Below are positions 1-64,000 of a stretch of DNA of 64,000 nt, piece after piece. Location of the stretch: assembly GCF_000013865.1 (NCBI RefSeq), contig NC_007948.1:3472001-3536000 (forward strand), in the 5' to 3' direction. Position 1 is the stretch's first letter; each line of letters starts with the position of its first letter. A model generated the notes under the pieces. That model made no database searches and had not been told where the DNA came from. It was given only the letters and a program-made list of their open reading frames with translations. Made by a program: the position numbers and the translations under genes. The stretch is from Polaromonas sp. JS666 (GTDB taxonomy: Bacteria > Pseudomonadota > Gammaproteobacteria > Burkholderiales > Burkholderiaceae_C).

Positions 1-9
1 GTACTCCTC

Positions 10-789
10 ATGAAGCGAAGAATTTTTATTGTGTCGGCGGCGTTGTTTGGCCTGACGGCTCACTCGCAAGTGGCTGACATGAACGATGCCATCAACAAGG
101 CAGGCCGGCAGCGGATGCTGTCGCAGCGGATGAGCAAGGCCTACCTGGCCCTGGTGCAGCAGGTGGAGCCGGGCACCGCCCAGCAGGTACTGGACCGCTC
201 GGTCGCGCTGTTCGACCGCCAACTGGTCGAACTCAAGGCCTTCGCGCCCAGTGCCAGCATTCGGGACACCTACGGCAAGCTCGACGTGTCCTGGAACGAA
301 TTCAAGGGCACGCTGGTCGGCACGGCGCCGAGCAGGGAACTGGTACCCAAGGTGATGCAGATGGATGCGAACCTGCTCATGCTGGCCAACCAGGGCACAC
401 AACAGTACGAGCAGGCCTCCGGAAAATCGGTAGGCAAGCTGGTCAACATTGCCGGGCGTCAGCGCATGCTGTCGCAGCGCATGGCCAAGTTCTACCTGGC
501 CAACGCCCTGCAGGTCGACCCCAAGGGCAGCATGGCCGAGATCGCCAAGGCGCGCTCGGAATTCCTGGCGGCCCTGGAGACTTTGCGCAACGCGCCCGAG
601 GCAACCTCGAAGATCAAGGAAGAACTGGCCCTGGCCGATGCGCAATGGGTCTTTTTCGACCAGGGCCTGCAGCGGCTCGACGGCATGCGGTCCTCACCAA
701 AACTGATGTCTGATGTGTTTGTGACCAGCGAAAATCTGCTGAGCGTCATGGACCGCGTCACCAGCCTGTACACCAACCTCAAAACATAA
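10..789 (+). CDS. PilJ/NarX-type sensor-domain periplasmic protein
   Basis: Protein of 259 residues with an N-terminal signal peptide (about residues 1-19, ending AHSQ) and two copies of the motif AGRQRMLSQRM, near residues 31-41 and 147-157. That motif marks the type IV pilus chemotaxis-transducer/NarX-like N-terminal domain, a helical ligand-sensing module. No kinase, HAMP or signalling domain follows, so it is a free-standing periplasmic sensor-type protein. It lies four bases before nirD and is probably in the nitrate assimilation operon. A role in nitrate or nitrite sensing is inferred from that position and from the known nitrate-binding role of the NarX domain. An AT-poor but usable ribosome-binding stretch would lie outside the window start. 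Confidence 0.75.
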   Translation: MKRRIFIVSAALFGLTAHSQVADMNDAINKAGRQRMLSQRMSKAYLALVQQVEPGTAQQVLDRSVALFDRQLVELKAFAPSASIRDTYGKLDVSWNEFKGTLVGTAPSRELVPKVMQMDANLLMLANQGTQQYEQASGKSVGKLVNIAGRQRMLSQRMAKFYLANALQVDPKGSMAEIAKARSEFLAALETLRNAPEATSKIKEELALADAQWVFFDQGLQRLDGMRSSPKLMSDVFVTSENLLSVMDRVTSLYTNLKT

Positions 790-801
790 AGAGTGGTCGC
801 C

Positions 802-1188
802 ATGAGTGAATGGAAAAAAATCTGTCTGGTCAATGACATCCCGGTGCTGGGCTCGCGTCGCGTGGCGCGTGCAAAAGGCATGGATGTGGCCGTGTTTCGC
901 AATGACGAAGACGTCGTGTTCGCCCTGCTGGACCGTTGCCCGCACAAGGGCGGCCCGTTGAGCCAGGGCATCGTGTTCGGCACCAGCGTGGCCTGCCCGC
1001 TGCACAACTGGACGATCGGCCTGGCCGACGGCTGCGCCAGGGCACCGGATGTCGGCTGCACCCAGAAATTCAGCGTCCATGTCGCGGATGGTGTGGTGCA
1101 CCTGGACGCCACCGAACTGGCAACATTGGCCCTGGAGCAGCAGGCCGTCGTGGCCGGTCCCGCCAGCAAAGTGCTTGCCGGCGCATGA
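802..1188 (+). CDS. nirD: Nitrite reductase (NADH) small subunit, Rieske type
   Basis: The 128-residue protein has the Rieske [2Fe-2S] ligand pairs C46-P-H48 and C65-P-L-H68. This is the size and layout of NirD, the small subunit of cytoplasmic siroheme nitrite reductase, which reduces nitrite to ammonium together with NirB. NirB is not in the window and would be expected upstream. I chose ATG 802 rather than GTG 793 because AAGAG lies about nine bases before it and the family start is MSxWxxIC. It is followed by the nasA repeat region and nasA, consistent with an assimilatory operon. Confidence 0.9.
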   Translation: MSEWKKICLVNDIPVLGSRRVARAKGMDVAVFRNDEDVVFALLDRCPHKGGPLSQGIVFGTSVACPLHNWTIGLADGCARAPDVGCTQKFSVHVADGVVHLDATELATLALEQQAVVAGPASKVLAGA

Positions 1189-1217
1189 TTGTTGATGTGA
1201 ATGCCAAAGAAGCCCGG

Positions 1218-1438
1218 TCGACCTGCCCCTGCCGCGATAGTGCCGCTGCCGTGGCCGATCGCCTGGCGACAAGCTTGAAACACCTCCGTAGGGGCGATGC
1301 ATGATGCGTGAAACACGTTCGACCTGCCCCTACTGCGATCTTGCCACTGTCGCGGCCGATCGCCTGGCGATAAGCTTGAAACACCTCCGTAGGGGCGATG
1401 CATGATGCGTGAAACACGTTCGACCTGCCCCTACTGCG
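1218..1438 (+). repeat. Tandem 101-bp repeat spanning the nasA start
   Basis: The segment starting TCGACCTGCCCCT occurs at 1218, 1319 and 1420, an exact period of 101 bases. The last copy is the real nasA coding start. Copy two repeats the nasA start ATGATGCGTGAAACACG at 1301, exactly as at 1402. Each unit also holds GTAGGGGC and GCCCCTAC, a perfect 8-bp inverted repeat that brackets each start codon (1390-1397 with 1427-1434 for the real one). Copy one is the most diverged. The unit lies in the nirD-nasA gap and could affect nasA translation. Confidence 0.9.
1301..1405 (+). CDS. Small upstream ORF copying the NasA N-terminus
   Basis: Produced by the tandem repeat. It encodes 34 residues that begin with the NasA N-terminal MMRETRSTCPYC and then leave the family sequence, ending LKHLRRGDA. 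Its stop (1403-1405) overlaps the nasA start ATGATG at 1402. A similar frame starts at GTG 1197 and ends at 1304 with the same LKHLRRGDA tail, overlapping the ATG at 1301. The chained overlaps would allow translational coupling into nasA. Whether it is translated is unknown; it may be only a by-product of the duplication. Confidence 0.25.
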   Translation: MMRETRSTCPYCDLATVAADRLAISLKHLRRGDA

Positions 1439-4413
1439 GTGTAGGCTGCGGCGTCATCATTGAATCGCAGGGCGATCAGATCACGGGCGTGCGGGGCGAC
1501 CCGGACCATCCCGCCAACTTCGGTCGGCTGTGCACCAAGGGGTCGACCCTGCACCTCACTGCCACCGCACCTGTCACGCGGCAGACGCGCCTGCTGTATC
1601 CGATGCGGCGCGAGCACCGCCACGAGGCGGCGCAACGCGTGTCGTGGGACAACGCGCTGGACTTCGCCAGCGAGAGCTTTGCGCAGATCATCCGCGACCA
1701 CGGACCGGATGCCGTGGGCTTTTATATTTCGGGCCAGTTGCTCACCGAGGACTACTACGTCTTCAACAAGCTGGCCAAGGGCCTGATTGGCACCAACAAC
1801 GTCGACACCAACTCGCGCCTGTGCATGAGCAGCGCAGTGGCCGGCTACAAGCAGACACTGGGCGCCGACGCCCCGCCCGCCTGCTACGACGACGTGAATC
1901 ACGCGCAGTGCATCTTCATCGTGGGCAGCAACACGGCTTACGCGCACCCCATCCTGTTTCGGCGCATTGAAGATGCCAAGGCCAAAAACCCGCAGCTCAA
2001 GATCATCTTCTGCGACCCGCGCCGCACCGACACGGCCGAGATCGCCGACCTGTACCTGCCCCTTCAACCCGGCACCGATGTCTCGCTGTTCAACGGCATG
2101 CTGCACATCATGCTCTGGGAAGGCTGGGTCAAGGCAGACTACATTGCGGCCCACACCAGCGGGTTTGAGGCACTCAAGGCCACGGTACGCGACTACACAC
2201 CCGACCTGGTCGCCGAAACCTGCGGTATCAAAAAGGAAGACCTGTTCACGGCTGCCAAACTGTTTGCCACATCACCGGCCACCCTGAGCCTGTACTGCCA
2301 GGGCCTGAACCAGTCCAGCAGCGGCACCGCCAAGAACGCGGCGCTCATCAACCTGCACCTGGCCACGGCGCAGATCGGCAAGCCGGGTGCCGGCCCCTTC
2401 TCGCTCACCGGCCAGCCCAATGCCATGGGCGGCCGCGAGGTCGGCGGGCTGGCCAACCTGCTGAGCGCCCACCGCGACCTGGCCAATGCGGACCACCGCG
2501 CGGAAGTGGCCGCGCTCTGGGGCGTGCCCAGCGTTCCCGAAGCGCCCGGCAAGACAGCGGTCGAGATGTTCCAGGCCGCCGCCGACGGCGAGATCAAGGC
2601 GCTGTGGATTGCCTGCACCAACCCGGCCCAGTCCATGCCCGACCAGGCCACCGTGCGCCGCGCGCTGGAGCGGGCCGAGTTCGTCGTGGTGCAGGAAGCC
2701 TTTGCCACCACCAGCAGCTGCGATTACGCCGACCTGCTGCTGCCCGCCACCACCTGGGGCGAGAAAACCGGCACCGTCACCAACAGCGAGCGCCGCATCA
2801 GCCGTGTGCGGCCGGCCGTGCCCGCACCCGGCGAGACCCGGCACGACTGGTCGATTGCCGTGGCCTTTGCGCAGCGGCTGGAGAAACTGCTTGGAGCGCA
2901 GAGCCCTCACCCCAACCCTCTCCCAAAGGGAGAGGGAGTAATACAAGAGACACAAGAGACAAGCAATTCACCTTCTTCGCTCCCTCTCCCTCTGGGAGAG
3001 GGCCGGGGTGAGGGCGCGCGAACAGGCTCGCTCTTTCCTTATTCGCTAAGCGATGAAGCCGCTGGCGTTGAAACCATCTGGAACGAACACCGCGAGTCCA
3101 CCCGCGGCCGCGACCTCGACATCACCGGCATGAGCTACGCCATGCTGGAAGAATCGCCCCAGCAATGGCCCCTGCGCGAAGGGGAAACCACGGGCAAGGT
3201 TCGCCTGTACGAAGACGGGATCTTCCCCACCGCCGACGGCAAGGCCCGCTTTGTGAACACCGTCTACAAGCCAGTAGCCGAGCCGCGCGAATCCCGCTAT
3301 CCGTTCTCGCTGACCACCGGACGCCTGCGCGACCACTGGCACGGCATGAGCCGCACCGGCACGTTGGGGCGGCTGTTCGGCCATGTGGCCGAGCCCGCCA
3401 TCCAGATGAACGCGCAGGACATGGCACGGCGCCTGCTCAATGAAGGCGACCTGGTTCACGTCACCTCCAAGCGCGGCTCCATCGTGGTACCGGTGCAGTC
3501 CAGCAGCGAAATTGGCATGAGCCAGGCTTTTGTCGCCATGCATTGGGGCGAGGAGTACCTGAGCGGCCGGTCCAGCACCGGCGCACCGCTGGCGGGCGTC
3601 AACGCCCTCACCACGTCGGCTTACTGCCCCACGTCCAAACAGCCCGAGCTCAAGCATGCCGCGGTCAAGATCCTCAAGGCCGAGCTGCCCTGGTCGCTGC
3701 TGGCCATGGCCTGGCTGCCCGAGGACGACGCGCTGGGTGCGCGGGAACAGCTCAAGCCGCTGATGGCGGCGTTTCCCTTCTCCAGTTGCGTGCCCTTTTC
3801 CAACAACACCCCGCTGGCGCAGAGCAGCCGTGAACGCACCGGCCTGCTGTTTCGCGCCGCGGCCGATGAAGCACCGTCCGCCGAAACGCTGGCCAGCATA
3901 GAACGCATCCTGGGCCTGGCCGGCAGCGATGCGCTGCGCTATGCCGACAAAAAGAAAGGCCAGCACCGCACCGTGCGGCTGGTTCGCAAGGGCGATCAGG
4001 CCGAGCTGGCCGGGTTTGTGCTCGCCGGGGACACCAGCGCCCAGGCCTGGATCAAAACCCTGCTGCAGGACGAGTTGCCCGCGCAAACCTACGGCCGCCT
4101 GCTGCTGCTGCCAGGCGCCAAACCGCCTGTCACGGTGCAGTCGCGCGGCAAGCTGGTCTGTACCTGCCTGAACGTGACCGACACGGCCATCGCCGATCAC
4201 CTGACCGCAGTCAGCCACGGTGGGGGCGGCGCCGGCTACCTGGGCACCGACGAGGAGCGCTTGGCCTCGCTGCAAGGCGCGCTGAAATGCGGCACCAACT
4301 GCGGCTCCTGTGTACCCGAGCTCAAACGGCTGGTGCGCTCTGCCAGAAGTACGCAGCCTCCAGGGTCAGGGCTCGAAGGGCGTACGGTGATCCCGATCCG
4401 GCAGCTCGCTTAA
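1402..4413 (+). CDS. nasA: Assimilatory nitrate reductase, catalytic subunit
   Basis: Molybdopterin oxidoreductase of 1003 residues. Cysteines C9, C12, C16 and C44 form the N-terminal [4Fe-4S] site. The central part is the bis-MGD domain, followed by the dinucleotide-binding domain. Residues about 918-968 are a BFD-like [2Fe-2S] domain with CTC and CGTNCGSC, as in NasA of enteric bacteria. It reduces nitrate to nitrite in the cytoplasm. Residues about 501-540 are an insertion coded by a palindromic repeat. Starts at 1402 and 1405 are both possible. The gene follows nirD and precedes ybiB and cobA; CobA makes siroheme for the next enzyme, nitrite reductase. Confidence 0.93.
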   Translation: MMRETRSTCPYCGVGCGVIIESQGDQITGVRGDPDHPANFGRLCTKGSTLHLTATAPVTRQTRLLYPMRREHRHEAAQRVSWDNALDFASESFAQIIRDHGPDAVGFYISGQLLTEDYYVFNKLAKGLIGTNNVDTNSRLCMSSAVAGYKQTLGADAPPACYDDVNHAQCIFIVGSNTAYAHPILFRRIEDAKAKNPQLKIIFCDPRRTDTAEIADLYLPLQPGTDVSLFNGMLHIMLWEGWVKADYIAAHTSGFEALKATVRDYTPDLVAETCGIKKEDLFTAAKLFATSPATLSLYCQGLNQSSSGTAKNAALINLHLATAQIGKPGAGPFSLTGQPNAMGGREVGGLANLLSAHRDLANADHRAEVAALWGVPSVPEAPGKTAVEMFQAAADGEIKALWIACTNPAQSMPDQATVRRALERAEFVVVQEAFATTSSCDYADLLLPATTWGEKTGTVTNSERRISRVRPAVPAPGETRHDWSIAVAFAQRLEKLLGAQSPHPNPLPKGEGVIQETQETSNSPSSLPLPLGEGRGEGARTGSLFPYSLSDEAAGVETIWNEHRESTRGRDLDITGMSYAMLEESPQQWPLREGETTGKVRLYEDGIFPTADGKARFVNTVYKPVAEPRESRYPFSLTTGRLRDHWHGMSRTGTLGRLFGHVAEPAIQMNAQDMARRLLNEGDLVHVTSKRGSIVVPVQSSSEIGMSQAFVAMHWGEEYLSGRSSTGAPLAGVNALTTSAYCPTSKQPELKHAAVKILKAELPWSLLAMAWLPEDDALGAREQLKPLMAAFPFSSCVPFSNNTPLAQSSRERTGLLFRAAADEAPSAETLASIERILGLAGSDALRYADKKKGQHRTVRLVRKGDQAELAGFVLAGDTSAQAWIKTLLQDELPAQTYGRLLLLPGAKPPVTVQSRGKLVCTCLNVTDTAIADHLTAVSHGGGGAGYLGTDEERLASLQGALKCGTNCGSCVPELKRLVRSARSTQPPGSGLEGRTVIPIRQLA
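2903..3015 (+). repeat. In-frame palindromic repeat inside nasA
   Basis: A 113-bp element bounded by 22-bp inverted arms, 2903-2924 and 2994-3015, that differ at two positions. Smaller palindromes of the CCCTCTCCC/GGGAGAGGG type lie inside each half. It translates in the nasA frame as peptides SPHPNPLPKGEG and PLPLGEGRGEG, which I recognise as the typical translation of a REP-like element spread through many proteobacterial genomes. Related nitrate reductases do not need this segment, so it is read as an insertion at a surface loop that kept the frame. Confidence 0.85.
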
Positions 4414-4455
4414 GCTCATAATGAAAAGTTATCTTTCTTGACAGACAATTGCCGC

Positions 4456-5361
4456 ATGGGCATTAGTCAGTACATCAAGGTCATTGGTCGTGGCAAGCAG
4501 GGCGCCCGCGCGATCACGCGCGAGCAGGCAGCCGACCTGTTCGGCCAGGTGCTGGACCGCACGGTGACCGATCTCGAAATTGGCGGCTTTTGCCTGGCGA
4601 TGCGTATCAAGGGTGAGACGCCCGAAGAGATGGCGGGCTTTCTGGACGCCACGTACCAGCGGCTGAATCACCTGCCCGCCACCGAGCGACCCCTGGTTGT
4701 GCTCCCGAGCTACAACGGTGCCCGCAAGCTGCCGGTGCTCACGCCCCTGCTGGCGCTGCTGCTGGCGCGCGAAGGATTGCCGGTGCTGGTGCACGGCACC
4801 GCCACCGAGTCGAGCCGGATTTTTGCCTCAGACGTGCTCGCGGCCCTGGACATCCACGCACTGACAGCGACCAGAACCATAGCAAGCGGCGAGGTGGCCT
4901 TTGCCGCCACCGAGCTGCTGTGCCCGGGACTCAAGCAGTTGCTGGACGTGCGGCGTGCTGTCGGCCTGCGCAACCCGGCGCACAGCCTGGTCAAGATCAT
5001 GAACCCCTGCCTCGGCAAAAGCCTGGTTGTCAGCAGCTACACGCATCCCGAGTACGCAATCTCCATGGCGCAGACATTCGAACTCATCCAGGCCAACGCG
5101 CTGCTGCTGCGCGGCACCGAGGGCGAAGTGGTGGCCGACGCGCGCCGCACACCGCAGATGGAAGCCTTTATCGCTGGCAAACGCACCCTGCTGCAGGCCT
5201 CGCAGCCGGGCACCCTGGCCAGCGTGCCAGACCTGCCCAAAGAAATCGACAGCGCCAGTACCGCCGCGTATATCCGCGCGGTCCTCTCGGGTACACATGC
5301 CGTGCCCGCATCGATTGCCCGGCAGGTGGAACATATCTTGCAACTGGTCTCGCAATTATGA
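4456..5361 (+). CDS. ybiB: YbiB, DNA-binding TrpD2-family protein
   Basis: The protein has the anthranilate phosphoribosyltransferase fold but belongs to the YbiB/TrpD2 branch, known to bind nucleic acids rather than catalyse the TrpD reaction. The N-terminal helical domain (MGISQYIKVIGRGKQGARAI onward) matches the family start, so I chose ATG 4456 over the in-frame TTG 4438. Its length of 301 residues is normal. Its constant place between nasA and cobA in related bacteria suggests co-transcription; no nitrogen role is established. Its stop overlaps the cobA start by the ATGA arrangement. Confidence 0.85.
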   Translation: MGISQYIKVIGRGKQGARAITREQAADLFGQVLDRTVTDLEIGGFCLAMRIKGETPEEMAGFLDATYQRLNHLPATERPLVVLPSYNGARKLPVLTPLLALLLAREGLPVLVHGTATESSRIFASDVLAALDIHALTATRTIASGEVAFAATELLCPGLKQLLDVRRAVGLRNPAHSLVKIMNPCLGKSLVVSSYTHPEYAISMAQTFELIQANALLLRGTEGEVVADARRTPQMEAFIAGKRTLLQASQPGTLASVPDLPKEIDSASTAAYIRAVLSGTHAVPASIARQVEHILQLVSQL

Positions 5362-6182
5362 AAAACAGCAAGGTCCGCCCCACCCCCGATGGTGAACACG
5401 TCCTGGTAGCCGGCGGCAGATGCCTGCTTGTGGGCGCTGGCCCGGGCGACCCGGAGCTGCTCACCCTCAAGGCCCTCAAGGCCATCCAGAATGCCACCGT
5501 GCTGCTGGTCGACGACCTCGTCAGCGACGAGATCGTCGCGTTTGCGCGGCCCGACGCACGCATCGTCCATGTGGGCAAGCGCGGCGGCTGCAAATCCACC
5601 CCGCAGGCCTTCATCGAAAAGCTCATGATCATGGCGGCCCGCGAAGGCGAAAACGTCGTGCGCCTCAAGGGCGGTGATCCCTTCATCTTCGGCCGCGGTG
5701 GCGAGGAAGTCGAGCACCTGAAGGCTGCCGGCGTGGAGGTGGAGGTCATCAACGGCATCACTGCCGGGCTGGCGGCGGTGACCTCGCTGGGCGTGCCGCT
5801 CACGCACCGCCAGCATGCACATGGCGTGGTGTTTGTGACCGGCCACGCCAAGCCCGGCGATGCCGGCACCGACTGGGCCGCACTGGCGGCAACGGCCGCG
5901 CAGGCCAGGCTCACCCTGGTGATCTACATGGGCGTGACGGGTTCACAGCACATCCAGGACCAGCTGTTGCAGGGCCTGCCCGCGGACACCCCAGTGGCCA
6001 TCATCCAGAACGCCAGCCTGCCGGGCCAGCGCCATGCAATCACCACCCTGGCCACCATGCGCACCACGATAGCTCGCGAGCACCTGCAGAGCCCCAGCGT
6101 GATCGTGGTGGGCGATGTACTGCGCGGCGTGGCCCTGCTGGCCGAGCATCCGGAAGAGCAGAAGCTGCGGGAGTTTGGCTGA
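5358..6182 (+). CDS. cobA: Uroporphyrinogen-III C-methyltransferase
   Basis: SUMT that methylates uroporphyrinogen III at C2 and C7 to give precorrin-2, using S-adenosylmethionine. The 274-residue protein shows VGAGPGDPELLTLKA near residues 26-40, VRLKGGDPFIFGRGGEE near residues 98-114, and the GITAG and PLTHR motifs of the tetrapyrrole methylase family. It is a single-domain enzyme without the CysG dehydrogenase/ferrochelatase part. Start ATG 5358 overlaps the ybiB stop (ATGA). In this operon the product feeds siroheme synthesis for the NirB nitrite reductase. Confidence 0.93.
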   Translation: MKNSKVRPTPDGEHVLVAGGRCLLVGAGPGDPELLTLKALKAIQNATVLLVDDLVSDEIVAFARPDARIVHVGKRGGCKSTPQAFIEKLMIMAAREGENVVRLKGGDPFIFGRGGEEVEHLKAAGVEVEVINGITAGLAAVTSLGVPLTHRQHAHGVVFVTGHAKPGDAGTDWAALAATAAQARLTLVIYMGVTGSQHIQDQLLQGLPADTPVAIIQNASLPGQRHAITTLATMRTTIAREHLQSPSVIVVGDVLRGVALLAEHPEEQKLREFG

Positions 6183-6488
6183 GGCTCTGAGACACTAAGG
6201 CGCTGCGGCTCTGAGCCCTGCAGTCCACGGTGTCCGTTGAGACATGCTGAGGCATGCGGTGGCGCGCAACGGCCTGCGGTGCCAGCAGCCATCGAACACA
6301 ACAGAACGGGTGATTTGGCCCTTTTCCTTTTGCCTGACTCCACGCCTGCTACACGCCTGGAATACCGTCCCGTCCTGTCCCGAATCGCATCGCCCCAATG
6401 ACCGAAAAATCGGTCTTCAGGGGCGCCCTCCCCGAATTTCATGGGTTTGACATGCAGACCGGCTATGCTCCGCATTTTTGATCGGACG
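6183..6488. other. Intergenic region between cobA and the phosphatase gene
   Basis: About 300 bases with no supported gene. It contains a perfect 6-bp stem GACCGA-AAAA-TCGGTC at 6400-6415 without a following T-run, and a TTGACA hexamer at 6447-6452. The nearest -10-like hexamer, TATGCT at 6464, is only 11 bases away, so I do not call a promoter. A GGCTCTGAG pair at 6183-6215 is a short direct repeat. Confidence 0.5.
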
Positions 6489-7487
6489 ATGCCCATGTCA
6501 ATCCGTCTTCTGGCCGGTGCCCTGCTGGCGCTGGGTGTGGCCTGCGCCCAGGCACAAAGCTTCTCATTCGGCCTGTGGGGCGACATGCCGTACCACAAGG
6601 CCGGAGACGACTCCAAAATTCCCGCACTGCTCAAAAGCATCAACCAGTCCGACATCGCCTTCTCGGTGTACGACGGCGATATCAAGGACGGCAGTTCCAG
6701 GTGTGCCGATGACATTTACACCTCGGCGCTGGCCATGTTTGACCAGATGAAACGACCCCTGGTGTATGTGCCCGGCGATAACGAATGGACCGACTGCCAC
6801 CGCCTCAACAATGGCGGCTACGATGCGCTGGAGCGTCTGGCCCATCTGCGTAAAACCATGTTCCCCACGTCCCGCAGCCTGGGCAAGCGCCAGATGCCGC
6901 TGATCCACCAGGGCCAGCCCGGTGAGAAGTTTGTTGAAAACACGCGTTTCAGCCACCGCGGCATTGTATTTGCCACCCTGAATGTGCCCGGCAGCAACAA
7001 CAACAAAGTCCTGGACGAAAAAGACTGCACCAGCAAAAGCGCACGGACCACCACCCAGTGCGAAGCCAGCAATGCCGAGTACTTGGAACGCGATACAGCC
7101 AATGTAAGCTGGTTGCAGCAGGCGTTTCAGGCCGCCAAAGAAGGCAAGGCGCGCGGCCTGGTACTGGTGATTCAGGCCGACCCCGGTTTTGACCTGCCAG
7201 AGACCGAAGACAAAGACGAGAGCGAGGCCACGCGTGTCAGCGGCTACCGCAATTTCATCAACAAGGTGGTCGCCGAAACAGAGCAGTTTGCAGGCCAGGT
7301 CTTGCTGGTGCACGGTGACACGCATTTCTTCAAGGTGGACAGGCCGCTGTACAGCCCCGGCAAACTGCTGCCCAACCTGACCCGCCTGCAAACCTTTGGC
7401 AGCCCGCTGATTCACTGGGTGCGGGTCACGGTGGATCCGAAAAATCCAAATGTTTTCACCATCCAACCGGTGATCGTGAAGCAATAG
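6489..7487 (+). CDS. Secreted calcineurin-like metallophosphoesterase
   Basis: A 332-residue protein with a signal peptide (MSIRLLAGALLALGVACAQA) and metallophosphoesterase-like blocks: LWGDMPYH near the mature N-terminus, VYDGDIKDGS, YVPGDNEW in place of the usual GNHE block, and LVHGDTHFF near the C-terminus. It is probably periplasmic and hydrolyses phosphate esters, but the substrate cannot be told. ATG 6489 or 6495 starts directly before the signal peptide; earlier in-frame starts at 6441 would spoil it. It stands alone between two intergenic regions. Confidence 0.7.
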   Translation: MPMSIRLLAGALLALGVACAQAQSFSFGLWGDMPYHKAGDDSKIPALLKSINQSDIAFSVYDGDIKDGSSRCADDIYTSALAMFDQMKRPLVYVPGDNEWTDCHRLNNGGYDALERLAHLRKTMFPTSRSLGKRQMPLIHQGQPGEKFVENTRFSHRGIVFATLNVPGSNNNKVLDEKDCTSKSARTTTQCEASNAEYLERDTANVSWLQQAFQAAKEGKARGLVLVIQADPGFDLPETEDKDESEATRVSGYRNFINKVVAETEQFAGQVLLVHGDTHFFKVDRPLYSPGKLLPNLTRLQTFGSPLIHWVRVTVDPKNPNVFTIQPVIVKQ

Positions 7488-7625
7488 GCGAACAACCCCG
7501 CAGCACAAGCGACAAGCCGCCATCCCGGCGGGCTACACTTCCGTGTCTTGAAAAGCGCAGCTGTCGGCCACAGTCTGACTGCAGAATTTTCCGGTGCGCA
7601 GGCCAAAACCGCCACCGCAGGATCG

Positions 7626-7676
7626 CTATGATTCTTATAGCTAATTTCGCTTGTACTACTTGGGCTAGAGGCCAAT
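7626..7676 (+). repeat. Short interspersed element before the flavoprotein gene
   Basis: The stretch TGATTCTTATAGC followed by CGCTTGTAC, GGGCTAGAGGCCAA resembles a short intergenic element I remember as common ahead of genes in Comamonadaceae (AGCGCTAGAGGCCAA type). Its GAGG could serve as ribosome-binding site for the TTG start at 7677. The identification is from memory and not searched. Upstream, CCGCC and GGCGG at 7517-7531 form a small stem without a T-run. Confidence 0.4.
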
Positions 7677-8927
7677 TTGACTCAGAAATTTGATGTGATG
7701 GTGATCGGCGCAGGTGCGGCCGGGCTGTTCTGCGCCGGGATCGCGGGCCAGCTGGGCCTGAAGGTGCTGCTCGTCGACCACAGCGAGAAGGTGGCGGAAA
7801 AAATCCGCATCTCGGGCGGCGGCCGCTGCAACTTCACCAACCGCGATGCCACGCCCGCGCAGTTTCTCAGCGAGAACCCGCATTTTTGCCGCTCCGCGCT
7901 GTCGCGCTACACACCCCAGGACTTCATCGAACTGCTACAGCGCTACGGCATTGCTTTCCATGAAAAACACAAGGGACAGCTCTTTTGCGACCATTCGGCC
8001 GAAGAGGTGATCAATATGCTGCTGGCCGAGTGCGCAGCCGGTCAGGTGACGCGCTGGCAGCCCTGCAGCGTCAAAAGTATGGTGGGCCCCGAGCAGACGG
8101 GCACAGGCAGCTATCTGATGCAGAGCGACCGCGGCCCGATTGAAGCCCGGCAAGTCGTGATTTCCACCGGCGGGCTGTCCATTCCCAAAATCGGCGCCAC
8201 CGATTTCGGCTACCGCATAGCCACGCAGTTCAAGCTGCGGCTGGTGGAACCCCGGGCCGCCCTGGTGCCACTGACCTTTGATGGGGATGGCTGGGCGCCT
8301 TATGCCGGGCTGGCCGGCCTGGCGCTGCCAGTGCAAATTGACACCAACCCGCCGGAAGCCACAGCCAAACAGCGTAAAAAAGCAGTGGTCTTTTCAGAAG
8401 ACCTGTTGTTCACCCACCGCGGCCTGAGCGGCCCGGCGGTGCTGCAAATTTCCAGCTTCTGGCGCGAAGGCCAGCCAGTGCGCGTCAACCTCGCGCCCGG
8501 CGTTGATTTGCCCGCGCTCTTGCTGCGCGCCAAGGCCACATCGAAAAAGCTGATCGCCAACGAACTGGCCAGCCTGGTGCCCAGCCGCCTCGCTGACGCC
8601 TGGGTCAGCCGCGACCCGGCACTGCAGCGCCCCATCAGCGAGGCCACCGACAAGGCCCTGCTGGCGCTGGCGCAACGCCTGGCCGACTGGGAACTTGTGC
8701 CCGCCGGCTCGGAAGGCTACAAAAAGGCGGAAGTCACTGTGGGCGGCGTCGACACCCGCGACCTGTCCTCGCAGACGATGGAGTCGAAGCAGCCGGGACT
8801 GTATTTCATCGGCGAAGTGGTTGACGTGACCGGCTGGCTGGGCGGCTACAACTTCCAGTGGGCCTGGGCGTCGGCTTTCGCCTGTGCACAAGCCCTGCCA
8901 GCGCGGCAAGCTACGCTGCCTGTCTGA
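7677..8927 (+). CDS. HI0933/YhiN-family FAD-dependent oxidoreductase
   Basis: Flavoprotein of 416 residues with the N-terminal dinucleotide motif VIGAGAAGLFCAG, the RISGGGRCNFTN block typical of the HI0933 family (often annotated BaiN or aminoacetone oxidase), and the C-terminal block LYFIGEVVDVTGWLGGYNFQ. The reaction is not established for the family. The start is TTG 7677, directly after the short interspersed element, because no ATG precedes the FAD motif. It is monocistronic here. Confidence 0.85.
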   Translation: MTQKFDVMVIGAGAAGLFCAGIAGQLGLKVLLVDHSEKVAEKIRISGGGRCNFTNRDATPAQFLSENPHFCRSALSRYTPQDFIELLQRYGIAFHEKHKGQLFCDHSAEEVINMLLAECAAGQVTRWQPCSVKSMVGPEQTGTGSYLMQSDRGPIEARQVVISTGGLSIPKIGATDFGYRIATQFKLRLVEPRAALVPLTFDGDGWAPYAGLAGLALPVQIDTNPPEATAKQRKKAVVFSEDLLFTHRGLSGPAVLQISSFWREGQPVRVNLAPGVDLPALLLRAKATSKKLIANELASLVPSRLADAWVSRDPALQRPISEATDKALLALAQRLADWELVPAGSEGYKKAEVTVGGVDTRDLSSQTMESKQPGLYFIGEVVDVTGWLGGYNFQWAWASAFACAQALPARQATLPV

Positions 8928-9076
8928 TTTTCGCCTTGCGAAGGCGCTGGAACTGTCCTTCAGGACGAAGGGATTGGGCGGGCATCGTAGAGGAGCAGTT
9001 TTCCGCTGCGCAACACAAGAGAAAATGGAAAGCGCGAGAGCCCGTTTTGGCGCAGGGCCGCCCCAAGCCAAAACAG

Positions 9077-9228
9077 CCCCCCCCTGGGGGGGCAGAGAGC
9101 TACACGAAGTGAGCGACCGTGGGGGCTCTTCCCTCCAGCCGGGGCCGCGGGACTGGCTTTGCCAGACCGCAGGCGCAGCGGCCCCCTCGGGGGGCAGCGA
9201 GTTACGCGAAGCGAACGAGCGTGGGGGC
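9077..9228 (+). repeat. Two diverged GC-rich direct repeats before rpsU
   Basis: The unit CCCCCTGGGGGGGCAG, AGAGCTACACGAAGTGAG, CGACCGTGGGGGC (from 9077) recurs as CCCCCTCGGGGGGCAG, CGAGTTACGCGAAGCGAA, CGAGCGTGGGGGC (9183-9228). It lies in the 400-base gap 8928-9328 that otherwise holds no gene. Similar elements are, from memory, scattered through Comamonadaceae genomes. A -10-like TATAAT at 9242-9247 follows the second copy and may belong to the rpsU promoter, although no good -35 hexamer is seen. Confidence 0.6.
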
Positions 9229-9328
9229 CACATTTCTGGTCTATAATCCAAGGCTTTGCTAGCAAACCCGCATCTGGCCTGATCCTGATCAGATCACTTA
9301 AAGATGCACCTTTTGGATCAATTCATCA

Positions 9329-9541
9329 ATGACCACTATCCGTGTAAAAGACAACGAGCCCTTCGACGTGGCTCTGCGCCGTTTCAAGCGCACCATTGAA
9401 AAACTCGGCCTGCTGACCGACCTGCGCGCCCGCGAGTTTTACGAAAAACCAACGGCCGAGCGCAAGCGCAAGAAGGCAGCCGCCGTCAAGCGTAACTACA
9501 AGCGCATCCGCGCCATGCAGTTGCCCAAGAAGTTGTACTGA
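9329..9541 (+). CDS. rpsU: 30S ribosomal protein S21
   Basis: The 70-residue basic protein is a full-length S21: [20 protein letters not shown] at the N-terminus and the lysine/arginine-rich [18 protein letters not shown] segment in the second half. S21 joins the 30S subunit and helps initiation. It is followed by a strong terminator and then yqeY, a common gene order. A TATAAT at 9242 may be its -10 box. Confidence 0.97.
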
Positions 9542-9573
9542 TCCCCGATCGGTAGCGCCTCACGGCCACCCAA

Positions 9574-9611
9574 AGCCCGCCAGAGGACGCTCTAGCGGGC
9601 TTTTGTGTTTT
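9574..9611 (+). terminator. Rho-independent terminator of rpsU
   Basis: AGCCCGC (9574-9580) pairs with GCGGGCT (9595-9601) around a 14-base loop and is followed by TTTTGTGTTTTT. Stem, GC content and T-run fit an intrinsic terminator about 33 bases after the rpsU stop. Confidence 0.85.
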
Positions 9612-9703
9612 TGGCACCTGCTGCCGGGCCTTGCCGCTTTCACCCTGCCCCCTGGCTTCCCCATTCCCCTGCCCCATTCCCCCACCGCCCTCAGGAGCCC
9701 GCA

Positions 9704-10150
9704 ATGTCACTCAAAGACCAGATCACCGAAGACATGAAAACCGCCATGCGCGCCAAGGACACGGAGCGCCTGGGCACCATCCGCCTGCTGCTGGCAGCCA
9801 TCAAGCAAAAAGAGGTTGACGAGCGCGTGGTGCTCGACGATGTGGCGGTGGTCGCCATCGTCGACAAACTGATGAAGCAGCGCAAGGATTCCATCGAGGC
9901 GTTCCAGAAGGCCGAACGCACCGACCTGGCCGACAAGGAAGCGGCCGAGCTGAAAGTGCTGCAGGCTTACCTGCCCGCGCGCCTGAGCGCCGACGAAGTC
10001 ACTGCCGCGGTGAAAGCCATCGTGGCCGAGCTGGGCGCCAGCGGCCCCGGTGACATGGGAAAGGTCATGGGCGCCGTGAAGACCCGGCTGGCGGGCAAGG
10101 CCGACATGGGCCAGGTGTCTGCCGCGGTCAAGGCAGCACTGGCCGGTTGA
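9704..10150 (+). CDS. yqeY: GatB/YqeY domain protein
   Basis: Protein of 148 residues with the YqeY fold signature: N-terminal helical half (SLKDQITEDMKTAMRAKD) and the C-terminal LPARLSADEV and GDMGKVMGAVKTRLAGKADM segments, shared with the tail domain of GatB. The family is thought to act in tRNA-linked amidotransferase function, but its exact role is not settled. ATG 9704 has a good AGGAG eight bases upstream. It lies after the rpsU terminator and converges with the DUF4399 gene; a 14-bp direct repeat GCGCTACTCCACCC sits in the junction. Confidence 0.9.
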   Translation: MSLKDQITEDMKTAMRAKDTERLGTIRLLLAAIKQKEVDERVVLDDVAVVAIVDKLMKQRKDSIEAFQKAERTDLADKEAAELKVLQAYLPARLSADEVTAAVKAIVAELGASGPGDMGKVMGAVKTRLAGKADMGQVSAAVKAALAG

Positions 10151-10171
10151 GCCTGCGCTACTCCACCCGCG

Positions 10172-11005
10172 CTACTCCACCCGCACAGGCACCGATACCG
10201 GCTCAACCAGTGTTTTTCCCGGGTTGACGTTGTCCATGAAGTCCAGCTTCAGGGTGTAGGCACCGCTCGGCGGCGCCAGCCATACCTCGGACTGGCCATT
10301 GGCAAAATTCATTTCCGCCGGCTTGAGGCCACCCTGAGGCGTCAGCGTCAGCCGAAAATGGCCGGTGTCCTTTTCTTTTTGGCTCAGATGAGCGACGTTG
10401 AGCCCGGAAGCCTGAAATTGCACCCTGAAAGGCGACTTCAGCCGCGCATCCGGCGCCATGTTGAGCAGGCTGATGCCTTTTTTGACAAGGCTCTTGGGGT
10501 CCACGTCCTTGTTGTGGCGCGTCACCGTGATATTCAAGGGCTTGCTGTAGACGAAATGCGGCAGGTGCTTGTTATCGGCCAGCAGCAGCCGCAGCGAATA
10601 GACGCCTGGCGCCAGGTTCAGCACCGTCTCCATCTGCCCCTTGCCAAAGTGGATGTACTGGTCATTGAAAGGCAGGGCCTGCTTGAAGTCGAGCGGCAGT
10701 TCGCGATTGACCAGCAAGTGGTGGTGGCCGCTTTTTCCTGCGATGGGCTTGCTGATGGGCGCCAGCCCCCAGCCACCCGCCAACCCGAAAGTCATGCGAA
10801 ACGGCGTTTCGATTTTCGCGCCGTCCTGCAGGTTGGTGAAATAGGCCTCAGCAGTCAGCCGGGGCAACGCCGCTTGCCAGGGATGCAAGGGCGCAGCAAG
10901 TGGCTGCGCCAGATTGGGTACCGCCAAGGCAGACTGCGCCCGGCATAAGGGAAGTAATGAAAACCAAACCGCAAGGGCAGAGGTAATTACTACTTTTTTA
11001 TTCAT
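10172..11005 (-). CDS. Exported protein with tandem DUF4399-like domains
   Basis: A 277-residue protein with a signal peptide (MNKKVVITSALAVWFSLLPLCRAQ). Residues about 50-160 match DUF4399: YFTNLQDGAKIETPF, SGHHHLLV, FNDQYIHFGKGQ and LLLADNKHLPH. Residues about 175-277 look like a degenerate second copy (LKSPFRVQFQASGLNV, GHFRLTLTPQGG) that has lost the HHH motif. Function is unknown; the family is periplasmic or outer-membrane associated. It starts nine bases after the pmbA stop, so the two are probably co-transcribed. Confidence 0.8.
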   Translation of the reverse strand: MNKKVVITSALAVWFSLLPLCRAQSALAVPNLAQPLAAPLHPWQAALPRLTAEAYFTNLQDGAKIETPFRMTFGLAGGWGLAPISKPIAGKSGHHHLLVNRELPLDFKQALPFNDQYIHFGKGQMETVLNLAPGVYSLRLLLADNKHLPHFVYSKPLNITVTRHNKDVDPKSLVKKGISLLNMAPDARLKSPFRVQFQASGLNVAHLSQKEKDTGHFRLTLTPQGGLKPAEMNFANGQSEVWLAPPSGAYTLKLDFMDNVNPGKTLVEPVSVPVRVE

Positions 11006-11013
11006 TTATTCCC

Positions 11014-12444
11014 TCAAGTACCCGCCACTTTCATACGATTTACTAACATTGAGCCGACTGATTTTGACCCATAAGTATACATATCGGCCCCCACGGCCTC
11101 AATCCCCATCAGCATGGCCTTGAGGTTACCGGCAATGGTGATTTCTTCAACGGGGAAGGCAATCCGGCCGTTTTCGACCCAGAAGCCGGACGCACCGCGC
11201 GAGTAGTCGCCGGTCACGTAGTTCACGCCTTGCCCCATCAGTTCGGTCACAAACAGCCCCCGGCCCAGCTTGCGCAGCATGGCGTCCAGGTCATCGCCTG
11301 TCCGCGTGTGGCGGCTGGTCAGCGTGAGGTTGTGCGAGCCGCCGGCATTGCCGGTGGTGCGCATGCCCAGCTTGCGCGCTGAGTAGGTGCTCAGGAAGTA
11401 CCCCTCCACCCGCCCGGCGTCCACCACCCTGCGGGCGCTGGTTTTCACACCCTCTTCGTCAAACGGCGCGCTGCCCTTGCCCTTCATCAGGTGCGGGTCT
11501 TCGTAAATGTCGATGTGCCTGGGGAAAGCGGCCTTGCCCAGGCTGTTCGCCAAAAACGTGCTTTTGCGGTAAAGCGCACCGCCGCTGACAGCCTGTACAA
11601 AACCGCCCAGCAGGCCGGCCGCCAGAGGTGATTCAAACAGCACCGGGCACTGCGTGGTGGGAATTTTCCGGCTTCTCAGGCGCGCCAGCGCGCGCTCGGC
11701 GGCATAACGGCCCACCGCCTCGGGGCGGGCCAATTCGTTGGCGTCGCGCATGGAGCTGTACCAGGCGTCGCGCTGCATCTGGTTGCCCTTGCCCGCGATG
11801 GGCGCCACCGAAATGCTGTGGCGCGAACTGGCATAGCCGCCGCGAAATCCCTTGGTATGGGCACTGAAGAAATGGCTTTGCTGGGCCGACACGCCAGCCC
11901 CCTCGCTGTTGGTGATCAGCCGGCTGGTGCCCATGGCCGCGGCTTCGCATTGCAGGGCTAGGTGAGCCGCCTCCTCCGACGTGATGGCCCAGGGGTGGAA
12001 CAGGTCCAGCGCCGGGTACTCGCGGGCAATGTCGCGGTCGTCGGGCAGGCCCGAGGTCTCATCTTCCGCGGTAAAGCGCGCAATGTCGTAGGCCGCCTTC
12101 ACGGTCTGCTGGATCGCAGCTTTGGAAAAGTCGCTGGTGGCCGCGTTGCCGCGCTTTTTGCCGATGTACACCGTGATACCCAGTGACTTGTCGCGGTTAC
12201 GTTCCACGTTTTCGAGTTCACCCTTGCGCACGCTGACGGACAGGCCGCAGCCCTCCGACGCTTCGGCCGCCGCATCGCTGGCGCCCAGCTTCTTCGCATG
12301 GTCCAGCGCAGTGTCCACCAGCTCCTCGAAAAAGTCGCGGTGGTAGCTGAAACCGGATTCAGGCTGGCGGGTGGTGCGGCTCTTCAGGCCGGAAACGCTG
12401 CCGGCTGAAGGGGTGGAATGGCGGGTGGAAGGCTTTTGGGTCAT
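11014..12444 (-). CDS. pmbA: PmbA/TldE, metalloprotease partner subunit
   Basis: The 476-residue protein belongs to the TldD/TldE family. TldE (PmbA) is the non-zinc partner of TldD in a cytoplasmic protease that matures some peptides and degrades CcdA. Family features are the N-terminal GCGLSVSVRKGELENVE segment, NAGGSHNLTL and the glycine-rich C-terminus GQGVNYVTGDYSRGASGFWVE. The open frame runs further upstream, but ATG 12444 is the first start that leaves the divergent yjgA gene free, and the family does not extend beyond it. Only about 25 bases separate the two divergent starts. Confidence 0.92.
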   Translation of the reverse strand: MTQKPSTRHSTPSAGSVSGLKSRTTRQPESGFSYHRDFFEELVDTALDHAKKLGASDAAAEASEGCGLSVSVRKGELENVERNRDKSLGITVYIGKKRGNAATSDFSKAAIQQTVKAAYDIARFTAEDETSGLPDDRDIAREYPALDLFHPWAITSEEAAHLALQCEAAAMGTSRLITNSEGAGVSAQQSHFFSAHTKGFRGGYASSRHSISVAPIAGKGNQMQRDAWYSSMRDANELARPEAVGRYAAERALARLRSRKIPTTQCPVLFESPLAAGLLGGFVQAVSGGALYRKSTFLANSLGKAAFPRHIDIYEDPHLMKGKGSAPFDEEGVKTSARRVVDAGRVEGYFLSTYSARKLGMRTTGNAGGSHNLTLTSRHTRTGDDLDAMLRKLGRGLFVTELMGQGVNYVTGDYSRGASGFWVENGRIAFPVEEITIAGNLKAMLMGIEAVGADMYTYGSKSVGSMLVNRMKVAGT

Positions 12445-12469
12445 ATGGGTAGCTATGATACTGACTGCT

Positions 12470-13060
12470 ATGAACACCAAGACTACCAAGGCCATCAAGG
12501 GATACTGGTCCAACGGCCGCTTCGTCAAACCCGAAGAAATCGCTGCCGAAGAAACAGGCCCGCCGAGCAAAACCCAACTGAAAGCCGAGGCCGATGAAAA
12601 ACAGGCCCTGGGCGAAGCCCTGCTGACCCTGCGCGCCGACCTGATGGCGCGCCTGGATTTGCCCGACAAACTGCTGGATGCGCTGACCGAGGCCAAAAAA
12701 ATCACCAACTTCGAGGGCAAGCGCCGCCAGATGCAGTTCATCGGCAAGCTGATGCGCCCTCTCGATGCCGGCCCGATCCGCGAAGCCATCAACGAGCAGC
12801 AAAGCGGCTCGGCGCAGCTCACGCTGCAGTTGCACCTGGCCGAGCAATGGCGCGACAAGCTGATCGCCGATGACGACGCGCTGGGCACGTGGCTGTCGGA
12901 GTATCCCGGCACCGACTCGCAGCAGCTGCGCGCACTCATCCGCCAGGCCCGCAAGGATGCCAAGCCCGAAAAGCCCGGCGAAGCGCCGCGCCATGGCAAG
13001 TCCTACCGCGAGATTTTCCAGCTGGTCAAGCAGGCCATGGCACCGGAGGCAGACGCATGA
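12470..13060 (+). CDS. yjgA: Ribosome-associated factor YjgA/DarP (DUF615)
   Basis: The protein of 196 residues has the DUF615 pattern, including MDLPDKLLDALxEA-like text, KRRQMQFIGKLMR, and the C-terminal LRALIRQARKDA. Known members associate with late 50S ribosome assembly intermediates. ATG 12470 is preferred to 12455 because the conserved part begins shortly after it. It is divergent from pmbA as in enteric bacteria, so the promoters must overlap coding sequence. It is followed by mog with a 58-base gap. Confidence 0.9.
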   Translation: MNTKTTKAIKGYWSNGRFVKPEEIAAEETGPPSKTQLKAEADEKQALGEALLTLRADLMARLDLPDKLLDALTEAKKITNFEGKRRQMQFIGKLMRPLDAGPIREAINEQQSGSAQLTLQLHLAEQWRDKLIADDDALGTWLSEYPGTDSQQLRALIRQARKDAKPEKPGEAPRHGKSYREIFQLVKQAMAPEADA

Positions 13061-13118
13061 GCCGCCGGGCCGCTCCCAAGGCGAATGGCACCGCAGTGCG
13101 CAGCGCGGAGGTTAAGCA

Positions 13119-13748
13119 ATGAGCGCGACCCCGGCCTCTGGCATGTACGATGCCGTCAAGGTGGGGATCGTGTCGGTCAGCGACCGTGCGTCGACCGGCG
13201 TCTATGTCGACAAGGGCCTGCCGGCACTCAAGGGCTGGCTGACCCGCGCGCTGCGCAACCCCATCACCTTTGAGGAGCGCCTGATCCCGGACGAGCAGGC
13301 TGGTATCAGCGCAACGCTGATCGGGCTGGTCGATGCCGGCTGCTCGCTGGTGCTCACCACCGGCGGCACCGGCCCCGCACTGCGCGACGTGACGCCAGAG
13401 GCCACACGGGCGGTGGCCCACAAGGAAATGCCCGGTTTTGGCGAGCAGATGCGGCAGATCAGCCTCAAATTTGTGCCGACCGCCATTCTGTCGCGCCAGT
13501 GCGCGGTGATTCGCGACCACAGCCTGATCCTCAACCTGCCGGGCCAGCCCAAATCAATCCAGGAAACGCTGGAAGGCCTGAAAAATGAAGCCGGCGAGTC
13601 GGTCGTTGCCGGCATCTTTGCCGCGGTGCCGTATTGCATTGACCTGATCGGCGGCCCCTACCTCGAAACCGATCCGGCGGTCTGCAAGGCCTTCCGGCCC
13701 AAGTCGGCAATTCGTACTCCGGGTACCCCGGGCACACCGGCCCCATGA
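13119..13748 (+). CDS. mog: Molybdopterin adenylyltransferase
   Basis: Mog adenylates molybdopterin before molybdenum insertion. The 209-residue protein has the MoaB/Mog nucleotide-binding core VGIVSVSDRASTGVYVDKG near the N-terminus, TTGGTGPALRDVTPEAT at residues about 80-95, and the LPGQPKSI and AVPYCIDLIGGPY blocks. The start ATG 13119 has GGAGG nine bases ahead. The product is needed by molybdoenzymes such as the nitrate reductase of this window. Its stop overlaps the start of the amidase gene. Confidence 0.93.
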   Translation: MSATPASGMYDAVKVGIVSVSDRASTGVYVDKGLPALKGWLTRALRNPITFEERLIPDEQAGISATLIGLVDAGCSLVLTTGGTGPALRDVTPEATRAVAHKEMPGFGEQMRQISLKFVPTAILSRQCAVIRDHSLILNLPGQPKSIQETLEGLKNEAGESVVAGIFAAVPYCIDLIGGPYLETDPAVCKAFRPKSAIRTPGTPGTPAP

Positions 13749-15040
13749 CGCCCGCCGCGCCCTCGGCCATCGCCACCGCCGCGCAATTGGCGGCGGGCAA
13801 GCTTGACGCCACCACGCTGCTGGCCGACACCCTGGCGCGCATTGATGCGCAGGATGCTGCGCTGGGCGCCTTTGTCGCGCTGCTGAACCCCGGCGCCGCG
13901 CGCGAGCAGCTGGGGCGACTCCAGGAAGCCGGCGGCCCGCTGCAGGGCCTGCCGGTGGCCGTCAAGGACATCTTTGACACCGCAGGCCTGCCCACCAGTT
14001 ACGGCTCGGCACTTTACGCTGGCGCCCAACCGCGTTGTGACGCGGCCATCGTCAGCGTGATCCGCCGCGCTGGCGGGCTGGTGATCGGAAAATCAAGCAC
14101 CACGGAATTTGCCTTTCTGCATCCCACCGCCACGCGCAACCCGAATGCCCCGGGCCGAACGCCGGGCGGTTCCTCCGCCGGGTCGGCGGCTGCAGTCGCG
14201 GCGGGTCTTGTGCCTTTTGCGGTTGGCACCCAAACCGGCGGCTCCGTCATTCGCCCCGCGTCCTATTGCGGCGTCACCGGCTTCAAGCCCAGCTTTGGCC
14301 TGTTGCCGACGGCCGGCCTCAAATGCTTTTCATGGTCGCTCGACACCGTGGGCCTGTTTGCCCGCAACGTGGCCGACGTGGCGTGGTTTGCGCAGGCGGT
14401 GAGCGGACACGCGCTGGCGCTGCCGGCCGCGCAGGCGACACCCGCAAAGTCCTGGGTGGTGGGCGTGCCCGACTCTTACCCCTGGGGGCCGGTATCGCCC
14501 AGCGCCCAGCGAGCGATTGAAGCCGGCAGCCAGGCCCTGCGGGCCGCCGGCGCCAAAGTGCTGGGCATCACCCTGCCGGCCTGGATGAAGGACGTCCATG
14601 AAGCGCAGGATGTGATCCAGGGCTACGAAGCCTGGCGTGCGCTGGCGCGCGAGGTCGACCAGCTGGCCCGGCAACCCGAGGCGCTGTCGACCATTCTGCG
14701 CGACTACCTCATCACCGCAAGCCGGATCAGCGCGCCAGCTTACGAAGCCGCGCAGCAGACCGCGCGGCAGGGCCGACAGGCCTGCGCAGACTGGTTTGGC
14801 CAGTTTGATGTGCTGATGACGCCCAGCGCCCCCGATGAAGCACCGCCGGGCTATGGCAGCACCGGCAGTTCCATGTTCAACCGCGCCTGGACGCTGCTGG
14901 GTTTGCCGTGTGTGAATGTGGCGGGCGCCGTGGGCGTGAACGGCTTCCCGATGGGCCTGCAGGTCATTGGCGCTCCCCACGCAGACCGTGCCTGCCTTGA
15001 AGCCGCCGACGTTCTGGAACGATCGCTGCGCGCGACTTGA
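13745..15040 (+). CDS. Amidase signature family enzyme
   Basis: The 431-residue protein carries the Ser-Ser-Lys amidase core: lysine in GLPVAVKDIFDTAG (about residue 76), the glycine/serine-rich PGGSSAGSAAAVAAGLV block, and the nucleophile region GTQTGGSVIRPASYCGV. It hydrolyses an amide, but the substrate is not predictable. It is related to GatA, yet the gatB and gatC partners are absent and the C-terminal half is shorter than GatA, so an independent amidase is more likely. It overlaps mog by ATGA. Confidence 0.85.
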   Translation: MTPAAPSAIATAAQLAAGKLDATTLLADTLARIDAQDAALGAFVALLNPGAAREQLGRLQEAGGPLQGLPVAVKDIFDTAGLPTSYGSALYAGAQPRCDAAIVSVIRRAGGLVIGKSSTTEFAFLHPTATRNPNAPGRTPGGSSAGSAAAVAAGLVPFAVGTQTGGSVIRPASYCGVTGFKPSFGLLPTAGLKCFSWSLDTVGLFARNVADVAWFAQAVSGHALALPAAQATPAKSWVVGVPDSYPWGPVSPSAQRAIEAGSQALRAAGAKVLGITLPAWMKDVHEAQDVIQGYEAWRALAREVDQLARQPEALSTILRDYLITASRISAPAYEAAQQTARQGRQACADWFGQFDVLMTPSAPDEAPPGYGSTGSSMFNRAWTLLGLPCVNVAGAVGVNGFPMGLQVIGAPHADRACLEAADVLERSLRAT

Positions 15041-15070
15041 ACGCGATCTGAAAAACCGGTTGTCCTGGGC

Positions 15071-15850
15071 TTATTTTCCGACCAGTTGGTTCAGCTTGTC
15101 CGCTTCAAAGGTCTCGTGCAGCGCGGCATCCTTGGGTACGCACTCCCGGGTGCTGGTGGCCTGAGGCCCGGAAAGCTTTTCAATTGCCTGCCAGAGCATC
15201 GAGATCTGGTGCTCCTGCCCCGCCGCGCTGTCGATCAGGCCGCGCATGGCCTGCGACAGCGGGTCGTCGTTCTGCGTGACGCCGTAGGCTGAAAAACCCA
15301 TCTGGCTGGCCGCCATTTCGCGCTTCACGTCGGCGTCCGCCTGGATCACGCGGGCCGGGTTGCCCACGGCGGTGGCGCCTGCCGGCACCGGCTTGACCAC
15401 CACCGCGTTCGAGCCGATCCGGGCACCGTCGCCCACCGTGAAGCCGCCCAGCACCTGCGCGCCCGCGCCCACGACCACATCACGCCCCAGCGTGGGATGG
15501 CGCTTGGCGCCCTTGTAGAGCGAGGTGCCGCCCAGCGTCACGCCCTGGTAAATCGTGCAGCCGTCGCCGATTTCGGCGGTTTCTCCCACCACCACGCCCA
15601 TGGCATGGTCGAAAAACACGCGCTCGCCAATTTTGGCGCCGGGGTGAATCTCAATGCCGGTGAACCAGCGCGAGAGATGCGAGATGAAGCGGCCCAGCCA
15701 TTTGAAGCCGTGGTTCCAGCACCAGTGCGCCCGGCGGTGCAGCACCAGCGCATGCAGGCCCGGGTAGCAGGTCAGCACTTCCCAGGCCGTACGGGCGGCG
15801 GGGTCCCGCAAAAGAATGCACTGGATGTCGGAGCGAAGTCTGGAAAACAT
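15071..15850 (-). CDS. cysE: Serine O-acetyltransferase
   Basis: It makes O-acetylserine from serine and acetyl-CoA for cysteine synthesis. The 259-residue protein has an N-terminal helical part ([18 protein letters not shown]) and a left-handed beta helix of hexapeptide repeats with the catalytic histidine region [19 protein letters not shown] and the GVTLGGT block. ATG 15850 was chosen because the family starts there; the longer open frame to 15952 runs into trmJ. It lies ten bases after the trmJ stop, a common pair in this order. Confidence 0.93.
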
Positions 15851-15860
15851 GGCTCCGAGT

Positions 15861-16667
15861 CTACTGGGGGTCCAGCGTGTCTGCTGGCGCAGGCGTTTTG
15901 ACCGCGGACGGCACGGCTTTATTCGCCGTCCTCGACATGGCCTTGGCCACACCGCGCAGGATGTGGATCTCTTCAGGGCTGAGCTGCGCCCGGTTGAAAA
16001 GCTGGTTCAGTCGCGGCATCAGTTTTTTCGGTGAGGCCGGGTCCAGAAAACCAATGTCGGTGAGCGCTTCTTCCCAGTGGCCGAGCATGCCGGCCACCTC
16101 GGCGGCGTCCGCCAGTTTGGGCTCGGGTGTAGCCGGCTGCACGGCAAAACCGCCCAGCGCCTGGCGCCAGTCATAGGCAATCAGCTGCACCGCGGCCCCG
16201 AGGTTGAGCGAGCCAAACTTCGGGTCGGTTGGAATGCTCAAGGCCACATGGCAGCGGTACACATCGTCGTTTTGCATGCCAAACCGTTCGGAACCAAACA
16301 GGAAGGCCACCGAATCGGGCTGCAGCCCTTTATTTTCGGGCGACGAGGGCTCATCGTTTGATAGCAATTTGCTGAAGTGCTCGCGCGGCGCGCGGGTTGG
16401 CGGGCCAAAGTCGCGCGGCGTCATGGCGGTGGCGCACAGGTGCGACATGCCATCGAGCGCCTCATCCAGCGTGGCCACGATACGGGCGTTTTTCAGGACG
16501 TCGAGCGCGCCGCTGGCCCGCTGGATGGTTTCTTCACGGTTCAGCACGTTCGCCCAGCGCGGCGCCACCAGCACCAGGTCGTCAAAGCCCATGACCTTCA
16601 TGGCGCGCGCGGCAGCGCCCACATTGCCGGCGTGGCTGGTGTTGATCAGGACAAAACGGGTTTTCAT
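15861..16667 (-). CDS. trmJ: tRNA (cytidine/uridine-2'-O-)-methyltransferase TrmJ
   Basis: SpoU/TrmH-class knotted methyltransferase of 268 residues. It starts [20 protein letters not shown] and has the [16 protein letters not shown] and [22 protein letters not shown] motifs near residues 125-170. It methylates the ribose at position 32 of several tRNAs. About 17 residues ([17 protein letters not shown] region) before the FGSERFG motif look like a lineage-specific loop. It is divergent from suhB and upstream of cysE. Confidence 0.92.
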
Positions 16668-16813
16668 CGGTAAATGTTGCAGTGGAAGGCTGTCGCCGTC
16701 GTGTTTCGGGGGGCTATTCGGGCGATGCCGGTAAAATGAGGATATTGTCGCCTGCCCCGGTTACCGGGCCGCAGTCCTGGTCGCAGCTTTCTGCCCGCTC
16801 TTTCTTACCCTTT

Positions 16814-17800
16814 ATGCCCAGCAATCTACACCCCATGCTCAACGTGGCCATCAAGGCTGCGCGCGCCGCCGGCGCCATCATCAACCGCGCCGCCCTTGAT
16901 GTCGAGGCGGTTCGTGTCTCGGTCAAGCAGACCAATGATTTCGTCACTGAAATCGACCAGGCCGCTGAAGCCGCGATCATCGAAACCCTGCTGACGGCCT
17001 ACCCCGGCCACGGCATCCTGGCCGAAGAATCGGGCAGCGAGCATGGCGCCAAAGACTCCGAATTCGTGTGGATCATTGACCCGCTGGACGGCACCACCAA
17101 CTTCATCCACGGCTTTCCCGTGTACTGCGTCAGCATCGCGCTGGCCGTCAAGGGCAAGATCGAGCAGGCGGTGGTCTACGACCCTACCCGCAACGACCTG
17201 TTTTGCGCCACCCGGGGCCGCGGCGCCTACCTGAACGACCGCCGCATCCGCGTGGCCAAGCGCACCCGGCTGCAGGAGTGCCTGATCTCCACCGGTTTTC
17301 CTTACCGTCCCGGCGACAGGCTCAAGCCCTATCTCAACATGCTGGGCGAGATCATGAGCCAGTGCGCCGGTGTGCGCCGTCCCGGCGCGGCAGCGCTGGA
17401 CCTGGCCTATGTCGCAGCCGGCTACAGCGACGGCTTCTTTGAAATCGGCCTCAAGCCCTGGGACGTTGCGGCCGGCTCGCTGCTGGTCACCGAAGCCGGC
17501 GGCCTGATCGGCAACCTGACCGGCGAAGCCGACTTCATGGACCATGGCGAATGCCTGGCCGGCAACCCGCGCATTTATGGCCAGATGGTGACCACCCTGG
17601 CCAAATACAGCAAGTTTGCCGGCGCCGCCCAGAAGATGCAGGTCGCACACGCTGTCGAGCGCTCCGGCGACCGTCCGGTCGTGGATGGAGCCGAAGAAGA
17701 GGCCGAACCGGCCCCGGCGGCAGACACCAGCGCCGCATCGCCGCCTGCGCGAACCCTCACCCGCGCGCGAAAAATACCTGCCGCCGGCCCCAAGCTCTGA
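16814..17800 (+). CDS. suhB: Inositol-1-monophosphatase SuhB
   Basis: The protein of 328 residues has the metal-binding motifs of the IMPase family: EES near residue 72, [17 protein letters not shown] near residues 91-107, and [17 protein letters not shown] near residues 215-231. It hydrolyses inositol phosphate and, in bacteria, SuhB also joins rRNA antitermination complexes. The last 60 residues are a low-complexity Ala/Glu/Pro-rich tail seen in related bacteria. ATG 16814 matches family starts; ATG 16835 is an alternative. Confidence 0.92.
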
Positions 17801-17911
17801 GAGCTCCCGGTGAGGCCTCCTTCAGCCACACCATGAAGCAACCAGCCCGCAACGCCGCCCTGACCGGCCAGCGCCGGCAAAAAAACGGCGCCGCACCTGC
17901 CGCGGCTGCGC

Positions 17912-17941
17912 TTGCCCGAAAGTAAAGCTGCGGACTAGAAT
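17912..17941 (+). promoter_or_regulatory. Candidate sigma70 promoter of the sensor kinase
   Basis: TTGCCC (17912-17917) and TAGAAT (17936-17941) are 18 bases apart, about 100 bases before the kinase start. The gap 17801-18038 holds nothing else I can support. Hexamers this weak occur often by chance in such DNA. Confidence 0.35.
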
Positions 17942-18038
17942 GACCTCGGAACCACGTAGCGCTGCTGCGGTTCTATGCCAGTAAGGTGCCCACCCGGCAG
18001 GCAGTCGATCTGCCCGGGCGGGTTCGGAGGACCTGAAT

Positions 18039-20183
18039 ATGGCGAACAACAGCCCAGCCCCGGCACCTGCGCCGACCCGCGCCGCAGTCGCTGGAATTCG
18101 GGCGCTGTTTTGGCCTTTGTCCCTCATGATGTCTGTCGTCGTGGCGCTGACGATATGGGCCATTGTTGAAAGCCAGGACCAATACCGTGAACGAGAGGCT
18201 GCCCGCATCGAAGCCATGGCCGACCTGCGTGCCGGCCAGGTTGCCACCTGGCTGCGGGAGAATCTCGGCCGGGTAGAGTTCGCCGGCCGCAGCCCGATGG
18301 GTGAAACCTACCTGCTCTGGCGCAATGTGGGCGACACCGCTGCCCATGAACGGCTGCTGGACCGCCTGTCCAGCTTTCACAAGGCCAGCGGAGGCCACAG
18401 CGTGCTGGTGATGGACGACCAGGGCCAAGTCGTCGCGGGCACGACCAATGCAGAACAGCAGGCGCCGCCCCTCTTGCGCGATGCGGCGCGGCGAGCCATC
18501 GACAGCAACAAGCCGCAGTTCACCAACCTCTACGGGCACGATGGCGCGCCACCGGCACCGCGGATTGACGTGGTGGCGCCGTTCACACTCACCGGCAAGC
18601 CGGCGCGCGCGGTGCTGGTGGTGAGACTCGACCCCCACGTCTTTCTGTTTCCGACGCTGCGCGAATGGCCGCTGCCCAGCCGCAGTGCGGCCTCCGTGCT
18701 GGTACGGCGCGAAGGCGATTTTCTGGTCGAGCCCAATTCAGGGACCCGCCTGCCGCTGTCCTCGCCCGACCTGCTGGCGGCCAAGGTTATACGCGGCGAT
18801 GCGCCGCTCGGTCGGGCCGTCGACGCACTGGATTTCCACGGCCAGCCGGTGCTCGGCGTGGTGCGCCCGATAGCGGGAACAGATTGGTTTCTGATGGCCA
18901 GGATGGACAGCGGCGAGGCCTATGCCGACGCGTGGCGCAATGCACTCTGGATCGCCGCTGCGGGCATGCTGGCCCTGCTTGCGACTGGGGCTGGCGCCTA
19001 CTGGTTCCGCGAGCGCCAGGCCCTGCAGTTTGCGCGCATCGAACGCGCCCACCAGGAAGAGAAATTGCGCGCGCTGCAACTGCTGGATGCCATCGCGCAG
19101 GGCTCGACCGACTCGATTTTCGCCAAGGACAGGACCGGCCGCTATCTGCTGTGCAACAAGGCGGGTTGCGAGGCCTTGGGCAAAACAATGGAAGAAGTCA
19201 TAGGCAGCGACGACCGCGCGCTGTTTCCGCCCGCTGAAGCCGCCCGCCTGGCCGCCAGCGACGCGCAAGCCTTGACGCAGGGCCGCACCATCAGCTACGA
19301 GGTGGAACTCACCACCCCGCGCGGGCTGTCCACCTTCTTCACGACCAAGGGCCCCTTGCGCAACACAGCGGGCGAGGTGACTGGCGTCTTCGGCATCTCG
19401 CGCGACATCACCGAGCGCAGCCGCATCAGCGCTGAACTGGACCTCCACCGCCATCACCTGGAAGAACTGGTCAAGGAACGCACGGCAGCGCTGGAGCGCA
19501 CCGTCAGCGACCTGGAAGCCTTCAGCGCCAGCGTGTCGCACGACCTGCGCAGCCCGCTACACACCATCGGCGGCTTTGCCACGCTACTGGAACGCTCGGA
19601 AGCGTCCGCGCTGTCCGACAGCGGGCGTCACAAATTGGCCCGCATCATCGCCGGGGCGGCGACGATGGACCGCATGATCCAGGACATCCTGGCGTGCTCA
19701 CGCGCCGAGCGCGTGGAGATGACCTTCCGGCCGGTCGATCTCAACGAGCTGGTGGGCAAGTTGGTGCGCGAGCTGGCGCCGGCCTGTCCGAACAGCCACA
19801 TCAGCGCCGGCCCGCTGCCCGTGGTGCAGGCCGACCCGACGCTGATGGGCCAGGTCTTCAACAACCTGATCGGCAACGCGCTGAAGTTTTCCGCCGGGCA
19901 AAGCCCGCCGCGCGTGGAGATCGGCACGCAGGAAGGGCCGGACGGCACCGAAATTTTCGTGCGCGACAACGGCGTGGGGTTCGATGCGGCCCAGTCGGAC
20001 AAGCTGTTCGCGCCTTTCCAGCGCCTGCACCGCGCTGAAGATTTTGCCGGCACCGGCGTGGGCCTGTCCATCGTCAAGCGGCTGATCGAGCGCCATGGCG
20101 GGCGCATCCGTGCCGAGTCGACGCCGGGCGAACGTACGACCTTCGCGTTCACCCTGGGGCCGGCCGCGCTGGCGCATCCATAG
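18039..20183 (+). CDS. PAS-domain membrane sensor histidine kinase
   Basis: A 714-residue protein with a membrane segment near residues 26-46, a periplasmic sensing region to about residue 300, a second membrane segment near 303-325, a PAS domain near 345-460 (QGSTDSIFAKDRTGRYLL), a coiled stretch, the HisKA phosphoacceptor block VSHDLRSPLHTIGGF near 499-513, and the ATPase domain with NNLIGNALKF, RDNGVGFD and GTGVGLSIVKRL. It autophosphorylates on histidine. No response regulator is adjacent, so it is an orphan and its signal is unknown. GGAGG precedes the ATG. It is upstream of the pigment operon, but a regulatory link is only a guess. Confidence 0.88.
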   Translation: MANNSPAPAPAPTRAAVAGIRALFWPLSLMMSVVVALTIWAIVESQDQYREREAARIEAMADLRAGQVATWLRENLGRVEFAGRSPMGETYLLWRNVGDTAAHERLLDRLSSFHKASGGHSVLVMDDQGQVVAGTTNAEQQAPPLLRDAARRAIDSNKPQFTNLYGHDGAPPAPRIDVVAPFTLTGKPARAVLVVRLDPHVFLFPTLREWPLPSRSAASVLVRREGDFLVEPNSGTRLPLSSPDLLAAKVIRGDAPLGRAVDALDFHGQPVLGVVRPIAGTDWFLMARMDSGEAYADAWRNALWIAAAGMLALLATGAGAYWFRERQALQFARIERAHQEEKLRALQLLDAIAQGSTDSIFAKDRTGRYLLCNKAGCEALGKTMEEVIGSDDRALFPPAEAARLAASDAQALTQGRTISYEVELTTPRGLSTFFTTKGPLRNTAGEVTGVFGISRDITERSRISAELDLHRHHLEELVKERTAALERTVSDLEAFSASVSHDLRSPLHTIGGFATLLERSEASALSDSGRHKLARIIAGAATMDRMIQDILACSRAERVEMTFRPVDLNELVGKLVRELAPACPNSHISAGPLPVVQADPTLMGQVFNNLIGNALKFSAGQSPPRVEIGTQEGPDGTEIFVRDNGVGFDAAQSDKLFAPFQRLHRAEDFAGTGVGLSIVKRLIERHGGRIRAESTPGERTTFAFTLGPAALAHP

Positions 20184-20321
20184 GATAATACGGGGCATTC
20201 CACGCAAAGCCCGGCTCGTTCCGGCCACCTTCGCACCTTCTTCCACCAGCCCCGTCGCGGCAGTCCAAAAAGCGGCGTGCGCCAATCACACGGGTTACGT
20301 CTTGTTTCGTCTGGGCTGACG

Positions 20322-20345
20322 CTCTGTAGGGCTGTACACCTACAG
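20322..20345 (+). promoter_or_regulatory. Lux-box-like palindrome upstream of the pigment operon
   Basis: CTGTAGG (20324-20330) and CCTACAG (20339-20345) are perfect inverted arms around GCTGTACA. The 20 bases from 20322 match the classical lux box ACCTGTAGGATCGTACAGGT at 13 positions by my count, including CTGTAGG and GTACA. It lies about 100 bases before the first gene of the operon in the 263-base gap 20184-20446. No luxR or luxI gene is in the window. Confidence 0.4.
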
Positions 20346-20446
20346 CGACCCCACTGATGACAAACAATGAATGTCAGTTACCATCAAAACATAACCAAAC
20401 CCCGGTGCCGGCAACCCCTCGCGTCACCCGGAAATTCTGAAAACCC

Positions 20447-20767
20447 ATGTCCAAGTCCACGTCCACGATGTCTGAATCTTCTTCACAACCAGTTACCACG
20501 CCTGTAGCCGATGCTGCCCTGATGCGTGAAGTCGCCGAACTGGTGGTCTCCTCGCTCAACCTGGAAACAGCGGCCGCCGACATCCAGCCCGACGATGCCC
20601 TGTATGGGGACGGCTTGGGCCTCGATTCGATCGACATCCTCGAGATCGCGCTGGTGGTGTCCAAACGCTACGGCCTGCAGCTGCGCGCAGACAATGAAGA
20701 CAACACGGCCATCTTCCACTCGCTGCGCAGCCTGAGCGAACACATCGCGCTGCAAAGAACGAAGTGA
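20447..20767 (+). CDS. Acyl carrier protein of the aryl-polyene cluster
   Basis: The 106-residue protein ends in a PP-binding domain with GLGLDSIDILEIAL, where S61 is the phosphopantetheine attachment site. The first 20 residues are a serine/threonine-rich extension; ATG 20468 is an alternative start. It carries the growing polyene chain. Aryl-polyene clusters usually have two adjacent carrier proteins and only this one is seen here. It overlaps the next gene by GTGA, which starts a tightly packed operon. Confidence 0.88.
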   Translation: MSKSTSTMSESSSQPVTTPVADAALMREVAELVVSSLNLETAAADIQPDDALYGDGLGLDSIDILEIALVVSKRYGLQLRADNEDNTAIFHSLRSLSEHIALQRTK

Positions 20768-21435
20768 AACCCGGCTTGATGGCAACACTGCTGCGCGGCA
20801 CTCGCTGGGCGGCCATTGCCACCTTCTGCGCCGGCTACCCCATCCTCTCGCACCTGGCAGCGGCGGATCCCAGTCCGGACCTGTTTGACGCGGCCGTGGC
20901 CATTGCGCCGCTGATCGGCCTGGCGCTGGTGCTGGCCTGGCGGTCGCCGCAAAGGGCCTGGATGCTGCTGCTGTGTCTGGCGGGCTCGGCCACCCTCTAC
21001 GGCATGGCGGGCTGGCTGGTGCAGCACTACAACTGGGTGTTTCTGCTGCAGCATGCAGGCATACAGGCCTTGCTCGGCCTGGCCTTCGGCCGCACACTGC
21101 GCGCCGGCCAGGTCCCCATCGTGTCGCGTTTCGCGGCCATTGTGCATGGCCACCTGTCACCCGCGCTGGCACGCTACACCCGTCAGGTCACCTGGGCCTG
21201 GACGCTGTATTTCGGCGTGATGACGGCCCTGTCGCTGCTGCTGTTCTGGCTGGCGCCGGTTGCCGTCTGGTCCGCCTTTGCCAACCTGCTGAACCTGCCT
21301 TTGTTGATCCTGATGTTTGCGGCAGAGTACGCGGCACGCCTGTTCCTGCTGGCGCCCGCCGACCGGGCCGGTCCGCTGGAGGCCATCCGCGCCTACCGGC
21401 AGGCCAGTTCGGGCGGGTTGCCGCCCTCTTCCTGA
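20764..21435 (+). CDS. COG4648-type membrane protein of the pigment cluster
   Basis: A 223-residue protein with about six hydrophobic helices (for example ATFCAGYPILSHLA, MLLLCLAGSATLYGMAGWLV, LYFGVMTALSLLLFWLAPVAV). The family recurs in aryl-polyene clusters between the carrier protein and the ligase, but no reaction is established. Start GTG 20764 overlaps the carrier protein stop; ATG 20779 is an in-frame alternative. Location in the inner membrane is predicted. Confidence 0.75.
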   Translation: MKPGLMATLLRGTRWAAIATFCAGYPILSHLAAADPSPDLFDAAVAIAPLIGLALVLAWRSPQRAWMLLLCLAGSATLYGMAGWLVQHYNWVFLLQHAGIQALLGLAFGRTLRAGQVPIVSRFAAIVHGHLSPALARYTRQVTWAWTLYFGVMTALSLLLFWLAPVAVWSAFANLLNLPLLILMFAAEYAARLFLLAPADRAGPLEAIRAYRQASSGGLPPSS

Positions 21436-21462
21436 GAAGTTCCTGAGAAGTCGCCTTTGTCC

Positions 21463-22848
21463 ATGCCCACTTTTGCACTCCTGACCCACCGCAGTCCTGA
21501 CGACATCCTGGCCTGGCGCGACGGCCAGGCCATCACCGTGCGCCAGTTCCTCGGCGACGTCCGGCATCTGGCTGCCGCGCTGCCGGCCGGCAAGCACATG
21601 CTCAATGCCTGCACCGACCGCTATCACTTCACGGTGGGCCTGGGCGCCGCGCTGCTAAGCCGGAAGATCAGCCTGCTGCCGCCGACCCACACACCCGAAA
21701 TGATGCGCCAGATGCAGGCCGTTGCACCCGACGTGTTCTGCCTGTCCGACACCTTTCATGAGGTAGGCCTGCCGGGCTTTGTTTACCAGCAAGCCTTTGC
21801 GCAAGGCCCGGTAGATGTCGACCCTGACGCGCCCTGCGAGATTCCACACCTGCCCGGTGACCAGCCGGTGGCCGATGTATTCACCTCGGGCTCGACCGGC
21901 GTACCGCTGCCGCACCGCAAGACCTGGGGGGCACTGGCGCAGGGTGCGCGCGCCGAGGCGCTGCGGCTGGGCCTGAGCCTGGATGAAGGCCGCCCTTACA
22001 GCATTGTGGGCACCGTGCCGCCCCAGCATATGTTCGGCTTTGAATCGACGGTGCTGTTGCCGCTACAAAGCGGCGCGGCCATCCATGCGGGGCACCCGTT
22101 TTACCCCGCCGACATCGTCAGTGCCATCCGCGCCGTCACCCGCCCCCGGCTGCTGGTCACCACGCCCGTGCATTTGCGGGTGTTGATGTCCGCTGACGCC
22201 GAACTGCCTGCGCTGGACCTGCTGCTGTCGGCCACCGCGCCGCTGGAACCCCAACTGGCGCAAACCTGCGAAAGCCGTTTTACCGCCCCGCTATTTGAAA
22301 TTTACGGCTCCACCGAAACCGGCCAGATCGCCTCGCGGCGAAGCGCCCAGACCCGTGAATGGGAGCTGTTCCCCGACGTCAGCCTGACCCCGCGAGGCGA
22401 CCGCATGTGGGCTGGCGGGGGCCATGTCGCACCGCCCATGCCCATGCACGACGTGCTCGAGCTGATCGACGACCTGCGGTTTTTGCTGCATGGGCGCCTG
22501 GGCGACCTGATCAATATTGCCGGCAAGCGCAATTCGCTGGCCTACCTGAACCATCAGCTGACCTGCATTCCCGGCGTGCTCGACGGTGCCTTTTTCATGC
22601 CTGATGACGGCGGCCACGGCGCCGTGGTGCGCCTGATGGCCTTTGCGGTGGCGCCCGGCCTATCGGCCGCCGCACTGCAGGCTGCGCTGAAGGAGCGCAT
22701 TGACCCAGTGTTCCTGCCGCGCCCCCTGGTGTTGCTGGACGCCCTGCCGCGCAACAGCACCGGAAAACTCCCGCGCGAGGCACTCCAGGCACTGGCCCGG
22801 CGGCACCAGGCGCCTGCGGGCGGAGGAACCGGCCACCATGCAGGGTGA
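21463..22848 (+). CDS. AMP-binding acyl/aryl-ACP ligase
   Basis: Adenylating enzyme of 461 residues with the phosphate-loop motif VFTSGSTGVPLPHRK near residues 143-157, IYGSTETGQIASRR near 279-292, and the C-terminal lysine motif NSTGKLPREAL. In aryl-polyene pathways the counterpart (ApeH type) loads an aromatic starter, such as 4-hydroxybenzoate, on the carrier protein. ATG 21463 lies after a duplicated TCCTGAGAAGT, 27 bases after the preceding gene. It overlaps the next gene by about 10 bases. Confidence 0.85.
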   Translation: MPTFALLTHRSPDDILAWRDGQAITVRQFLGDVRHLAAALPAGKHMLNACTDRYHFTVGLGAALLSRKISLLPPTHTPEMMRQMQAVAPDVFCLSDTFHEVGLPGFVYQQAFAQGPVDVDPDAPCEIPHLPGDQPVADVFTSGSTGVPLPHRKTWGALAQGARAEALRLGLSLDEGRPYSIVGTVPPQHMFGFESTVLLPLQSGAAIHAGHPFYPADIVSAIRAVTRPRLLVTTPVHLRVLMSADAELPALDLLLSATAPLEPQLAQTCESRFTAPLFEIYGSTETGQIASRRSAQTREWELFPDVSLTPRGDRMWAGGGHVAPPMPMHDVLELIDDLRFLLHGRLGDLINIAGKRNSLAYLNHQLTCIPGVLDGAFFMPDDGGHGAVVRLMAFAVAPGLSAAALQAALKERIDPVFLPRPLVLLDALPRNSTGKLPREALQALARRHQAPAGGGTGHHAG

Positions 22849-23167
22849 AACCACCTTGACCATTGCCGCCGATCATCCGGCCTTCCCGGGGCACTTTCCG
22901 GGCCGCCCGATTGTGCCGGGCGTGCTGCTGCTCGACGCTGCCCTGCATGCCGTGCAGCAGGCCTGCCAGAGCCTGGGTGAAACAACGGTGTCCGGACCAG
23001 CCGCGCATTGCCAGATTGCCACGGCCAAATTCCTGAGTCCGGTGCAGCCCGGCGAAACCTTGACCATCTCGTACACCCGCACGGACAAGGGCCTCACCCG
23101 CTTCGAGATCGCCTGCAGCGGACGCCCGGTAGCGAGCGGCGCGTTTGCCTTCGGGAGCGCTGCATGA
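22838..23167 (+). CDS. Hotdog-fold 3-hydroxyacyl-ACP dehydratase (ApeI-like)
   Basis: A 109-residue FabZ/FabA-like protein with HPAFPGHFPGRPIVPGVLLLD at residues 13-33, where H19 is the likely catalytic histidine. It would remove water from the 3-hydroxyacyl chain to give each new double bond, and it is one of two dehydratases in the cluster. ATG 22838 has GGAGGAA upstream and overlaps the ligase stop. Its stop overlaps the next start by ATGA. Confidence 0.82.
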   Translation: MQGETTLTIAADHPAFPGHFPGRPIVPGVLLLDAALHAVQQACQSLGETTVSGPAAHCQIATAKFLSPVQPGETLTISYTRTDKGLTRFEIACSGRPVASGAFAFGSAA

Positions 23168-24168
23168 GCTCCTCGCCAGGCGCCCGGGAAGACAGCCCGC
23201 TTTCGTCGACTGGCGGGGCCGTGCCACAAGCCGCCTGGCGGCAACGCCCCGAGCGCAGCAACATGCTGATGCTGCGCGTGATGACCTGGATTTCGCTGCG
23301 CCTGGGCCGCAGCGCCGGCCGCTGTGTGCTCTACGGCATCGCTGCCTACTTCCTGATTGCCAACGCGGCGGCACGGCGGGCCTCGCGGGATTACCTGCGC
23401 CGGGTGCTGCAGCTGCCCGACACCGCGCGGGTCGGCTGGCGCCATGTGTTCCGGCATTTCCTGAGCTTTGCCTCGACCATTCATGACCGGATCTACCTGA
23501 TCAACGACCGCTTCAACCTGTTTGATATCCGCGTTCACCAGGAACACCTGGTGGCTGAGCTGACCGCTGCGCACCAAGGCGTGTTTTTGATGGGCGCCCA
23601 TGCCGGCAGTTTTGAAGTGCTGCGCGCTATCGGTCGCCGGCAACCCGGCCTGCGCGTGGCCATGGTGATGTACGAGGAAAACGCGCGCAAACTCAACGCC
23701 GCCCTGAGCGCCATCAACCCTACGGCGCAGCAGGACATCGTCCCGCTGGGCCATGCCGATTCGATGCTCCGGGTCAACGACCTGCTGTCGACCGGCAGCG
23801 TTGTCGGCATGCTCGCCGACCGCCGCCTGAACCGTGACGCGACCCGTCCCATACCGTTTCTTGGCGAGCCCGCCGAGTTTCCCGTCGGTCCGTTCCGGAT
23901 GGCGGCGATTTTGCGGCGTCCGGTGTTTTTCATGGTCGGGCTGTACCGTGGCGGCAATCGCTACGATATCCACTTTGAAACGCTGGCCGATTTTTCCAGC
24001 ATTGCCGCGGGCGGACGCGAGGCCGCGGTGCAGGCCGCGATGGCACGTTACGCGCTGCTGCTGGAGCAGCATTGCCGCGCGGCACCGTACAACTGGTTCA
24101 ACTTTTTTGACTTCTGGCAGGCGGACCATCCGTTGCCCGCCGCAAACCCGGTTCCGCCCCATGATTGA
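23164..24168 (+). CDS. LpxL/HtrB-type lipid acyltransferase
   Basis: The 334-residue protein is like the lauroyl/myristoyl acyltransferases of lipid A synthesis. It has one hydrophobic helix near residues 57-70, GAHAGSFEVLRA near residues 145-156 in place of the usual HxxxWE-like block, and ADRR followed by PFLGEPAEFPVGPFRMA. In aryl-polyene clusters such enzymes probably join the polyene to a lipid anchor in the inner membrane. It overlaps its neighbours on both sides. Confidence 0.8.
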   Translation: MSSSPGAREDSPLSSTGGAVPQAAWRQRPERSNMLMLRVMTWISLRLGRSAGRCVLYGIAAYFLIANAAARRASRDYLRRVLQLPDTARVGWRHVFRHFLSFASTIHDRIYLINDRFNLFDIRVHQEHLVAELTAAHQGVFLMGAHAGSFEVLRAIGRRQPGLRVAMVMYEENARKLNAALSAINPTAQQDIVPLGHADSMLRVNDLLSTGSVVGMLADRRLNRDATRPIPFLGEPAEFPVGPFRMAAILRRPVFFMVGLYRGGNRYDIHFETLADFSSIAAGGREAAVQAAMARYALLLEQHCRAAPYNWFNFFDFWQADHPLPAANPVPPHD

Positions 24169-24793
24169 AACGCTTGAAACGCTTGAAACGCAGTCACCGA
24201 TGATCAGGCCCGTGCCAGGCCTGAAGGTTTTCCTGGCCGGAGCCGGTCTGCTGCTGGGCCTGTGCTGCGCACCGGCCTTCGCTGCCTGGGACGTGACGCA
24301 GCTGATGCAGGCGCTGGCCCAGAACAAGTCGGGCCGTGCCAGTTTTGTCGAAACCAAATACATCGCCCTGCTCGACAAGCCGGTGGAGTCATCGGGTGAG
24401 CTGCTCTACACCGCCCCCGACCGGCTGGAAAAACGCACGCTCAAGCCCAGGCCCGAGTCGATGCTGATTGAAAGCGGCAGCCTCACCGTCGAGCGCGGCA
24501 AGCGCCGCATGGTGTTGCGCCTGCAGGAGCACCCGGAGCTTGCCGCCTTCACCGAGAGCATACGCGGCACGCTGGCCGGGGACGTGGTCGCGCTCAAGCG
24601 CATCTACAACCTGGATCTGGAAGGCAGCGAAGAGCGCTGGACCCTCACCTTGCGCCCCGTCGAAACCAAAATGCTGGAGGTGGTGCAGCGCATTCGCATT
24701 GCCGGCAGCCGTGCGGAGGTCAAGTCGATTGAAATCGAGCAAGCCGACAAGGACCGCTCGGTGATGGTCATCGACAAGCTGGCCGCTCCATGA
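24161..24793 (+). CDS. LolA-like outer-membrane lipoprotein carrier
   Basis: A 210-residue protein with a signal peptide (PGLKVFLAGAGLLLGLCCAPAFA) and a LolA fold region starting WDVTQLMQALAQNKSGRASFVETKY. Together with the MMPL exporter it probably moves the finished lipid across the periplasm. ATG 24161 overlaps the preceding gene and includes three copies of GAAACGCTT (24166-24190, encoding ETLETLET); ATG 24200 would put the start right before the signal peptide and is equally likely. Confidence 0.82.
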   Translation: MIETLETLETQSPMIRPVPGLKVFLAGAGLLLGLCCAPAFAAWDVTQLMQALAQNKSGRASFVETKYIALLDKPVESSGELLYTAPDRLEKRTLKPRPESMLIESGSLTVERGKRRMVLRLQEHPELAAFTESIRGTLAGDVVALKRIYNLDLEGSEERWTLTLRPVETKMLEVVQRIRIAGSRAEVKSIEIEQADKDRSVMVIDKLAAP

Positions 24794-27138
24794 TGGCCAG
24801 GCTTCTCCGGCGCCAGTTCTTGCCGGTCTGGATCTGGCTGGCGTTTTTGCTGGCCTGCGGCGCCATCATCAGCCGCACGCCCATCACCACCGACCTGTCG
24901 GCATTCTTGCCGCGCAATCCTACGACCGAGCAGCAACTGCTGATGGATCAACTGCGTGAAGGCCTGGCCTCACGGCTGATTCTGGTGGGCATCGAAGGCG
25001 CCGATGCGCCCACGCGTGCCCGACTGTCCAAAGCAGTGGCCCAGCGCCTGCGCGCCGATTCTGCCTTTGTCTCCATCAACAATGGCGAGCCGGTCAACAC
25101 CGAGCGCGACCGCGCTTACCTGTTCAACAACCGCTACCTGCTCAGCCCGGCGGTGACGCCCGAACGCTTCAGTGCCGAGGGCCTGCATGCGGCGCTGGGC
25201 GAAAGCATCGATCTGCTGGCCTCGCCCGCCGGCTTGCTGATGAAGTCCATGCTGCCCCGCGACCCGACCGGCGAAATGGTGCAGCTGCTCGGCGAACTCG
25301 ACAACGGCAAACACCCGCCCCTGGTCGACGGCACCTGGGCCTCGAGCGACGGTGCGCGCGCCCTGATGCTGCTACAAACGCGAGCGGCGGGCTCGGACAC
25401 CGATGCCCAGCAAAGCGCCATGGCCGCCATCCGGCAGGCGTTTGATGCAGCGCCCCAGGCAAGTCCTGACGCCCGGCTGGTGATGAGCGGCCCCGGCGTG
25501 TTTTCTGTGACATCGCGCGAGACCATCCGAAGCCAGGTCAGCCGGCTGTCCCTGATCAGCGTTGTGCTCATTGCCACGCTGCTGTTGCTGGTCTATCGCT
25601 CGCTGACGGCGCTGGCCCTGGGTTTTCTGCCTGTCCTCAGCGGTGTGCTGGCCGGTGTTGCAGCGGTGAGCCTGGGTTTTGGAACGGTGCACGGCATCAC
25701 CCTGGGCTTCGGCACCGCCTTGATTGGCGAGGCGGTGGACTATTCGATCTACCTCTTTGTGCAGTCCGAACAGGCCGGCGCTGACCCGCAAAACTGGGTC
25801 AAGCGCTTCTGGCCCACGGTGCGGCTCGGCGTGCTGACCTCGATATTCGGCTTTGCCTCGCTACTGCTGTCGGGCTTTCCCGGTCTGGCGCAACTCGGCC
25901 TGTACGCGATTGCCGGCCTGGTCGCCGCCGCGACCATGACCCGCTTTGTGCTGCCCCACCTGCTGCCAGCGAAGTTCCGCATCCATGATGTATCGGCGGT
26001 CGGCCGCCTGCTGAGCCGCCTGACGCTGCGCGCCGCGGCGCTGCGCTGGCCAGCGGCGGTCCTCCTGCTGGCGGCCTGCGCCGTACTGGTCGGCCAGCGC
26101 GCCACCTTGCTGAATGAGAAAATTTCCTCGCTGAGCCCGGTGTCGCAGGCCGAGGTGGCGCTGGACGAGCGCTTGCGCGCCGACATGGGCGCGCCCGATG
26201 TGCGTTACCTGGTGGTGGTATCCGGCACCAGCCGGGAATCCGTGCTGCATGACTCCGAACTGGTTTCCGCGCTGCTGCAGACGCAGGTCGATCAGGGCGA
26301 TCTGGCCGGTTTTGAAAGCCCCAGCCGCTATCTTCCGAGCACAGCCACCCAGCGCGCCCGCCAGGCCAGCCTGCCTCCGCCTGGCGAGTTGCAGGCGCGC
26401 CTGACGCAAGCCGTTCAGGAGCTGCCGGTCCGAGCGCAACTGTTCACGCCATTTCTTGCCGACGTTGAAGCCACCCGCAGCAGACCCCTGCTGCTGCCGG
26501 GCGACCTGGAGCGAACCTCGATGGCGATGGCGGTAGATGCGCTGCTGCTGCGGCAGGATCGAGGCTGGACGGCCTTGCTGCCGCTCAACGCCCCTGAGGG
26601 CGCCGGCATCCACGCCGGAAAGATTCGCGCAGCCCTGGCTACCACGGGCCTGCCGAATGCGCTGTTTGTCGACCTGAAGGCCGAGTCCGACCGGCTGTAT
26701 TCGGGCTACCTGCATGAAGCCGCGCTGCTCTCGCTGGGTGGGTTGGTGGCCATCGTCGCTCTGCTGCTGCTGGTGTTCCGCTCGCCGATGCGCGTGCTGC
26801 GCACCATCGCGCCGCTGGCCGCCGCCGTGGTGACAGTCACCGCCGGGCTGGCCCTGTTTGGCCAGCAATTGACCATTTTGCATCTGGTGGGCTTGCTGCT
26901 GGTGGTGGCTGTGGGCTCCAACTACGCGCTGTTTTTTGACCGGCCCGAACCGCAGGAACCCATTTCCCATCGCACCCTGGCCTCTATGCTGCTGGCCAAC
27001 CTCACCACCGTTGCAGGTTTTGGGCTGCTGGCTTTTTCCAAGGTATCCATACTGCACGCCATGGGTGTGACCGTGGCACCGGGCGTCATCCTGGCGCTCG
27101 TCTATGCCGCCATTTTTGCGAGGCCATCCCGTGCCTGA
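24790..27138 (+). CDS. MMPL/RND-family exporter of the pigment cluster
   Basis: A 782-residue transporter with the two-fold RND layout: an N-terminal helix, a periplasmic domain to about residue 240, five or more helices around 250-420 (VLIATLLLLVYRSLTALALGF, GFGTALIGEAVDYSIYLFV), and a repeat after residue 630 (LSLGGLVAIVALLLLVFRSPM, LLVVAVGSNYALFF). The counterpart XanK/ApeM-type exporters are thought to extract the aryl-polyene lipid from the inner membrane. The start overlaps the LolA gene by ATGA. Confidence 0.88.
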   Translation: MMARLLRRQFLPVWIWLAFLLACGAIISRTPITTDLSAFLPRNPTTEQQLLMDQLREGLASRLILVGIEGADAPTRARLSKAVAQRLRADSAFVSINNGEPVNTERDRAYLFNNRYLLSPAVTPERFSAEGLHAALGESIDLLASPAGLLMKSMLPRDPTGEMVQLLGELDNGKHPPLVDGTWASSDGARALMLLQTRAAGSDTDAQQSAMAAIRQAFDAAPQASPDARLVMSGPGVFSVTSRETIRSQVSRLSLISVVLIATLLLLVYRSLTALALGFLPVLSGVLAGVAAVSLGFGTVHGITLGFGTALIGEAVDYSIYLFVQSEQAGADPQNWVKRFWPTVRLGVLTSIFGFASLLLSGFPGLAQLGLYAIAGLVAAATMTRFVLPHLLPAKFRIHDVSAVGRLLSRLTLRAAALRWPAAVLLLAACAVLVGQRATLLNEKISSLSPVSQAEVALDERLRADMGAPDVRYLVVVSGTSRESVLHDSELVSALLQTQVDQGDLAGFESPSRYLPSTATQRARQASLPPPGELQARLTQAVQELPVRAQLFTPFLADVEATRSRPLLLPGDLERTSMAMAVDALLLRQDRGWTALLPLNAPEGAGIHAGKIRAALATTGLPNALFVDLKAESDRLYSGYLHEAALLSLGGLVAIVALLLLVFRSPMRVLRTIAPLAAAVVTVTAGLALFGQQLTILHLVGLLLVVAVGSNYALFFDRPEPQEPISHRTLASMLLANLTTVAGFGLLAFSKVSILHAMGVTVAPGVILALVYAAIFARPSRA

Positions 27139-27934
27139 TCCGCGCTGGCACTCCACGCCGCTGATCCGCGCATCCCTTGCGCTGCATGGGCTGGCACTGG
27201 TCGCCGTCGTCGCCGTGCCCGGGTTGTGGCGCTGGGCGCTGGCCGCCGTGGTGGCCAATCACCTGCTGATCGCCGCCGCTGGCCTGTGGCCGCGCAGCCA
27301 CTGGCTGGGGCCGAACTGGACACGGCTGCCCGCCGCCGCCACGGCCAGACATGAAATCGCCCTGACCATCGACGATGGCCCTGACCCCGTCGTCACCCCG
27401 CGGGTGCTGGACCTGCTCGATCGCCATGCGGTCAAGGCCACGTTTTTCTGCATCGGCGAACTGGCCGCGCGCTATCCGGAGCTGTGCCGCGAAATCGTCC
27501 GGCGCGGACATGCGGTCGAAAATCACAGCCAGCATCACCGCCATTATTTTTCCGTGATGGGCCCGCGCGGCCTGGCGCGGGAACTGCAAGCCGCGCAAGA
27601 AACGCTCACCCGAATCTGCGGCCAGCGACCGCTGTTCTTTCGTGCCCCGGCCGGCTTGCGCAACCCCTTCCTGGAGCCGGTGCTGGCCCGCTTCGGGCTC
27701 AGGCTTGCTACTTGGTCCGCACGGGGGTTCGACACCCGCATCGACGACGTTGATCGCGTCAAAAGCAGCCTGCTGCGCGGCCTGCGGGCGGGCGCCATCC
27801 TGCTGCTGCACGACGGCCATGCCGCGCGCACCCCGCAGGGCGTGCCCGTGATTCTCGCGGTGTTGCCGGGCGTGCTCGACGCTGCGGCCGCCGCCGGCCT
27901 GCGTGTTGTCACCTTGCGCCAGGCCCTGTCATGA
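27131..27934 (+). CDS. Polysaccharide deacetylase (NodB) family enzyme
   Basis: The protein of 267 residues has two N-terminal hydrophobic helices (residues 12-30 and 33-52) and a NodB domain with TIDDGPDP at 79-86 (metal ligand D82), the HSQHH metal motif near residue 137, RAPAGLRNPF and LLLHDGH. It deacetylates a sugar or related amide, probably on a membrane glycolipid intermediate. GTG 27131 overlaps the exporter stop and has GCGAGG upstream. The family is not in the usual core list of aryl-polyene genes. Confidence 0.85.
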   Translation: MPDPRWHSTPLIRASLALHGLALVAVVAVPGLWRWALAAVVANHLLIAAAGLWPRSHWLGPNWTRLPAAATARHEIALTIDDGPDPVVTPRVLDLLDRHAVKATFFCIGELAARYPELCREIVRRGHAVENHSQHHRHYFSVMGPRGLARELQAAQETLTRICGQRPLFFRAPAGLRNPFLEPVLARFGLRLATWSARGFDTRIDDVDRVKSSLLRGLRAGAILLLHDGHAARTPQGVPVILAVLPGVLDAAAAAGLRVVTLRQALS

Positions 27935-27977
27935 CTGCCTCGTCCGGCTGGTTTTCATGCAAGCAGCAGGTGGTGAA

Positions 27978-28706
27978 ATGCACACCCTGATCACGCACCC
28001 GCCCGCAACAGCCTGGTACCGTCAGGCTGCCGCGGTGATCCCCCAGCATCTCTACCTGAAAAGCGTGGGCACGACGCTTTTTATCAGCCTGTTTTTTGTC
28101 GCCTACTTTTACCTGCTCAAAAACCCCGCTCACACCACCACGGTGATGCCCGTCATCGGACTGGATCACCTGATCAGCTTCGAGCCGCTGGCCCTGCCGC
28201 TCTATCTCTCTCTGTGGGTCTATGTATCCCTGCTGCCGGCCTTTTTCTCGTCACGGCGAGAACTCTGCCGCTATGGCGCTGCCATGGCGTTGATGTGCCT
28301 GGCCGGCTTGGCCATTTTCTATTTCTGGCCCACCGCCGCCCCCCAGCCAAATATCGACTGGAGCCAGTACCCTGATGTGGGTCTGCTGAAGAGTCTCGAT
28401 GCCTCGGGCAATGCCTGCCCTTCCCTGCATGTCGCCACCGCGTTTTTCTCGGGCTTCTGGCTGCATCACCTGATGCGTCAATTCCGTGCGCCGCTGTGGA
28501 TACACCTGGTCAACTGGACCTGGTGCGTCGGCATCATCTATTCGACGCTGGCAGTCCGCCAGCATGTGGTGGTAGACGTCGCCGGAGGCCTTGTACTGGG
28601 CGGCTTGGCCGCCTGGCTGTCACTGCGTGGGCGCGGGGCCGCAAAGCGCCCGGACTTCGAAGCCGCCACAGGGCCGGGGGCAAGGACCGGCAAGGTTTCG
28701 CCTTGA
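27978..28706 (+). CDS. PAP2-family membrane phosphatase
   Basis: A 242-residue protein with about five membrane helices and the phosphatase motifs CPSLHVATAFFSGFW and VRQHVVVDVAGG. It would remove phosphate from a lipid phosphate, such as an undecaprenyl or phosphatidate-type intermediate. ATG 27978 is preferred to ATG 27957 since CAGGTGGTGA precedes it. It lies between the deacetylase and the ketosynthase and may act on the lipid anchor. An 84-base gap follows. Confidence 0.8.
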   Translation: MHTLITHPPATAWYRQAAAVIPQHLYLKSVGTTLFISLFFVAYFYLLKNPAHTTTVMPVIGLDHLISFEPLALPLYLSLWVYVSLLPAFFSSRRELCRYGAAMALMCLAGLAIFYFWPTAAPQPNIDWSQYPDVGLLKSLDASGNACPSLHVATAFFSGFWLHHLMRQFRAPLWIHLVNWTWCVGIIYSTLAVRQHVVVDVAGGLVLGGLAAWLSLRGRGAAKRPDFEAATGPGARTGKVSP

Positions 28707-28790
28707 AGCCCCGCCTGATGCGCCACATTCTGTGGTTCAAACCCTGTATTTGCTAACATCTCAGTTCATTTTTTGATTGGCTAGTTTTTT

Positions 28791-29987
28791 CTGAACCCGC
28801 TCTGGCTTTCTCATTTCACCGCCACCAGCTGCATCGGCCAAGGCCTGGGCGAGACGCTGGCTTCGCTGCGGGCGCAGCGCAGCGGCCTGAAGCCCTGCGA
28901 CTTCGATTCGGCTGACCTGCCCACCTGGATTGGGGCCGTCGAGGGCCTGGCCGACGAAGTCTTGCCCGCCGAACTCCAGGCCTTCGATTGCCGCAACAAC
29001 CGGCTGGCCCGGCTGGCCCTGCGGCAAGACAATTTCGAACTGGCGGTACGGGACGTGGCCGCACGCGTGGGACACCGGCGAATCGGCATCTTTCTGGGCA
29101 CCAGCACCTCCGGCATCCTGCAGACCGAGCTTGCCTACAGGCAACGGGACCCCGCCACCGGCGCGCTGCCCGCCAGCTTTATTTATGCATCCACGCACAA
29201 CCCCTACTCGGTGACGGCCTTCGTGCGCGAGTATTTCCGTCTCGAAGGGCCGGCGGTGACGGTGTCTTCGGCCTGCTCTTCCAGCGCCAAGGTCTTCGCT
29301 TCGGCCCGCCGCATGATGGCCGCCGGGCTGATTGACGCGGCCGTCGTCGGCGGGGTGGATTCTCTGTGCCTGACCACGCTGTACGGTTTCAACTCGCTGG
29401 ACCTGCTGTCCCGCAGCCCGTGCCAACCCTTTGACGCCGCGCGCAAGGGTATCTCCATTGGAGAAGGCGCCGCCTTTGCCTTGCTGGAAAGAAGCCCCGG
29501 CAGCCTGGACGCCAAGGCGGTTCTCCTGCGCGGCACCGGTGAGTCCAGCGATGCGCACCACATGTCGGCGCCGCATCCGGAAGGGCTGGGCGCCGTCATG
29601 GCGATGCGGCAGGCACTGGCCAGCGCGGGCCTGCAGCCCGGCGAGATCGACTACATCAACCTGCACGGCACGGCCACCCCGTCCAACGACGCGGCAGAAA
29701 GCAAAGCGGTCGCCGCCGTGTTTGGCGAGCATGCACAGCCCTGCAGTTCGACCAAGGGGGCGACTGGCCACACGCTGGGCGCGGCTGGCGGCATAGAGGC
29801 CGTGATCAGCGCGCTGGCCCTGCAGCAGGGCTTCATGCCGGGCGGCGTCAACACCGACAACGTAGACCCCAGCCTGCCGGTCAACTACCTGCTGAAAAAC
29901 CGCGATCAGGCGCTGACGCATGTGCTCAGCAATTCCTTTGGTTTCGGCGGCACCAACTGCAGCCTTGTTTTTGGCCGCGCCGGCTGA
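28791..29987 (+). CDS. Beta-ketoacyl-ACP synthase (ApeO-like) with CTG start
   Basis: Thiolase-fold condensing enzyme of 398 residues with triad C162 (VSSACSSSAKVF), H292 (LHGTATPSNDA) and H327 (KGATGHTLGAAGG), and the tail SFGFGGTNCSLVFG. The family N-terminus MNPLWLSHFTATSCIG is coded here as CTG AAC CCG, with a stop (TAG 28782) just upstream in frame, so no ATG, GTG or TTG is available before residue 58 (TTG 28962). Either CTG 28791 starts translation, or a base is missing in the T6 run at 28785-28790. It extends the polyene by two carbons per cycle. Confidence 0.85.
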   Translation: MNPLWLSHFTATSCIGQGLGETLASLRAQRSGLKPCDFDSADLPTWIGAVEGLADEVLPAELQAFDCRNNRLARLALRQDNFELAVRDVAARVGHRRIGIFLGTSTSGILQTELAYRQRDPATGALPASFIYASTHNPYSVTAFVREYFRLEGPAVTVSSACSSSAKVFASARRMMAAGLIDAAVVGGVDSLCLTTLYGFNSLDLLSRSPCQPFDAARKGISIGEGAAFALLERSPGSLDAKAVLLRGTGESSDAHHMSAPHPEGLGAVMAMRQALASAGLQPGEIDYINLHGTATPSNDAAESKAVAAVFGEHAQPCSSTKGATGHTLGAAGGIEAVISALALQQGFMPGGVNTDNVDPSLPVNYLLKNRDQALTHVLSNSFGFGGTNCSLVFGRAG

Positions 29988-30012
29988 ATGCCGAATACGT
30001 GAAACGCCGGAC

Positions 30013-30846
30013 ATGACTGCATCCAACCCACCCGCCGCCAGCCCGCTCACGGTTTTTGTCGAGGGCATAGGGCTGATAGGCCCCGGTTTTTCCAACTGGG
30101 AAGAAGGCCGCCAGCACCTGGCGGGCCTGACACCTTATGTCTCGCAAAAAACGCTGCTGCCATCGCCAATGTCGCTGCCACCTGCAGAACGCCGGCGCGC
30201 CGGTGCGGTCATCAAGGTTTCACTGGCGGTCGGCCATGAGGCGGTTGACGCGGCCGGACTGAGCGCCGCCGAACTGCCCTCGGTGTTCAGCTCCTCGAGT
30301 GGTGACGGCATCAATTGCCACGAGATCTGCTCGGCGCTGGCCTCCAGCGACCGGCTGATTTCGCCCACCCGCTTTCACAACTCGGTGCACAACGCGGCAT
30401 CGGGTTACTGGAGCATTTCCACCGGCGCCATGCCGCCTTCGTCCGTGCTGTGCGCCTACGACGGCAGTTTTGCCGCTGGCCTGCTGGAAGCGATGACGCA
30501 GGCCGTCATCGACGACACCCCGGTGCTGCTGGTGGCCTACGACACCGACTACCCGGAACCGCTGCGCAGCAAGCGGCCGGTGCCCGACACGATGGGCGTG
30601 GCGCTGGTCATCCGCCCCGGCGCCAGCGCACGCAGCCTGGCGCGCATCACGCTGCAGGGCGGCAACGGCCTGACCACGGCTGCGGCCACGGTGATGAGCG
30701 ACGCCGGGCTGGAGTTCCTGCGCCAGACCATTCCGGCCGCGCGCGCCTTGCCCCTGCTGCAGGCTCTTGCCCAGCAGCAGGCGGCGGCGCTGGTTCTGGA
30801 TTACCTGGACGGCACGCAACTGGCGCTGGAAGTCGCGCCGCCATGA
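30013..30846 (+). CDS. Ketosynthase-like chain length factor (ApeC-like)
   Basis: A 277-residue ketosynthase-like protein. The position of the catalytic cysteine reads VFSSSSGDGINCHE, and the usual histidines are not in place, as in chain length factors that pair with an active ketosynthase and set product length. Recognisable family text is SPTRFHNSVHNAASGYWSIS. It starts 26 bases after the ketosynthase and overlaps the next gene. A direct catalytic role is unlikely. Confidence 0.8.
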   Translation: MTASNPPAASPLTVFVEGIGLIGPGFSNWEEGRQHLAGLTPYVSQKTLLPSPMSLPPAERRRAGAVIKVSLAVGHEAVDAAGLSAAELPSVFSSSSGDGINCHEICSALASSDRLISPTRFHNSVHNAASGYWSISTGAMPPSSVLCAYDGSFAAGLLEAMTQAVIDDTPVLLVAYDTDYPEPLRSKRPVPDTMGVALVIRPGASARSLARITLQGGNGLTTAAATVMSDAGLEFLRQTIPAARALPLLQALAQQQAAALVLDYLDGTQLALEVAPP

Positions 30847-31349
30847 ACAGACCGCAGACCCTGAACCGGGACGACATCGCCCGCCGCATTCCGCATCAAG
30901 GCAGCATGTGCCTGCTCGACACCGTCACGGCCTGGGACGACAGCCACATCCGTTGCCAGGCCAGCAGCCACCGCGCGCCCGACCACCCGCTGCGGGCCCA
31001 TGGCCGGCTGGGAGCGGCCTGCGGGGTGGAATATGCGGCGCAAGCCATGGCGGTGCACGGCACCCTGATGGCCGAGGCGGCTGCGGGCACTGCCGGCGGC
31101 AGCACAGCACCGCGCGCCGGCTACCTGGCCAGCATGCGCAGCGTGAACCTGTACGTCGACCGGCTGGACACGGTGCCCGGCCCCCTGACGGTCAGCGCGG
31201 AGCGGATGACCGGGGACGCCAACACCGTGCTGTACAGCTTCACGGTTCAGGCCGGCGCCCAGACCCTGCTCAGCGGGCGCGCGGTTGTCGTGCTCGATGC
31301 GGCCCTGCTGCCGAGTCCCGTCAACAGCAGCGGCGGCAGCGCGGGCTGA
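30843..31349 (+). CDS. Hotdog-fold dehydratase (ApeP-like)
   Basis: The protein of 168 residues starts with IARRIPHQGSMCLLDTVTAWDD, typical of the ApeP-type hotdog dehydratases, and has GVEYAAQAMAVHG in the central helix. With the ApeI-like protein it would form the second dehydratase of the polyene pathway. ATG 30843 overlaps the preceding stop. The last 15 residues are serine/glycine-rich. Confidence 0.82.
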   Translation: MNRPQTLNRDDIARRIPHQGSMCLLDTVTAWDDSHIRCQASSHRAPDHPLRAHGRLGAACGVEYAAQAMAVHGTLMAEAAAGTAGGSTAPRAGYLASMRSVNLYVDRLDTVPGPLTVSAERMTGDANTVLYSFTVQAGAQTLLSGRAVVVLDAALLPSPVNSSGGSAG

Positions 31350-31376
31350 ACCAGCCGGCCCTTCAAGGACACCTTC

Positions 31377-32108
31377 ATGACCCCTCCCCTCAAACGCGCA
31401 CTTGTCACCGGCGGCAGCGGCGGCATCGGCTCGGCCATCTGCCGGCGCCTGGCGGCCGACGGCTTCAGCGTCATTGTTCATGCCAACAGCCATCTGGCCA
31501 CGGCGCAGGCCGTGGCGGCCAGCATCGCGGCCGACGGCGGTCAGGCGCAGGCCGTGGCTTTTGATGTCACCGATGCGTCCGCCACGGCGGCGGCGCTCGA
31601 GTCCCTGCTCGAACAGGGGCCCATCCAGGTGCTGGTCAACAACGCCGGCATCCACGACGACGCCGTGTTCCCCGGCATGCAGCTGTCCCAATGGCAGCGC
31701 GTGCTCGATGTGTCGCTCAACGGCTTTTTCCATGTCACCCAACCCCTGACGCTGCCGATGATACGGACCCGCTGGGGCCGCATCATCACCATCACCTCTG
31801 TGGCCGCCGTGGCCGGCAATCGGGGCCAGGTCAACTATTCGGCGGCCAAGGGAGCCCTGCACGCCGCCACCAAATCGCTGGCCCTCGAAGTAGCCAGCCG
31901 CGGCATCACGGTCAATGCCGTGGCGCCGGGCATCATTGACACGGCCATGAGCAATAGCAGCTTCAGTGCTGACGTCATCGAACGCATGGTGCCGATGAAG
32001 CGGGCCGGCAAGGCCGAAGAAGTGGCTGACCTCGTGGGCTTTTTGGCCTCGGAACGCGCGGCCTACATCAGCGGGCAGATCATTTCCATCAATGGCGGCA
32101 TGATCTGA
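31377..32108 (+). CDS. 3-oxoacyl-ACP reductase, FabG-like (ApeQ-like)
   Basis: A 243-residue short-chain dehydrogenase. The NADPH motif TGGSGGIG is at residues 11-18, the NNAG block at 88-91, and the catalytic S141, Y154 and K158 are all present (YSAAK). It reduces the 3-keto group in each cycle. AAGGA precedes the start. The C-terminal YISGQIISINGGM is standard for FabG. It ends the densely packed part of the operon; a 250-base gap follows. Confidence 0.9.
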   Translation: MTPPLKRALVTGGSGGIGSAICRRLAADGFSVIVHANSHLATAQAVAASIAADGGQAQAVAFDVTDASATAAALESLLEQGPIQVLVNNAGIHDDAVFPGMQLSQWQRVLDVSLNGFFHVTQPLTLPMIRTRWGRIITITSVAAVAGNRGQVNYSAAKGALHAATKSLALEVASRGITVNAVAPGIIDTAMSNSSFSADVIERMVPMKRAGKAEEVADLVGFLASERAAYISGQIISINGGMI

Positions 32109-32358
32109 CCCCCGAACCGGCAGTTATCCGCTTGACTGTTTAAAAAGACGTGTAAAACTGGCTGATCCAGCGTCAACGGCAATCACCTCAAGGGGAGAGC
32201 ACAACGCACTCCATCAAGCCCCCCGGGGGGCGCCTGGCCGCGTTGCTCCTCCTTGCAGGCATCAGCCTGCGTCATCGTCGCACCTTGCCAACGCACGCCC
32301 ATGACGGCCCACACCCGGCGCGTCCAACTGCCGTTTCAGGTCTACAGGTAAATGCCCC
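32109..32358. other. Gap between ketoreductase and methyltransferase
   Basis: No gene is seen. It holds a perfect palindrome GCCCCCCGGGGGGC at 32218-32231 without a T-run, and a TTGACT hexamer at 32132 with AT-rich DNA 13-15 bases later (TGTAAAAC), which could be a weak promoter for the methyltransferase gene. Confidence 0.4.
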
Positions 32359-33129
32359 ATGAAGACTTCCGAACCCGTCCCTACGACGCATGCACCCCAT
32401 ATTCCGCTCACTGATTACTACCAGACAGAGCAGGATAGACAAGCCTATTTGCGCAAGATTTTTGACAATACCGCTGCGGATTACGACCGTATCGAGGCGA
32501 TGTTGGCATGGGGCACTGGTTCCCGTTACCGGCACCAGGCCCTGATCCGGGGCGGTTTGCAAGCGGGCATGAAAGTGCTCGATGTGGGTGTGGGAACCGG
32601 CCTGGTTGCGGCGCAGGCCTGCCTCCTGGCCGGCGATCCCGCCTTGGTCACCGGGGTTGATCCCAGCCCCGGCATGATGGCGGCCAGCAAGCTGCCCAAG
32701 ACCATGGTGCTGATGGAGGGCCGGGCCGAATCATTGCCTTTTCCGGACAACCACTTTGATTTCCTGAGCATGGGCTATGCACTTCGCCACATCAGTGACC
32801 TGGGTGTGGCGTTTGCAGAGTTTCAACGGGTATTGAAGCCCGGTGGCCGTCTGTGCATCCTTGAAATAACCCAGGCGAAAAGCGGCTTGGGGCAGTGGCT
32901 GCTCAAAACTTACATGCGGGGTGTGATACCGCTGCTGACGCGGTTTATTTCCCGGGAAAAAGATACAGCAACGATCTGGCGTTACTACTGGGACAGCATA
33001 GAAGCCTGCGTCCCTCCCGAACAAGTCATGGCCACACTGAGGGCGGCCGGGCTGACGCAGGTCAAGCAACACCTGGAGGTTGGCGTGTTTTCGGAATACC
33101 AGGCGATCAAACCCGGGAACGCCAGTTGA
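32359..33129 (+). CDS. UbiE-like SAM-dependent methyltransferase
   Basis: The 256-residue class I methyltransferase has VLDVGVGTGLVAAQA near residues 74-88 (SAM motif I), GVDPSPGMM and the UbiE-like text YALRHISDLGVAFAEFQRVLKPGGRL. In aryl-polyenes the aromatic head is often methylated, and this enzyme is the best candidate for that step. An ordinary UbiE/menG role is less likely because the N-terminus differs and the neighbours are pigment genes. It ends the plus operon and converges with the glycosyltransferase operon. Confidence 0.78.
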   Translation: MKTSEPVPTTHAPHIPLTDYYQTEQDRQAYLRKIFDNTAADYDRIEAMLAWGTGSRYRHQALIRGGLQAGMKVLDVGVGTGLVAAQACLLAGDPALVTGVDPSPGMMAASKLPKTMVLMEGRAESLPFPDNHFDFLSMGYALRHISDLGVAFAEFQRVLKPGGRLCILEITQAKSGLGQWLLKTYMRGVIPLLTRFISREKDTATIWRYYWDSIEACVPPEQVMATLRAAGLTQVKQHLEVGVFSEYQAIKPGNAS

Positions 33130-33131
33130 CG

Positions 33132-33152
33132 GCCTGCCGCAGGAAGGCAGGC
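33132..33152. terminator. Hairpin between the convergent pigment operons
   Basis: GCCTGCC (33132-33138) and GGCAGGC (33146-33152) form a perfect 7-bp stem three bases after the methyltransferase stop. There is no T-run, so it is at best a weak or factor-assisted terminator. Confidence 0.35.
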
Positions 33153-33275
33153 ATCATGAGCACTGGCTTTGGGACGAACACCGTCACCAGGAGGGGAAGC
33201 GCCAGCCCAGCCTGAACCGTCAGTACTCACTGGCTGCGCTCAACTGCCGCTCCAGCAAAAAACTCCCAGGATTGT

Positions 33276-34052
33276 TCATGGGCGCCCGAACAAGCGCCTC
33301 GCCAGCAACACGGGCAGACGCAGCACAAACCCCAGAAACAGGCGCGAGTGCATCCAGGTCAGCAAGAGGTTGTCGCGCAGGTAATTGAAGTGCGAGACCC
33401 CGCCTTCGTCGGCGCGGAAATATTTGACCGTGGCCGGCAGGTTGACCGGCTTGACGCCGCGCCAGCACATGCGCACCACTGCCTCGGGGTCAAAGTCAAA
33501 ACGGCGCATCCAGCGCTGCCCGTGCATCACCTGGCGCAGCGGCTCGATCGGGTAGACGCGAAAGCCGAACAGCGAATCGCCAATGCCGGCCCACAGGGTT
33601 TCCAGGTTGGCCCAACCGTTAGACACCTTGCGGCCGTTGACGCGCAGCCGCGGCGCATCGGCCGCGAACACCGGCACGCCCAGCACCATGGCGGCGGGCT
33701 GGGCGGCAGAGGCGGCCATGAAGTCGGGAATCAGGGGCGCCGGGTGCTGGCCATCGGAGTCCATCGTCAACACATGCGTGAAGCCTTGCGCCGCGGCCAG
33801 GTCCAGCCCGTGCAGCACGGCAGCGCCCTTGCCGACGTTGTGCGGCAGCACCAGCACCCGCAGGCCTTCATCCTGCGCCGCCATCGCCTGCAGGCCTGCG
33901 GCGCTGGCATCGGTGCTGCCATCGACCACGACCCAGACAGGCGTCCACTGCGCGCGTGCCGAACGCACCGTGTCATAGACCTTGGGGCCGGGGTTGTAGC
34001 TGGGAATCAGGACAAGGTGCGTGCGGGACGCGCTGGGCAACAAGGCATTCAT
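33276..34052 (-). CDS. Family 2 glycosyltransferase
   Basis: A 258-residue GT-A type enzyme with VLIPSYNPG near the N-terminus, VVVDGSTD, GKGAAVLHGLDLA and the metal-binding MDSDGQHPAP. A C-terminal hydrophobic stretch (LFLGFVLRLPVLLARRLF) suggests membrane association. It would glycosylate the polyene lipid or its anchor. ATG 34052 was chosen over GTG 34058. It is the last gene of the three-gene minus operon. Confidence 0.85.
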   Translation of the reverse strand: MNALLPSASRTHLVLIPSYNPGPKVYDTVRSARAQWTPVWVVVDGSTDASAAGLQAMAAQDEGLRVLVLPHNVGKGAAVLHGLDLAAAQGFTHVLTMDSDGQHPAPLIPDFMAASAAQPAAMVLGVPVFAADAPRLRVNGRKVSNGWANLETLWAGIGDSLFGFRVYPIEPLRQVMHGQRWMRRFDFDPEAVVRMCWRGVKPVNLPATVKYFRADEGGVSHFNYLRDNLLLTWMHSRLFLGFVLRLPVLLARRLFGRP

Positions 34053-34096
34053 GGACACGAAAGAAGGGCAAAAGGAGAAAACGAAAGCGGCCCAAT

Positions 34097-34915
34097 TCAG
34101 GCCGGCGGTGCCTTGACCGGAAAGTCGGGCAACTGCGCATGCGCCAACTCGGCCTGGAAGTATTGCTCCAGCTCGCTGACAAAACGCGCCGTATGCTGGG
34201 GCGGATCAAACCGCTTGCCAAGCCGGACCCGGTAAGTGATGGGCATTTTAGGCGTCCACAGGAGTGACCAGCCTTTACCCAGAAAAGCCGAATCGGTTTC
34301 GATAAAAACCGTCTGCACCGGCACGCCGGCATTTTTGGCGATCAGCCCCGTCGTCCCCTGCATCGCACCCACAGGAAACCGGTTGGTGCGCGTGCCCTCC
34401 GGAAACAGCAGCAAATGACTACCCTGGCGTAAATCGGCAACGCCCAATTGCACCATGGTACGAATCGGCGTGTTGCGGATGTAGCCGGTCAGCCGGGCCC
34501 CCGCGCCGAAGAAGACGCTGTTGACCAGTTCGGCCTTCATGATGCAGGCTGCATTGGGCAGGCGCGACAAAATCATCACCGCATCGAGCAGCGACGGATG
34601 GTTGGGCGCAATGACCATGGCCGGCTCACCCCGCAGCGCATCGAGTTCCGACAGGTCGAAGCGGCAGGCGCCCATCAGCGTCAGAACCCGCAGATAGCCC
34701 CGGGCTGTTGCAGCGACCAGCTTGCGGCCCAGCCGTTTGCTGAGCACGCGCGGTAACAGGGCGCGCATCGGAAAGGCCAGCAGCGACACGACCAGACAGA
34801 TCACGCCCAGCAGCACAAAGCCCAGGTGCAGTCTCAGCGTTTGATGCAGGCCCATGCGTCTGGCATGCAGTGCGAGGTGCCGGTCAAGGGCAGCGTTCGG
34901 TTTGTGTTCCACCAT
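34097..34915 (-). CDS. PlsC-type 1-acyl-glycerol-3-phosphate acyltransferase
   Basis: The protein of 272 residues has a membrane helix near residues 28-50, the NHPSLLD catalytic block (HX4D) near residue 102, and FPEGTRTNRFPVG near 173. Such enzymes esterify lysophosphatidate-like acceptors. Its place between the halogenase-like gene and the glycosyltransferase suggests a role in attaching the polyene acid to a glycerolipid. It is separated from both neighbours by 20-45 bases. Confidence 0.85.
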   Translation of the reverse strand: MVEHKPNAALDRHLALHARRMGLHQTLRLHLGFVLLGVICLVVSLLAFPMRALLPRVLSKRLGRKLVAATARGYLRVLTLMGACRFDLSELDALRGEPAMVIAPNHPSLLDAVMILSRLPNAACIMKAELVNSVFFGAGARLTGYIRNTPIRTMVQLGVADLRQGSHLLLFPEGTRTNRFPVGAMQGTTGLIAKNAGVPVQTVFIETDSAFLGKGWSLLWTPKMPITYRVRLGKRFDPPQHTARFVSELEQYFQAELAHAQLPDFPVKAPPA

Positions 34916-34936
34916 ATAGTCAGTCGCGCGCAGCCT

Positions 34937-36286
34937 TCAACGGGCGAGCCCCGGGCCGTCCACAACACGGATGTTCGCCTTGCGCAGGCGCATAGCCTGC
35001 CACGAGCGCTTGAAGTTCAAGGCCGAGGCAATATAAAAAATGCCCTTGAGCACCGCCAGCGAACCCCAGATCGGCGTTTTGCCAAAAATATCGCCGGCCA
35101 GCATCGACAGCAGGGCTTCCTTGACGCGCCACACATTGCTGGGCGCCATAAACATGTCGCGCATGGTCGGGTTGGTCACGCGGTAGATGAACCACGAAAA
35201 CTCTTTGGGGCCCAGCCGCACCTGCTGGTCAAAATGCGCCAGTGCCGACGCGGCTTTGGCGGGTTCGCGCAGGCAGGTATCGACCGTCTCGGCCCCGACA
35301 AAGCCGCCCTGCATCGCCAGCATCACGCCGGACGAAAACACCGGGTCAATGAAGGTGAAGGCATCGCCAATCATCACGTAATTGGGGCCGTGCGTGCGAT
35401 CGCAGGCGTAGGAGAAATTGCCGGTCGCCTCCACTTCGGAGGCCAGCGTCGCATGGGCCAGCCGCTCGCTCAGGGCCGGGCACATCGCAATCGTGTCGAG
35501 GAAAAAATCCCTGACGGGCTTGGTCCGGCTCTTCAAATAATGCGGCCAGACCACCGCACCAATGCTGGTGAAGCCGTCCGCCAACGGGATCAGCCAGAAC
35601 CAGCCATGCTCGAACCAGAAGATGGTGATGTTGCCTTCGTCCTGGCCCGGATGCCGGATTGCACCGGTGAAGTGCCCATAGAGCGCGGAGCTGTTGTGTT
35701 TGGGATTGCGGCGTTTGACGTCGAACTGCTTGCCCAGCAAGGTGTCCCGCCCCGAGGCGTCCACGACAAAGCGGGCACGCCAGTGCTGCGTGCGGCCATC
35801 CTCGTGCTGCGCATGCACCGTGGCGCTGCCATGGTCGGCCGCAAACGCGACGTCCTTGACGCGGCAACCTTCAATGACTTCGGCACCCAGGCGGGCGGCA
35901 TTGCGGATCAGGATTTCGTCGAACTCGGAGCGCCGCACCTGGTAGGAAAACGGCATGGACTTGTCCCAGGCGTCGCCGAACTTGAAGGTCTGGCTCTTGG
36001 CCTCATGCCAGGGCGAGACAAATTCGGCGCCCCATTTCTCCATGCCGATGGCCTTGACGGCGTCGGCCACACCGAGTTTTTCAAACAGCGGCAGGTTGGC
36101 CGGCAGCAGCGACTCGCCAATGTGAAAGCGCGGGTGATGTTCTTTTTCGAGGACCACGACCTTGTGCCCCCGCTGCGCCAGCAACGCTCCCGCTGTGGCC
36201 CCCGCCGGACCACCACCGATCACCAGTACGTCGCATTCGCTCAGGGTTTCCGGGAATGAGGGGGTTGGAGAACTCTGCTCGGTCAT
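34937..36286 (-). CDS. Flavin-dependent halogenase-like oxidoreductase
   Basis: A 449-residue protein of the tryptophan-halogenase/geranylgeranyl-reductase superfamily. GGGPAG at residues 24-29 binds FAD, HIGESLLP is at 55-62, and WFWLIP at 229-234 matches the WxWxIP motif that characterises flavin halogenases. A lysine near residue 84 could be the catalytic lysine, but I cannot align it securely. Xanthomonadin clusters carry such an enzyme, and xanthomonadins are brominated. It starts the three-gene minus operon. A flavin reductase partner is not in the window. Confidence 0.82.
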   Translation of the reverse strand: MTEQSSPTPSFPETLSECDVLVIGGGPAGATAGALLAQRGHKVVVLEKEHHPRFHIGESLLPANLPLFEKLGVADAVKAIGMEKWGAEFVSPWHEAKSQTFKFGDAWDKSMPFSYQVRRSEFDEILIRNAARLGAEVIEGCRVKDVAFAADHGSATVHAQHEDGRTQHWRARFVVDASGRDTLLGKQFDVKRRNPKHNSSALYGHFTGAIRHPGQDEGNITIFWFEHGWFWLIPLADGFTSIGAVVWPHYLKSRTKPVRDFFLDTIAMCPALSERLAHATLASEVEATGNFSYACDRTHGPNYVMIGDAFTFIDPVFSSGVMLAMQGGFVGAETVDTCLREPAKAASALAHFDQQVRLGPKEFSWFIYRVTNPTMRDMFMAPSNVWRVKEALLSMLAGDIFGKTPIWGSLAVLKGIFYIASALNFKRSWQAMRLRKANIRVVDGPGLAR

Positions 36287-36501
36287 GGCGTGTCTTTCGT
36301 TGGGTACCGCCAGGCTGCGGCGTTGGGTCCCGGCAGGGTGGTCAGCCCCCGCCCGTCAGGTCGGTGAGCCTGCGGCACGGATGCACATCAACTGCAGAGA
36401 ATTGACAGAAATCCGGCAACCGGGCCAATTTACCACGCATCCAGCGACCGATTTACCGCACCTCCGGCGTCCGGCATTGGGTAAAGTGTGCGCAACGCAC
36501 C

Positions 36502-36747
36502 ATGACCCGCCCCTCGCCCGCCCTGGACACCCCGCCACCACTGGCTCTGTGCCTGCAGGGCCAGGCTCGGGACTGGTTGCGGGTGGCCCTGAGCCAGTAT
36601 GTAACCAATGGTCTCACGGTCTCGCTGGGCTTGGTGCTGTTCATGCCGGCCATCTTCGAGGCTGCCGGCCCGGCCGCGGCCTCTACCGCCGCGGTCGGTG
36701 TCTTGGTCACCAGCCTGCGGCAAGCAGCGGCCCGTGCGCTAGCCTGA
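36502..36747 (+). pseudogene. Truncated FUSC-family membrane protein gene
   Basis: The 81-residue frame contains WLRVALSQYVTNGLTVSLGL and AAASTAAVGVLVTSL, which resemble the N-terminus of FUSC-family (YccS/aromatic-acid efflux type) proteins of about 700 residues. The match ends near 36715 and the frame closes with unrelated RQAAARALA. The rest of the gene is missing. It marks the left edge of the accessory zone. The family assignment is from a short stretch only. Confidence 0.5.
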
Positions 36748-37239
36748 AGCCCCCCGAAGCCCCCCTGAAGCCGGACCGGGACAGGCCGCATCGATAATGC
36801 AGTTTCGAGCACAGTTCGCCGCTATTGCGCATTAACGAGCGTCGACGATTGATATGGCCCACTGAACCGCACGAAATACCACCAAAGCATGAGTGAAACA
36901 ATCCGGGTGACCCCAGAACACACCAATCCCTCCGGGCCACTTTAGCGCTACGCCCCCATGATGACCCATCATTGCCGTACCCGCATGGATGAAGACTCTC
37001 CAGCCCTTTTTAGAATTTTTGCCAGCGAAACTGCTAGCTCACTTTTGAACATCCATCTCACTGGATAATCGGAGTAGCCGCAGGGGTAGCGCGCAAGGTA
37101 AATAAGTCGCTCTTTTAAAATCGAAAGACGGCCGTTACATGCTGATACCATCGCCAGTATCTTTCAATCGCCCGCCATACCCAGCATTGGTGCCATGCGA
37201 ATGGTGTGGTGGAGTTAAAAAATTGTCCGGAGTATTCCC
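36748..37239. other. Gap at the left edge of the AT-richer island
   Basis: About 490 bases with no gene I can support. The first 40 bases repeat CCTGAAGCCCCCC-like text. Composition becomes visibly more AT-rich from about 36960. GATAAT at 37064 could be a -10 box, but no matching -35 is seen. GGAG at 37229 may be the ribosome-binding site of the next gene. Confidence 0.4.
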
Positions 37240-38055
37240 TTGCAGCCTGCAGCAACTACCGTAACTCCGTTTCTAAAGTGGGCTGGGGGGAAAAGGTGGC
37301 TTATCGAAAAGCATCCCTATCTACTTGGTGGAAAGTTCACCAGATTCATTGAGCCCTTTGTTGGCGGGGGCGCGGTTTTCTTTAGCCTACAACCCGACTC
37401 TGCCATCCTATGTGACAAAAATGAAAAGTTGATTGAGGTTTATGCGACCATCAAATCAAACTGGCAACGCGTGGAAGATCTTCTCGTGGAGCATCAGAAC
37501 AAGCACTCGCCTGAATATTATTACGAGATAAGGTCCAAAGACTATAGGACGCCTGAGACGCGTACGGCTCAACTAATTTATCTCAATAGGACTTGTTGGA
37601 ATGGGTTGTACCGTGTCAATAAGAAAGGCGAATTCAATGTTCCGGTCGGAACAAAGCAGACCGTAATTCTTCAAACCGATAACTTTGAAGGTGTGGCATC
37701 AATTCTGAAACGGGCCGAGTTGATTTGTGGTGACTTCGACGTTGCTATGAGCAAAGCTGGGGAAAACGATTTTGTATTTGTTGACCCCCCATACACAGTG
37801 AAGCACAACTACAACGGCTTCGTAAAGTACAACGAAAATATATTCTCTTGGGACGACCAACTACGGCTGCGGGATGCTGTGAAAGCGGCCATTTCGCGCG
37901 GTGCAAAGGTTTTGGTCACGAACGCTTGCCATGAAAGCATTAAGCGGATCTATGCTGGCATTGGAGAAATGTGTACCGTTGATAGAGCAAGCGTAATTGC
38001 CGGAAAAGCGTCTGCGCGCGGCAGGTACGAGGAGGTGATCATCAAATGTTTCTGA
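37240..38055 (+). CDS. D12-class N6-adenine DNA methyltransferase
   Basis: A 271-residue Dam-like enzyme. FLKWAGGKRWL at residues 8-18 is the SAM-binding motif, FIEPFVGGGAVFF follows near residue 36, and DPPY at 182-185 is the catalytic motif IV. It methylates adenine in a short DNA site, not predictable from sequence. No restriction endonuclease gene is adjacent. TTG 37240 is the first start after an upstream stop and has GGAG about 9 bases ahead. Codons are clearly more AT-rich than in the genes to the left. It overlaps the next gene by 10 bases. Confidence 0.88.
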   Translation: MQPAATTVTPFLKWAGGKRWLIEKHPYLLGGKFTRFIEPFVGGGAVFFSLQPDSAILCDKNEKLIEVYATIKSNWQRVEDLLVEHQNKHSPEYYYEIRSKDYRTPETRTAQLIYLNRTCWNGLYRVNKKGEFNVPVGTKQTVILQTDNFEGVASILKRAELICGDFDVAMSKAGENDFVFVDPPYTVKHNYNGFVKYNENIFSWDDQLRLRDAVKAAISRGAKVLVTNACHESIKRIYAGIGEMCTVDRASVIAGKASARGRYEEVIIKCF

Positions 38056-38669
38056 AAGTTCTTGGTCGTATTCCACTTCTGCAGTGCTTGACTTACTTTC
38101 CGGCCCAGGCTCATAAGTCGGCAAGCAAGAAATTTTTCGCTCTACTATTTTTAACCAGTCTGCCGGTCATAGTTGCCGCCATGCTCGCGCCAATCCCGGA
38201 GGGTGATGCCGGTGCCTTTGCAAAGCTTCTGATCAAGCTGAAAGACTCAATAACTGTATCTGAGCTTTTCGTTTATTCGGCAGCGTTCCTGACGCCGATT
38301 CTCTATCTTCACTATGAACGTTTCAGTGACGTACCCAGATCTCAAATTGCTGAGAAATTGGTAAAGGAAGCTAAGGGCATATTTAGTGGATACGGGCTAG
38401 TTGCATTACTGGCCTTGCTTTTTATCGTTTTCACCGCTATAGCATTTAGCAGCACTAAGACCGACGCGGCGTACTTTCAAAAAAGTTTCCTGAACTACTA
38501 CTTAGTCGAGTACTCACTTGAAGTCTATATTTTTTCGCTTTATTGTTTTTATCTGACCCTGCTAGATGGCGCAAATGCCGGTAACTTTGTCGTAGTAAAT
38601 CGAAAAAAAGAAGATGACATAGAGATTGAATTCGCGGAGAGATTGAGGAAACGGGAATTAGAAAAATGA
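38046..38669 (+). CDS. Unrecognised four-helix membrane protein
   Basis: I do not recognise this 207-residue protein. Hydrophobic segments are near residues 30-50 (FFALLFLTSLPVIVAAMLA), 73-90 (ELFVYSAAFLTPILYLHY), 115-134 (GYGLVALLALLFIVFTAIAF) and 150-172. The C-terminus is a charged cytoplasmic-type tail (NRKKEDDIEIEFAERLRKRE). It overlaps the methyltransferase gene by 10 bases and the DGQHR gene by ATGA, so the three are surely translated together. In a defence setting a small membrane protein is often the effector; that is inference only. Confidence 0.7.
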   Translation: MFLKVLGRIPLLQCLTYFPAQAHKSASKKFFALLFLTSLPVIVAAMLAPIPEGDAGAFAKLLIKLKDSITVSELFVYSAAFLTPILYLHYERFSDVPRSQIAEKLVKEAKGIFSGYGLVALLALLFIVFTAIAFSSTKTDAAYFQKSFLNYYLVEYSLEVYIFSLYCFYLTLLDGANAGNFVVVNRKKEDDIEIEFAERLRKRELEK

Positions 38670-39856
38670 CGACCAAAATCAAATTGCCAGTGCTGTTGGT
38701 GCGGCAGCCGATAGGGGATTTTTATATCGCGTCGATCAGAGCACAGGACCTTATCGATTTGTCTTACTCAGACGTTAGACGCCTTGTTCAAGATGAACGG
38801 GACTTGGAGCGCTACCTTGGTATTCAGAGACCACTTAGCAACAAACGCGTAAAAGAAATCCGCGAGTACATCGGCGGCGATGACGCGACATTCCCCACAG
38901 CGGTCATCCTCGCAGTCGATGAAAAATGCGCTGAATTTGAGGCGACCGGCTTAAATTGCGGATTTCTTACCTTGAAAGAATTTGAACCAGATCTCGACTC
39001 CGAAGAAGCCGTTCCTTACGATCGCATAGCGAAGGTCATAGATGGACAGCATCGAATTGCGGCATTTTTGGATGATGAAAAAGAATGGCAGTATGGATAC
39101 GGAAAAAACTTTGACATCAACGTTTCGATTTTTATTGGTGCCGACGTTTCGGAGCAAGCAAACATTTTTGCCACCGTCAACCTCGCCCAGACAAAGGTTA
39201 GCAAGAACCTTGTTTACGATCTAACAGAACTAGCAAAAACGCCTAGTCCTCACAAGACATGTCACAACGTAGCAGTTGCCCTCGATCGACAACGCTTAAG
39301 TCCACTTTACAAAAGGATAAAGCGGCTTGGCACCGCAACACCAGGTCGAAGTAAAGAACCGTTAACCCAAGCTTCATTTGTTGAATCGTTGGTTAAATTC
39401 ATATCTATTAATCCAGGAAAAGATCGGAATGCGCTCCTCTCTGGAATCAAGATCGACAGAGCCTCTGCAGCAGAGCTTCAAAAATGTCCTTTTAGGAACC
39501 TCTTCCTTGATGGCCGGGAGGTAGACATCATTGAAATTATCTACAACTACTTCAAAGCAATTGAAGAGAAGTGGCCACGGTCATGGGGGGAGCCAGACAG
39601 AGTCGGGAATTTGTTGCCTCGCTCCAATGCTTTTAAGGCGTTTATGATTTATTTGCGGGAAGATGTTTACCCCGCGTTGGTTCAAGGTAACTTTGGCGCT
39701 ATTCCGACAACCGAAGATTTTAGAAAGTCGCTTTCCCACATTGAAGCCACGGATACCGACTTCACCAAACGCAACTTTGCACCTGGCAGCGGTGGTCAAT
39801 CAACATTCTTGAAGATGTTGCGTGGACAAATCAATCTTTATGACATGCTGGAATAG
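38666..39856 (+). CDS. DGQHR-domain (DndB-like) protein
   Basis: A 396-residue protein with the defining motif VIDGQHRIAAF, DGQHR at residues 126-130, followed by QANIFATVNLAQTKVSKNLVYDL, as in DndB and related ParB-like DGQHR proteins. DndB regulates the phosphorothioate DNA modification operon in Dnd systems; other DGQHR proteins occur in defence islands with unknown roles. No dndACDE genes are here. It is the third gene of the overlapping operon with the adenine methyltransferase and the membrane protein. Confidence 0.82.
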   Translation: MTTKIKLPVLLVRQPIGDFYIASIRAQDLIDLSYSDVRRLVQDERDLERYLGIQRPLSNKRVKEIREYIGGDDATFPTAVILAVDEKCAEFEATGLNCGFLTLKEFEPDLDSEEAVPYDRIAKVIDGQHRIAAFLDDEKEWQYGYGKNFDINVSIFIGADVSEQANIFATVNLAQTKVSKNLVYDLTELAKTPSPHKTCHNVAVALDRQRLSPLYKRIKRLGTATPGRSKEPLTQASFVESLVKFISINPGKDRNALLSGIKIDRASAAELQKCPFRNLFLDGREVDIIEIIYNYFKAIEEKWPRSWGEPDRVGNLLPRSNAFKAFMIYLREDVYPALVQGNFGAIPTTEDFRKSLSHIEATDTDFTKRNFAPGSGGQSTFLKMLRGQINLYDMLE

Positions 39857-40539
39857 TCGCCCAAGGCAAATAGGAACTTTATAAATTTGACACTACATCC
39901 TCATATAGGGCATGTTAGCCTGGGCAACTAGGGTGGCACATCATGATGCATAGCATCTTGTGGAAGCCCTGCATTGTCGTGAGGCCAGCACGATTGAGTA
40001 CCAAGGTGACCATTGGTGTTCGAACTGAGGAAGTTTGCCACCCCACCAGACCCAGAGCTGTTCACTTCTAGGCAAAAAGGCTACAAAGAGCCTGAGCGGG
40101 CGGTATGCCGCGCAGAGCACTGTCTTAGGGAACTGCAGCGCTTGCAGCTAGACCGGGGATATACCGGATGGTTTCTAGGAAGAAGGTGAGTGGGTGTGCA
40201 GGGGTTGCCGTTTCGGTGGGTAGGCAATTAGCCCTTCGAACTTTGGGCCTCAGTCGACATTCCCATGCCAAGGAACTCCAATCCCGTCATATGCAAGATA
40301 ATTGCCTTTGGCAGATAGCCGTGGATCAGACAATCCTGGATATCAACTCCGCGACAAACAGTTTTTCCGTTCTCGTGTCTTCAGTTTTGGCGCTAAATTG
40401 GTGGAATTTTGCCAATCAAATTTGCTGAATTGCAACGCGTAAAAGGAAGATAGAGATTGATAGACAAGGTCGTGAAAAGTTGACGAAAAGCGAAAAAACA
40501 ACCAGCCTACAAAGGGAGAATAGGATAACGTCGCCTCAC
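39857..40539. other. Gene-poor stretch between the DGQHR operon and the mutS fragment
   Basis: About 680 bases without a recognised gene. GGGTGGCA (39931-39938) and TGCCACCC (40036-40043) are perfect 8-bp inverted repeats 97 bases apart. A 58-codon frame from TTG 40013 to TGA 40189 has charged text (RQKGYKEPERAVCRAEH) but no recognised family; a frame from 40168 to 40428 looks random. From 40480 a TTG frame runs into the mutS fragment. Confidence 0.4.
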
Positions 40540-41001
40540 ACGCCCATGATGCAGCAGTACCTTGGCATCAAGGCCGGTTACCCCGACACGCTGGTTTTCT
40601 ACCGCATGGGTGACTTTTACGAAGTCTTTTTCGCCGATGCCGAAAAAGCCGCGCGCCTGCTCGACATCACGCTGACGCGGCGCGGCCAGTCGGGCGGCGA
40701 GCCGGTGGTGATGGCCGGCGTGCCCTTTCATTCGCTGGAAGGCTACCTGGCCAAACTGATCAAGCTCGGCGAGTCCGTCGCCATCTGCAAGCAGGTCGGT
40801 GACGTCGCGACATCCAAGGGCCCGGTCGAGCGCAAGGTGGTGCGCGTGGTAACGCCTGGCACGCTGACCGATACCGAGCTGCTGAACGACAAGGCCGAAT
40901 CGATTTTCTGGCCGTGCACCAAGGCGCGCGCGACACCTGCGGGCTGGCCTGGCTGAGCGCTACGCAGGGTGAAATTCACCTGACCCATTGCACCAATGAC
41001 G
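40540..41001 (+). pseudogene. 5' fragment of mutS, frameshifted
   Basis: Bases 40540-41001 match the start of the intact mutS (59831-60292) at about nine of ten positions by eye. Homology begins abruptly at ACGCCCATGATGCAGCAG. One G is missing after TTTT at 40907 (ATTTTCTGG here, ATTTTGCTGG in the intact gene), which shifts the frame, so the frame from 40480 stops at 40956. Most differences are at third codon positions, so the copy probably diverged while it was a working gene. It covers about residues 9-162 of MutS. Confidence 0.9.
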
Positions 41002-41240
41002 GTGACATCGCCGTGACCTGGGCTCTGGATGGGCACGGCATCCTCATGCGTGCCGAGTGGGACATAGCCAAATACCTCAGAAGCGGGCGGCTGCAGCAGG
41101 TGTTGAAAAACTACAGGACGCCGCCGGCCGACATCTACGCCGTGTATCCCCAACGGCATCAACTCGCCAGGCGAGTACGGGTCTTCGTGGATTTTCTTTG
41201 TCAGTCGTTCGAACGGAAATCGATCATCCAGACCGTTTGA
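41002..41240 (+). pseudogene. 3' fragment of a LysR-type regulator gene
   Basis: Directly after the mutS homology the frame reads DGHGILMRAEWDIAKYL, RSGRLQQVLKNYRTPPADIY and AVYPQRHQLARRVRVFVDFL, the standard C-terminal end of a LysR-family regulator's effector domain. The N-terminal HTH and most of the effector domain are absent. It is in frame with the mutS text from 40914, so the junction makes a MutS-LysR chimeric frame of 108 residues. It cannot work as a regulator. Confidence 0.85.
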
Positions 41241-41350
41241 AGATGAGTGCCTCCATCAGAAGATGTCTGCTGTGGCGCCTGGCGTAGCTGACCTGGTTGG
41301 CCTGGTTGGCAACCAGCTGGACACCACTGCAGTGCTGCAACAGCCGCAAC

Positions 41351-42064
41351 TCATTCCACGCCTTTGATAACCTTCATCACCGCAGCATCACGCTGAACCT
41401 GCTGCAGTGTGCCTTCGAAGATGATTTCGCCCCGCTCAATGACATAGATTTTTTGCGCAAACGAAGGAAGGTGGTAAAAATTTGACTCGGCCAGCAGTAC
41501 ACCGCGCCCCTGTGCAACGATTTTTTGCAGGCCCTCACTGATGACCGGAATAATGGCTGGCGAGAGGCCTTCGAATGCCTCATCCAGCAGCAGCATTTCC
41601 GGGTCCAGTGCCAGAGCGCGAGCGATGGACACCATCTTTCGTTCTCCTCCTGAAAGCTGGTGTCCGCCTCGGTGAAGATACTGAAGCAGCTTGGGGAAGA
41701 CTTCATAAGCCTTCCGGATCCGCTCCTGTTCCGAGGTGTCGGTTCGACGCGTCCAGGTCGGTAGCGCAATGTTGTCCTCTACCGACAGCTCCCCAAAAAC
41801 ATCGCTGCCCTCGGGGGTGTAGCCCACACCAAGTGCTGCAATCCGGTGGGTATCCAGTCCCTTGATGGATTTGTCCTTCCAGAGAACGTCGCCGCCATGA
41901 ATCGCCTGGTAACCCATGATCGAGCGCATCGTCGTCGTTTTTCCCGCTCCGTTGCGTCCCACAAGGCACACCAGTTCACCGGCGTTCACCGCCCCGGAGA
42001 TGCCCCGCAGCACGCTGTTTCCGAAGATGGAAACGCTTAACCCTTTGACTTCCAGCAATCGCAT
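41351..42064 (-). CDS. livF: Branched-chain-type ABC importer ATPase LivF (system 1)
   Basis: A 237-residue ATPase with Walker A GRNGAGKTT near residues 36-44, signature LSGGERKM near 135-142, and Walker B LLLDE. It lacks the C-terminal extension of LivG. It overlaps livG by ATGA and is the last gene of the five-gene operon reading left from 46002. A substrate other than branched-chain amino acids is likely given the catabolic neighbours. Confidence 0.9.
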   Translation of the reverse strand: MRLLEVKGLSVSIFGNSVLRGISGAVNAGELVCLVGRNGAGKTTTMRSIMGYQAIHGGDVLWKDKSIKGLDTHRIAALGVGYTPEGSDVFGELSVEDNIALPTWTRRTDTSEQERIRKAYEVFPKLLQYLHRGGHQLSGGERKMVSIARALALDPEMLLLDEAFEGLSPAIIPVISEGLQKIVAQGRGVLLAESNFYHLPSFAQKIYVIERGEIIFEGTLQQVQRDAAVMKVIKGVE

Positions 42065-42837
42065 CAGTGCACTCCCTTGCCCACGACAATCCCCAGCACT
42101 TCCTCATTACGAAGAAACTCCCCGGTGGGCAGATCCGCAATCTTTCTGCCCGCCATCATCGCCACAATTCGAGATGAATATCTTGCGACCAGATCCATGT
42201 CGTGCTCGACCAGCAACGTTGCTTCCACACCCAGCAGATCGGAAGCAGCCAGGAGGGTCTGCATCACGCCATCCTTGTCGGCAGTAGAAACGCCGGCTGT
42301 CGGTTCATCAAGTAGCAGCACTTTGGGATGAAGCGCAAGCGCACTCGCTACGTCGAGAAGCTTGCGACGGCCGTGCGGAAGCGAACGCGCTGGCGTGTCG
42401 ATGGCCGCCTCAAGCCCGAATGCCTTTGCCGTGCGGTTGACGATCTCAGTCACGCCGGCGTTTTTCCCCACATCCGAGAACCACTGCCAGCGAAGATTCA
42501 GGTGCGAGCAGGCGGCGACGGACAAGGTCTCCCCGACAGTGAGGTCGGGAAAGACACTGACCAGCTGAAAGGCACGCGCCAGCCCCCTTCTGCCCAACTC
42601 GACGGGCCCAATCCCCGCGATATCCTGCCCCCGAAAAGTCACTGAACCGTTGGTGGGACGGAACAACCCCGTCAGAACGTTGACCAGGGTGCTCTTGCCC
42701 GCGCCATTGGGACCCACAACGGAGACGAAATCCCCTTTGCTCACTTTCAGGCTGACGTCCTCGAGGGCGACAAAATCACCGTAGTGCTTGGAAACACCAA
42801 CCGCGTCGAGCAGCCTGGGTGCGGTGCCGATGGTCAT
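42064..42837 (-). CDS. livG: Branched-chain-type ABC importer ATPase LivG (system 1)
   Basis: A 257-residue ATPase with Walker A GPNGAGKST, a signature of the LivG type (SLPHGRRKLLD instead of LSGGQ), and Walker B LLLDEPTAG. ATG 42837 overlaps the livM stop (ATGA) and has GGAGA eight bases upstream; ATG 42852 is an in-frame alternative. The open frame extends far upstream only as a shadow of livM. Confidence 0.9.
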   Translation of the reverse strand: MTIGTAPRLLDAVGVSKHYGDFVALEDVSLKVSKGDFVSVVGPNGAGKSTLVNVLTGLFRPTNGSVTFRGQDIAGIGPVELGRRGLARAFQLVSVFPDLTVGETLSVAACSHLNLRWQWFSDVGKNAGVTEIVNRTAKAFGLEAAIDTPARSLPHGRRKLLDVASALALHPKVLLLDEPTAGVSTADKDGVMQTLLAASDLLGVEATLLVEHDMDLVARYSSRIVAMMAGRKIADLPTGEFLRNEEVLGIVVGKGVH

Positions 42838-43838
42838 CGTTTTGATCTCCATGAAAGGCGCCGGAGGGCGCCCAGCACCCCACCTGGCAACGCGATCACC
42901 AGGATGGCGAACGTCAGGCCGAGGAAAAATCGCCAGTACTGGGTGGCAGACATCAACAGGTCCTGCATCAGGATGAAGCCGAACGCTCCGACAACCGGCC
43001 CGAAGAACTCCTGATAACCACCCAACACGGCCATGAAGACGATATGCCCTGAATGAGTCCAATAGGCTAGTTCCGGATCGGCCAGGCCAGTGCTGACACT
43101 GAGCACCACGCCCCCGACCGCCCCGTAGGCTGCCGATATCACAAAGGCCACCGTCCGGACTGCGCGAATCTTGACCCCGACGTAGGCCGCCTTGCTCGGG
43201 TTGTCTCTCGAGGCCATCAGGTGCAATCCGAATGGCGAATGAACGACCCGCCACATCAGCCACGCCAGCACGAGACAGATGACGAGCACGTAGTAGTAGA
43301 AGGGCCCGACCAGAAAGGCTGTCTTGTCCAGGTCCTCGAATACCTTGCCGAGGAGCGACGGTCGCGGCACGCGCATGCCGCTTTCTCCACCGGTGATGTC
43401 GTAGAACTTGAACAGAAAAGAGTGGAACAGCATACCGAACGACAGCGTCAGCATGCCGAAGAAAATGCCGGTAAACCTGCTGGCAATCAGAGCGATCGGC
43501 AACGCAATGACGATCGACGCACAGACGCTGACAAGAAGCATCAACTCCATGGAAGCCACCCCCATCCAGCGAGCGGCGCCGGCCGCGCCATAGGCACCAA
43601 TTGCGACAAACATCGCATGCCCGAATGAAAGCTGACCGCCGTAGCCGAACAGCAGGTTGAATCCCAAAAGGACGATGGAGTATCCGAAGAAAGGGATCAT
43701 CAGCGTGAGGTGATAGCTGTCCGCAACCTGTGGAGCAAGGAAGAGAGCAGCCACGAGCACGGCAAAAATGACCTTCGTCCAGCGCCGTGGAGACGCGGTT
43801 GGCGCGCCCCAAATGGAGGCAGTGAGAGATTGAAGCAT
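42834..43838 (-). CDS. livM: Branched-chain-type ABC permease LivM (system 1)
   Basis: The 334-residue membrane protein has the LivM permease signature GYGGQLSFGHAMFVAIGAYG near residues 68-87 and GVVLSVSTGLADPELAYW in the second half, with about eight to ten helices. It forms the channel with LivH. Both ends overlap neighbours, so the operon is tightly packed. Confidence 0.9.
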   Translation of the reverse strand: MLQSLTASIWGAPTASPRRWTKVIFAVLVAALFLAPQVADSYHLTLMIPFFGYSIVLLGFNLLFGYGGQLSFGHAMFVAIGAYGAAGAARWMGVASMELMLLVSVCASIVIALPIALIASRFTGIFFGMLTLSFGMLFHSFLFKFYDITGGESGMRVPRPSLLGKVFEDLDKTAFLVGPFYYYVLVICLVLAWLMWRVVHSPFGLHLMASRDNPSKAAYVGVKIRAVRTVAFVISAAYGAVGGVVLSVSTGLADPELAYWTHSGHIVFMAVLGGYQEFFGPVVGAFGFILMQDLLMSATQYWRFFLGLTFAILVIALPGGVLGALRRLSWRSKR

Positions 43839-44719
43839 CAGGTGGCTACCTTTCCGAAGAGGCCTGCGGGCTTCCAGACCAGCACGACAAGTACGATTGC
43901 GTAGATGGCAAGTATTTCCGCCTCTGGATACACCGTCACCGCTGCCGCCCGCACGAGACCTGCGATTAGCGCACCCACCGCCGCACCTTTCATGCTTCCG
44001 AGACCACCGATTACGACGACGGCAAAAGCCTCTACCACGAGTTCGACACCCATTTCCAGTGACGCCGCTGCTGTCGGTGCCACAAGGGCGCCGCCGACAG
44101 TACCGAGCATGGTGCCCAGCGTGAAGACAACCAGGTAGACCAATTGCACGTTGACGCCCATCGCGGCACTGGCGTCACGGTTTTCCGCAGTTGCCCGAAC
44201 AATCTTGCCCCACCGGGTGTGCCCGAGGAAAAATGCCATCGCTGCTGCCAGGCCAATTGCAGCGCCTATAACGCAGGCGTTGTACAGCGGCATGGAAACC
44301 TCCCCGATGGCGAGGGTGCCGTACAACATGGAAAGGTTTCCCAGCTGCTGCGGGTTCGCCCCCCAGAAAAACCGGAGGGTGTCCTGGATCATCAGGACCA
44401 AGGCGAAAGTAAGAAGCAGCTGGAACGACTCCTGCCGACCATAAATGGTGCGCAGCAGCCTTTCCAACGGGATGCCTACCAGACCGACGGCAAGGCCCGC
44501 CCCCAGCAGCGCGAGCGGGAACCAGGGCGGCGGCAAGCCGATGGAAAGAGCCCAGTGCGTAGCCGCTATTCCAGCGTAGGCGCCGAGGGCGTAGATCGAG
44601 CCGCAGGCCAGGTTGACGATGCGCTGCACGCCAAAGATGAGCTGCAGACCGGAGGCAACCAGAAAAAGCACGGCGGCATGAAACACGCCGGCCAACAGAA
44701 TATTGGCGTAGCCACTCAT
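43838..44719 (-). CDS. livH: Branched-chain-type ABC permease LivH (system 1)
   Basis: A 293-residue permease with GLQLIFGVQRIVNLACGSIY near the start and AFAVVVIGGLGSMKGAAVGAL near residue 240, both LivH signatures. ATG 44719 (MSGYANILLAGVFHAA) was chosen; the longer frame to 44761 overlaps the preceding gene. GGCGGA lies upstream of the start. Confidence 0.9.
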   Translation of the reverse strand: MSGYANILLAGVFHAAVLFLVASGLQLIFGVQRIVNLACGSIYALGAYAGIAATHWALSIGLPPPWFPLALLGAGLAVGLVGIPLERLLRTIYGRQESFQLLLTFALVLMIQDTLRFFWGANPQQLGNLSMLYGTLAIGEVSMPLYNACVIGAAIGLAAAMAFFLGHTRWGKIVRATAENRDASAAMGVNVQLVYLVVFTLGTMLGTVGGALVAPTAAASLEMGVELVVEAFAVVVIGGLGSMKGAAVGALIAGLVRAAAVTVYPEAEILAIYAIVLVVLVWKPAGLFGKVAT

Positions 44720-44730
44720 CGAATATCCGC

Positions 44731-46002
44731 CTAAACCTTGAAGCTCGAAGTCTTCAGCCACTCCCAGAAGTCCGCGCCTGCGGGCTTCTGGATCTGGTCG
44801 GAGTACATGCTGTCCACCCGGGCGAGCGTGGTGAAGTCATAGCGGTTGTTGTTGGTGGACAGGCCCTGGTGGTATGTCTGGTTGGCGATGTGGTCGCTTC
44901 GCATGCCCCCGCGTCCGCCTAGCGATTGCACTTCGACGCCAGCCATGGACGCGGCAATATCCGTCATTGAGGGCCAGCTCCCCGACTTGGCGGCGAGTGC
45001 CTTCTCGACGCCCGCTTTGTAGACCATGAGCGAGAAATACGCGCGGTCGGCCTCCCAGTGAGGATAGTCCTTGAATCTGTTCACGTACCAGTCAACGAAT
45101 TCGCGCTGAACGGGGCTCGCCTGCGGGTGATCGAAATAGAGCGTGTTGTGCCCGAAAATCACACCCTCGGGCATGGAGTCCTTTTTGAGACCGGTGTGCT
45201 GCCATCCGGCGGCGGGCAGGACGAATTTGGTGTTCGACGTCAGCCCGGCGGCATGTGCCTGCTTCATGAAGACGGGCAGATCAGCAAACAGCAAGGATGA
45301 GAAAATCAGGTCCGGCTTGGCCGCTTTCAGGACCGCAACGTTGGAGGTCAGATCAAGATTTCCAACCTTGGACCATTGCTCGGACACGACGGTGTGTTCA
45401 ATGCCGAACTTCTTGAGGAGCGCCTGAAATGCGGCCCAGTTGTTACGGCCGTACGAGTAATCGGGGTTGATACCCGCGATCGTCTTGAACTGCCCCTTGA
45501 AATATTTGATGGCCAGAAGCGATGCCATCACAGCCTCGCACTCGTTGTCGTTGCTGCGGAACACGTAGCGCGGATTGGGCATGGTTTCCTTGACACCGTC
45601 CTGGGTAGTTCCGTCCCAGAAGATAGTGATCATGCGGCTGTCTTCAGCTGCCGGGGCCAGGGCCAGGCTGACACCGGTGGATACGACGCCCTGAACACAA
45701 TCCACCTTGTCCTGCAGCACCAGTTTGCGGAAGCGTTCGATCGAGTCTTTAGGGCTCGTCTCCTCTTCAATGACCAACTCGATCTTGCGCCCGCCGATTC
45801 CGTTGCCGGCGTTGAGCTTCTCGGCAGTCCATTGCAGTCCTCGGAGCCCGCATTCACCAACCGTGCCCGCAACGCCGCCCCGCGGCGCAATCACGCCGAT
45901 CTTCAGGGGGCGGTTCTGGGCAAAGGCTGGTGCAATGCCGAATCCGGCAAGCGCACCTGCGCCGATAGCTTTCAAGGTATGTCTGCGGGTATGAGTGTGC
46001 AT
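44731..46002 (-). CDS. ABC substrate-binding protein (system 1)
   Basis: A periplasmic binding protein of 423 residues in the Leu/Ile/Val-binding superfamily. The N-terminus HTRRHTLKAIGAGALAGFG looks like a twin-arginine-type signal, followed by APAFAQ and the mature start IGVIAPRGGVAGTVG. ATG 46002 has GGAG seven bases upstream and is preferred to GTG 46014. It is the first gene of the operon. The neighbours suggest an aromatic or alicyclic carboxylate-like ligand rather than an amino acid, but this is not proven. Confidence 0.88.
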   Translation of the reverse strand: MHTHTRRHTLKAIGAGALAGFGIAPAFAQNRPLKIGVIAPRGGVAGTVGECGLRGLQWTAEKLNAGNGIGGRKIELVIEEETSPKDSIERFRKLVLQDKVDCVQGVVSTGVSLALAPAAEDSRMITIFWDGTTQDGVKETMPNPRYVFRSNDNECEAVMASLLAIKYFKGQFKTIAGINPDYSYGRNNWAAFQALLKKFGIEHTVVSEQWSKVGNLDLTSNVAVLKAAKPDLIFSSLLFADLPVFMKQAHAAGLTSNTKFVLPAAGWQHTGLKKDSMPEGVIFGHNTLYFDHPQASPVQREFVDWYVNRFKDYPHWEADRAYFSLMVYKAGVEKALAAKSGSWPSMTDIAASMAGVEVQSLGGRGGMRSDHIANQTYHQGLSTNNNRYDFTTLARVDSMYSDQIQKPAGADFWEWLKTSSFKV

Positions 46003-46049
46003 GTCGATCTCCACGTTAATCTCCTGTTGATCGACTTATAATATCCGCC

Positions 46050-46059
46050 TGATATATCA
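46050..46059. promoter_or_regulatory. Candidate operator TGATATATCA
   Basis: Perfect 10-bp palindrome in the promoter region of the first importer operon, just after an AT-rich TATAATAT (46037-46044). A related TAATATATCA occurs at 48821, before the alcohol dehydrogenase gene. It may be a site for the FCD-GntR regulator coded at 50192. The gap 46003-46344 holds no gene. Confidence 0.4.
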
Positions 46060-46130
46060 TAACGCATTAGTGCATACCCTATATTGAGGTTCATCAAGCC
46101 AGAGTCTGTTAAGCAGGTAGAAGGTTCTGT

Positions 46131-46164
46131 GGGGTCAGAACAAATCCGCCTGCGTTCTGATCCC
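46131..46164. repeat. REP-like stem-loop in the divergent intergenic region
   Basis: GGGGTCAGAAC (46131-46141) pairs with GTTCTGATCCC (46154-46164) at 10 of 11 positions around a 12-base loop. GGGGTCAGA palindromes of this kind are known from REP elements mobilised by RAYT transposases, so it is likely a solo REP-like unit. Three CGCATTT units follow near 46189-46200. Confidence 0.5.
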
Positions 46165-46344
46165 GACGTGCCCATGCGACCCGCATTTCGCATTTCGCAT
46201 CGGTGGCCGCATTTGTCCAGGTGGAGCAGGACGCAAGCCAATAGACCGCCGTGACGAGATACCGCCTTGCCGGCAAACCCCTTGAAGCTGGCGGCGAGCC
46301 TCTCTCCAGTAATCCAATCATTGAAACTGAAAGGAAGTCAAAAC

Positions 46345-46692
46345 ATGGTCTCTGTTATTTTCGAAGTCTGGCCGCACCCGGCACATCGCGCCGCCTATCT
46401 CGACTGGGCTGCTGAACTCAAGAGCGAGCTGCTGAAGATGGATGGCTTTATCTCCATCGAGCGCTTTCAGAGCCTGACCGAGCCGGACAAGCTGCTATCC
46501 CTGCAGTTCTGGCGCGATGACGAATCCCTCACGGCCTGGCGCACGCTCGAGGCACACCGGGCAGCCCAACGCGCAGGCCGCGGCAGTATGTTCAGGAATT
46601 ACCGTCTACGGGTCGCCGAAGTTACCCGCGACTACGGTTTGGCTGAACGCGACGAGGCACCCATCGATTCCCGCCGCGCGCACGGCCAATAA
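46345..46692 (+). CDS. Antibiotic-biosynthesis-monooxygenase (ABM) domain protein
   Basis: A 115-residue small dimeric alpha/beta-barrel protein. It starts MVSVIFEVWPHPAHRAAYLD with the typical LLKMDGFISIERFQSLTEPDKLLSLQFW text. Family members oxidise quinol-like compounds or degrade heme without cofactors, or have no known reaction. ATG 46345 has AAGGAAG eight bases upstream. It is divergent from the first importer operon and is probably part of the same catabolic region. Confidence 0.8.
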   Translation: MVSVIFEVWPHPAHRAAYLDWAAELKSELLKMDGFISIERFQSLTEPDKLLSLQFWRDDESLTAWRTLEAHRAAQRAGRGSMFRNYRLRVAEVTRDYGLAERDEAPIDSRRAHGQ

Positions 46693-46814
46693 CGCAACGT
46701 CGTGAAACCCAGGCCGAGGCCCGTCGGAGGGCCTTTCCGGCACAACGGGGCCGCCACCCGTAGTGGCCGGCAACGTGAACATGCGCCCTATGTGATTTCG
46801 GTCCGACTGCCGAA

Positions 46815-47834
46815 TTAGCGACCTGGCGCCAGGCAAGCATCGCCAGCGGGATGAAGCAAAAACCCACGAATCGCCGTCTCGAGCTCCGCGATATCCGCCG
46901 CATCGGAGTTCGGAGCACCAGCACGGTGTCCCCAAATCGAATACAAGACCGTGGTCCTGGAGTTCGGGAGATGCCTGGCGCATTCCTCGAAATCCTGGGG
47001 TGGAAAGATGAGGTCATGGCTTATGGGCATCAGGAAAACCGGAACGGTGATGGCCTCCAGTGCATTTTTCAGATTACCGCCGAATCGCGCGTTCGCCGAG
47101 ATATCCGCGAATTGCCATGTTCTTATCAAGCTCAGGATATCGTGACGATGAAACTCCAGGAAGGCGGGCAGGATCATCCTGGAGACCCAGTCCATCGGTC
47201 TTTCCCCTTTCCAGCTGCCATCGTTGAAAAACTCATGAGACAGTACCCATGCCGCGTAGACCCGGCCAGCATTGCGGAGTGCATCTTTTGCCGAGTCTTC
47301 GGAGTTGGCTGCCGCCTCCAGGATCGTTGCCATGCCCTCCAGCAAAACACGGTTATGAGTCGACGTGGCCGGCGTACCGCAGAACGCAAAAATCCTGCCT
47401 GTCCTGTCGGGGTAGAGGCACCCCCATTGAAATGCCTGTTGCGCGCCCATGGAGCGCCCGATAACGGCAAAAAGTTTCTCGATGCCCAGTGCCCGTACCA
47501 GGTCAGCCTGGGCCACGACATTGTCATGGAGACTGACCGGAACCGGCCGGCCGCCGTGCAGAAGATCAGGATGATTGGAGGGACTTGAGGAACGGCCGTT
47601 TCCCAGCGCATTCACCACAATCACGCAGTACTTTTCGGTATCCAGTGCGCGTCCAGGCCCGATGATCCATGAGTTTGCCTTGTGGGTTGCGCCAAACCAG
47701 GTGGGAAACAAAATGGCATTGGTTCGCTCATGATTGAGCTGGCCGTGCATGGCGTATTCAAGGCGCAACGCGCGCACGGTAGTGCCGCATTGAAGCGCGA
47801 AAGTATCTATGAGATGGCGGGCTTGTTGTTCCAT
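46815..47834 (-). CDS. Alpha/beta hydrolase, MetX-like
   Basis: The protein of 339 residues resembles the homoserine O-acetyltransferase branch of alpha/beta hydrolases: HPDLLHGGRPVPVSLHDNV, nucleophile GRSMGAQQAFQW with the serine near residue 128, the aspartate in MPISHDLIFPPQDF, and histidine in IWGHRAGA near 306. MetX itself is unlikely because the neighbours are not sulfur genes; hydrolysis of an ester or C-C bond in a catabolic pathway is more plausible. Direction is opposite to the ABM gene. Confidence 0.78.
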   Translation of the reverse strand: MEQQARHLIDTFALQCGTTVRALRLEYAMHGQLNHERTNAILFPTWFGATHKANSWIIGPGRALDTEKYCVIVVNALGNGRSSSPSNHPDLLHGGRPVPVSLHDNVVAQADLVRALGIEKLFAVIGRSMGAQQAFQWGCLYPDRTGRIFAFCGTPATSTHNRVLLEGMATILEAAANSEDSAKDALRNAGRVYAAWVLSHEFFNDGSWKGERPMDWVSRMILPAFLEFHRHDILSLIRTWQFADISANARFGGNLKNALEAITVPVFLMPISHDLIFPPQDFEECARHLPNSRTTVLYSIWGHRAGAPNSDAADIAELETAIRGFLLHPAGDACLAPGR

Positions 47835-47937
47835 TTAGCTTACCCGCCCCTGAAGCCAATTTCTCGAGCACACATGCCGTCAAGCACCCGGGATGAGTTG
47901 GATAGCGGCTACGGCGACAGGCCAGATCCTGCGAGGC

Positions 47938-48771
47938 TTATGCGACCAAGCGCTGTTCGTCAGGAGTCAGCTGTGGTCCGTCAAGCGTCACGCGCGAGTC
48001 ATCGCGCCGGAAGCGTTCGATGATGGGTTTCAACTCCGCCCTGACATGCTTCTCGCTGTAGCCATTAAAGAGATGCCCGAGCAGCCCGCGATCAAGGTCA
48101 CTCGATTTCATCAACCAGTCAGCGAATGGGACGGTCAAATTCATGTTGCGATGCATCATGATTCCCTGATTGTGGTGTGCCTTGTGGTGCCGACGGATCG
48201 TATTGATCAAGGGGATGCCGGCAACCCAACGGTTCTCTGGAACGTGGCAGCAATAGTGAAACGTCTCGTAGACCATGTAGTGACCAATCATCGTCATGAA
48301 TACGATGTAGCCCGCATCCGCATTCCATAGCCTTGCCGTGATCCAGCCGAGGATTGTTCCGGCTACCGCAAGGACCGAAAGCACGCGCCATGGAAAGAAC
48401 ACGATGCGAAATTCCTGGTGTGACAGGGCCGAATCGATCTCGTAGTCCGCGTCGGTGAAATACTGGTGATGCTCGCGGGTGTGCCGCTCGTAGATTGCCC
48501 GCAACGCGAACACATCGATTCGCCGATGCATCACATAACGGTGCATGGCCCATTCCACCATGTTGCCCCCGAGGGCCACGGGAATGATCAGAAGCCACTC
48601 CCAGGTAGGTGAACGAAGCTGACTGGCGCAGTACCACAGGGCCGACACCCCTACCGCGTACATGAACAGGACGTGAACAAAACCGTGATACCACGGCTCA
48701 ATGCCCGCCCGGTATTGCAGTCTGAACTGACGCTGCCTGTCGCTCATCTGACGTTGTTTGATGGTGTTCAC
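47938..48771 (-). CDS. Sterol desaturase/fatty acid hydroxylase family protein
   Basis: A 277-residue integral membrane di-iron enzyme. The histidine boxes HRYVMH, HTREHHQYF and HRRHHKAHH-like RRHHKAHHNQ are all present among four hydrophobic helices. It should hydroxylate or desaturate a lipid-like or alicyclic substrate. GTG 48771 has AGGAG six bases ahead and is preferred to the longer frame to 48831. It is divergent from the alcohol dehydrogenase gene, which could oxidise its alcohol product. Confidence 0.82.
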   Translation of the reverse strand: MNTIKQRQMSDRQRQFRLQYRAGIEPWYHGFVHVLFMYAVGVSALWYCASQLRSPTWEWLLIIPVALGGNMVEWAMHRYVMHRRIDVFALRAIYERHTREHHQYFTDADYEIDSALSHQEFRIVFFPWRVLSVLAVAGTILGWITARLWNADAGYIVFMTMIGHYMVYETFHYCCHVPENRWVAGIPLINTIRRHHKAHHNQGIMMHRNMNLTVPFADWLMKSSDLDRGLLGHLFNGYSEKHVRAELKPIIERFRRDDSRVTLDGPQLTPDEQRLVA

Positions 48772-48819
48772 AGAATCTCCTAACAAGTGAAAGCTGCTGG
48801 TCGAATGCCTGATGGACTG

Positions 48820-48831
48820 GTAATATATCAC
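48820..48831. promoter_or_regulatory. Candidate operator between divergent catabolic genes
   Basis: GTAATATATCAC lies in the 90-base region between the hydroxylase and the alcohol dehydrogenase genes and shares ATATATCA with the palindrome at 46050. A looser GATACTAGTCATATC occurs at 50164-50178 just before the GntR gene. Together they may be binding sites of one regulator. Confidence 0.35.
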
Positions 48832-48862
48832 TCACATATCTTTTTTGTCAATGGAGACTGAA

Positions 48863-50119
48863 ATGCCTGCGAACCCCGCTCAGCCCGATATCAATCCCAT
48901 CTTTTTTTGCTCCCCCACCCGAATCATGTTTGGCGCCGGCGTGCGTACCGAACTGCCGCCACTCCTTGCGCAATTGGGCTACCAGCGTGCAGCGATCGTC
49001 ACCGACCGGTTCTTCTCCGCGCCAGGTCGCGCCGCCTCGGAACTGGTTGATGGGTTGAAAAGGGTTGGCATCAGTTCGGTCATGTTTGACGGCGGCCTGC
49101 CCGATCCTTCCCTGGAACTATGCGATCGGGCCAGTGCGCACTTGCGGGAGCAGGGAGCAGTTGACTGCGTGATTGCCGTTGGAGGGGGAAGCAACATTGA
49201 TCTCGCCAAGGTAATGACGCTTACGTTGACCAGCCATCACGCCGCGGCACATTACGTCGGAAAGCCGAGGCTGGATACGAAGCCGCTGCCGCTCATCGCG
49301 ATGCCAACCACGGCTGGCACGGCTTCTGAAATCACCCCGGGCGCGATTCTTGTTTCGGGAGATGGGCAGACCAAGGTTGCGGTGATGGATAACGAGTTGC
49401 GGGCTCGCATCGCTGTTATCGATCCCGAACTCACGCTGTCATGCCCGCCCCGCGTGACCGCTGATGCAGGTGTGGATGCGCTGACCCATGCCATTGAATC
49501 GTTCATCACGATGGACGCCAGCGATTTCAACCGCGAAGGACAGGCTGACCCGGGTTATTCAGGCCGCAATGCCCTCACCCGCATCTTTGCGCGGGAAGCC
49601 ATTCGCTTGTGCTTCGCCCACCTGCAAAGAGCTTACCGGTGCCCGGACGACATTCAGGCGCGCACCGGCATGGCGCTCGCAAGCTTGTACGCAGGCATGT
49701 CCTATGGGAATGCAGGACTTCACGCTGTCCACGCATTGGCGTATGGCGTAGCCGCGCTCACGCATGAGTCGCATGGCACCACCAACGCGGTCATGCTGCC
49801 ATATGTAATGGCGGAACTTGCCGCTGATCGGATGGAGGACCTGTGCGAAATCGCCCGGATGGCAAACGTCCATCACGAGCCGCACAGTTCGCTGAAAGGA
49901 GCGGCGGCGGGCGCCCACCATGTAAGAGAGCTGATCAGGTCAGTCGGCATTGCAACCACGCTCGCCGAGCTCGGAGTCACCGCTCCAGACCTGGGTCGCG
50001 TTGCGGCGGCGGGAATTGCCGTCACCCGCCTCACCAAAGCCTTTCCCGGTGGACAGGCAGAGCGGCGGTACCTGGAGATTGTTCATGCCGCCTTTCAGGG
50101 CACGCTTCCCGATGCCTGA
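48863..50119 (+). CDS. Iron-containing alcohol dehydrogenase
   Basis: A 418-residue group III dehydrogenase. NAD-binding GGGSNIDLAKV is near residues 106-116, TTAGTASEIT near 148-157, and the metal-binding histidines are in DALTHAIESF, GLHAVHALAYG and THESHGTTNAVMLP. It interconverts an alcohol and an aldehyde or ketone. ATG 48863 has GGAG at -10; ATG 48851 is also possible. It is followed by the GntR regulator in the same direction. Confidence 0.88.
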   Translation: MPANPAQPDINPIFFCSPTRIMFGAGVRTELPPLLAQLGYQRAAIVTDRFFSAPGRAASELVDGLKRVGISSVMFDGGLPDPSLELCDRASAHLREQGAVDCVIAVGGGSNIDLAKVMTLTLTSHHAAAHYVGKPRLDTKPLPLIAMPTTAGTASEITPGAILVSGDGQTKVAVMDNELRARIAVIDPELTLSCPPRVTADAGVDALTHAIESFITMDASDFNREGQADPGYSGRNALTRIFAREAIRLCFAHLQRAYRCPDDIQARTGMALASLYAGMSYGNAGLHAVHALAYGVAALTHESHGTTNAVMLPYVMAELAADRMEDLCEIARMANVHHEPHSSLKGAAAGAHHVRELIRSVGIATTLAELGVTAPDLGRVAAAGIAVTRLTKAFPGGQAERRYLEIVHAAFQGTLPDA

Positions 50120-50191
50120 TAGCTCAGGTGTATGGAGTGCGTATGGAGTGTGTATGGAGATGAGATACTAGTCATATCGACAGGAGGTATT

Positions 50192-50902
50192 TTGGCAACA
50201 AGCAAAAAAATTCGGCCAACACCCCGCTCCCGTTCCGACAGGGCGCCCGCTGGCGGAAATGATCTGAGTCTCACGGAGCAGGCCTACAGCCAGCTTGAAG
50301 AGATGATTGTCACCCTCAAGCTGGCACCCGGAAAGCTCGTGACCGAAGCTGAATTGTCTGAATTGCTGGGTATTGGGCGAACCCCCATCCGGGAGGCCCT
50401 GCAACGGCTGGCGGCTCAGCGGCTGGTCCGTGTCGTGCCGCGCCGCGGCATCGCGATCTCGGACATAGACGTGAAAGCGCAGTTGCGGCTTCTGGAGGTC
50501 AGGCGAGAGCTGGAGCGGCTCATGTGTCGAAATGCAGCTCGCAGGGCATCCGCTGAAGAAAGAGCCGAGCTTGGCCGGCTTGCCGCGGCCTTCAAGGAGT
50601 GCGCAAAAACCGGGGATGCGGAAAAGTTCATGCGCATCGACAGGGCGTTTAATGAACTCTGTCTCGTGGCGGCCCGCAATGAGTTCACCACCAGTGCAAT
50701 GAGCCTGATGAATTCACTCTCCAGGCGCTTCTGGTTTCTTCATTATCGTCAGGCCGCGGACCTTCCACTTACGGCGCGTTTGCATGCCGCCCTGGCTCAT
50801 GCGATCGCCATCGGAGACGAGGAAGCTGCTGCACAGGCTTGCGACAAGCTGCTGGATACGATCCATCAATTCACCCGCGCGACCGTTAGTACCGATTTTT
50901 AA
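50192..50902 (+). CDS. FCD-type GntR transcriptional regulator
   Basis: A 236-residue regulator. The winged helix is at residues about 30-95 (LTEQAYSQLEEMIVTLKLAPG, ELLGIGRTPIREALQRLAAQ), followed by an all-helical FCD ligand-binding domain with DRAFNELCLVAARN and ARLHAALAHAIAIGD. TTG 50192 has a strong AGGAGG four bases ahead, so the upstream ATG frame is rejected. It probably controls the surrounding catabolic genes through the ATATATCA-like sites. After it, 225 bases (50903-51127) hold nothing I can support. Confidence 0.85.
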   Translation: MATSKKIRPTPRSRSDRAPAGGNDLSLTEQAYSQLEEMIVTLKLAPGKLVTEAELSELLGIGRTPIREALQRLAAQRLVRVVPRRGIAISDIDVKAQLRLLEVRRELERLMCRNAARRASAEERAELGRLAAAFKECAKTGDAEKFMRIDRAFNELCLVAARNEFTTSAMSLMNSLSRRFWFLHYRQAADLPLTARLHAALAHAIAIGDEEAAAQACDKLLDTIHQFTRATVSTDF

Positions 50903-51127
50903 CCACCGAATGTCCTCGCGTCGCGAAGAGGCATCAACCAACCCTCCGTCGCCTAGCCCGGATATTTCACCAGTGTGCTGATCGTGCGGTTGTTGCGGCT
51001 GGTTGAGGTTCTTGAGTCTGTTTGGATGGGATTGCGACGTACTGGATGAGGTCCAGGCGAATTTCGGGCGCAGGGCCCCCTTACCCCCGTTGTTTGTCAG
51101 CGTGCCGGGGACAGCACTGGATGAGAT

Positions 51128-51277
51128 TTATGGGGCCAAGGCCTGTGCTGCGGTGATGAAGACGTGCTTGAGCGGGTGTTGTGAAGCCAGCAGCACCCGC
51201 ACACGGCGGGTATTGCGCACGATGGCTGCGCCGATCTTGAGCAGCTTGATGCGGATCGTTGCGGTGCAGGCGCCAGG
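51128..51277 (-). pseudogene. 3' remnant of an IS1380-family transposase
   Basis: The reverse strand reads ATIRIKLLKIGAAIVRNTRR, then VRVLLASQHPLKHVF and ITAAQALAP with stop TAA at 51128-51130. This matches the C-terminal end of IS1380-type DDE transposases as I remember them. The frame is closed on the left side by TAA 51278-51280, which is the stop of the XRE-cupin gene, so the remnant abuts that gene exactly. The rest of the element is lost. Confidence 0.65.
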
Positions 51278-51883
51278 TTAGAAAGTCGCTGGCGTATTCA
51301 CCCAAAAGATTCTTGCAGCGACCTTGCCGACATTGCGATACCCATGAGGCGTCTGACTGGAAAAATAAAACGCGTCCCCAGCCTGGATCAGGTGACGCTC
51401 ACTCCCCAGTACCAGCTCAAGGCTGCCCTCCAGAACAAAGCCAACTTCTTCCCCTACATGCTCTATCAAGCCATCGCTCGCTTCGCCTGGCGGAACGATG
51501 TGAATATTGGCCTGCAACAGGCCACCCCGCTTGGGAAGCGTGATGCGCTCGAGGGAAATTTCCCCGGCCTTGATCACGGGGCGCTCGCCACTGAGCCGGA
51601 TGGGACCCTCCCTGGGCGCTTCTTCCGTCGTCAAAGCAGCAATGTTTGTGTCCAGCGTGACCGCAATTCGATGCAGCATGGCCAGTGAAGGAGAGGCCTG
51701 TCCGCTTTCAATTTTTGAGATCAGGCTTTCTGAACATTGCGACTTCTGAGCCACCTGCGTCATGGTCAGACCGGCAACCAGGCGGGCATGCCTCAACCGG
51801 ACACCCAGCATGGAGGGTGGTTTGACGGCAGCGTCTTCCGGGGTCGGCGCAGCAACGATATTTGATTTCACGAGCATCTCCAT
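51278..51883 (-). CDS. XRE-family regulator with cupin sensor domain
   Basis: A 201-residue protein with an N-terminal helix-turn-helix (LRHARLVAGLTMTQVAQKSQ, SESLISKIESGQASPS) at about residues 29-75 and a C-terminal cupin (HVGEEVGFVLEGSLELVLG, IQAGDAFYFSSQTPHGYRN) at 130-195. This class controls amino acid, polyamine or amide catabolism. It is the last gene of the second importer operon and its likely autoregulator. Confidence 0.88.
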   Translation of the reverse strand: MEMLVKSNIVAAPTPEDAAVKPPSMLGVRLRHARLVAGLTMTQVAQKSQCSESLISKIESGQASPSLAMLHRIAVTLDTNIAALTTEEAPREGPIRLSGERPVIKAGEISLERITLPKRGGLLQANIHIVPPGEASDGLIEHVGEEVGFVLEGSLELVLGSERHLIQAGDAFYFSSQTPHGYRNVGKVAARIFWVNTPATF

Positions 51884-51898
51884 CTGTTTTCCCGAGGG

Positions 51899-53209
51899 TC
51901 AGGCATTGGCCAGCGACGTCACAGCATAAGCCAGCGCCTGAACACCCAGAAACAGCTCATGAGGCGCGGTTTCCTCCGCAGCATTGTGACTGATCCCCCC
52001 CTTGCTCGGAACAAAAATCATCGCTGTCGGGCAATGCTCCGCGAGATACATGGCGTCATGAAAGGCGCCGGACGTCATCCGCAAGGGCGCAGCGAGCGAA
52101 GCGTTGCTGCAAGCGCGCGTGCAGGCCTGCTCAATCAGCTCCAGCATCGCTGCAGGGAAATGCGTCGGGGGGCGCGAAAAAAGGGACTCGAATTCAATCT
52201 GCCCTGCCCAGGAATAGGCTTGGGTGATCTGTTTCAAAGCCGCTTCGAACTGACCCAACACCTGCTCATCGACACAGCGAACATCGACGGTGAACTCCAC
52301 AGCACCGGGAATCGTGTTGATGGAATTCGGACTCACCTGCCATCGGCCCAGCGTCAGCCGCAATTTGTCCCCAGCCTCCATCGCCTGATAGGCATACAGC
52401 TGCTGCGCCAGCCCGACGGCAGCGGCCATGGCATCGGCGCGCTCGCCCATGGGCATGGTGCCCGCATGGCCGGCAGTGCCAGTCACCTGGATGCGATACC
52501 AGCGTACGCTCTGGATGCCTGTGACGACGCCCAGCGGAACAAGGGCACGCTCCAGCACAGGGCCTTGCTCGATATGCAGCTCTACGCAAGCAGACATTGG
52601 TTCGGCCATTGCCCGACGGGGAACATCCGGTACAGCCTGCAAGGCCAGGTCCAACGCGTCCCCAAAACTCACACCCCGGGCATCGACAGATTTTCGATAG
52701 GTGGGCAGACAACTCGGGGCGACAAAGGCGCTGGAGCCCATGGCACCCGGACCGAAGCGGCACCCCTCTTCGTTGGTCCACGCAACGACCTCGACAGGCC
52801 GCAGGGTCTCGATGCCCGCATCGTTCAACGCAGCTATCACCTCCAGGCCTGCAAGCACGCCATAGGCCCCGTCCAGCTTGCCACCGACGGGCTGGGTATC
52901 GGCATGGCTTCCGGTCAGAACCGGCGGCAAATCGGATGTTCCCGGACGACGAAAAAAAAGATTGGCGCAGTCATCGATCGTTACCGAGCACCCGCGCGAA
53001 CGGGCCAGATCGATCAAATAGCGGCGCGCCTGGAGATCGATGTCGGTCAGGGTCTCGCGAGAAACACCTCCGTCCGCCCGTCCGCCAAAGGCCGCAAGCT
53101 CGGCAATGACCGACAGCAGGCGATCATGTTGCACATGGTCCTGCGCACGTTCGCAGGCCGTCGTCTGGTCTCGTTTTTCTGGTTTAGTCACATTCAATTC
53201 TTTATCCAT
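51899..53209 (-). CDS. M20-family amidohydrolase (N-carbamoylase/allantoate type)
   Basis: A 436-residue zinc enzyme of the hydantoinase/carbamoylase branch. GSHADTQPVGGKLDGAYGVL contains the first metal ligands, AWTNEEGCRF the catalytic glutamate, and ELHIEQGPVLE and SGAFHDAMYLA further family blocks. It hydrolyses N-carbamoyl amino acids or ureides. It lies two bases after the amidase and 15 bases before the XRE-cupin gene. With the amidase and importer, it suggests use of an amide or ureide as nitrogen source. Confidence 0.87.
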   Translation of the reverse strand: MDKELNVTKPEKRDQTTACERAQDHVQHDRLLSVIAELAAFGGRADGGVSRETLTDIDLQARRYLIDLARSRGCSVTIDDCANLFFRRPGTSDLPPVLTGSHADTQPVGGKLDGAYGVLAGLEVIAALNDAGIETLRPVEVVAWTNEEGCRFGPGAMGSSAFVAPSCLPTYRKSVDARGVSFGDALDLALQAVPDVPRRAMAEPMSACVELHIEQGPVLERALVPLGVVTGIQSVRWYRIQVTGTAGHAGTMPMGERADAMAAAVGLAQQLYAYQAMEAGDKLRLTLGRWQVSPNSINTIPGAVEFTVDVRCVDEQVLGQFEAALKQITQAYSWAGQIEFESLFSRPPTHFPAAMLELIEQACTRACSNASLAAPLRMTSGAFHDAMYLAEHCPTAMIFVPSKGGISHNAAEETAPHELFLGVQALAYAVTSLANA

Positions 53210-53211
53210 GT

Positions 53212-54498
53212 TCAGCTCAGACTGAGCTCCAGCGTATGCGCTGCGCTCAATGTCAGCGCATCAGCCCATCGCGGGCCTATGACCGTGACGCCTACGGGCA
53301 TACCGTGCTCCCCCGTCCCGGCCGGCACATGCACACAGGGATTCCCCAGCAGCGTCCAGAGACGGTTGAAGATGGGATTACCCGTGGCGCCCAAGCCTGC
53401 AGGCGCCTCGCCTTCGGCGCTGGGAGCCAGCAGCACATCCACCGACTCGAACACGGTGTCCAGCGCCCGTCGCGCAGCAATAGCCAGCAACTGCGCAGCG
53501 GCGAAGTCGGCCCCGTGCAGCGACTGTCCCAACGCCAGGAGTTGCGCAAAGGCCGGGCTGAACTGTGCCGCGTGCCGCTGACGCTCCGGCGCAAACGCAG
53601 CCGCGGCTTCATAAGCCATTATCTGAATTTGCGCCTGCGTCAAGGCATCGCACGAAGCCGGCAAAACAAGGTCATGAACATGTGCTCCAGCCTTTTCGAA
53701 CTGGCGTGCGGAATGCTCAAGCACGCGGCGTGTAGCGTCCGAGGCCAGATCCCAATGGGCGGTACGGCAAATGCCCACGCGAAGGGCAGATTGCCGCTGC
53801 GGGTCCAGTTTGACACGGGTCAACGCGCCAACAAAAAATGCGGCATCATCCACCGAGCGTGCGAACGCGCCTATCGTGTCGAGACTGGGCGCGAGCGGCT
53901 TGACGCCGGCCAGCGGCAATGTCCCGTGGGTGGGCTTGTAGCCAATCACGCCACAGTAGGCCGCCGGCCGCACGATGGAGCCAGCCGTCTGGGTTCCGAG
54001 TGCCAGTGGCACCATGTTCGCAGCCACCGCCGCGGCGGACCCGCTGGAAGATCCGCCCGGCGTGCGCGGCGCATCTGCTGGCGCGCGGGGATTGCATGTC
54101 ACTCCAGGCTGAAAGGTTGCAAACTCGGTGGTAACAGTTTTGCCCAACACCACCATCCCGGCATCCCGGCAGGCGGCCACGCATGCGGCATCGAACTTCG
54201 GACGGTGCCCCGCATAAATAGGCGAACCATAGGAGGTTGGCATGTCGACCGTATCCATCAGGTCTTTCACCCCGACGGGGACGCCTCGCAGCAGTGCGTT
54301 GCTGCTGTGGCTGTGGCGGTCCAGTGCACGCGCGCTTTGCAGCGCCATGTCGGCGTCAAAGAACTGCCATGCCTTGACCGAAAGTTCGCAAGACTGGATC
54401 TGTTCGATGTAGGCCCGCGTCACGGCTTCAGCCGTCAATTCCCCGCGCGAAACCCTGGCGGCGAGGTCCCGCGCAGACAGCGTCAGAATGTTATGCAT
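53212..54498 (-). CDS. Amidase signature family enzyme, operon member
   Basis: A 428-residue amidase with the catalytic lysine in VGVKDLMDTVDMP, the serine block PGGSSSGSAAAVAANMV and nucleophile region GTQTAGSIVRPAAYCGV. It is similar in layout to the amidase at 13745 but clearly distinct. The gene lies between the importer ATPase and the M20 enzyme, so its substrate is likely imported by system 2. Confidence 0.88.
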   Translation of the reverse strand: MHNILTLSARDLAARVSRGELTAEAVTRAYIEQIQSCELSVKAWQFFDADMALQSARALDRHSHSSNALLRGVPVGVKDLMDTVDMPTSYGSPIYAGHRPKFDAACVAACRDAGMVVLGKTVTTEFATFQPGVTCNPRAPADAPRTPGGSSSGSAAAVAANMVPLALGTQTAGSIVRPAAYCGVIGYKPTHGTLPLAGVKPLAPSLDTIGAFARSVDDAAFFVGALTRVKLDPQRQSALRVGICRTAHWDLASDATRRVLEHSARQFEKAGAHVHDLVLPASCDALTQAQIQIMAYEAAAAFAPERQRHAAQFSPAFAQLLALGQSLHGADFAAAQLLAIAARRALDTVFESVDVLLAPSAEGEAPAGLGATGNPIFNRLWTLLGNPCVHVPAGTGEHGMPVGVTVIGPRWADALTLSAAHTLELSLS

Positions 54499-54507
54499 AT
54501 CACTGAC

Positions 54508-55215
54508 TCAGCCGAAATATGCGGAACGCACTTCGTCGTTCTCGGACAGCGCTTGTGCCGAACCGGAGGCGACGACCTTGCCCTGCGAAAGAACATATCC
54601 GTAGTGCGCGATCGCCAGCGTCTGACGGGCGTTCTGCTCCACCAGCAGAACCGTGACCCCGAGATCATTGATCTGCTTGATCACCTTGAAGTTTTCTTTC
54701 ACATACAAAGGCGACAAACCAAGCGAAGGCTCATCAATCAGCAGCAGCTTGGGTTCAGCCATCAGGCCGCGACCGATCGACACCATGGCCTGCTCGCCGC
54801 CCGACATGGTCCCGGCAAGCTGCGCCGACCGCTCCTTCAGACGGGGGAATATCTCGTAAACCCGCGCCAGTCGCTCCCCAATCCGAGTAGGGGATGACTC
54901 CAGAAAAGCGCCAAGTGCCAGGTTTTCCCCGACCGTCATGCGCGGAAAGACTTTGCGGCCTTCCGGAATGCAGGCGATGCCGCTGGCGATGATTTTGTGC
55001 GTTTTCTCCCCGGCAAGGTTGCGCCCATCCCACCAGATTTCACCCTGACGCGGAGGCGTCAGACCGAGAATCGAACGGATCAGCGTACTCTTTCCTGCCC
55101 CGTTTGAGCCCAAAATGCAGGTGATCTTGCCCGGCTCCACCTCGATCGACACATCATGCAGGACATTGACCTTGTCAAAGCCGGTAGTAAGATTCTTGAC
55201 ACTGAGTTTGCTCAT
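54508..55215 (-). CDS. livF: Branched-chain-type ABC importer ATPase LivF (system 2)
   Basis: A 235-residue ATPase with Walker [10 protein letters not shown], signature MSGGEQAM and Walker [14 protein letters not shown]. It overlaps livG by ATGA and is nine bases from the amidase gene. The tight packing indicates one operon with the downstream amidohydrolases. Confidence 0.92.
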
Positions 55216-55997
55216 GCGGCTTCTCCGAGATAAGCGGTCTGCACATGTGGATCGGCTGTGATCTCGACATAGCTTCCTTCGGCGATCTTCTTGCCGTAGT
55301 TCAGGACGACGCAGCGGTCAGTGATTCTTTCGATCACGTTCATTTCATGCTCAATCAGGACGACAGAGAGCTTGTCCAGCTTTCCTCGTACCTGCAAGAT
55401 ATCCTGCATCAACTCGTCTGTTTCATCATGTGTCATGCCCGCGGATGGTTCGTCCAGAAGCAACAAGCGCGGCCGACTCAGCAGCGCGCGACAAACCTCG
55501 ATGCGTCGGCGGTCTATCATCGTGAAGCTTTCGACCGGCTCGAACAGCCGCCCGACCAGCGGGGGGCTGAATATCTCCAGCAAGGACTTCACTTTCTCGA
55601 CGTAAGCCTCGTACTCGGCCCGAAACGCCTTGCGCCGCAACAGATTGAAGATCAGACCGTGCTGCATGTGCTGATAATCGCCAATGACAATGTTGTCGAA
55701 AACCGTGAGGGACAGCGAAAGACGGGAGCGCTGGAAGGTACGGGCGACGCCACTGCGGTAAATCTGCTGCGGCGTCTTGCCAAGAATGTTTTCACCGCCA
55801 AGGGAAATGCTGCCGCTGCTGGCTTTGTACAGCCCGGTCAACACATTGAAGAAAGTCGTCTTGCCAGAGCCGTTCGGACCCAGCAGGCCAAGTATTTCTC
55901 CCTCATGCACAGTCATGGACAGTTCATCGAGCGCCGTCAGGCCACCAAAACGCATGGTCAGCCTGTCAACCGAGATCAGGGACTGGCCGGCCATCAT
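55212..55997 (-). CDS. livG: Branched-chain-type ABC importer ATPase LivG (system 2)
   Basis: A 261-residue ATPase with Walker [10 protein letters not shown] and Walker [12 protein letters not shown]. The signature region reads [16 protein letters not shown], a degenerate form compared with LSGGQ. ATG 55997 overlaps the livM stop by ATGA. Confidence 0.9.
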
Positions 55998-57160
55998 GAA
56001 CCCTTCCTGGCGAAGAAAATCCGTGTCTTGCGCGGCAGCAGCCCCTGCGACCTAAACAGCAAAATCACAATCACCAGCGCCGCATACAAGAGGAAACGGT
56101 ATTCCTGAATGACTTGAAGTTTTTCAGGAAGAATCAGCACAATAATCGCGGCCGGAATCAAGCCGGCAATATTGCCCAGGCCACCCAAAATGACAATCGA
56201 GAGCATCAGCAGCGAGTCGCCAAAAGTGAAGTTGTTGGGCGCGACAAATGCAATGATCATCCCGTAAAGAGCGCCGGCGATACCCGCGAAAAAGTTGCCC
56301 ATGGTGAAGGCGATGACCTTCCAGCGAACGATGTGCAGGCCGAAGGTGGATGCCGCTGTTTCATCGGTTCGCACCACGTCCATGCTCAGGCCGACCCAGG
56401 ACCGCTCCAGTGCGTTGACCAGGGCATAGACCCCCGCGAACATGGCAAGACTGAGCAATGCGTAGGTGACATAGAAAGAGATCTCCAGGCCGAACAGGCT
56501 GAAGCCCTCGTTCAACGACAAGCCGAACAACTTCATTCCAGGCACCTGCAAGCCTTGCGGCCCACCCAGCACATCGTTGACCTCGATGAAGGTCTTGAAC
56601 AGGATACCGAACGCGATGGTGACCAGCGCCGCATAGTGGCCGCGCGTTCGCAACACCGGCAGAATCAGCAGCGAACCGATGACGGCGGCACTCAGGCCAG
56701 AGATCAGGATGACGAGGGCGTGGGGAATGGCCGTGTGGGATGCGAGCACGGCCGTGGCGTAACTGCCAATGCCAAAAAATGCGGCCCCGGCAAAGTTGGC
56801 CACGCCCGAGTATCCGAATTGCACCGTCAAACCGAGACAGGCCGTGGAGTACAGCAACACGCCGCACAGCATCAACAACACGAAGTGTGAGCTGTGGAAA
56901 GCCGCTATCAAGGCCACACCGCAGCCAACGGCCAACCATCGGGACAGGCCCGGGCGCCGCGCGGCCGACTGCTCGACCAGCAGCGTCACACCGAATCGGC
57001 GACTCAAAATTACAGCCACGATTGCGGCAACCAGCAAAATGGCAATGCCGATTTGACTCTCTGCATGCAGGAAAAACCACACATATACGGTCAGGACAAG
57101 CGCCGCGACGCTGAGCATCAAGGCAGATCTCGCGGGAGTCATGGATTCTTGTTGTTTCAT
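55994..57160 (-). CDS. livM: Branched-chain-type ABC permease LivM (system 2)
   Basis: A 388-residue permease with two extra N-terminal helices (LMLSVAALVLTVYVWFFLHA and IGIAILLVAAIVAVILSRRF) before the LivM core FGYSGVANFAGAAFFGIGSY near residue 113. The C-terminal loop VAPNNFTFGDSLLMLSIVIL is family-typical. The start is five bases from livH. Confidence 0.9.
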   Translation of the reverse strand: MKQQESMTPARSALMLSVAALVLTVYVWFFLHAESQIGIAILLVAAIVAVILSRRFGVTLLVEQSAARRPGLSRWLAVGCGVALIAAFHSSHFVLLMLCGVLLYSTACLGLTVQFGYSGVANFAGAAFFGIGSYATAVLASHTAIPHALVILISGLSAAVIGSLLILPVLRTRGHYAALVTIAFGILFKTFIEVNDVLGGPQGLQVPGMKLFGLSLNEGFSLFGLEISFYVTYALLSLAMFAGVYALVNALERSWVGLSMDVVRTDETAASTFGLHIVRWKVIAFTMGNFFAGIAGALYGMIIAFVAPNNFTFGDSLLMLSIVILGGLGNIAGLIPAAIIVLILPEKLQVIQEYRFLLYAALVIVILLFRSQGLLPRKTRIFFARKGS

Positions 57161-57164
57161 GGTA

Positions 57165-58094
57165 CTAAACTCGCTCGCTCGACTTTTCGGCGATCAGACC
57201 AGTCGGTTTCCAGGCCATAAAAATGATGACGGCGGCGAAGGCAAAAACATCCTTGTAAGAGCTTGGAATGTCGGGAATCAGTGTGGGCAACATGGCGCTG
57301 CCAATCACCTGCAAAGCAGCGAAAAGAAATCCCCCAATGATGGCGCCATAGATATTGCCCAGCCCACCCAGAATGGCGGCGGCAAACCCGATCACCCCCA
57401 GCAGCAAACCGACATTGAAGTTGACTTCGTTGTAGTACAGGCCATTCATCACACCGGCGAGCGCAGCCAGGCCAGACCCCAGTGCAAATGTAATCAGCAC
57501 AACCGCCTCGAAGTTGATGCCCATCAACCGCGCTGTCTCTCCGTCTTGCGCCACAGCACGAATCGCCATGCCGAGTTTGGTGCGCGTGATGAGAAGGTGT
57601 ACCCCGGCAATGGCGAGCAGGCCGCTGGCCAGCAAAATGAGGTTGTCAATTCGCAACGAAAGCCCACCCAGTTCCACCATGGAGGTAGGCAGCAATGCGG
57701 GAAACGGTTTTGGGTTGGAGCCGTCAGGATAGAACAGACGAACCGCCTCGCGCATCACGGTGCCGAGCATAAGCGTCGCCAGCAGCGTGTTGAGCGGTGG
57801 CGCATGACGCAGCGGCAGGATCAGGAACTTGGCAATTCCCGCCCCCAGCAAACCAGTGACGGCGACAGCAAAAACAACCACCGCGAGCAACTGTAGCGCC
57901 GGAGAAGCCAGCCCGATGTTCATCATCACGATGGACACCGTGAGCCCGGCGAAGGCCCCCACCATCAAGGTATCACCGTGCGAGAACTTGATAACGTCCA
58001 GAACCCCGAAAAACAGGGTAAAGCCAACGGCGACCATGGCGTAAATCACGCCCAGCATCAGGCCATTGAAGATGTATTGACTAACTTCACTCAT
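57165..58094 (-). CDS. livH: Branched-chain-type ABC permease LivH (system 2)
   Basis: A 309-residue permease beginning YIFNGLMLGVIYAMVAVGFT with the LivH motif FGVLDVIKFSHGDTLMVGAF, and a second-half block GVIGFAAAILGGLGNIYGAI. It is followed by livM after four bases and preceded by the substrate-binding gene after a 70-base gap. Confidence 0.92.
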   Translation of the reverse strand: MSEVSQYIFNGLMLGVIYAMVAVGFTLFFGVLDVIKFSHGDTLMVGAFAGLTVSIVMMNIGLASPALQLLAVVVFAVAVTGLLGAGIAKFLILPLRHAPPLNTLLATLMLGTVMREAVRLFYPDGSNPKPFPALLPTSMVELGGLSLRIDNLILLASGLLAIAGVHLLITRTKLGMAIRAVAQDGETARLMGINFEAVVLITFALGSGLAALAGVMNGLYYNEVNFNVGLLLGVIGFAAAILGGLGNIYGAIIGGFLFAALQVIGSAMLPTLIPDIPSSYKDVFAFAAVIIFMAWKPTGLIAEKSSERV

Positions 58095-58164
58095 CAGGTT
58101 TCCTGAAACGATTGAGGGTTACCCTCCCGCGTCGCCGATGGCGTGCAGGAGGGCATCTTGGGGA

Positions 58165-59343
58165 TTACAAACCGGCCAGCTTGTGCTTGCCCTTGCCGTA
58201 GCTGCTGTCTTCCCAAACCACCCATGCACCGTTTTCCACCACGTACTTGGTGATGAGCGGCACGATGTTCTGGCGATGATCGTCAAAGGTCACCTTGCCA
58301 ACAATGGTGTCCGCATCCTTGGTCCTGTTCAGAACGTCACGCACTTTTTTGCGATCCGGCCCGACCTTCTCGACGGCATCCATGATCAGATTGGCTGCGG
58401 CAAATGCAAAGGGACCATAAGCCTCTGCCGATTCACCGTATTTTTGCTGCGCGTATTTGCTGATGAAGAAAAGCCCGCCTGGCAGCTTCTCCCATGGCGC
58501 CCCTTCGATAAACGAAAGCGTGCCTTCAGCCAGCTCCTTGCCAGCACCCTGAATATAGGCATCGGACTTTATCCCGGAGGTACCCTGGAATTGAGCCTTG
58601 ATGCCCAGCTTCTCCATCTGCGTCCGAATCCGTACCCCGAGCGGCGTCAGTCCGCCGAAGTAAATGACGTCGGGATTCAACTCACGAATCTTGGTCAGTT
58701 CGGTGGTGAAATCCTGTTGGTCCGCCGTCACACCGAAGGTGCCCAGGACCGTACCGCCACCTTTTTTCAGGAATTCGCTGAAGTATTTGTTGTGTCCTTT
58801 GCCGTAGTCCGTTGTGTCATGAATAATGGCCCATTTTTTGTAGCCCAGTCCGGCCATGAACTTGTAGGCGACCTCGTTCTGATTGATCATCGTGCCGTTG
58901 ACACGATGAACTTCCTGGAAGTTGTTGCCGTAGGTGACCTCGGGCAGAACCGCACCCCACACCACAGCCGGCATGCCAAAACGGTTGTACACGCCCGCCG
59001 TGGCCATGGCGACTGCCGAGCAATAGTGTGTGACGCCCGCCACGATATTTTTGTCTGCGGCCACCTTGGTCGCCACCTGCACACCCACATTGGGCTTGCA
59101 CTCGTCGTCCTGCGCCACCAATTCATAGGTGTATTTGGATTTGGGGTCCTGATTGCGCAGGCGCACTGCCAAGTCTGCTGAATTGCGCCCCCCCAGACCC
59201 ATATTGGAGACCCCACCGGTCAACGGACCGACAAAGGCGATTTTCACCACTTCTTTAGCCATGACTGGACTGGCCAGGAGAGCCAGACTCAGACATGTCG
59301 TCAACAACGCCGTTCCTGCCAATATCGTGTTCCGCCTACGCAT
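58165..59343 (-). CDS. ABC substrate-binding protein (system 2)
   Basis: A 392-residue periplasmic protein of the LivJ type. The signal peptide ends LASPVMA, then KEVVKIAFVGPLTGG starts the mature protein. ELVAQDDECKPNVGVQVATK and AYGPFAFAAANLIMDA are family blocks. AGGAAG lies seven bases before ATG 59343. It is the first gene of the eight-gene operon with an operator-like palindrome upstream. Confidence 0.92.
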   Translation of the reverse strand: MRRRNTILAGTALLTTCLSLALLASPVMAKEVVKIAFVGPLTGGVSNMGLGGRNSADLAVRLRNQDPKSKYTYELVAQDDECKPNVGVQVATKVAADKNIVAGVTHYCSAVAMATAGVYNRFGMPAVVWGAVLPEVTYGNNFQEVHRVNGTMINQNEVAYKFMAGLGYKKWAIIHDTTDYGKGHNKYFSEFLKKGGGTVLGTFGVTADQQDFTTELTKIRELNPDVIYFGGLTPLGVRIRTQMEKLGIKAQFQGTSGIKSDAYIQGAGKELAEGTLSFIEGAPWEKLPGGLFFISKYAQQKYGESAEAYGPFAFAAANLIMDAVEKVGPDRKKVRDVLNRTKDADTIVGKVTFDDHRQNIVPLITKYVVENGAWVVWEDSSYGKGKHKLAGL

Positions 59344-59418
59344 AGTCGCTTCCTTTCGGGTGAATTGATGAACTTGAATTAAGTGACATGATTCTGGTTG
59401 CCAGTCTATTGAATAGAA

Positions 59419-59433
59419 TTCAAGTCACTTGAA
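59419..59433. promoter_or_regulatory. Candidate operator TTCAAG-TCA-CTTGAA
   Basis: Perfect 6-bp arms around three bases, 76 bases before the start of the second importer operon. A related CTTGAATTAAG lies at 59373-59383, and AAGTGAC at 59381 is inverted as GTCACTT at 59424. The XRE-cupin regulator of the operon is a plausible binder. The gap 59344-59806 otherwise holds no gene; CATGGTG and CACCATG at about 59679-59695 form a small hairpin. Confidence 0.45.
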
Positions 59434-59806
59434 TACTCGCAAGCATGCTTTATGCCAGACATTGCCCACACTCACCACGAGAGGAAACCCGCATGAGGCC
59501 TCTTCAGAAAGCAGGGGCCAGCTGAATGTTGGATAGGGACTGCTGTGTTGCAGGCCCCAAGTCAATGAGCAAACCCAAGCGAATCGCCGGCTCGACGCAC
59601 CACCACAGTGCACAAGAGCACTTCCACGTTGGTGCCGCTCATTAATCACGGCCGCTGAGCTGAGGCGCCAGGCATCCATGGTGCTTACACCATGGGCCCT
59701 GTTTTCCAGACTCGAGGCCACCCGCGCCAACCTTGACCCGGCCCCGTCAGCACCGCCGTCCTTTTGCAACAGAGGCAACCCATTCGGTGTTGATAGACTT
59801 GAACCA

Positions 59807-62401
59807 ATGACCGACCCAGCCAAGACCCATACGCCCATGATGCAGCAGTACCTCGCCATCAAGGCCGAGTACCCCGACACGCTGGTCTTCTACCGCATGG
59901 GTGACTTTTACGAGGTCTTTTTCGCCGATGCCGAAAAAGCCGCGCGCCTGCTCGACATCACGCTGACGCGGCGCGGTCAGTCGGGCGGCGAGCCGGTGGT
60001 GATGGCCGGCGTTCCCTTTCACTCGCTGGAAGGCTACTTGGCCAAGCTGATCAAGCTCGGCGAGTCGGTGGCGATTTGCGAGCAGGTCGGCGACGTCGCG
60101 ACGTCCAAGGGGCCGGTCGAGCGCAAGGTGGTGCGCGTGGTGACGCCGGGCACGCTCACCGATACCGAACTGCTGAACGACAAGGCCGAATCGATTTTGC
60201 TGGCCGTGCACCAGGGCGCGCGCAACACCTGCGGGCTGGCCTGGCTGAGCGTTACGCAGGGAGAGATACACCTGGCGCATTGCGCGAATGATGAACTGGA
60301 AACCTGGCTGGCGCGCGTCAACCCCAGCGAGCTGCTCTACAACGTCGACGTCACCCCGGCGTTTGAGCAGCGCCTGAAAACCCAGCGCTGTGCGGCCAGC
60401 GCCCGCCCGGCCTGGCAGTTTGACGGGGCGCTGGGTGCGCGCCGCCTGCTGGAGCAGCTCAAGGTAGCTTCGCTGGCCTCATGGAACGCAGAAGCGCTGA
60501 ATGAAGCCCATGCCGCCGCCTCGGCGCTGCTGGGCTATGCCGAACATACGCAGGGCCGCGCGCTGCCCCATGTGCAGGGCCTGCAGGTGGTGCGTTCGGG
60601 CGAGCTGATCGAGCTGCCGCAAAGCACGCGCCGCAACCTCGAACTGACGCAAACCCTGCGCGGCGAAGACTCGCCGACACTGTTTTCGCTGCTGGACACC
60701 TGCAGCACCGGCATGGGCAGCCGCGCCCTGAAAAGCTGGCTGCTGAGCCCGCGCCGCGACCGCGCGCAGGCGCAGGCCCGGCTTGAAGCAATTGCGCATT
60801 TACGCAGCGGCCCACAGCAAACCCTGCGCGCCAGGCTCAAGGGCTGCAGCGATGTCGAACGCATCACCGCCCGCCTCGCGCTGCGGCAGGTCAGGCCGCG
60901 CGAGCTGGTGGCGCTGCGCCAGACCCTGGACAAGCTGCAGCAACAATCAGAGCGCGCCGCCGGCGAGAGCATTGGGCTACCGGAACTGTTGACCCGGATT
61001 TTCGAGGATCTGCAGCCCCCGCCAGGATGCACCGAATTGCTGGGCCGCTATGTGCTCGACGAGCCGGCCGCGCTGATTCGCGACGGCGGCGTCATCAACC
61101 ACGGCTGCGACGCCGACCTCGACGAACTGCGCGCCATCCAGACCAACTGCGACGGTTTTCTGCTCGAGCTGGAAGGCCGTGAAAGGGCCCGCACCGGCAT
61201 TGCCAACCTGCGCGTGCAGTTCAACAAGGTGCACGGTTTCTACATTGAGGTCACACAGGGCCAGCTCGACAAGGTGCCCGACGACTACCGCCGCCGCCAG
61301 ACCCTGAAGAATGCCGAACGCTACATCACGCCCGAACTCAAGGCCTTTGAAGACAAGGCCCTGTCGGCGCAGGAGCGCGCACTCGCACGCGAGAAGTGGC
61401 TGTACGAGCAGCTGCTCGACCAGCTGCAGGCCTTCATTCCCGCGCTGAGCCGGCTGGCGCGCGCCCTCGCCTCGCTTGACGCCCTGTGCGCGCTGGCCGA
61501 GCGCTCGCTCACGCTGAACTGGGCCGCCCCGGTGTTTGTCAAAGAGCCCTGCATCGACATCACCCAGGGCCGCCATCCGGTGGTTGAAGCGCGGCTGGCG
61601 GAAACCGGTGGCGGCTCCTTCATCGCCAACGATTGCAGCCTGAGCGGCAAACACCGCATGCAGGTCATCACCGGCCCCAACATGGGCGGCAAGTCCACCT
61701 ATATGCGCCAGGTCGCGCTGATCGTGCTGCTGGCCAGCGTGGGCTCCTACGTGCCGGCCGCTCGTTGCCGGCTCGGGCCCATAGACGCCATCCACACCCG
61801 CATCGGCGCCGCCGACGACGTGGCCAACGCGCAATCCACCTTCATGCTTGAGATGACCGAGGCGGCGCAGATCCTGCACACCGCCACGCCGCATTCGCTG
61901 GTGCTGATGGATGAAATCGGCCGCGGCACCTCCACCTTTGACGGCCTGGCGCTCGCCGGCGGGATTGCCGCCTACCTGCACAACAAGACCCAGGCCTTCA
62001 CCCTGTTTGCCACGCATTATTTTGAGCTGACCGAATTCCCCGCGCAGCACCATGGCGCCATCAATGTCCATGTCAGCGCCGTGGAATCGGGGGCGAACAT
62101 CGTGTTTCTGCACCACATCGAACCCGGTCCGGCCAGCAAAAGCTACGGAATTGCCGTGGCAAAACTCGCCGGCGTGCCCAGCGCGGTGGTCACCCATGCC
62201 CGCCACGCGCTGAGTGCGCTGGAAACGCAGCAGACCGAAACCCGCGCCCAGGTGGACCTGTTTGCCGCCCCGCCCGAAGCAGCCGCGCCCGTGCAAACAG
62301 CGCTTGACAGGGCATTGGATACGATAGACCCTGACACCCTGAGCCCCCGTGAGGCGCTGGATGCGCTCTACCAGCTGAAAAAGCTGTCGGCGCTGGCTTG
62401 A
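59807..62401 (+). CDS. mutS: DNA mismatch repair protein MutS
   Basis: Full-length MutS of 864 residues. The mismatch-reading F34 and E36 are in MGDFYEVFF, Walker [10 protein letters not shown] lies near residues 622-630, Walker B region is [18 protein letters not shown], and the [14 protein letters not shown] [11 protein letters not shown] block follows. It recognises mismatches and recruits MutL. ATG 59807 matches the family N-terminus; the upstream open frame from 59678 has no support. A diverged copy of its 5' end is at 40540. Confidence 0.97.
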
Positions 62402-62434
62402 ATGCGAAATAGCAAACCCCATTACCGAACTGCC

Positions 62435-63262
62435 ATGACTTATTGCACTGCCATCAAACTGAATGCCGGTCTGGTCTTTTTGTCGGATTCCCGCACCAAT
62501 GCCGGACTCGACCACATCAGCACCTTCCGCAAGATGATCGTCTACGAAAAGGCCGGCGACCGTTTCATGGTGCTGCTGACCGCCGGCAACCTCTCCATCT
62601 CGCAGTCGGTGCGCGAGATTCTCCAGATCGAGCACCTGAAGGACCCGGAAACCGGCGAATCCATCACCATCTGGAACGCCAAGAGCATGTTCGATGCCGC
62701 CCGCGTGCTGGGCTCGGCGATACGCCGCGTCTATGACCGCGATGCCGACGCGCTGCGAAAGGCGGATGTCGATTTCAATGTCTCGCTGATCTTCGGCGGC
62801 CAGATTCGCGGTGAAGGCATGCGCCTGTTCCAGATGTACTCGGCCGGCAACTTCATTGAAGCGACGGGTGAAACGCCCTACTTCCAGGTGGGCGAATCGA
62901 AATACGGCAAGCCCGTGCTCGACCGCGTCATCACCCCCGAGACGCCGCTGGCCGAAGCCGCCAAATGCGCGCTGGTGTCGATGGACTCGACCATGAAATC
63001 CAATCTCTCGGTGGGCATGCCACTGGACCTGGTGGTGTACGAGGTGGACACCTTCCAGAGCGACAAGGTGGTGTGCATCGACAGCAGCAACCCCTATTAC
63101 TCGATGCTGCACAACAATTGGGGCAGACGGTTGCGCGAGGTGTTCGACAGCATTGAAGACCCAGTATGGGACGACGCGCACACCGACATCCCGCTGAAAA
63201 TGCCGGCAAACCGCCACGAACCGCTCAAGAAAATCAGCAGTCCCAGCGAAAAGCTGATTTAA
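62435..63262 (+). CDS. Anbu-type proteasome-like protease
   Basis: A 275-residue protein starting MTYCTAIKLNAGLVFLSDSR, the start of Anbu (ancestral proteasome-beta-like) peptidases, with T2 as the likely nucleophile after removal of methionine. SDSRTNAGLD and TAGNLSISQSV are family blocks. The alpha-E, ATP-grasp and transglutaminase-like genes that often accompany Anbu are not in the window. It lies 33 bases after mutS. Confidence 0.85.
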   Translation: MTYCTAIKLNAGLVFLSDSRTNAGLDHISTFRKMIVYEKAGDRFMVLLTAGNLSISQSVREILQIEHLKDPETGESITIWNAKSMFDAARVLGSAIRRVYDRDADALRKADVDFNVSLIFGGQIRGEGMRLFQMYSAGNFIEATGETPYFQVGESKYGKPVLDRVITPETPLAEAAKCALVSMDSTMKSNLSVGMPLDLVVYEVDTFQSDKVVCIDSSNPYYSMLHNNWGRRLREVFDSIEDPVWDDAHTDIPLKMPANRHEPLKKISSPSEKLI

Positions 63263-63266
63263 ATCC

Positions 63267-64000
63267 GTGCCGTCTTCTACCTCCTCGACCTCGTCTACCT
63301 TCCCTGCCAAACCCCTGGTCATCTTCTCGCACGGCAACAGCTTTCCCGCCAGCACCTACAGCGTGCTGTTCAAGAGCCTCAAGGCCCGCGGCTTTCAGGT
63401 CAAGGCGATTGAGAAATTCGGCCATGACCCGCGCTACCCGGTCACCAGCAACTGGCCTCATCTGGTACAACAGCTTGCCGACTTCACCAGCCAGGAGGTC
63501 GAAAAGTCCGGCCAGCCCGCTTTCCTGGTCGGCCACTCGCTGGGTGGCTTTTTAAGCCTGATGTGCGCGACCCAAAACCCGGTGCTGGGCGGCCTGCCGG
63601 TGCGCGGCGTGCTGATGCTGGACTCACCGATCCTGGGAGGCTGGCGCGCTACCGCGCTCAGCGTGGCCAAGCGCGCCCAGCTGGTGGGCTCCATCTCGCC
63701 CGGTGCCATCAGCCGCAGGCGCAAACATCAATGGCTGGGGCGCGACGAAGTGCTGGCGCATTTCCGCAGCAAGAAAGCCTTTGCCCAGTGGGATGAACAG
63801 GTGCTGATTGACTACATCGAGCACGGCACACACGATGCCGACACGGACACCGGCAGCCAGCGCCTGCTGAGCTTTGACCGCGATGTGGAAACCAGCATTT
63901 ACAACACCCTGCCCGACAACCTGGAGCGCCTGCTGAAAGCAAATCCGCTCAAATGCCCGGTGGCGTTCATTGGCGGGCGGCAGTCAGCCGAGATGAAACA
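63267..64000 (+). CDS. Alpha/beta hydrolase, cut by the window end
   Basis: The frame from GTG 63267 stays open to the last base, so the C-terminus is missing. It has a serine/threonine-rich start, PLVIFSHGNSFPASTYSVLF with the oxyanion-hole HGN motif near residue 22, and the nucleophile motif FLVGHSLGGFLSL near residues 90-102. It hydrolyses an ester or similar bond; the substrate is unknown. It starts four bases after the Anbu stop and is probably co-transcribed. Confidence 0.8.
   Translation, partial: MPSSTSSTSSTFPAKPLVIFSHGNSFPASTYSVLFKSLKARGFQVKAIEKFGHDPRYPVTSNWPHLVQQLADFTSQEVEKSGQPAFLVGHSLGGFLSLMCATQNPVLGGLPVRGVLMLDSPILGGWRATALSVAKRAQLVGSISPGAISRRRKHQWLGRDEVLAHFRSKKAFAQWDEQVLIDYIEHGTHDADTDTGSQRLLSFDRDVETSIYNTLPDNLERLLKANPLKCPVAFIGGRQSAEMK

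What the first reader, a model, noticed from the sequence alone, without database searches (positions are those of the whole stretch)
37240..39856. Candidate undescribed defence operon: adenine methyltransferase, membrane protein, DGQHR protein
Three overlapping genes (10-bp and 4-bp overlaps) of AT-richer composition sit in a scarred insertion zone. They join a D12-class methyltransferase, a four-helix membrane protein with a charged tail and a DndB-like DGQHR protein. There is no endonuclease and no dnd or dpd genes. I know of no named system with this triad. A plausible model is that the methyltransferase marks self DNA, the DGQHR protein senses or controls modification, and the membrane protein is the effector.
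Basis: partly seen in the sequence, partly recalled or inferred. Interest (0 to 1): 0.7.

Follow-up and report, generated by a model that had tools for sequence, protein, structure and literature searches.

The report
Methylase, membrane protein and DGQHR trio
Three overlapping bacterial genes (a DNA-marking enzyme, a small membrane protein and a nucleotide-switch-like protein) form a set that recurs in very distant bacteria without any other constant partner, and it looks like an undescribed way of telling own DNA from foreign DNA, although no test of function has been done.

Summary
In detail: a D12 adenine methyltransferase (MTase), a four-helix membrane protein (TM) and a DGQHR protein overlap by 10 and 4 bp in a GC-poor insert. 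The triad is not a local accident. Of 84 related loci (Proteobacteria, Bacteroidota, Planctomycetes and others), 82 have a TM gene in front of DGQHR; the other two are cut at a contig end. 78 of 84 carry an adenine MTase, in 7 of them of the different MT-A70 family. No other gene family recurs in more than three loci except integrases and an ABC-protein cluster. The TM-DGQHR pair also occurs with BglII/BstYI-family restriction enzymes and beside Dnd genes. Three loci lie within about 3 kb of a phage portal gene (one directly beside it), a published antiphage hotspot position of P2-like prophages. The DGQHR N-terminus models, with moderate scores, as a ParB-type nucleotide switch, the fold of the modification readers SspE and DndI. 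Best reading: a modification-based defence in which MTase marks self, DGQHR reads DNA state and TM executes or anchors the response. Defence and both roles are inferred. Seven literature searches found no description. 'No endonuclease' holds here but not for all relatives.

The parts
37240..38055 (+). D12-class (Dam/DpnM-like) N6-adenine DNA methyltransferase, 271 aa, TTG start, catalytic DPPY at 37783-37794
   Evidence: Pfam MethyltransfD12 4.6e-47; TIGR00571 dam family 232.6 bits, cut-off 114.85; M.DpnII structure 2dpm 7.3e-51; DPPY in 67 of 67 aligned triad MTases
38046..38669 (+). Small membrane protein, 207 aa, four helices plus charged C-terminal helix (residues 181-206)
   Evidence: AlphaFold2 pLDDT 91.2, helices among others 20-37/39-47, 71-94, 114-139, 157-177, 181-206; 34 homologues besides itself; same slot in 82 of 84 related loci; no family above cut-off
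38666..39856 (+). DGQHR (DndB-like) protein, 396 aa; ParB-type N-terminal domain about residues 12-177, helical C-terminal part
39041..39055 (+). DGQHR motif (residues 126-130); with GIQR (52-55) and FATVN (168-172) the three signature motifs of the domain are intact
   Evidence: D126-R130, R55, F168 and N172 invariant in 56 sequences, Q54 in 90% or more; motifs as described in PMC4619093, passages
38046..38055 (+). 10-bp overlap MTase/TM
   Evidence: sequence
38666..38669 (+). 4-bp ATGA overlap TM/DGQHR
   Evidence: sequence; a start codon giving a 4-bp overlap is available in 38 of 80 related loci

Best explanation
The triad is a compact, horizontally moved, modification-based defence module. 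The MTase methylates adenine in a short site (GATC or a close relative is the most likely target) over the host genome, which gives the self mark. The DGQHR protein, a ParB-type nucleotide switch, binds DNA and couples nucleotide binding or hydrolysis to the methylation state. On unmethylated incoming DNA it engages the four-helix membrane protein through that protein's charged tail, and the membrane protein carries out the response (membrane damage, or holding the DNA at the membrane). Shown by computation: the conserved gene set, intact catalytic and signature motifs, predicted folds, co-divergence, patchy distribution. Inferred: methylation target, reading of methylation, TM as effector or anchor, and defence itself.
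For: Gene set: TM gene directly before DGQHR in 82 of 84 loci, the other two cut at contig ends. Adenine MTase in 78 of 84: 69 D12 by phmmer (61 upstream same strand, 3 downstream same strand, 5 downstream opposite strand), 7 MT-A70 by phmmer, one of them also by Pfam, 2 divergent D12. Replacement of one MTase family by another suggests that the mark itself is needed. In the same 1.4 Mb, 70 of 71 D12 hits lie within 3.1 kb of DGQHR. No other constant partner: among 837 neighbouring proteins of 85 loci, clusters found in more than 3 loci are the MT-A70 MTase (7), an integrase (7; one member checked by Pfam) and a cluster holding the window's ABC-transporter genes (5). Distances of the three proteins correlate (rho 0.42-0.56; 0 of 500 permutations reach them; 66 loci plus window; host relatedness not removed). 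Reader role: the N-terminus aligns with ParB/PadC/Noc and, lower, with SspE, BrxU and DndI, and DndI and SspE are described as phosphorothioate-sensing NTPases with a ParB-like domain (PMC11662687, abstract and passages). DGQHR relatives with a small membrane-protein gene in front lie beside Dnd genes on three plasmids, and TM-DGQHR pairs occur with BglII/BstYI-family REases. Defence setting: L082 is directly beside, and L060 and L084 within about 3 kb of, a phage portal gene, the side of the gpA-gpQ antiphage hotspot of P2-like phages described in PMC9122126 (passages). Patchy: found in 1 of 87 genus genomes and 1 of 399 order genomes, in both cases only the window's own.
Against: No experiment. 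No fold match for the TM protein, so 'effector' is a guess from its place. Foldseek support for the ParB fold is weak (best E 0.06); VIA Z stays under 8, where the tool warns of common arrangements, and SspE (4.0) scores no higher than sulfiredoxins (4.1-4.2). Four loci (L006, L010, L033, L055) have the pair with no MTase found; in L010 the near neighbours downstream are dihydrofolate reductase and thymidylate synthase. REases with the pair in some loci suggest that TM-DGQHR may be auxiliary. The P2 position was seen on the portal side only; the proteins tested on the other flank of L060 and L082 gave no Pfam match. The defence-gene neighbours have no control set and capped lists.
Confidence: 0.5

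Rival explanations
1. TM-DGQHR is a regulatory or loading accessory of DNA modification. The DGQHR protein limits or directs the MTase (as DndB is said to restrain Dnd, or as DpdB is said to power Dpd insertion) and the TM protein anchors it. Restriction is done by a separate enzyme, present in some loci, lost or elsewhere here.
For: BglII/BstYI-family REase with the pair in L025, L049, pTR3_1, pRiA4 and the Rhizobium B230/85 plasmid, the last two nearly identical; HNH gene in L080 and a weak PD-(D/E)XK match in L079; Dnd genes beside relatives of the pair. DndB is described as an ATP-dependent negative regulator and DpdB as the ATPase of base insertion, dispensable in some clusters (passages of PMC10853773 and PMC12839542).
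Against: In most loci I found no REase: 7 of 84 by seeds and Pfam, plus one HNH-type and one type IIG model among 291 nearest neighbours. This is a lower bound, since only the first 25 of 104, 38 and 282 matching families were shown. The pair is kept with two MTase families.
Confidence: 0.28
2. The triad serves the mobile element: it methylates and tethers element DNA (ParB-like binding, membrane anchor) to escape host restriction or to help maintenance.
For: Prophage and integrase neighbours in some loci; plasmid copies; the ParB relative Noc uses CTP to regulate membrane binding, and ParB-fold/MTase fusions are enriched in prophages (PMC12704722, passages).
Against: Few relatives in phages: 2 distant ones in 50,697 phage records and 4 in the viral contigs (a pattern-limited scan). 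Not examined: parS-like arrays, ParA, and how many of the 84 loci lie inside a mobile element.
Confidence: 0.12
3. An orphan epigenetic regulator (Dam-like) with unrelated passenger genes.
For: The MTase scores above the Dam-family cut-off; the genome has two further D12 MTases.
Against: The triad order and co-divergence across phyla speak against passengers; presence in 1 of 87 genus genomes does not fit a core regulator.
Confidence: 0.05

Closest known systems
DndI / SspE (DUF262 DGQQR NTPase readers of DNA phosphorothioation)
   Different: They carry a nuclease domain in the same protein (PMC11662687, passages); ours has a helical C-terminus with no Pfam nuclease match and a membrane-protein partner; the mark is predicted to be methyl-adenine, not sulphur
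DndB and 'DNA phosphorothioation-associated DGQHR protein 1' (TIGR04172)
   Same: PF14072/TIGR03187 family; TIGR04172 is the best-scoring of the Dnd/Dpd models in NCBIfam, 177.7 bits over residues 8-388; three plasmid relatives also follow a small membrane protein
   Different: Below the TIGR04172 cut-off of 450 and the DndB cut-off of 328; no DndC/DndD over cut-off here; homology of the two kinds of membrane protein not shown (2.5 and 6.3% probability)
DpdB (7-deazaguanine DNA modification)
   Same: best PADLOC profile, 82 bits; DGQHR family
   Different: 71.9 bits against an NCBIfam cut-off of 300; other Dpd genes not sought
Type II restriction-modification with Dam/DpnM-like MTase (BglII/BstYI family)
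   Same: D12 MTase; some relatives pair TM-DGQHR with a BglII-family REase
   Different: no REase seen beside the window's MTase; two extra conserved genes
Noc / ParB
   Different: only DndB matched in Pfam, no HTH or dimerisation domain; membrane role would lie in a separate protein

Membership tests
Type II restriction-modification system | cognate DNA methyltransferase | tested here: met
   D12 MTase with intact DPPY and N-terminal WAGGK; activity untested
Type II restriction-modification system | endonuclease gene beside the methyltransferase | tested here: not met
   ORFs of 36200-41400 show none by eye, with Pfam run on the three genes and one flank fragment only; BglII family not found in the genome, but that control rang nowhere
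Dnd phosphorothioation system | DndC and DndD | tested here: not met
   no match over cut-off in the 5.9-Mb genome; two DndC-like matches below cut-off on other contigs; no control genome over the cut-off
Dnd phosphorothioation system | DndB equivalog | tested here: not met
   24.9 bits, cut-off 328
Dpd system | DpdB equivalog | tested here: not met
   71.9 bits, cut-off 300
Dpd system | DpdA and other dpd genes | not tested
   no call made
DGQHR domain family (TIGR03187) | score over curated cut-off and intact DGQHR, QR and FxxxN motifs | tested here: met
   243.8 bits against 58.85; motifs conserved
Dam-family adenine MTase (TIGR00571) | score over cut-off | tested here: met
   232.6 against 114.85
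Dam-family adenine MTase (TIGR00571) | GATC specificity | tested here: inconclusive
   N121, R125, P135 align with E. coli Dam and are the same in 67, 67 and 66 of 67 triad MTases, but 'TK' replaces 'RY' at 138-139; residue roles are recalled
SspE/DndI-type modification reader | ParB-type NTPase domain | tested here: inconclusive
SspE/DndI-type modification reader | fused HNH/DUF1524 nuclease domain | tested here: not met
   Pfam at E up to 1 finds only DndB, residues 32-188
SspE/DndI-type modification reader | nucleotide hydrolysis stimulated by the mark | not testable with these tools
   needs purified protein

The most novel reading that the evidence does not exclude
A nuclease-free counterpart of restriction-modification: an adenine methyl mark is read by a ParB-type nucleotide switch that, on unmarked DNA, fires a dedicated four-helix membrane protein instead of cutting DNA. 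The TM-DGQHR pair would then be a portable reader-executor cassette that has been joined to at least three kinds of marking machinery (D12 MTases, MT-A70 MTases, and, in more distant relatives, phosphorothioation).
Probability: 0.3. Interest if true: 0.9.

Novelty: new variant of a known kind. Interest (0 to 1): 0.66.

Why it matters
If right, self/non-self discrimination by DNA methylation need not end in DNA cutting: a mark could be read by a nucleotide switch and answered at the membrane. It would also suggest a role for a large protein family (3737 proteins at E <= 1e-10 from one query, with candidates capped; those that carry a readable source name among the 120 listed are called only DGQHR proteins or hypothetical), and it supplies a compact three-gene test object of 2.6 kb.

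Tried and rejected
Passenger or chance clustering: made very unlikely. A hidden nuclease in DGQHR or TM: no match in Pfam, PADLOC, NCBIfam, PHROGs or PDB sequences that suggests one. TM fold: no PDB match with E below 0.001; not evidence of a new fold. Homology of the triad TM with the membrane proteins beside Dnd: not shown. A promoter: no sigma-70-like match in 36800-40480, against 4.8 expected in shuffles, so the scan says nothing. Attachment repeats around the insert: only short imperfect repeats. Enrichment of defence genes: PADLOC on 291 nearest neighbours showed scattered Type I, IIG, III, Septu-, Gabija-like, MADS- and PDC models, one to three members each, but without a control and with only the first 25 of 104, 38 and 282 families shown, so I claim no enrichment. 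Prevalence: the order-level search found only the window's own genome among 399, although one search lists relatives in named species that I recall as Burkholderiales (such as Diaphorobacter and Hydrogenophaga); the sample, or the threshold of 1e-60, may explain this. One search found 141 relatives by two peptide patterns, of which 80 were kept. Of the 35 proteins (the window's own included), 24 share the length of their longest contig with a DGQHR hit, which hints at linkage but was not checked contig by contig. Papers: PMC4241021 and PMC3763556 (cited ParB-superfamily and modified-base surveys, in which such an operon could be listed) are not held, so 'not in print' is limited to searches of open-licence papers; one search was about the P2 hotspot only.

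Full report
What is there. The three ORFs are exactly where the finding puts them: MTase 37240-38055, TM 38046-38669, DGQHR 38666-39856, all on + and overlapping by 10 and 4 bp. GC drops to 44-49% across them. No DGQHR relative was found in the other 86 genomes of the genus (E <= 1e-30) or the other 398 of the order (E <= 1e-60) that were searched, and it is the only PF14072 gene of its genome. Downstream, 40480-40953 repeats the start of an ORF that reads as mutS (93% over 129 aa), whose long copy stands at 59678-62401, so the region has been rearranged.

The triad recurs. A scan of one genome per species found 141 relatives of DGQHR, of which 80 loci were kept; a viral scan gave 4. I examined all 84. 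A small membrane-protein gene directly precedes DGQHR in 82 of 84: 80 by position and L011 and L033 by profile hit. L007 and L025 begin at the contig edge. The membrane proteins look like one family although in most loci they share only 10-22% identity with ours: the A2 profile hits 48 of 84 loci, and two sets of the remainder (16 loci, and 17 loci plus one plasmid) match as profiles with 99.0% and 99.9% probability; L024 was not compared. An adenine MTase is present in 78 of 84: D12 by phmmer in 69 (61 upstream on the same strand, 58 of them ending within 1.2 kb of the DGQHR start; 3 downstream; 5 downstream on the other strand), MT-A70 in 7 by phmmer (L068 confirmed by Pfam), and divergent D12 in L026 and L080. 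L006, L010, L033 and L055 have none that I found, and L007 and L012 are cut off at contig ends. As an internal control, 70 of 71 D12 hits in these 1.4 Mb lie within 3.1 kb of DGQHR.

No other constant partner, but mobile company. Among 837 neighbouring proteins of 85 loci (window included), the only clusters in more than three loci are an integrase (7), the MT-A70 MTase (7) and one holding the window's ABC-transporter genes (5). L082 lies directly beside a phage portal gene, L060 and L084 within about 3 kb of one with other genes between; terminase genes follow in L060 and L082 by Pfam. PMC9122126 (passages) places an antiphage hotspot of P2-like phages between gpA and the portal gpQ; I saw the portal side only, and the proteins tested on the other flank of L060 and L082 had no Pfam match. 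L040, L042 and L083 follow HTH repressor-like genes, with a gpD-like tail gene further on in L083 and, below cut-off, L042. Co-divergence: Spearman rho of pairwise distances is 0.557 (DGQHR-TM), 0.422 (DGQHR-MTase) and 0.466 (TM-MTase) over 66 loci plus the window, with 0 of 500 permutations as high. The 66 are the loci with all three genes, DGQHR over 350 aa and MTase over 200 aa; host relatedness was not removed.

The partner changes, the pair stays. I read 7 of the 10 plasmid hits. TM-DGQHR stands with a DNA adenine methylase and a BglII/BstYI-family REase (Acinetobacter pTR3_1), with an MT-A70 MTase and a BglII/BstYI-family REase (pRiA4 and the nearly identical Rhizobium B230/85 stretch), with a Dam-family MTase alone (Roseateles XES5), and, for DGQHR relatives of only 27-28% identity, beside dndC/dndD genes (Rhizobium phaseoli, Aureimonas) or phosphorothioation-restriction genes (Pontibrevibacter). 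Among the 84 loci, BglII-family REases occur in L025 (Pfam) and L049 (phmmer). L080 has an HNH gene and a D12 MTase, L079 two D12 MTases and a gene with a weak PD-(D/E)XK match, and L014, L027 and L073 an extra DGQHR protein of about 760-790 aa; Pfam, run on L014 and L027, gives its N-terminus only nuclease-fold matches under the cut-off. Further nuclease models turned up among the nearest neighbours, in lists cut at 25 families, so the number of loci with a nuclease is a lower bound. Homology of the Dnd-side membrane proteins with ours could not be shown.

Mechanism. From papers: ParB-like DGQQR proteins sense modification. DndI's ATPase is stimulated by phosphorothioate DNA, and SspE's GTPase is triggered by it (PMC11662687, abstract and passages). 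ParB-type folds bind CTP, ATP or GTP, a DndB-like one ATP and GTP (PMC12704722, passages). DndB is described as an ATP-dependent regulator and DpdB as the ATPase of the Dpd system (passages of PMC10853773 and PMC12839542). From this I infer: MTase writes, DGQHR reads, TM acts or anchors. The swap between two MTase families fits a need for the mark rather than for one enzyme. The faster divergence of the TM protein (10-22% identity where DGQHR keeps 40-53% in most loci) fits an interface under conflict but also a mere anchor.

What speaks against. No function was tested. REases with some pairs mean that TM-DGQHR could be an accessory, which is the main rival at 0.28. Four loci keep the pair without an MTase that I could find. 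The ParB fold rests on moderate scores. Two survey papers that might already list this operon could not be read.

Novelty. Seven searches of open-licence papers gave no description of this triad (listings, with passages read in PMC4619093, PMC4507180, PMC10853773, PMC12704722, PMC12839542, PMC11662687, PMC3226654 and PMC12757443), and no PADLOC model matches the TM protein. The principle (mark plus reader) is known; the combination of an adenine mark, a stand-alone ParB-type reader and a dedicated membrane protein is, as far as I could search, not. Hence 'new variant of a known kind', with a bolder reading at 0.3.

Noticed in passing
window 40480-41000 and 59678-62401: A 5' fragment of what reads as mutS (93% identical over 129 aa to the long copy 19 kb away) lies just downstream of the triad, followed by what looks like the end of another gene; a rearrangement or integration scar.
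   Followed up: partly
L014:7045-9321, L073:6968-9268, L027:1745-4126: Extra DGQHR proteins of about 760-790 aa, in L014 and L027 with an N-terminal stretch weakly resembling nuclease folds (Pfam matches below cut-off), sit beside MTase, TM and the short DGQHR gene; possibly a nuclease version of the same system.
   Followed up: partly
L087, L090, L091 (plasmids of Rhizobium phaseoli, Aureimonas, Pontibrevibacter): DGQHR genes beside dnd-type genes also follow a gene annotated hypothetical that reads as a small membrane protein with four hydrophobic segments; a possible unannotated member of Dnd loci.
   Followed up: partly
L088 and L092 (pRiA4 and Rhizobium B230/85 plasmid): A plasmid stretch carries MT-A70 MTase, BglII-family REase, a VapC-family gene, a 364-aa orphan and the TM-DGQHR pair; the orphan and the VapC-family gene recur in L032 beside an MT-A70 MTase.
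   Followed up: no
G000:C1:3548043-3548741 and C1:3935151-3935828: Two further D12 MTases in the same genome, whose only PF14072 gene is that of the triad.
   Followed up: no
window about 21457-36286: A run of ORFs that read, by eye and from memory, like ketosynthases, reductases, acyltransferases, an MMPL exporter and a FAD oxidoreductase, as in an aryl-polyene-type biosynthetic cluster; no family search made.
   Followed up: no
L018:11393-12340: A gene with a SIR2-like domain follows the triad in Ramlibacter albus.
   Followed up: no
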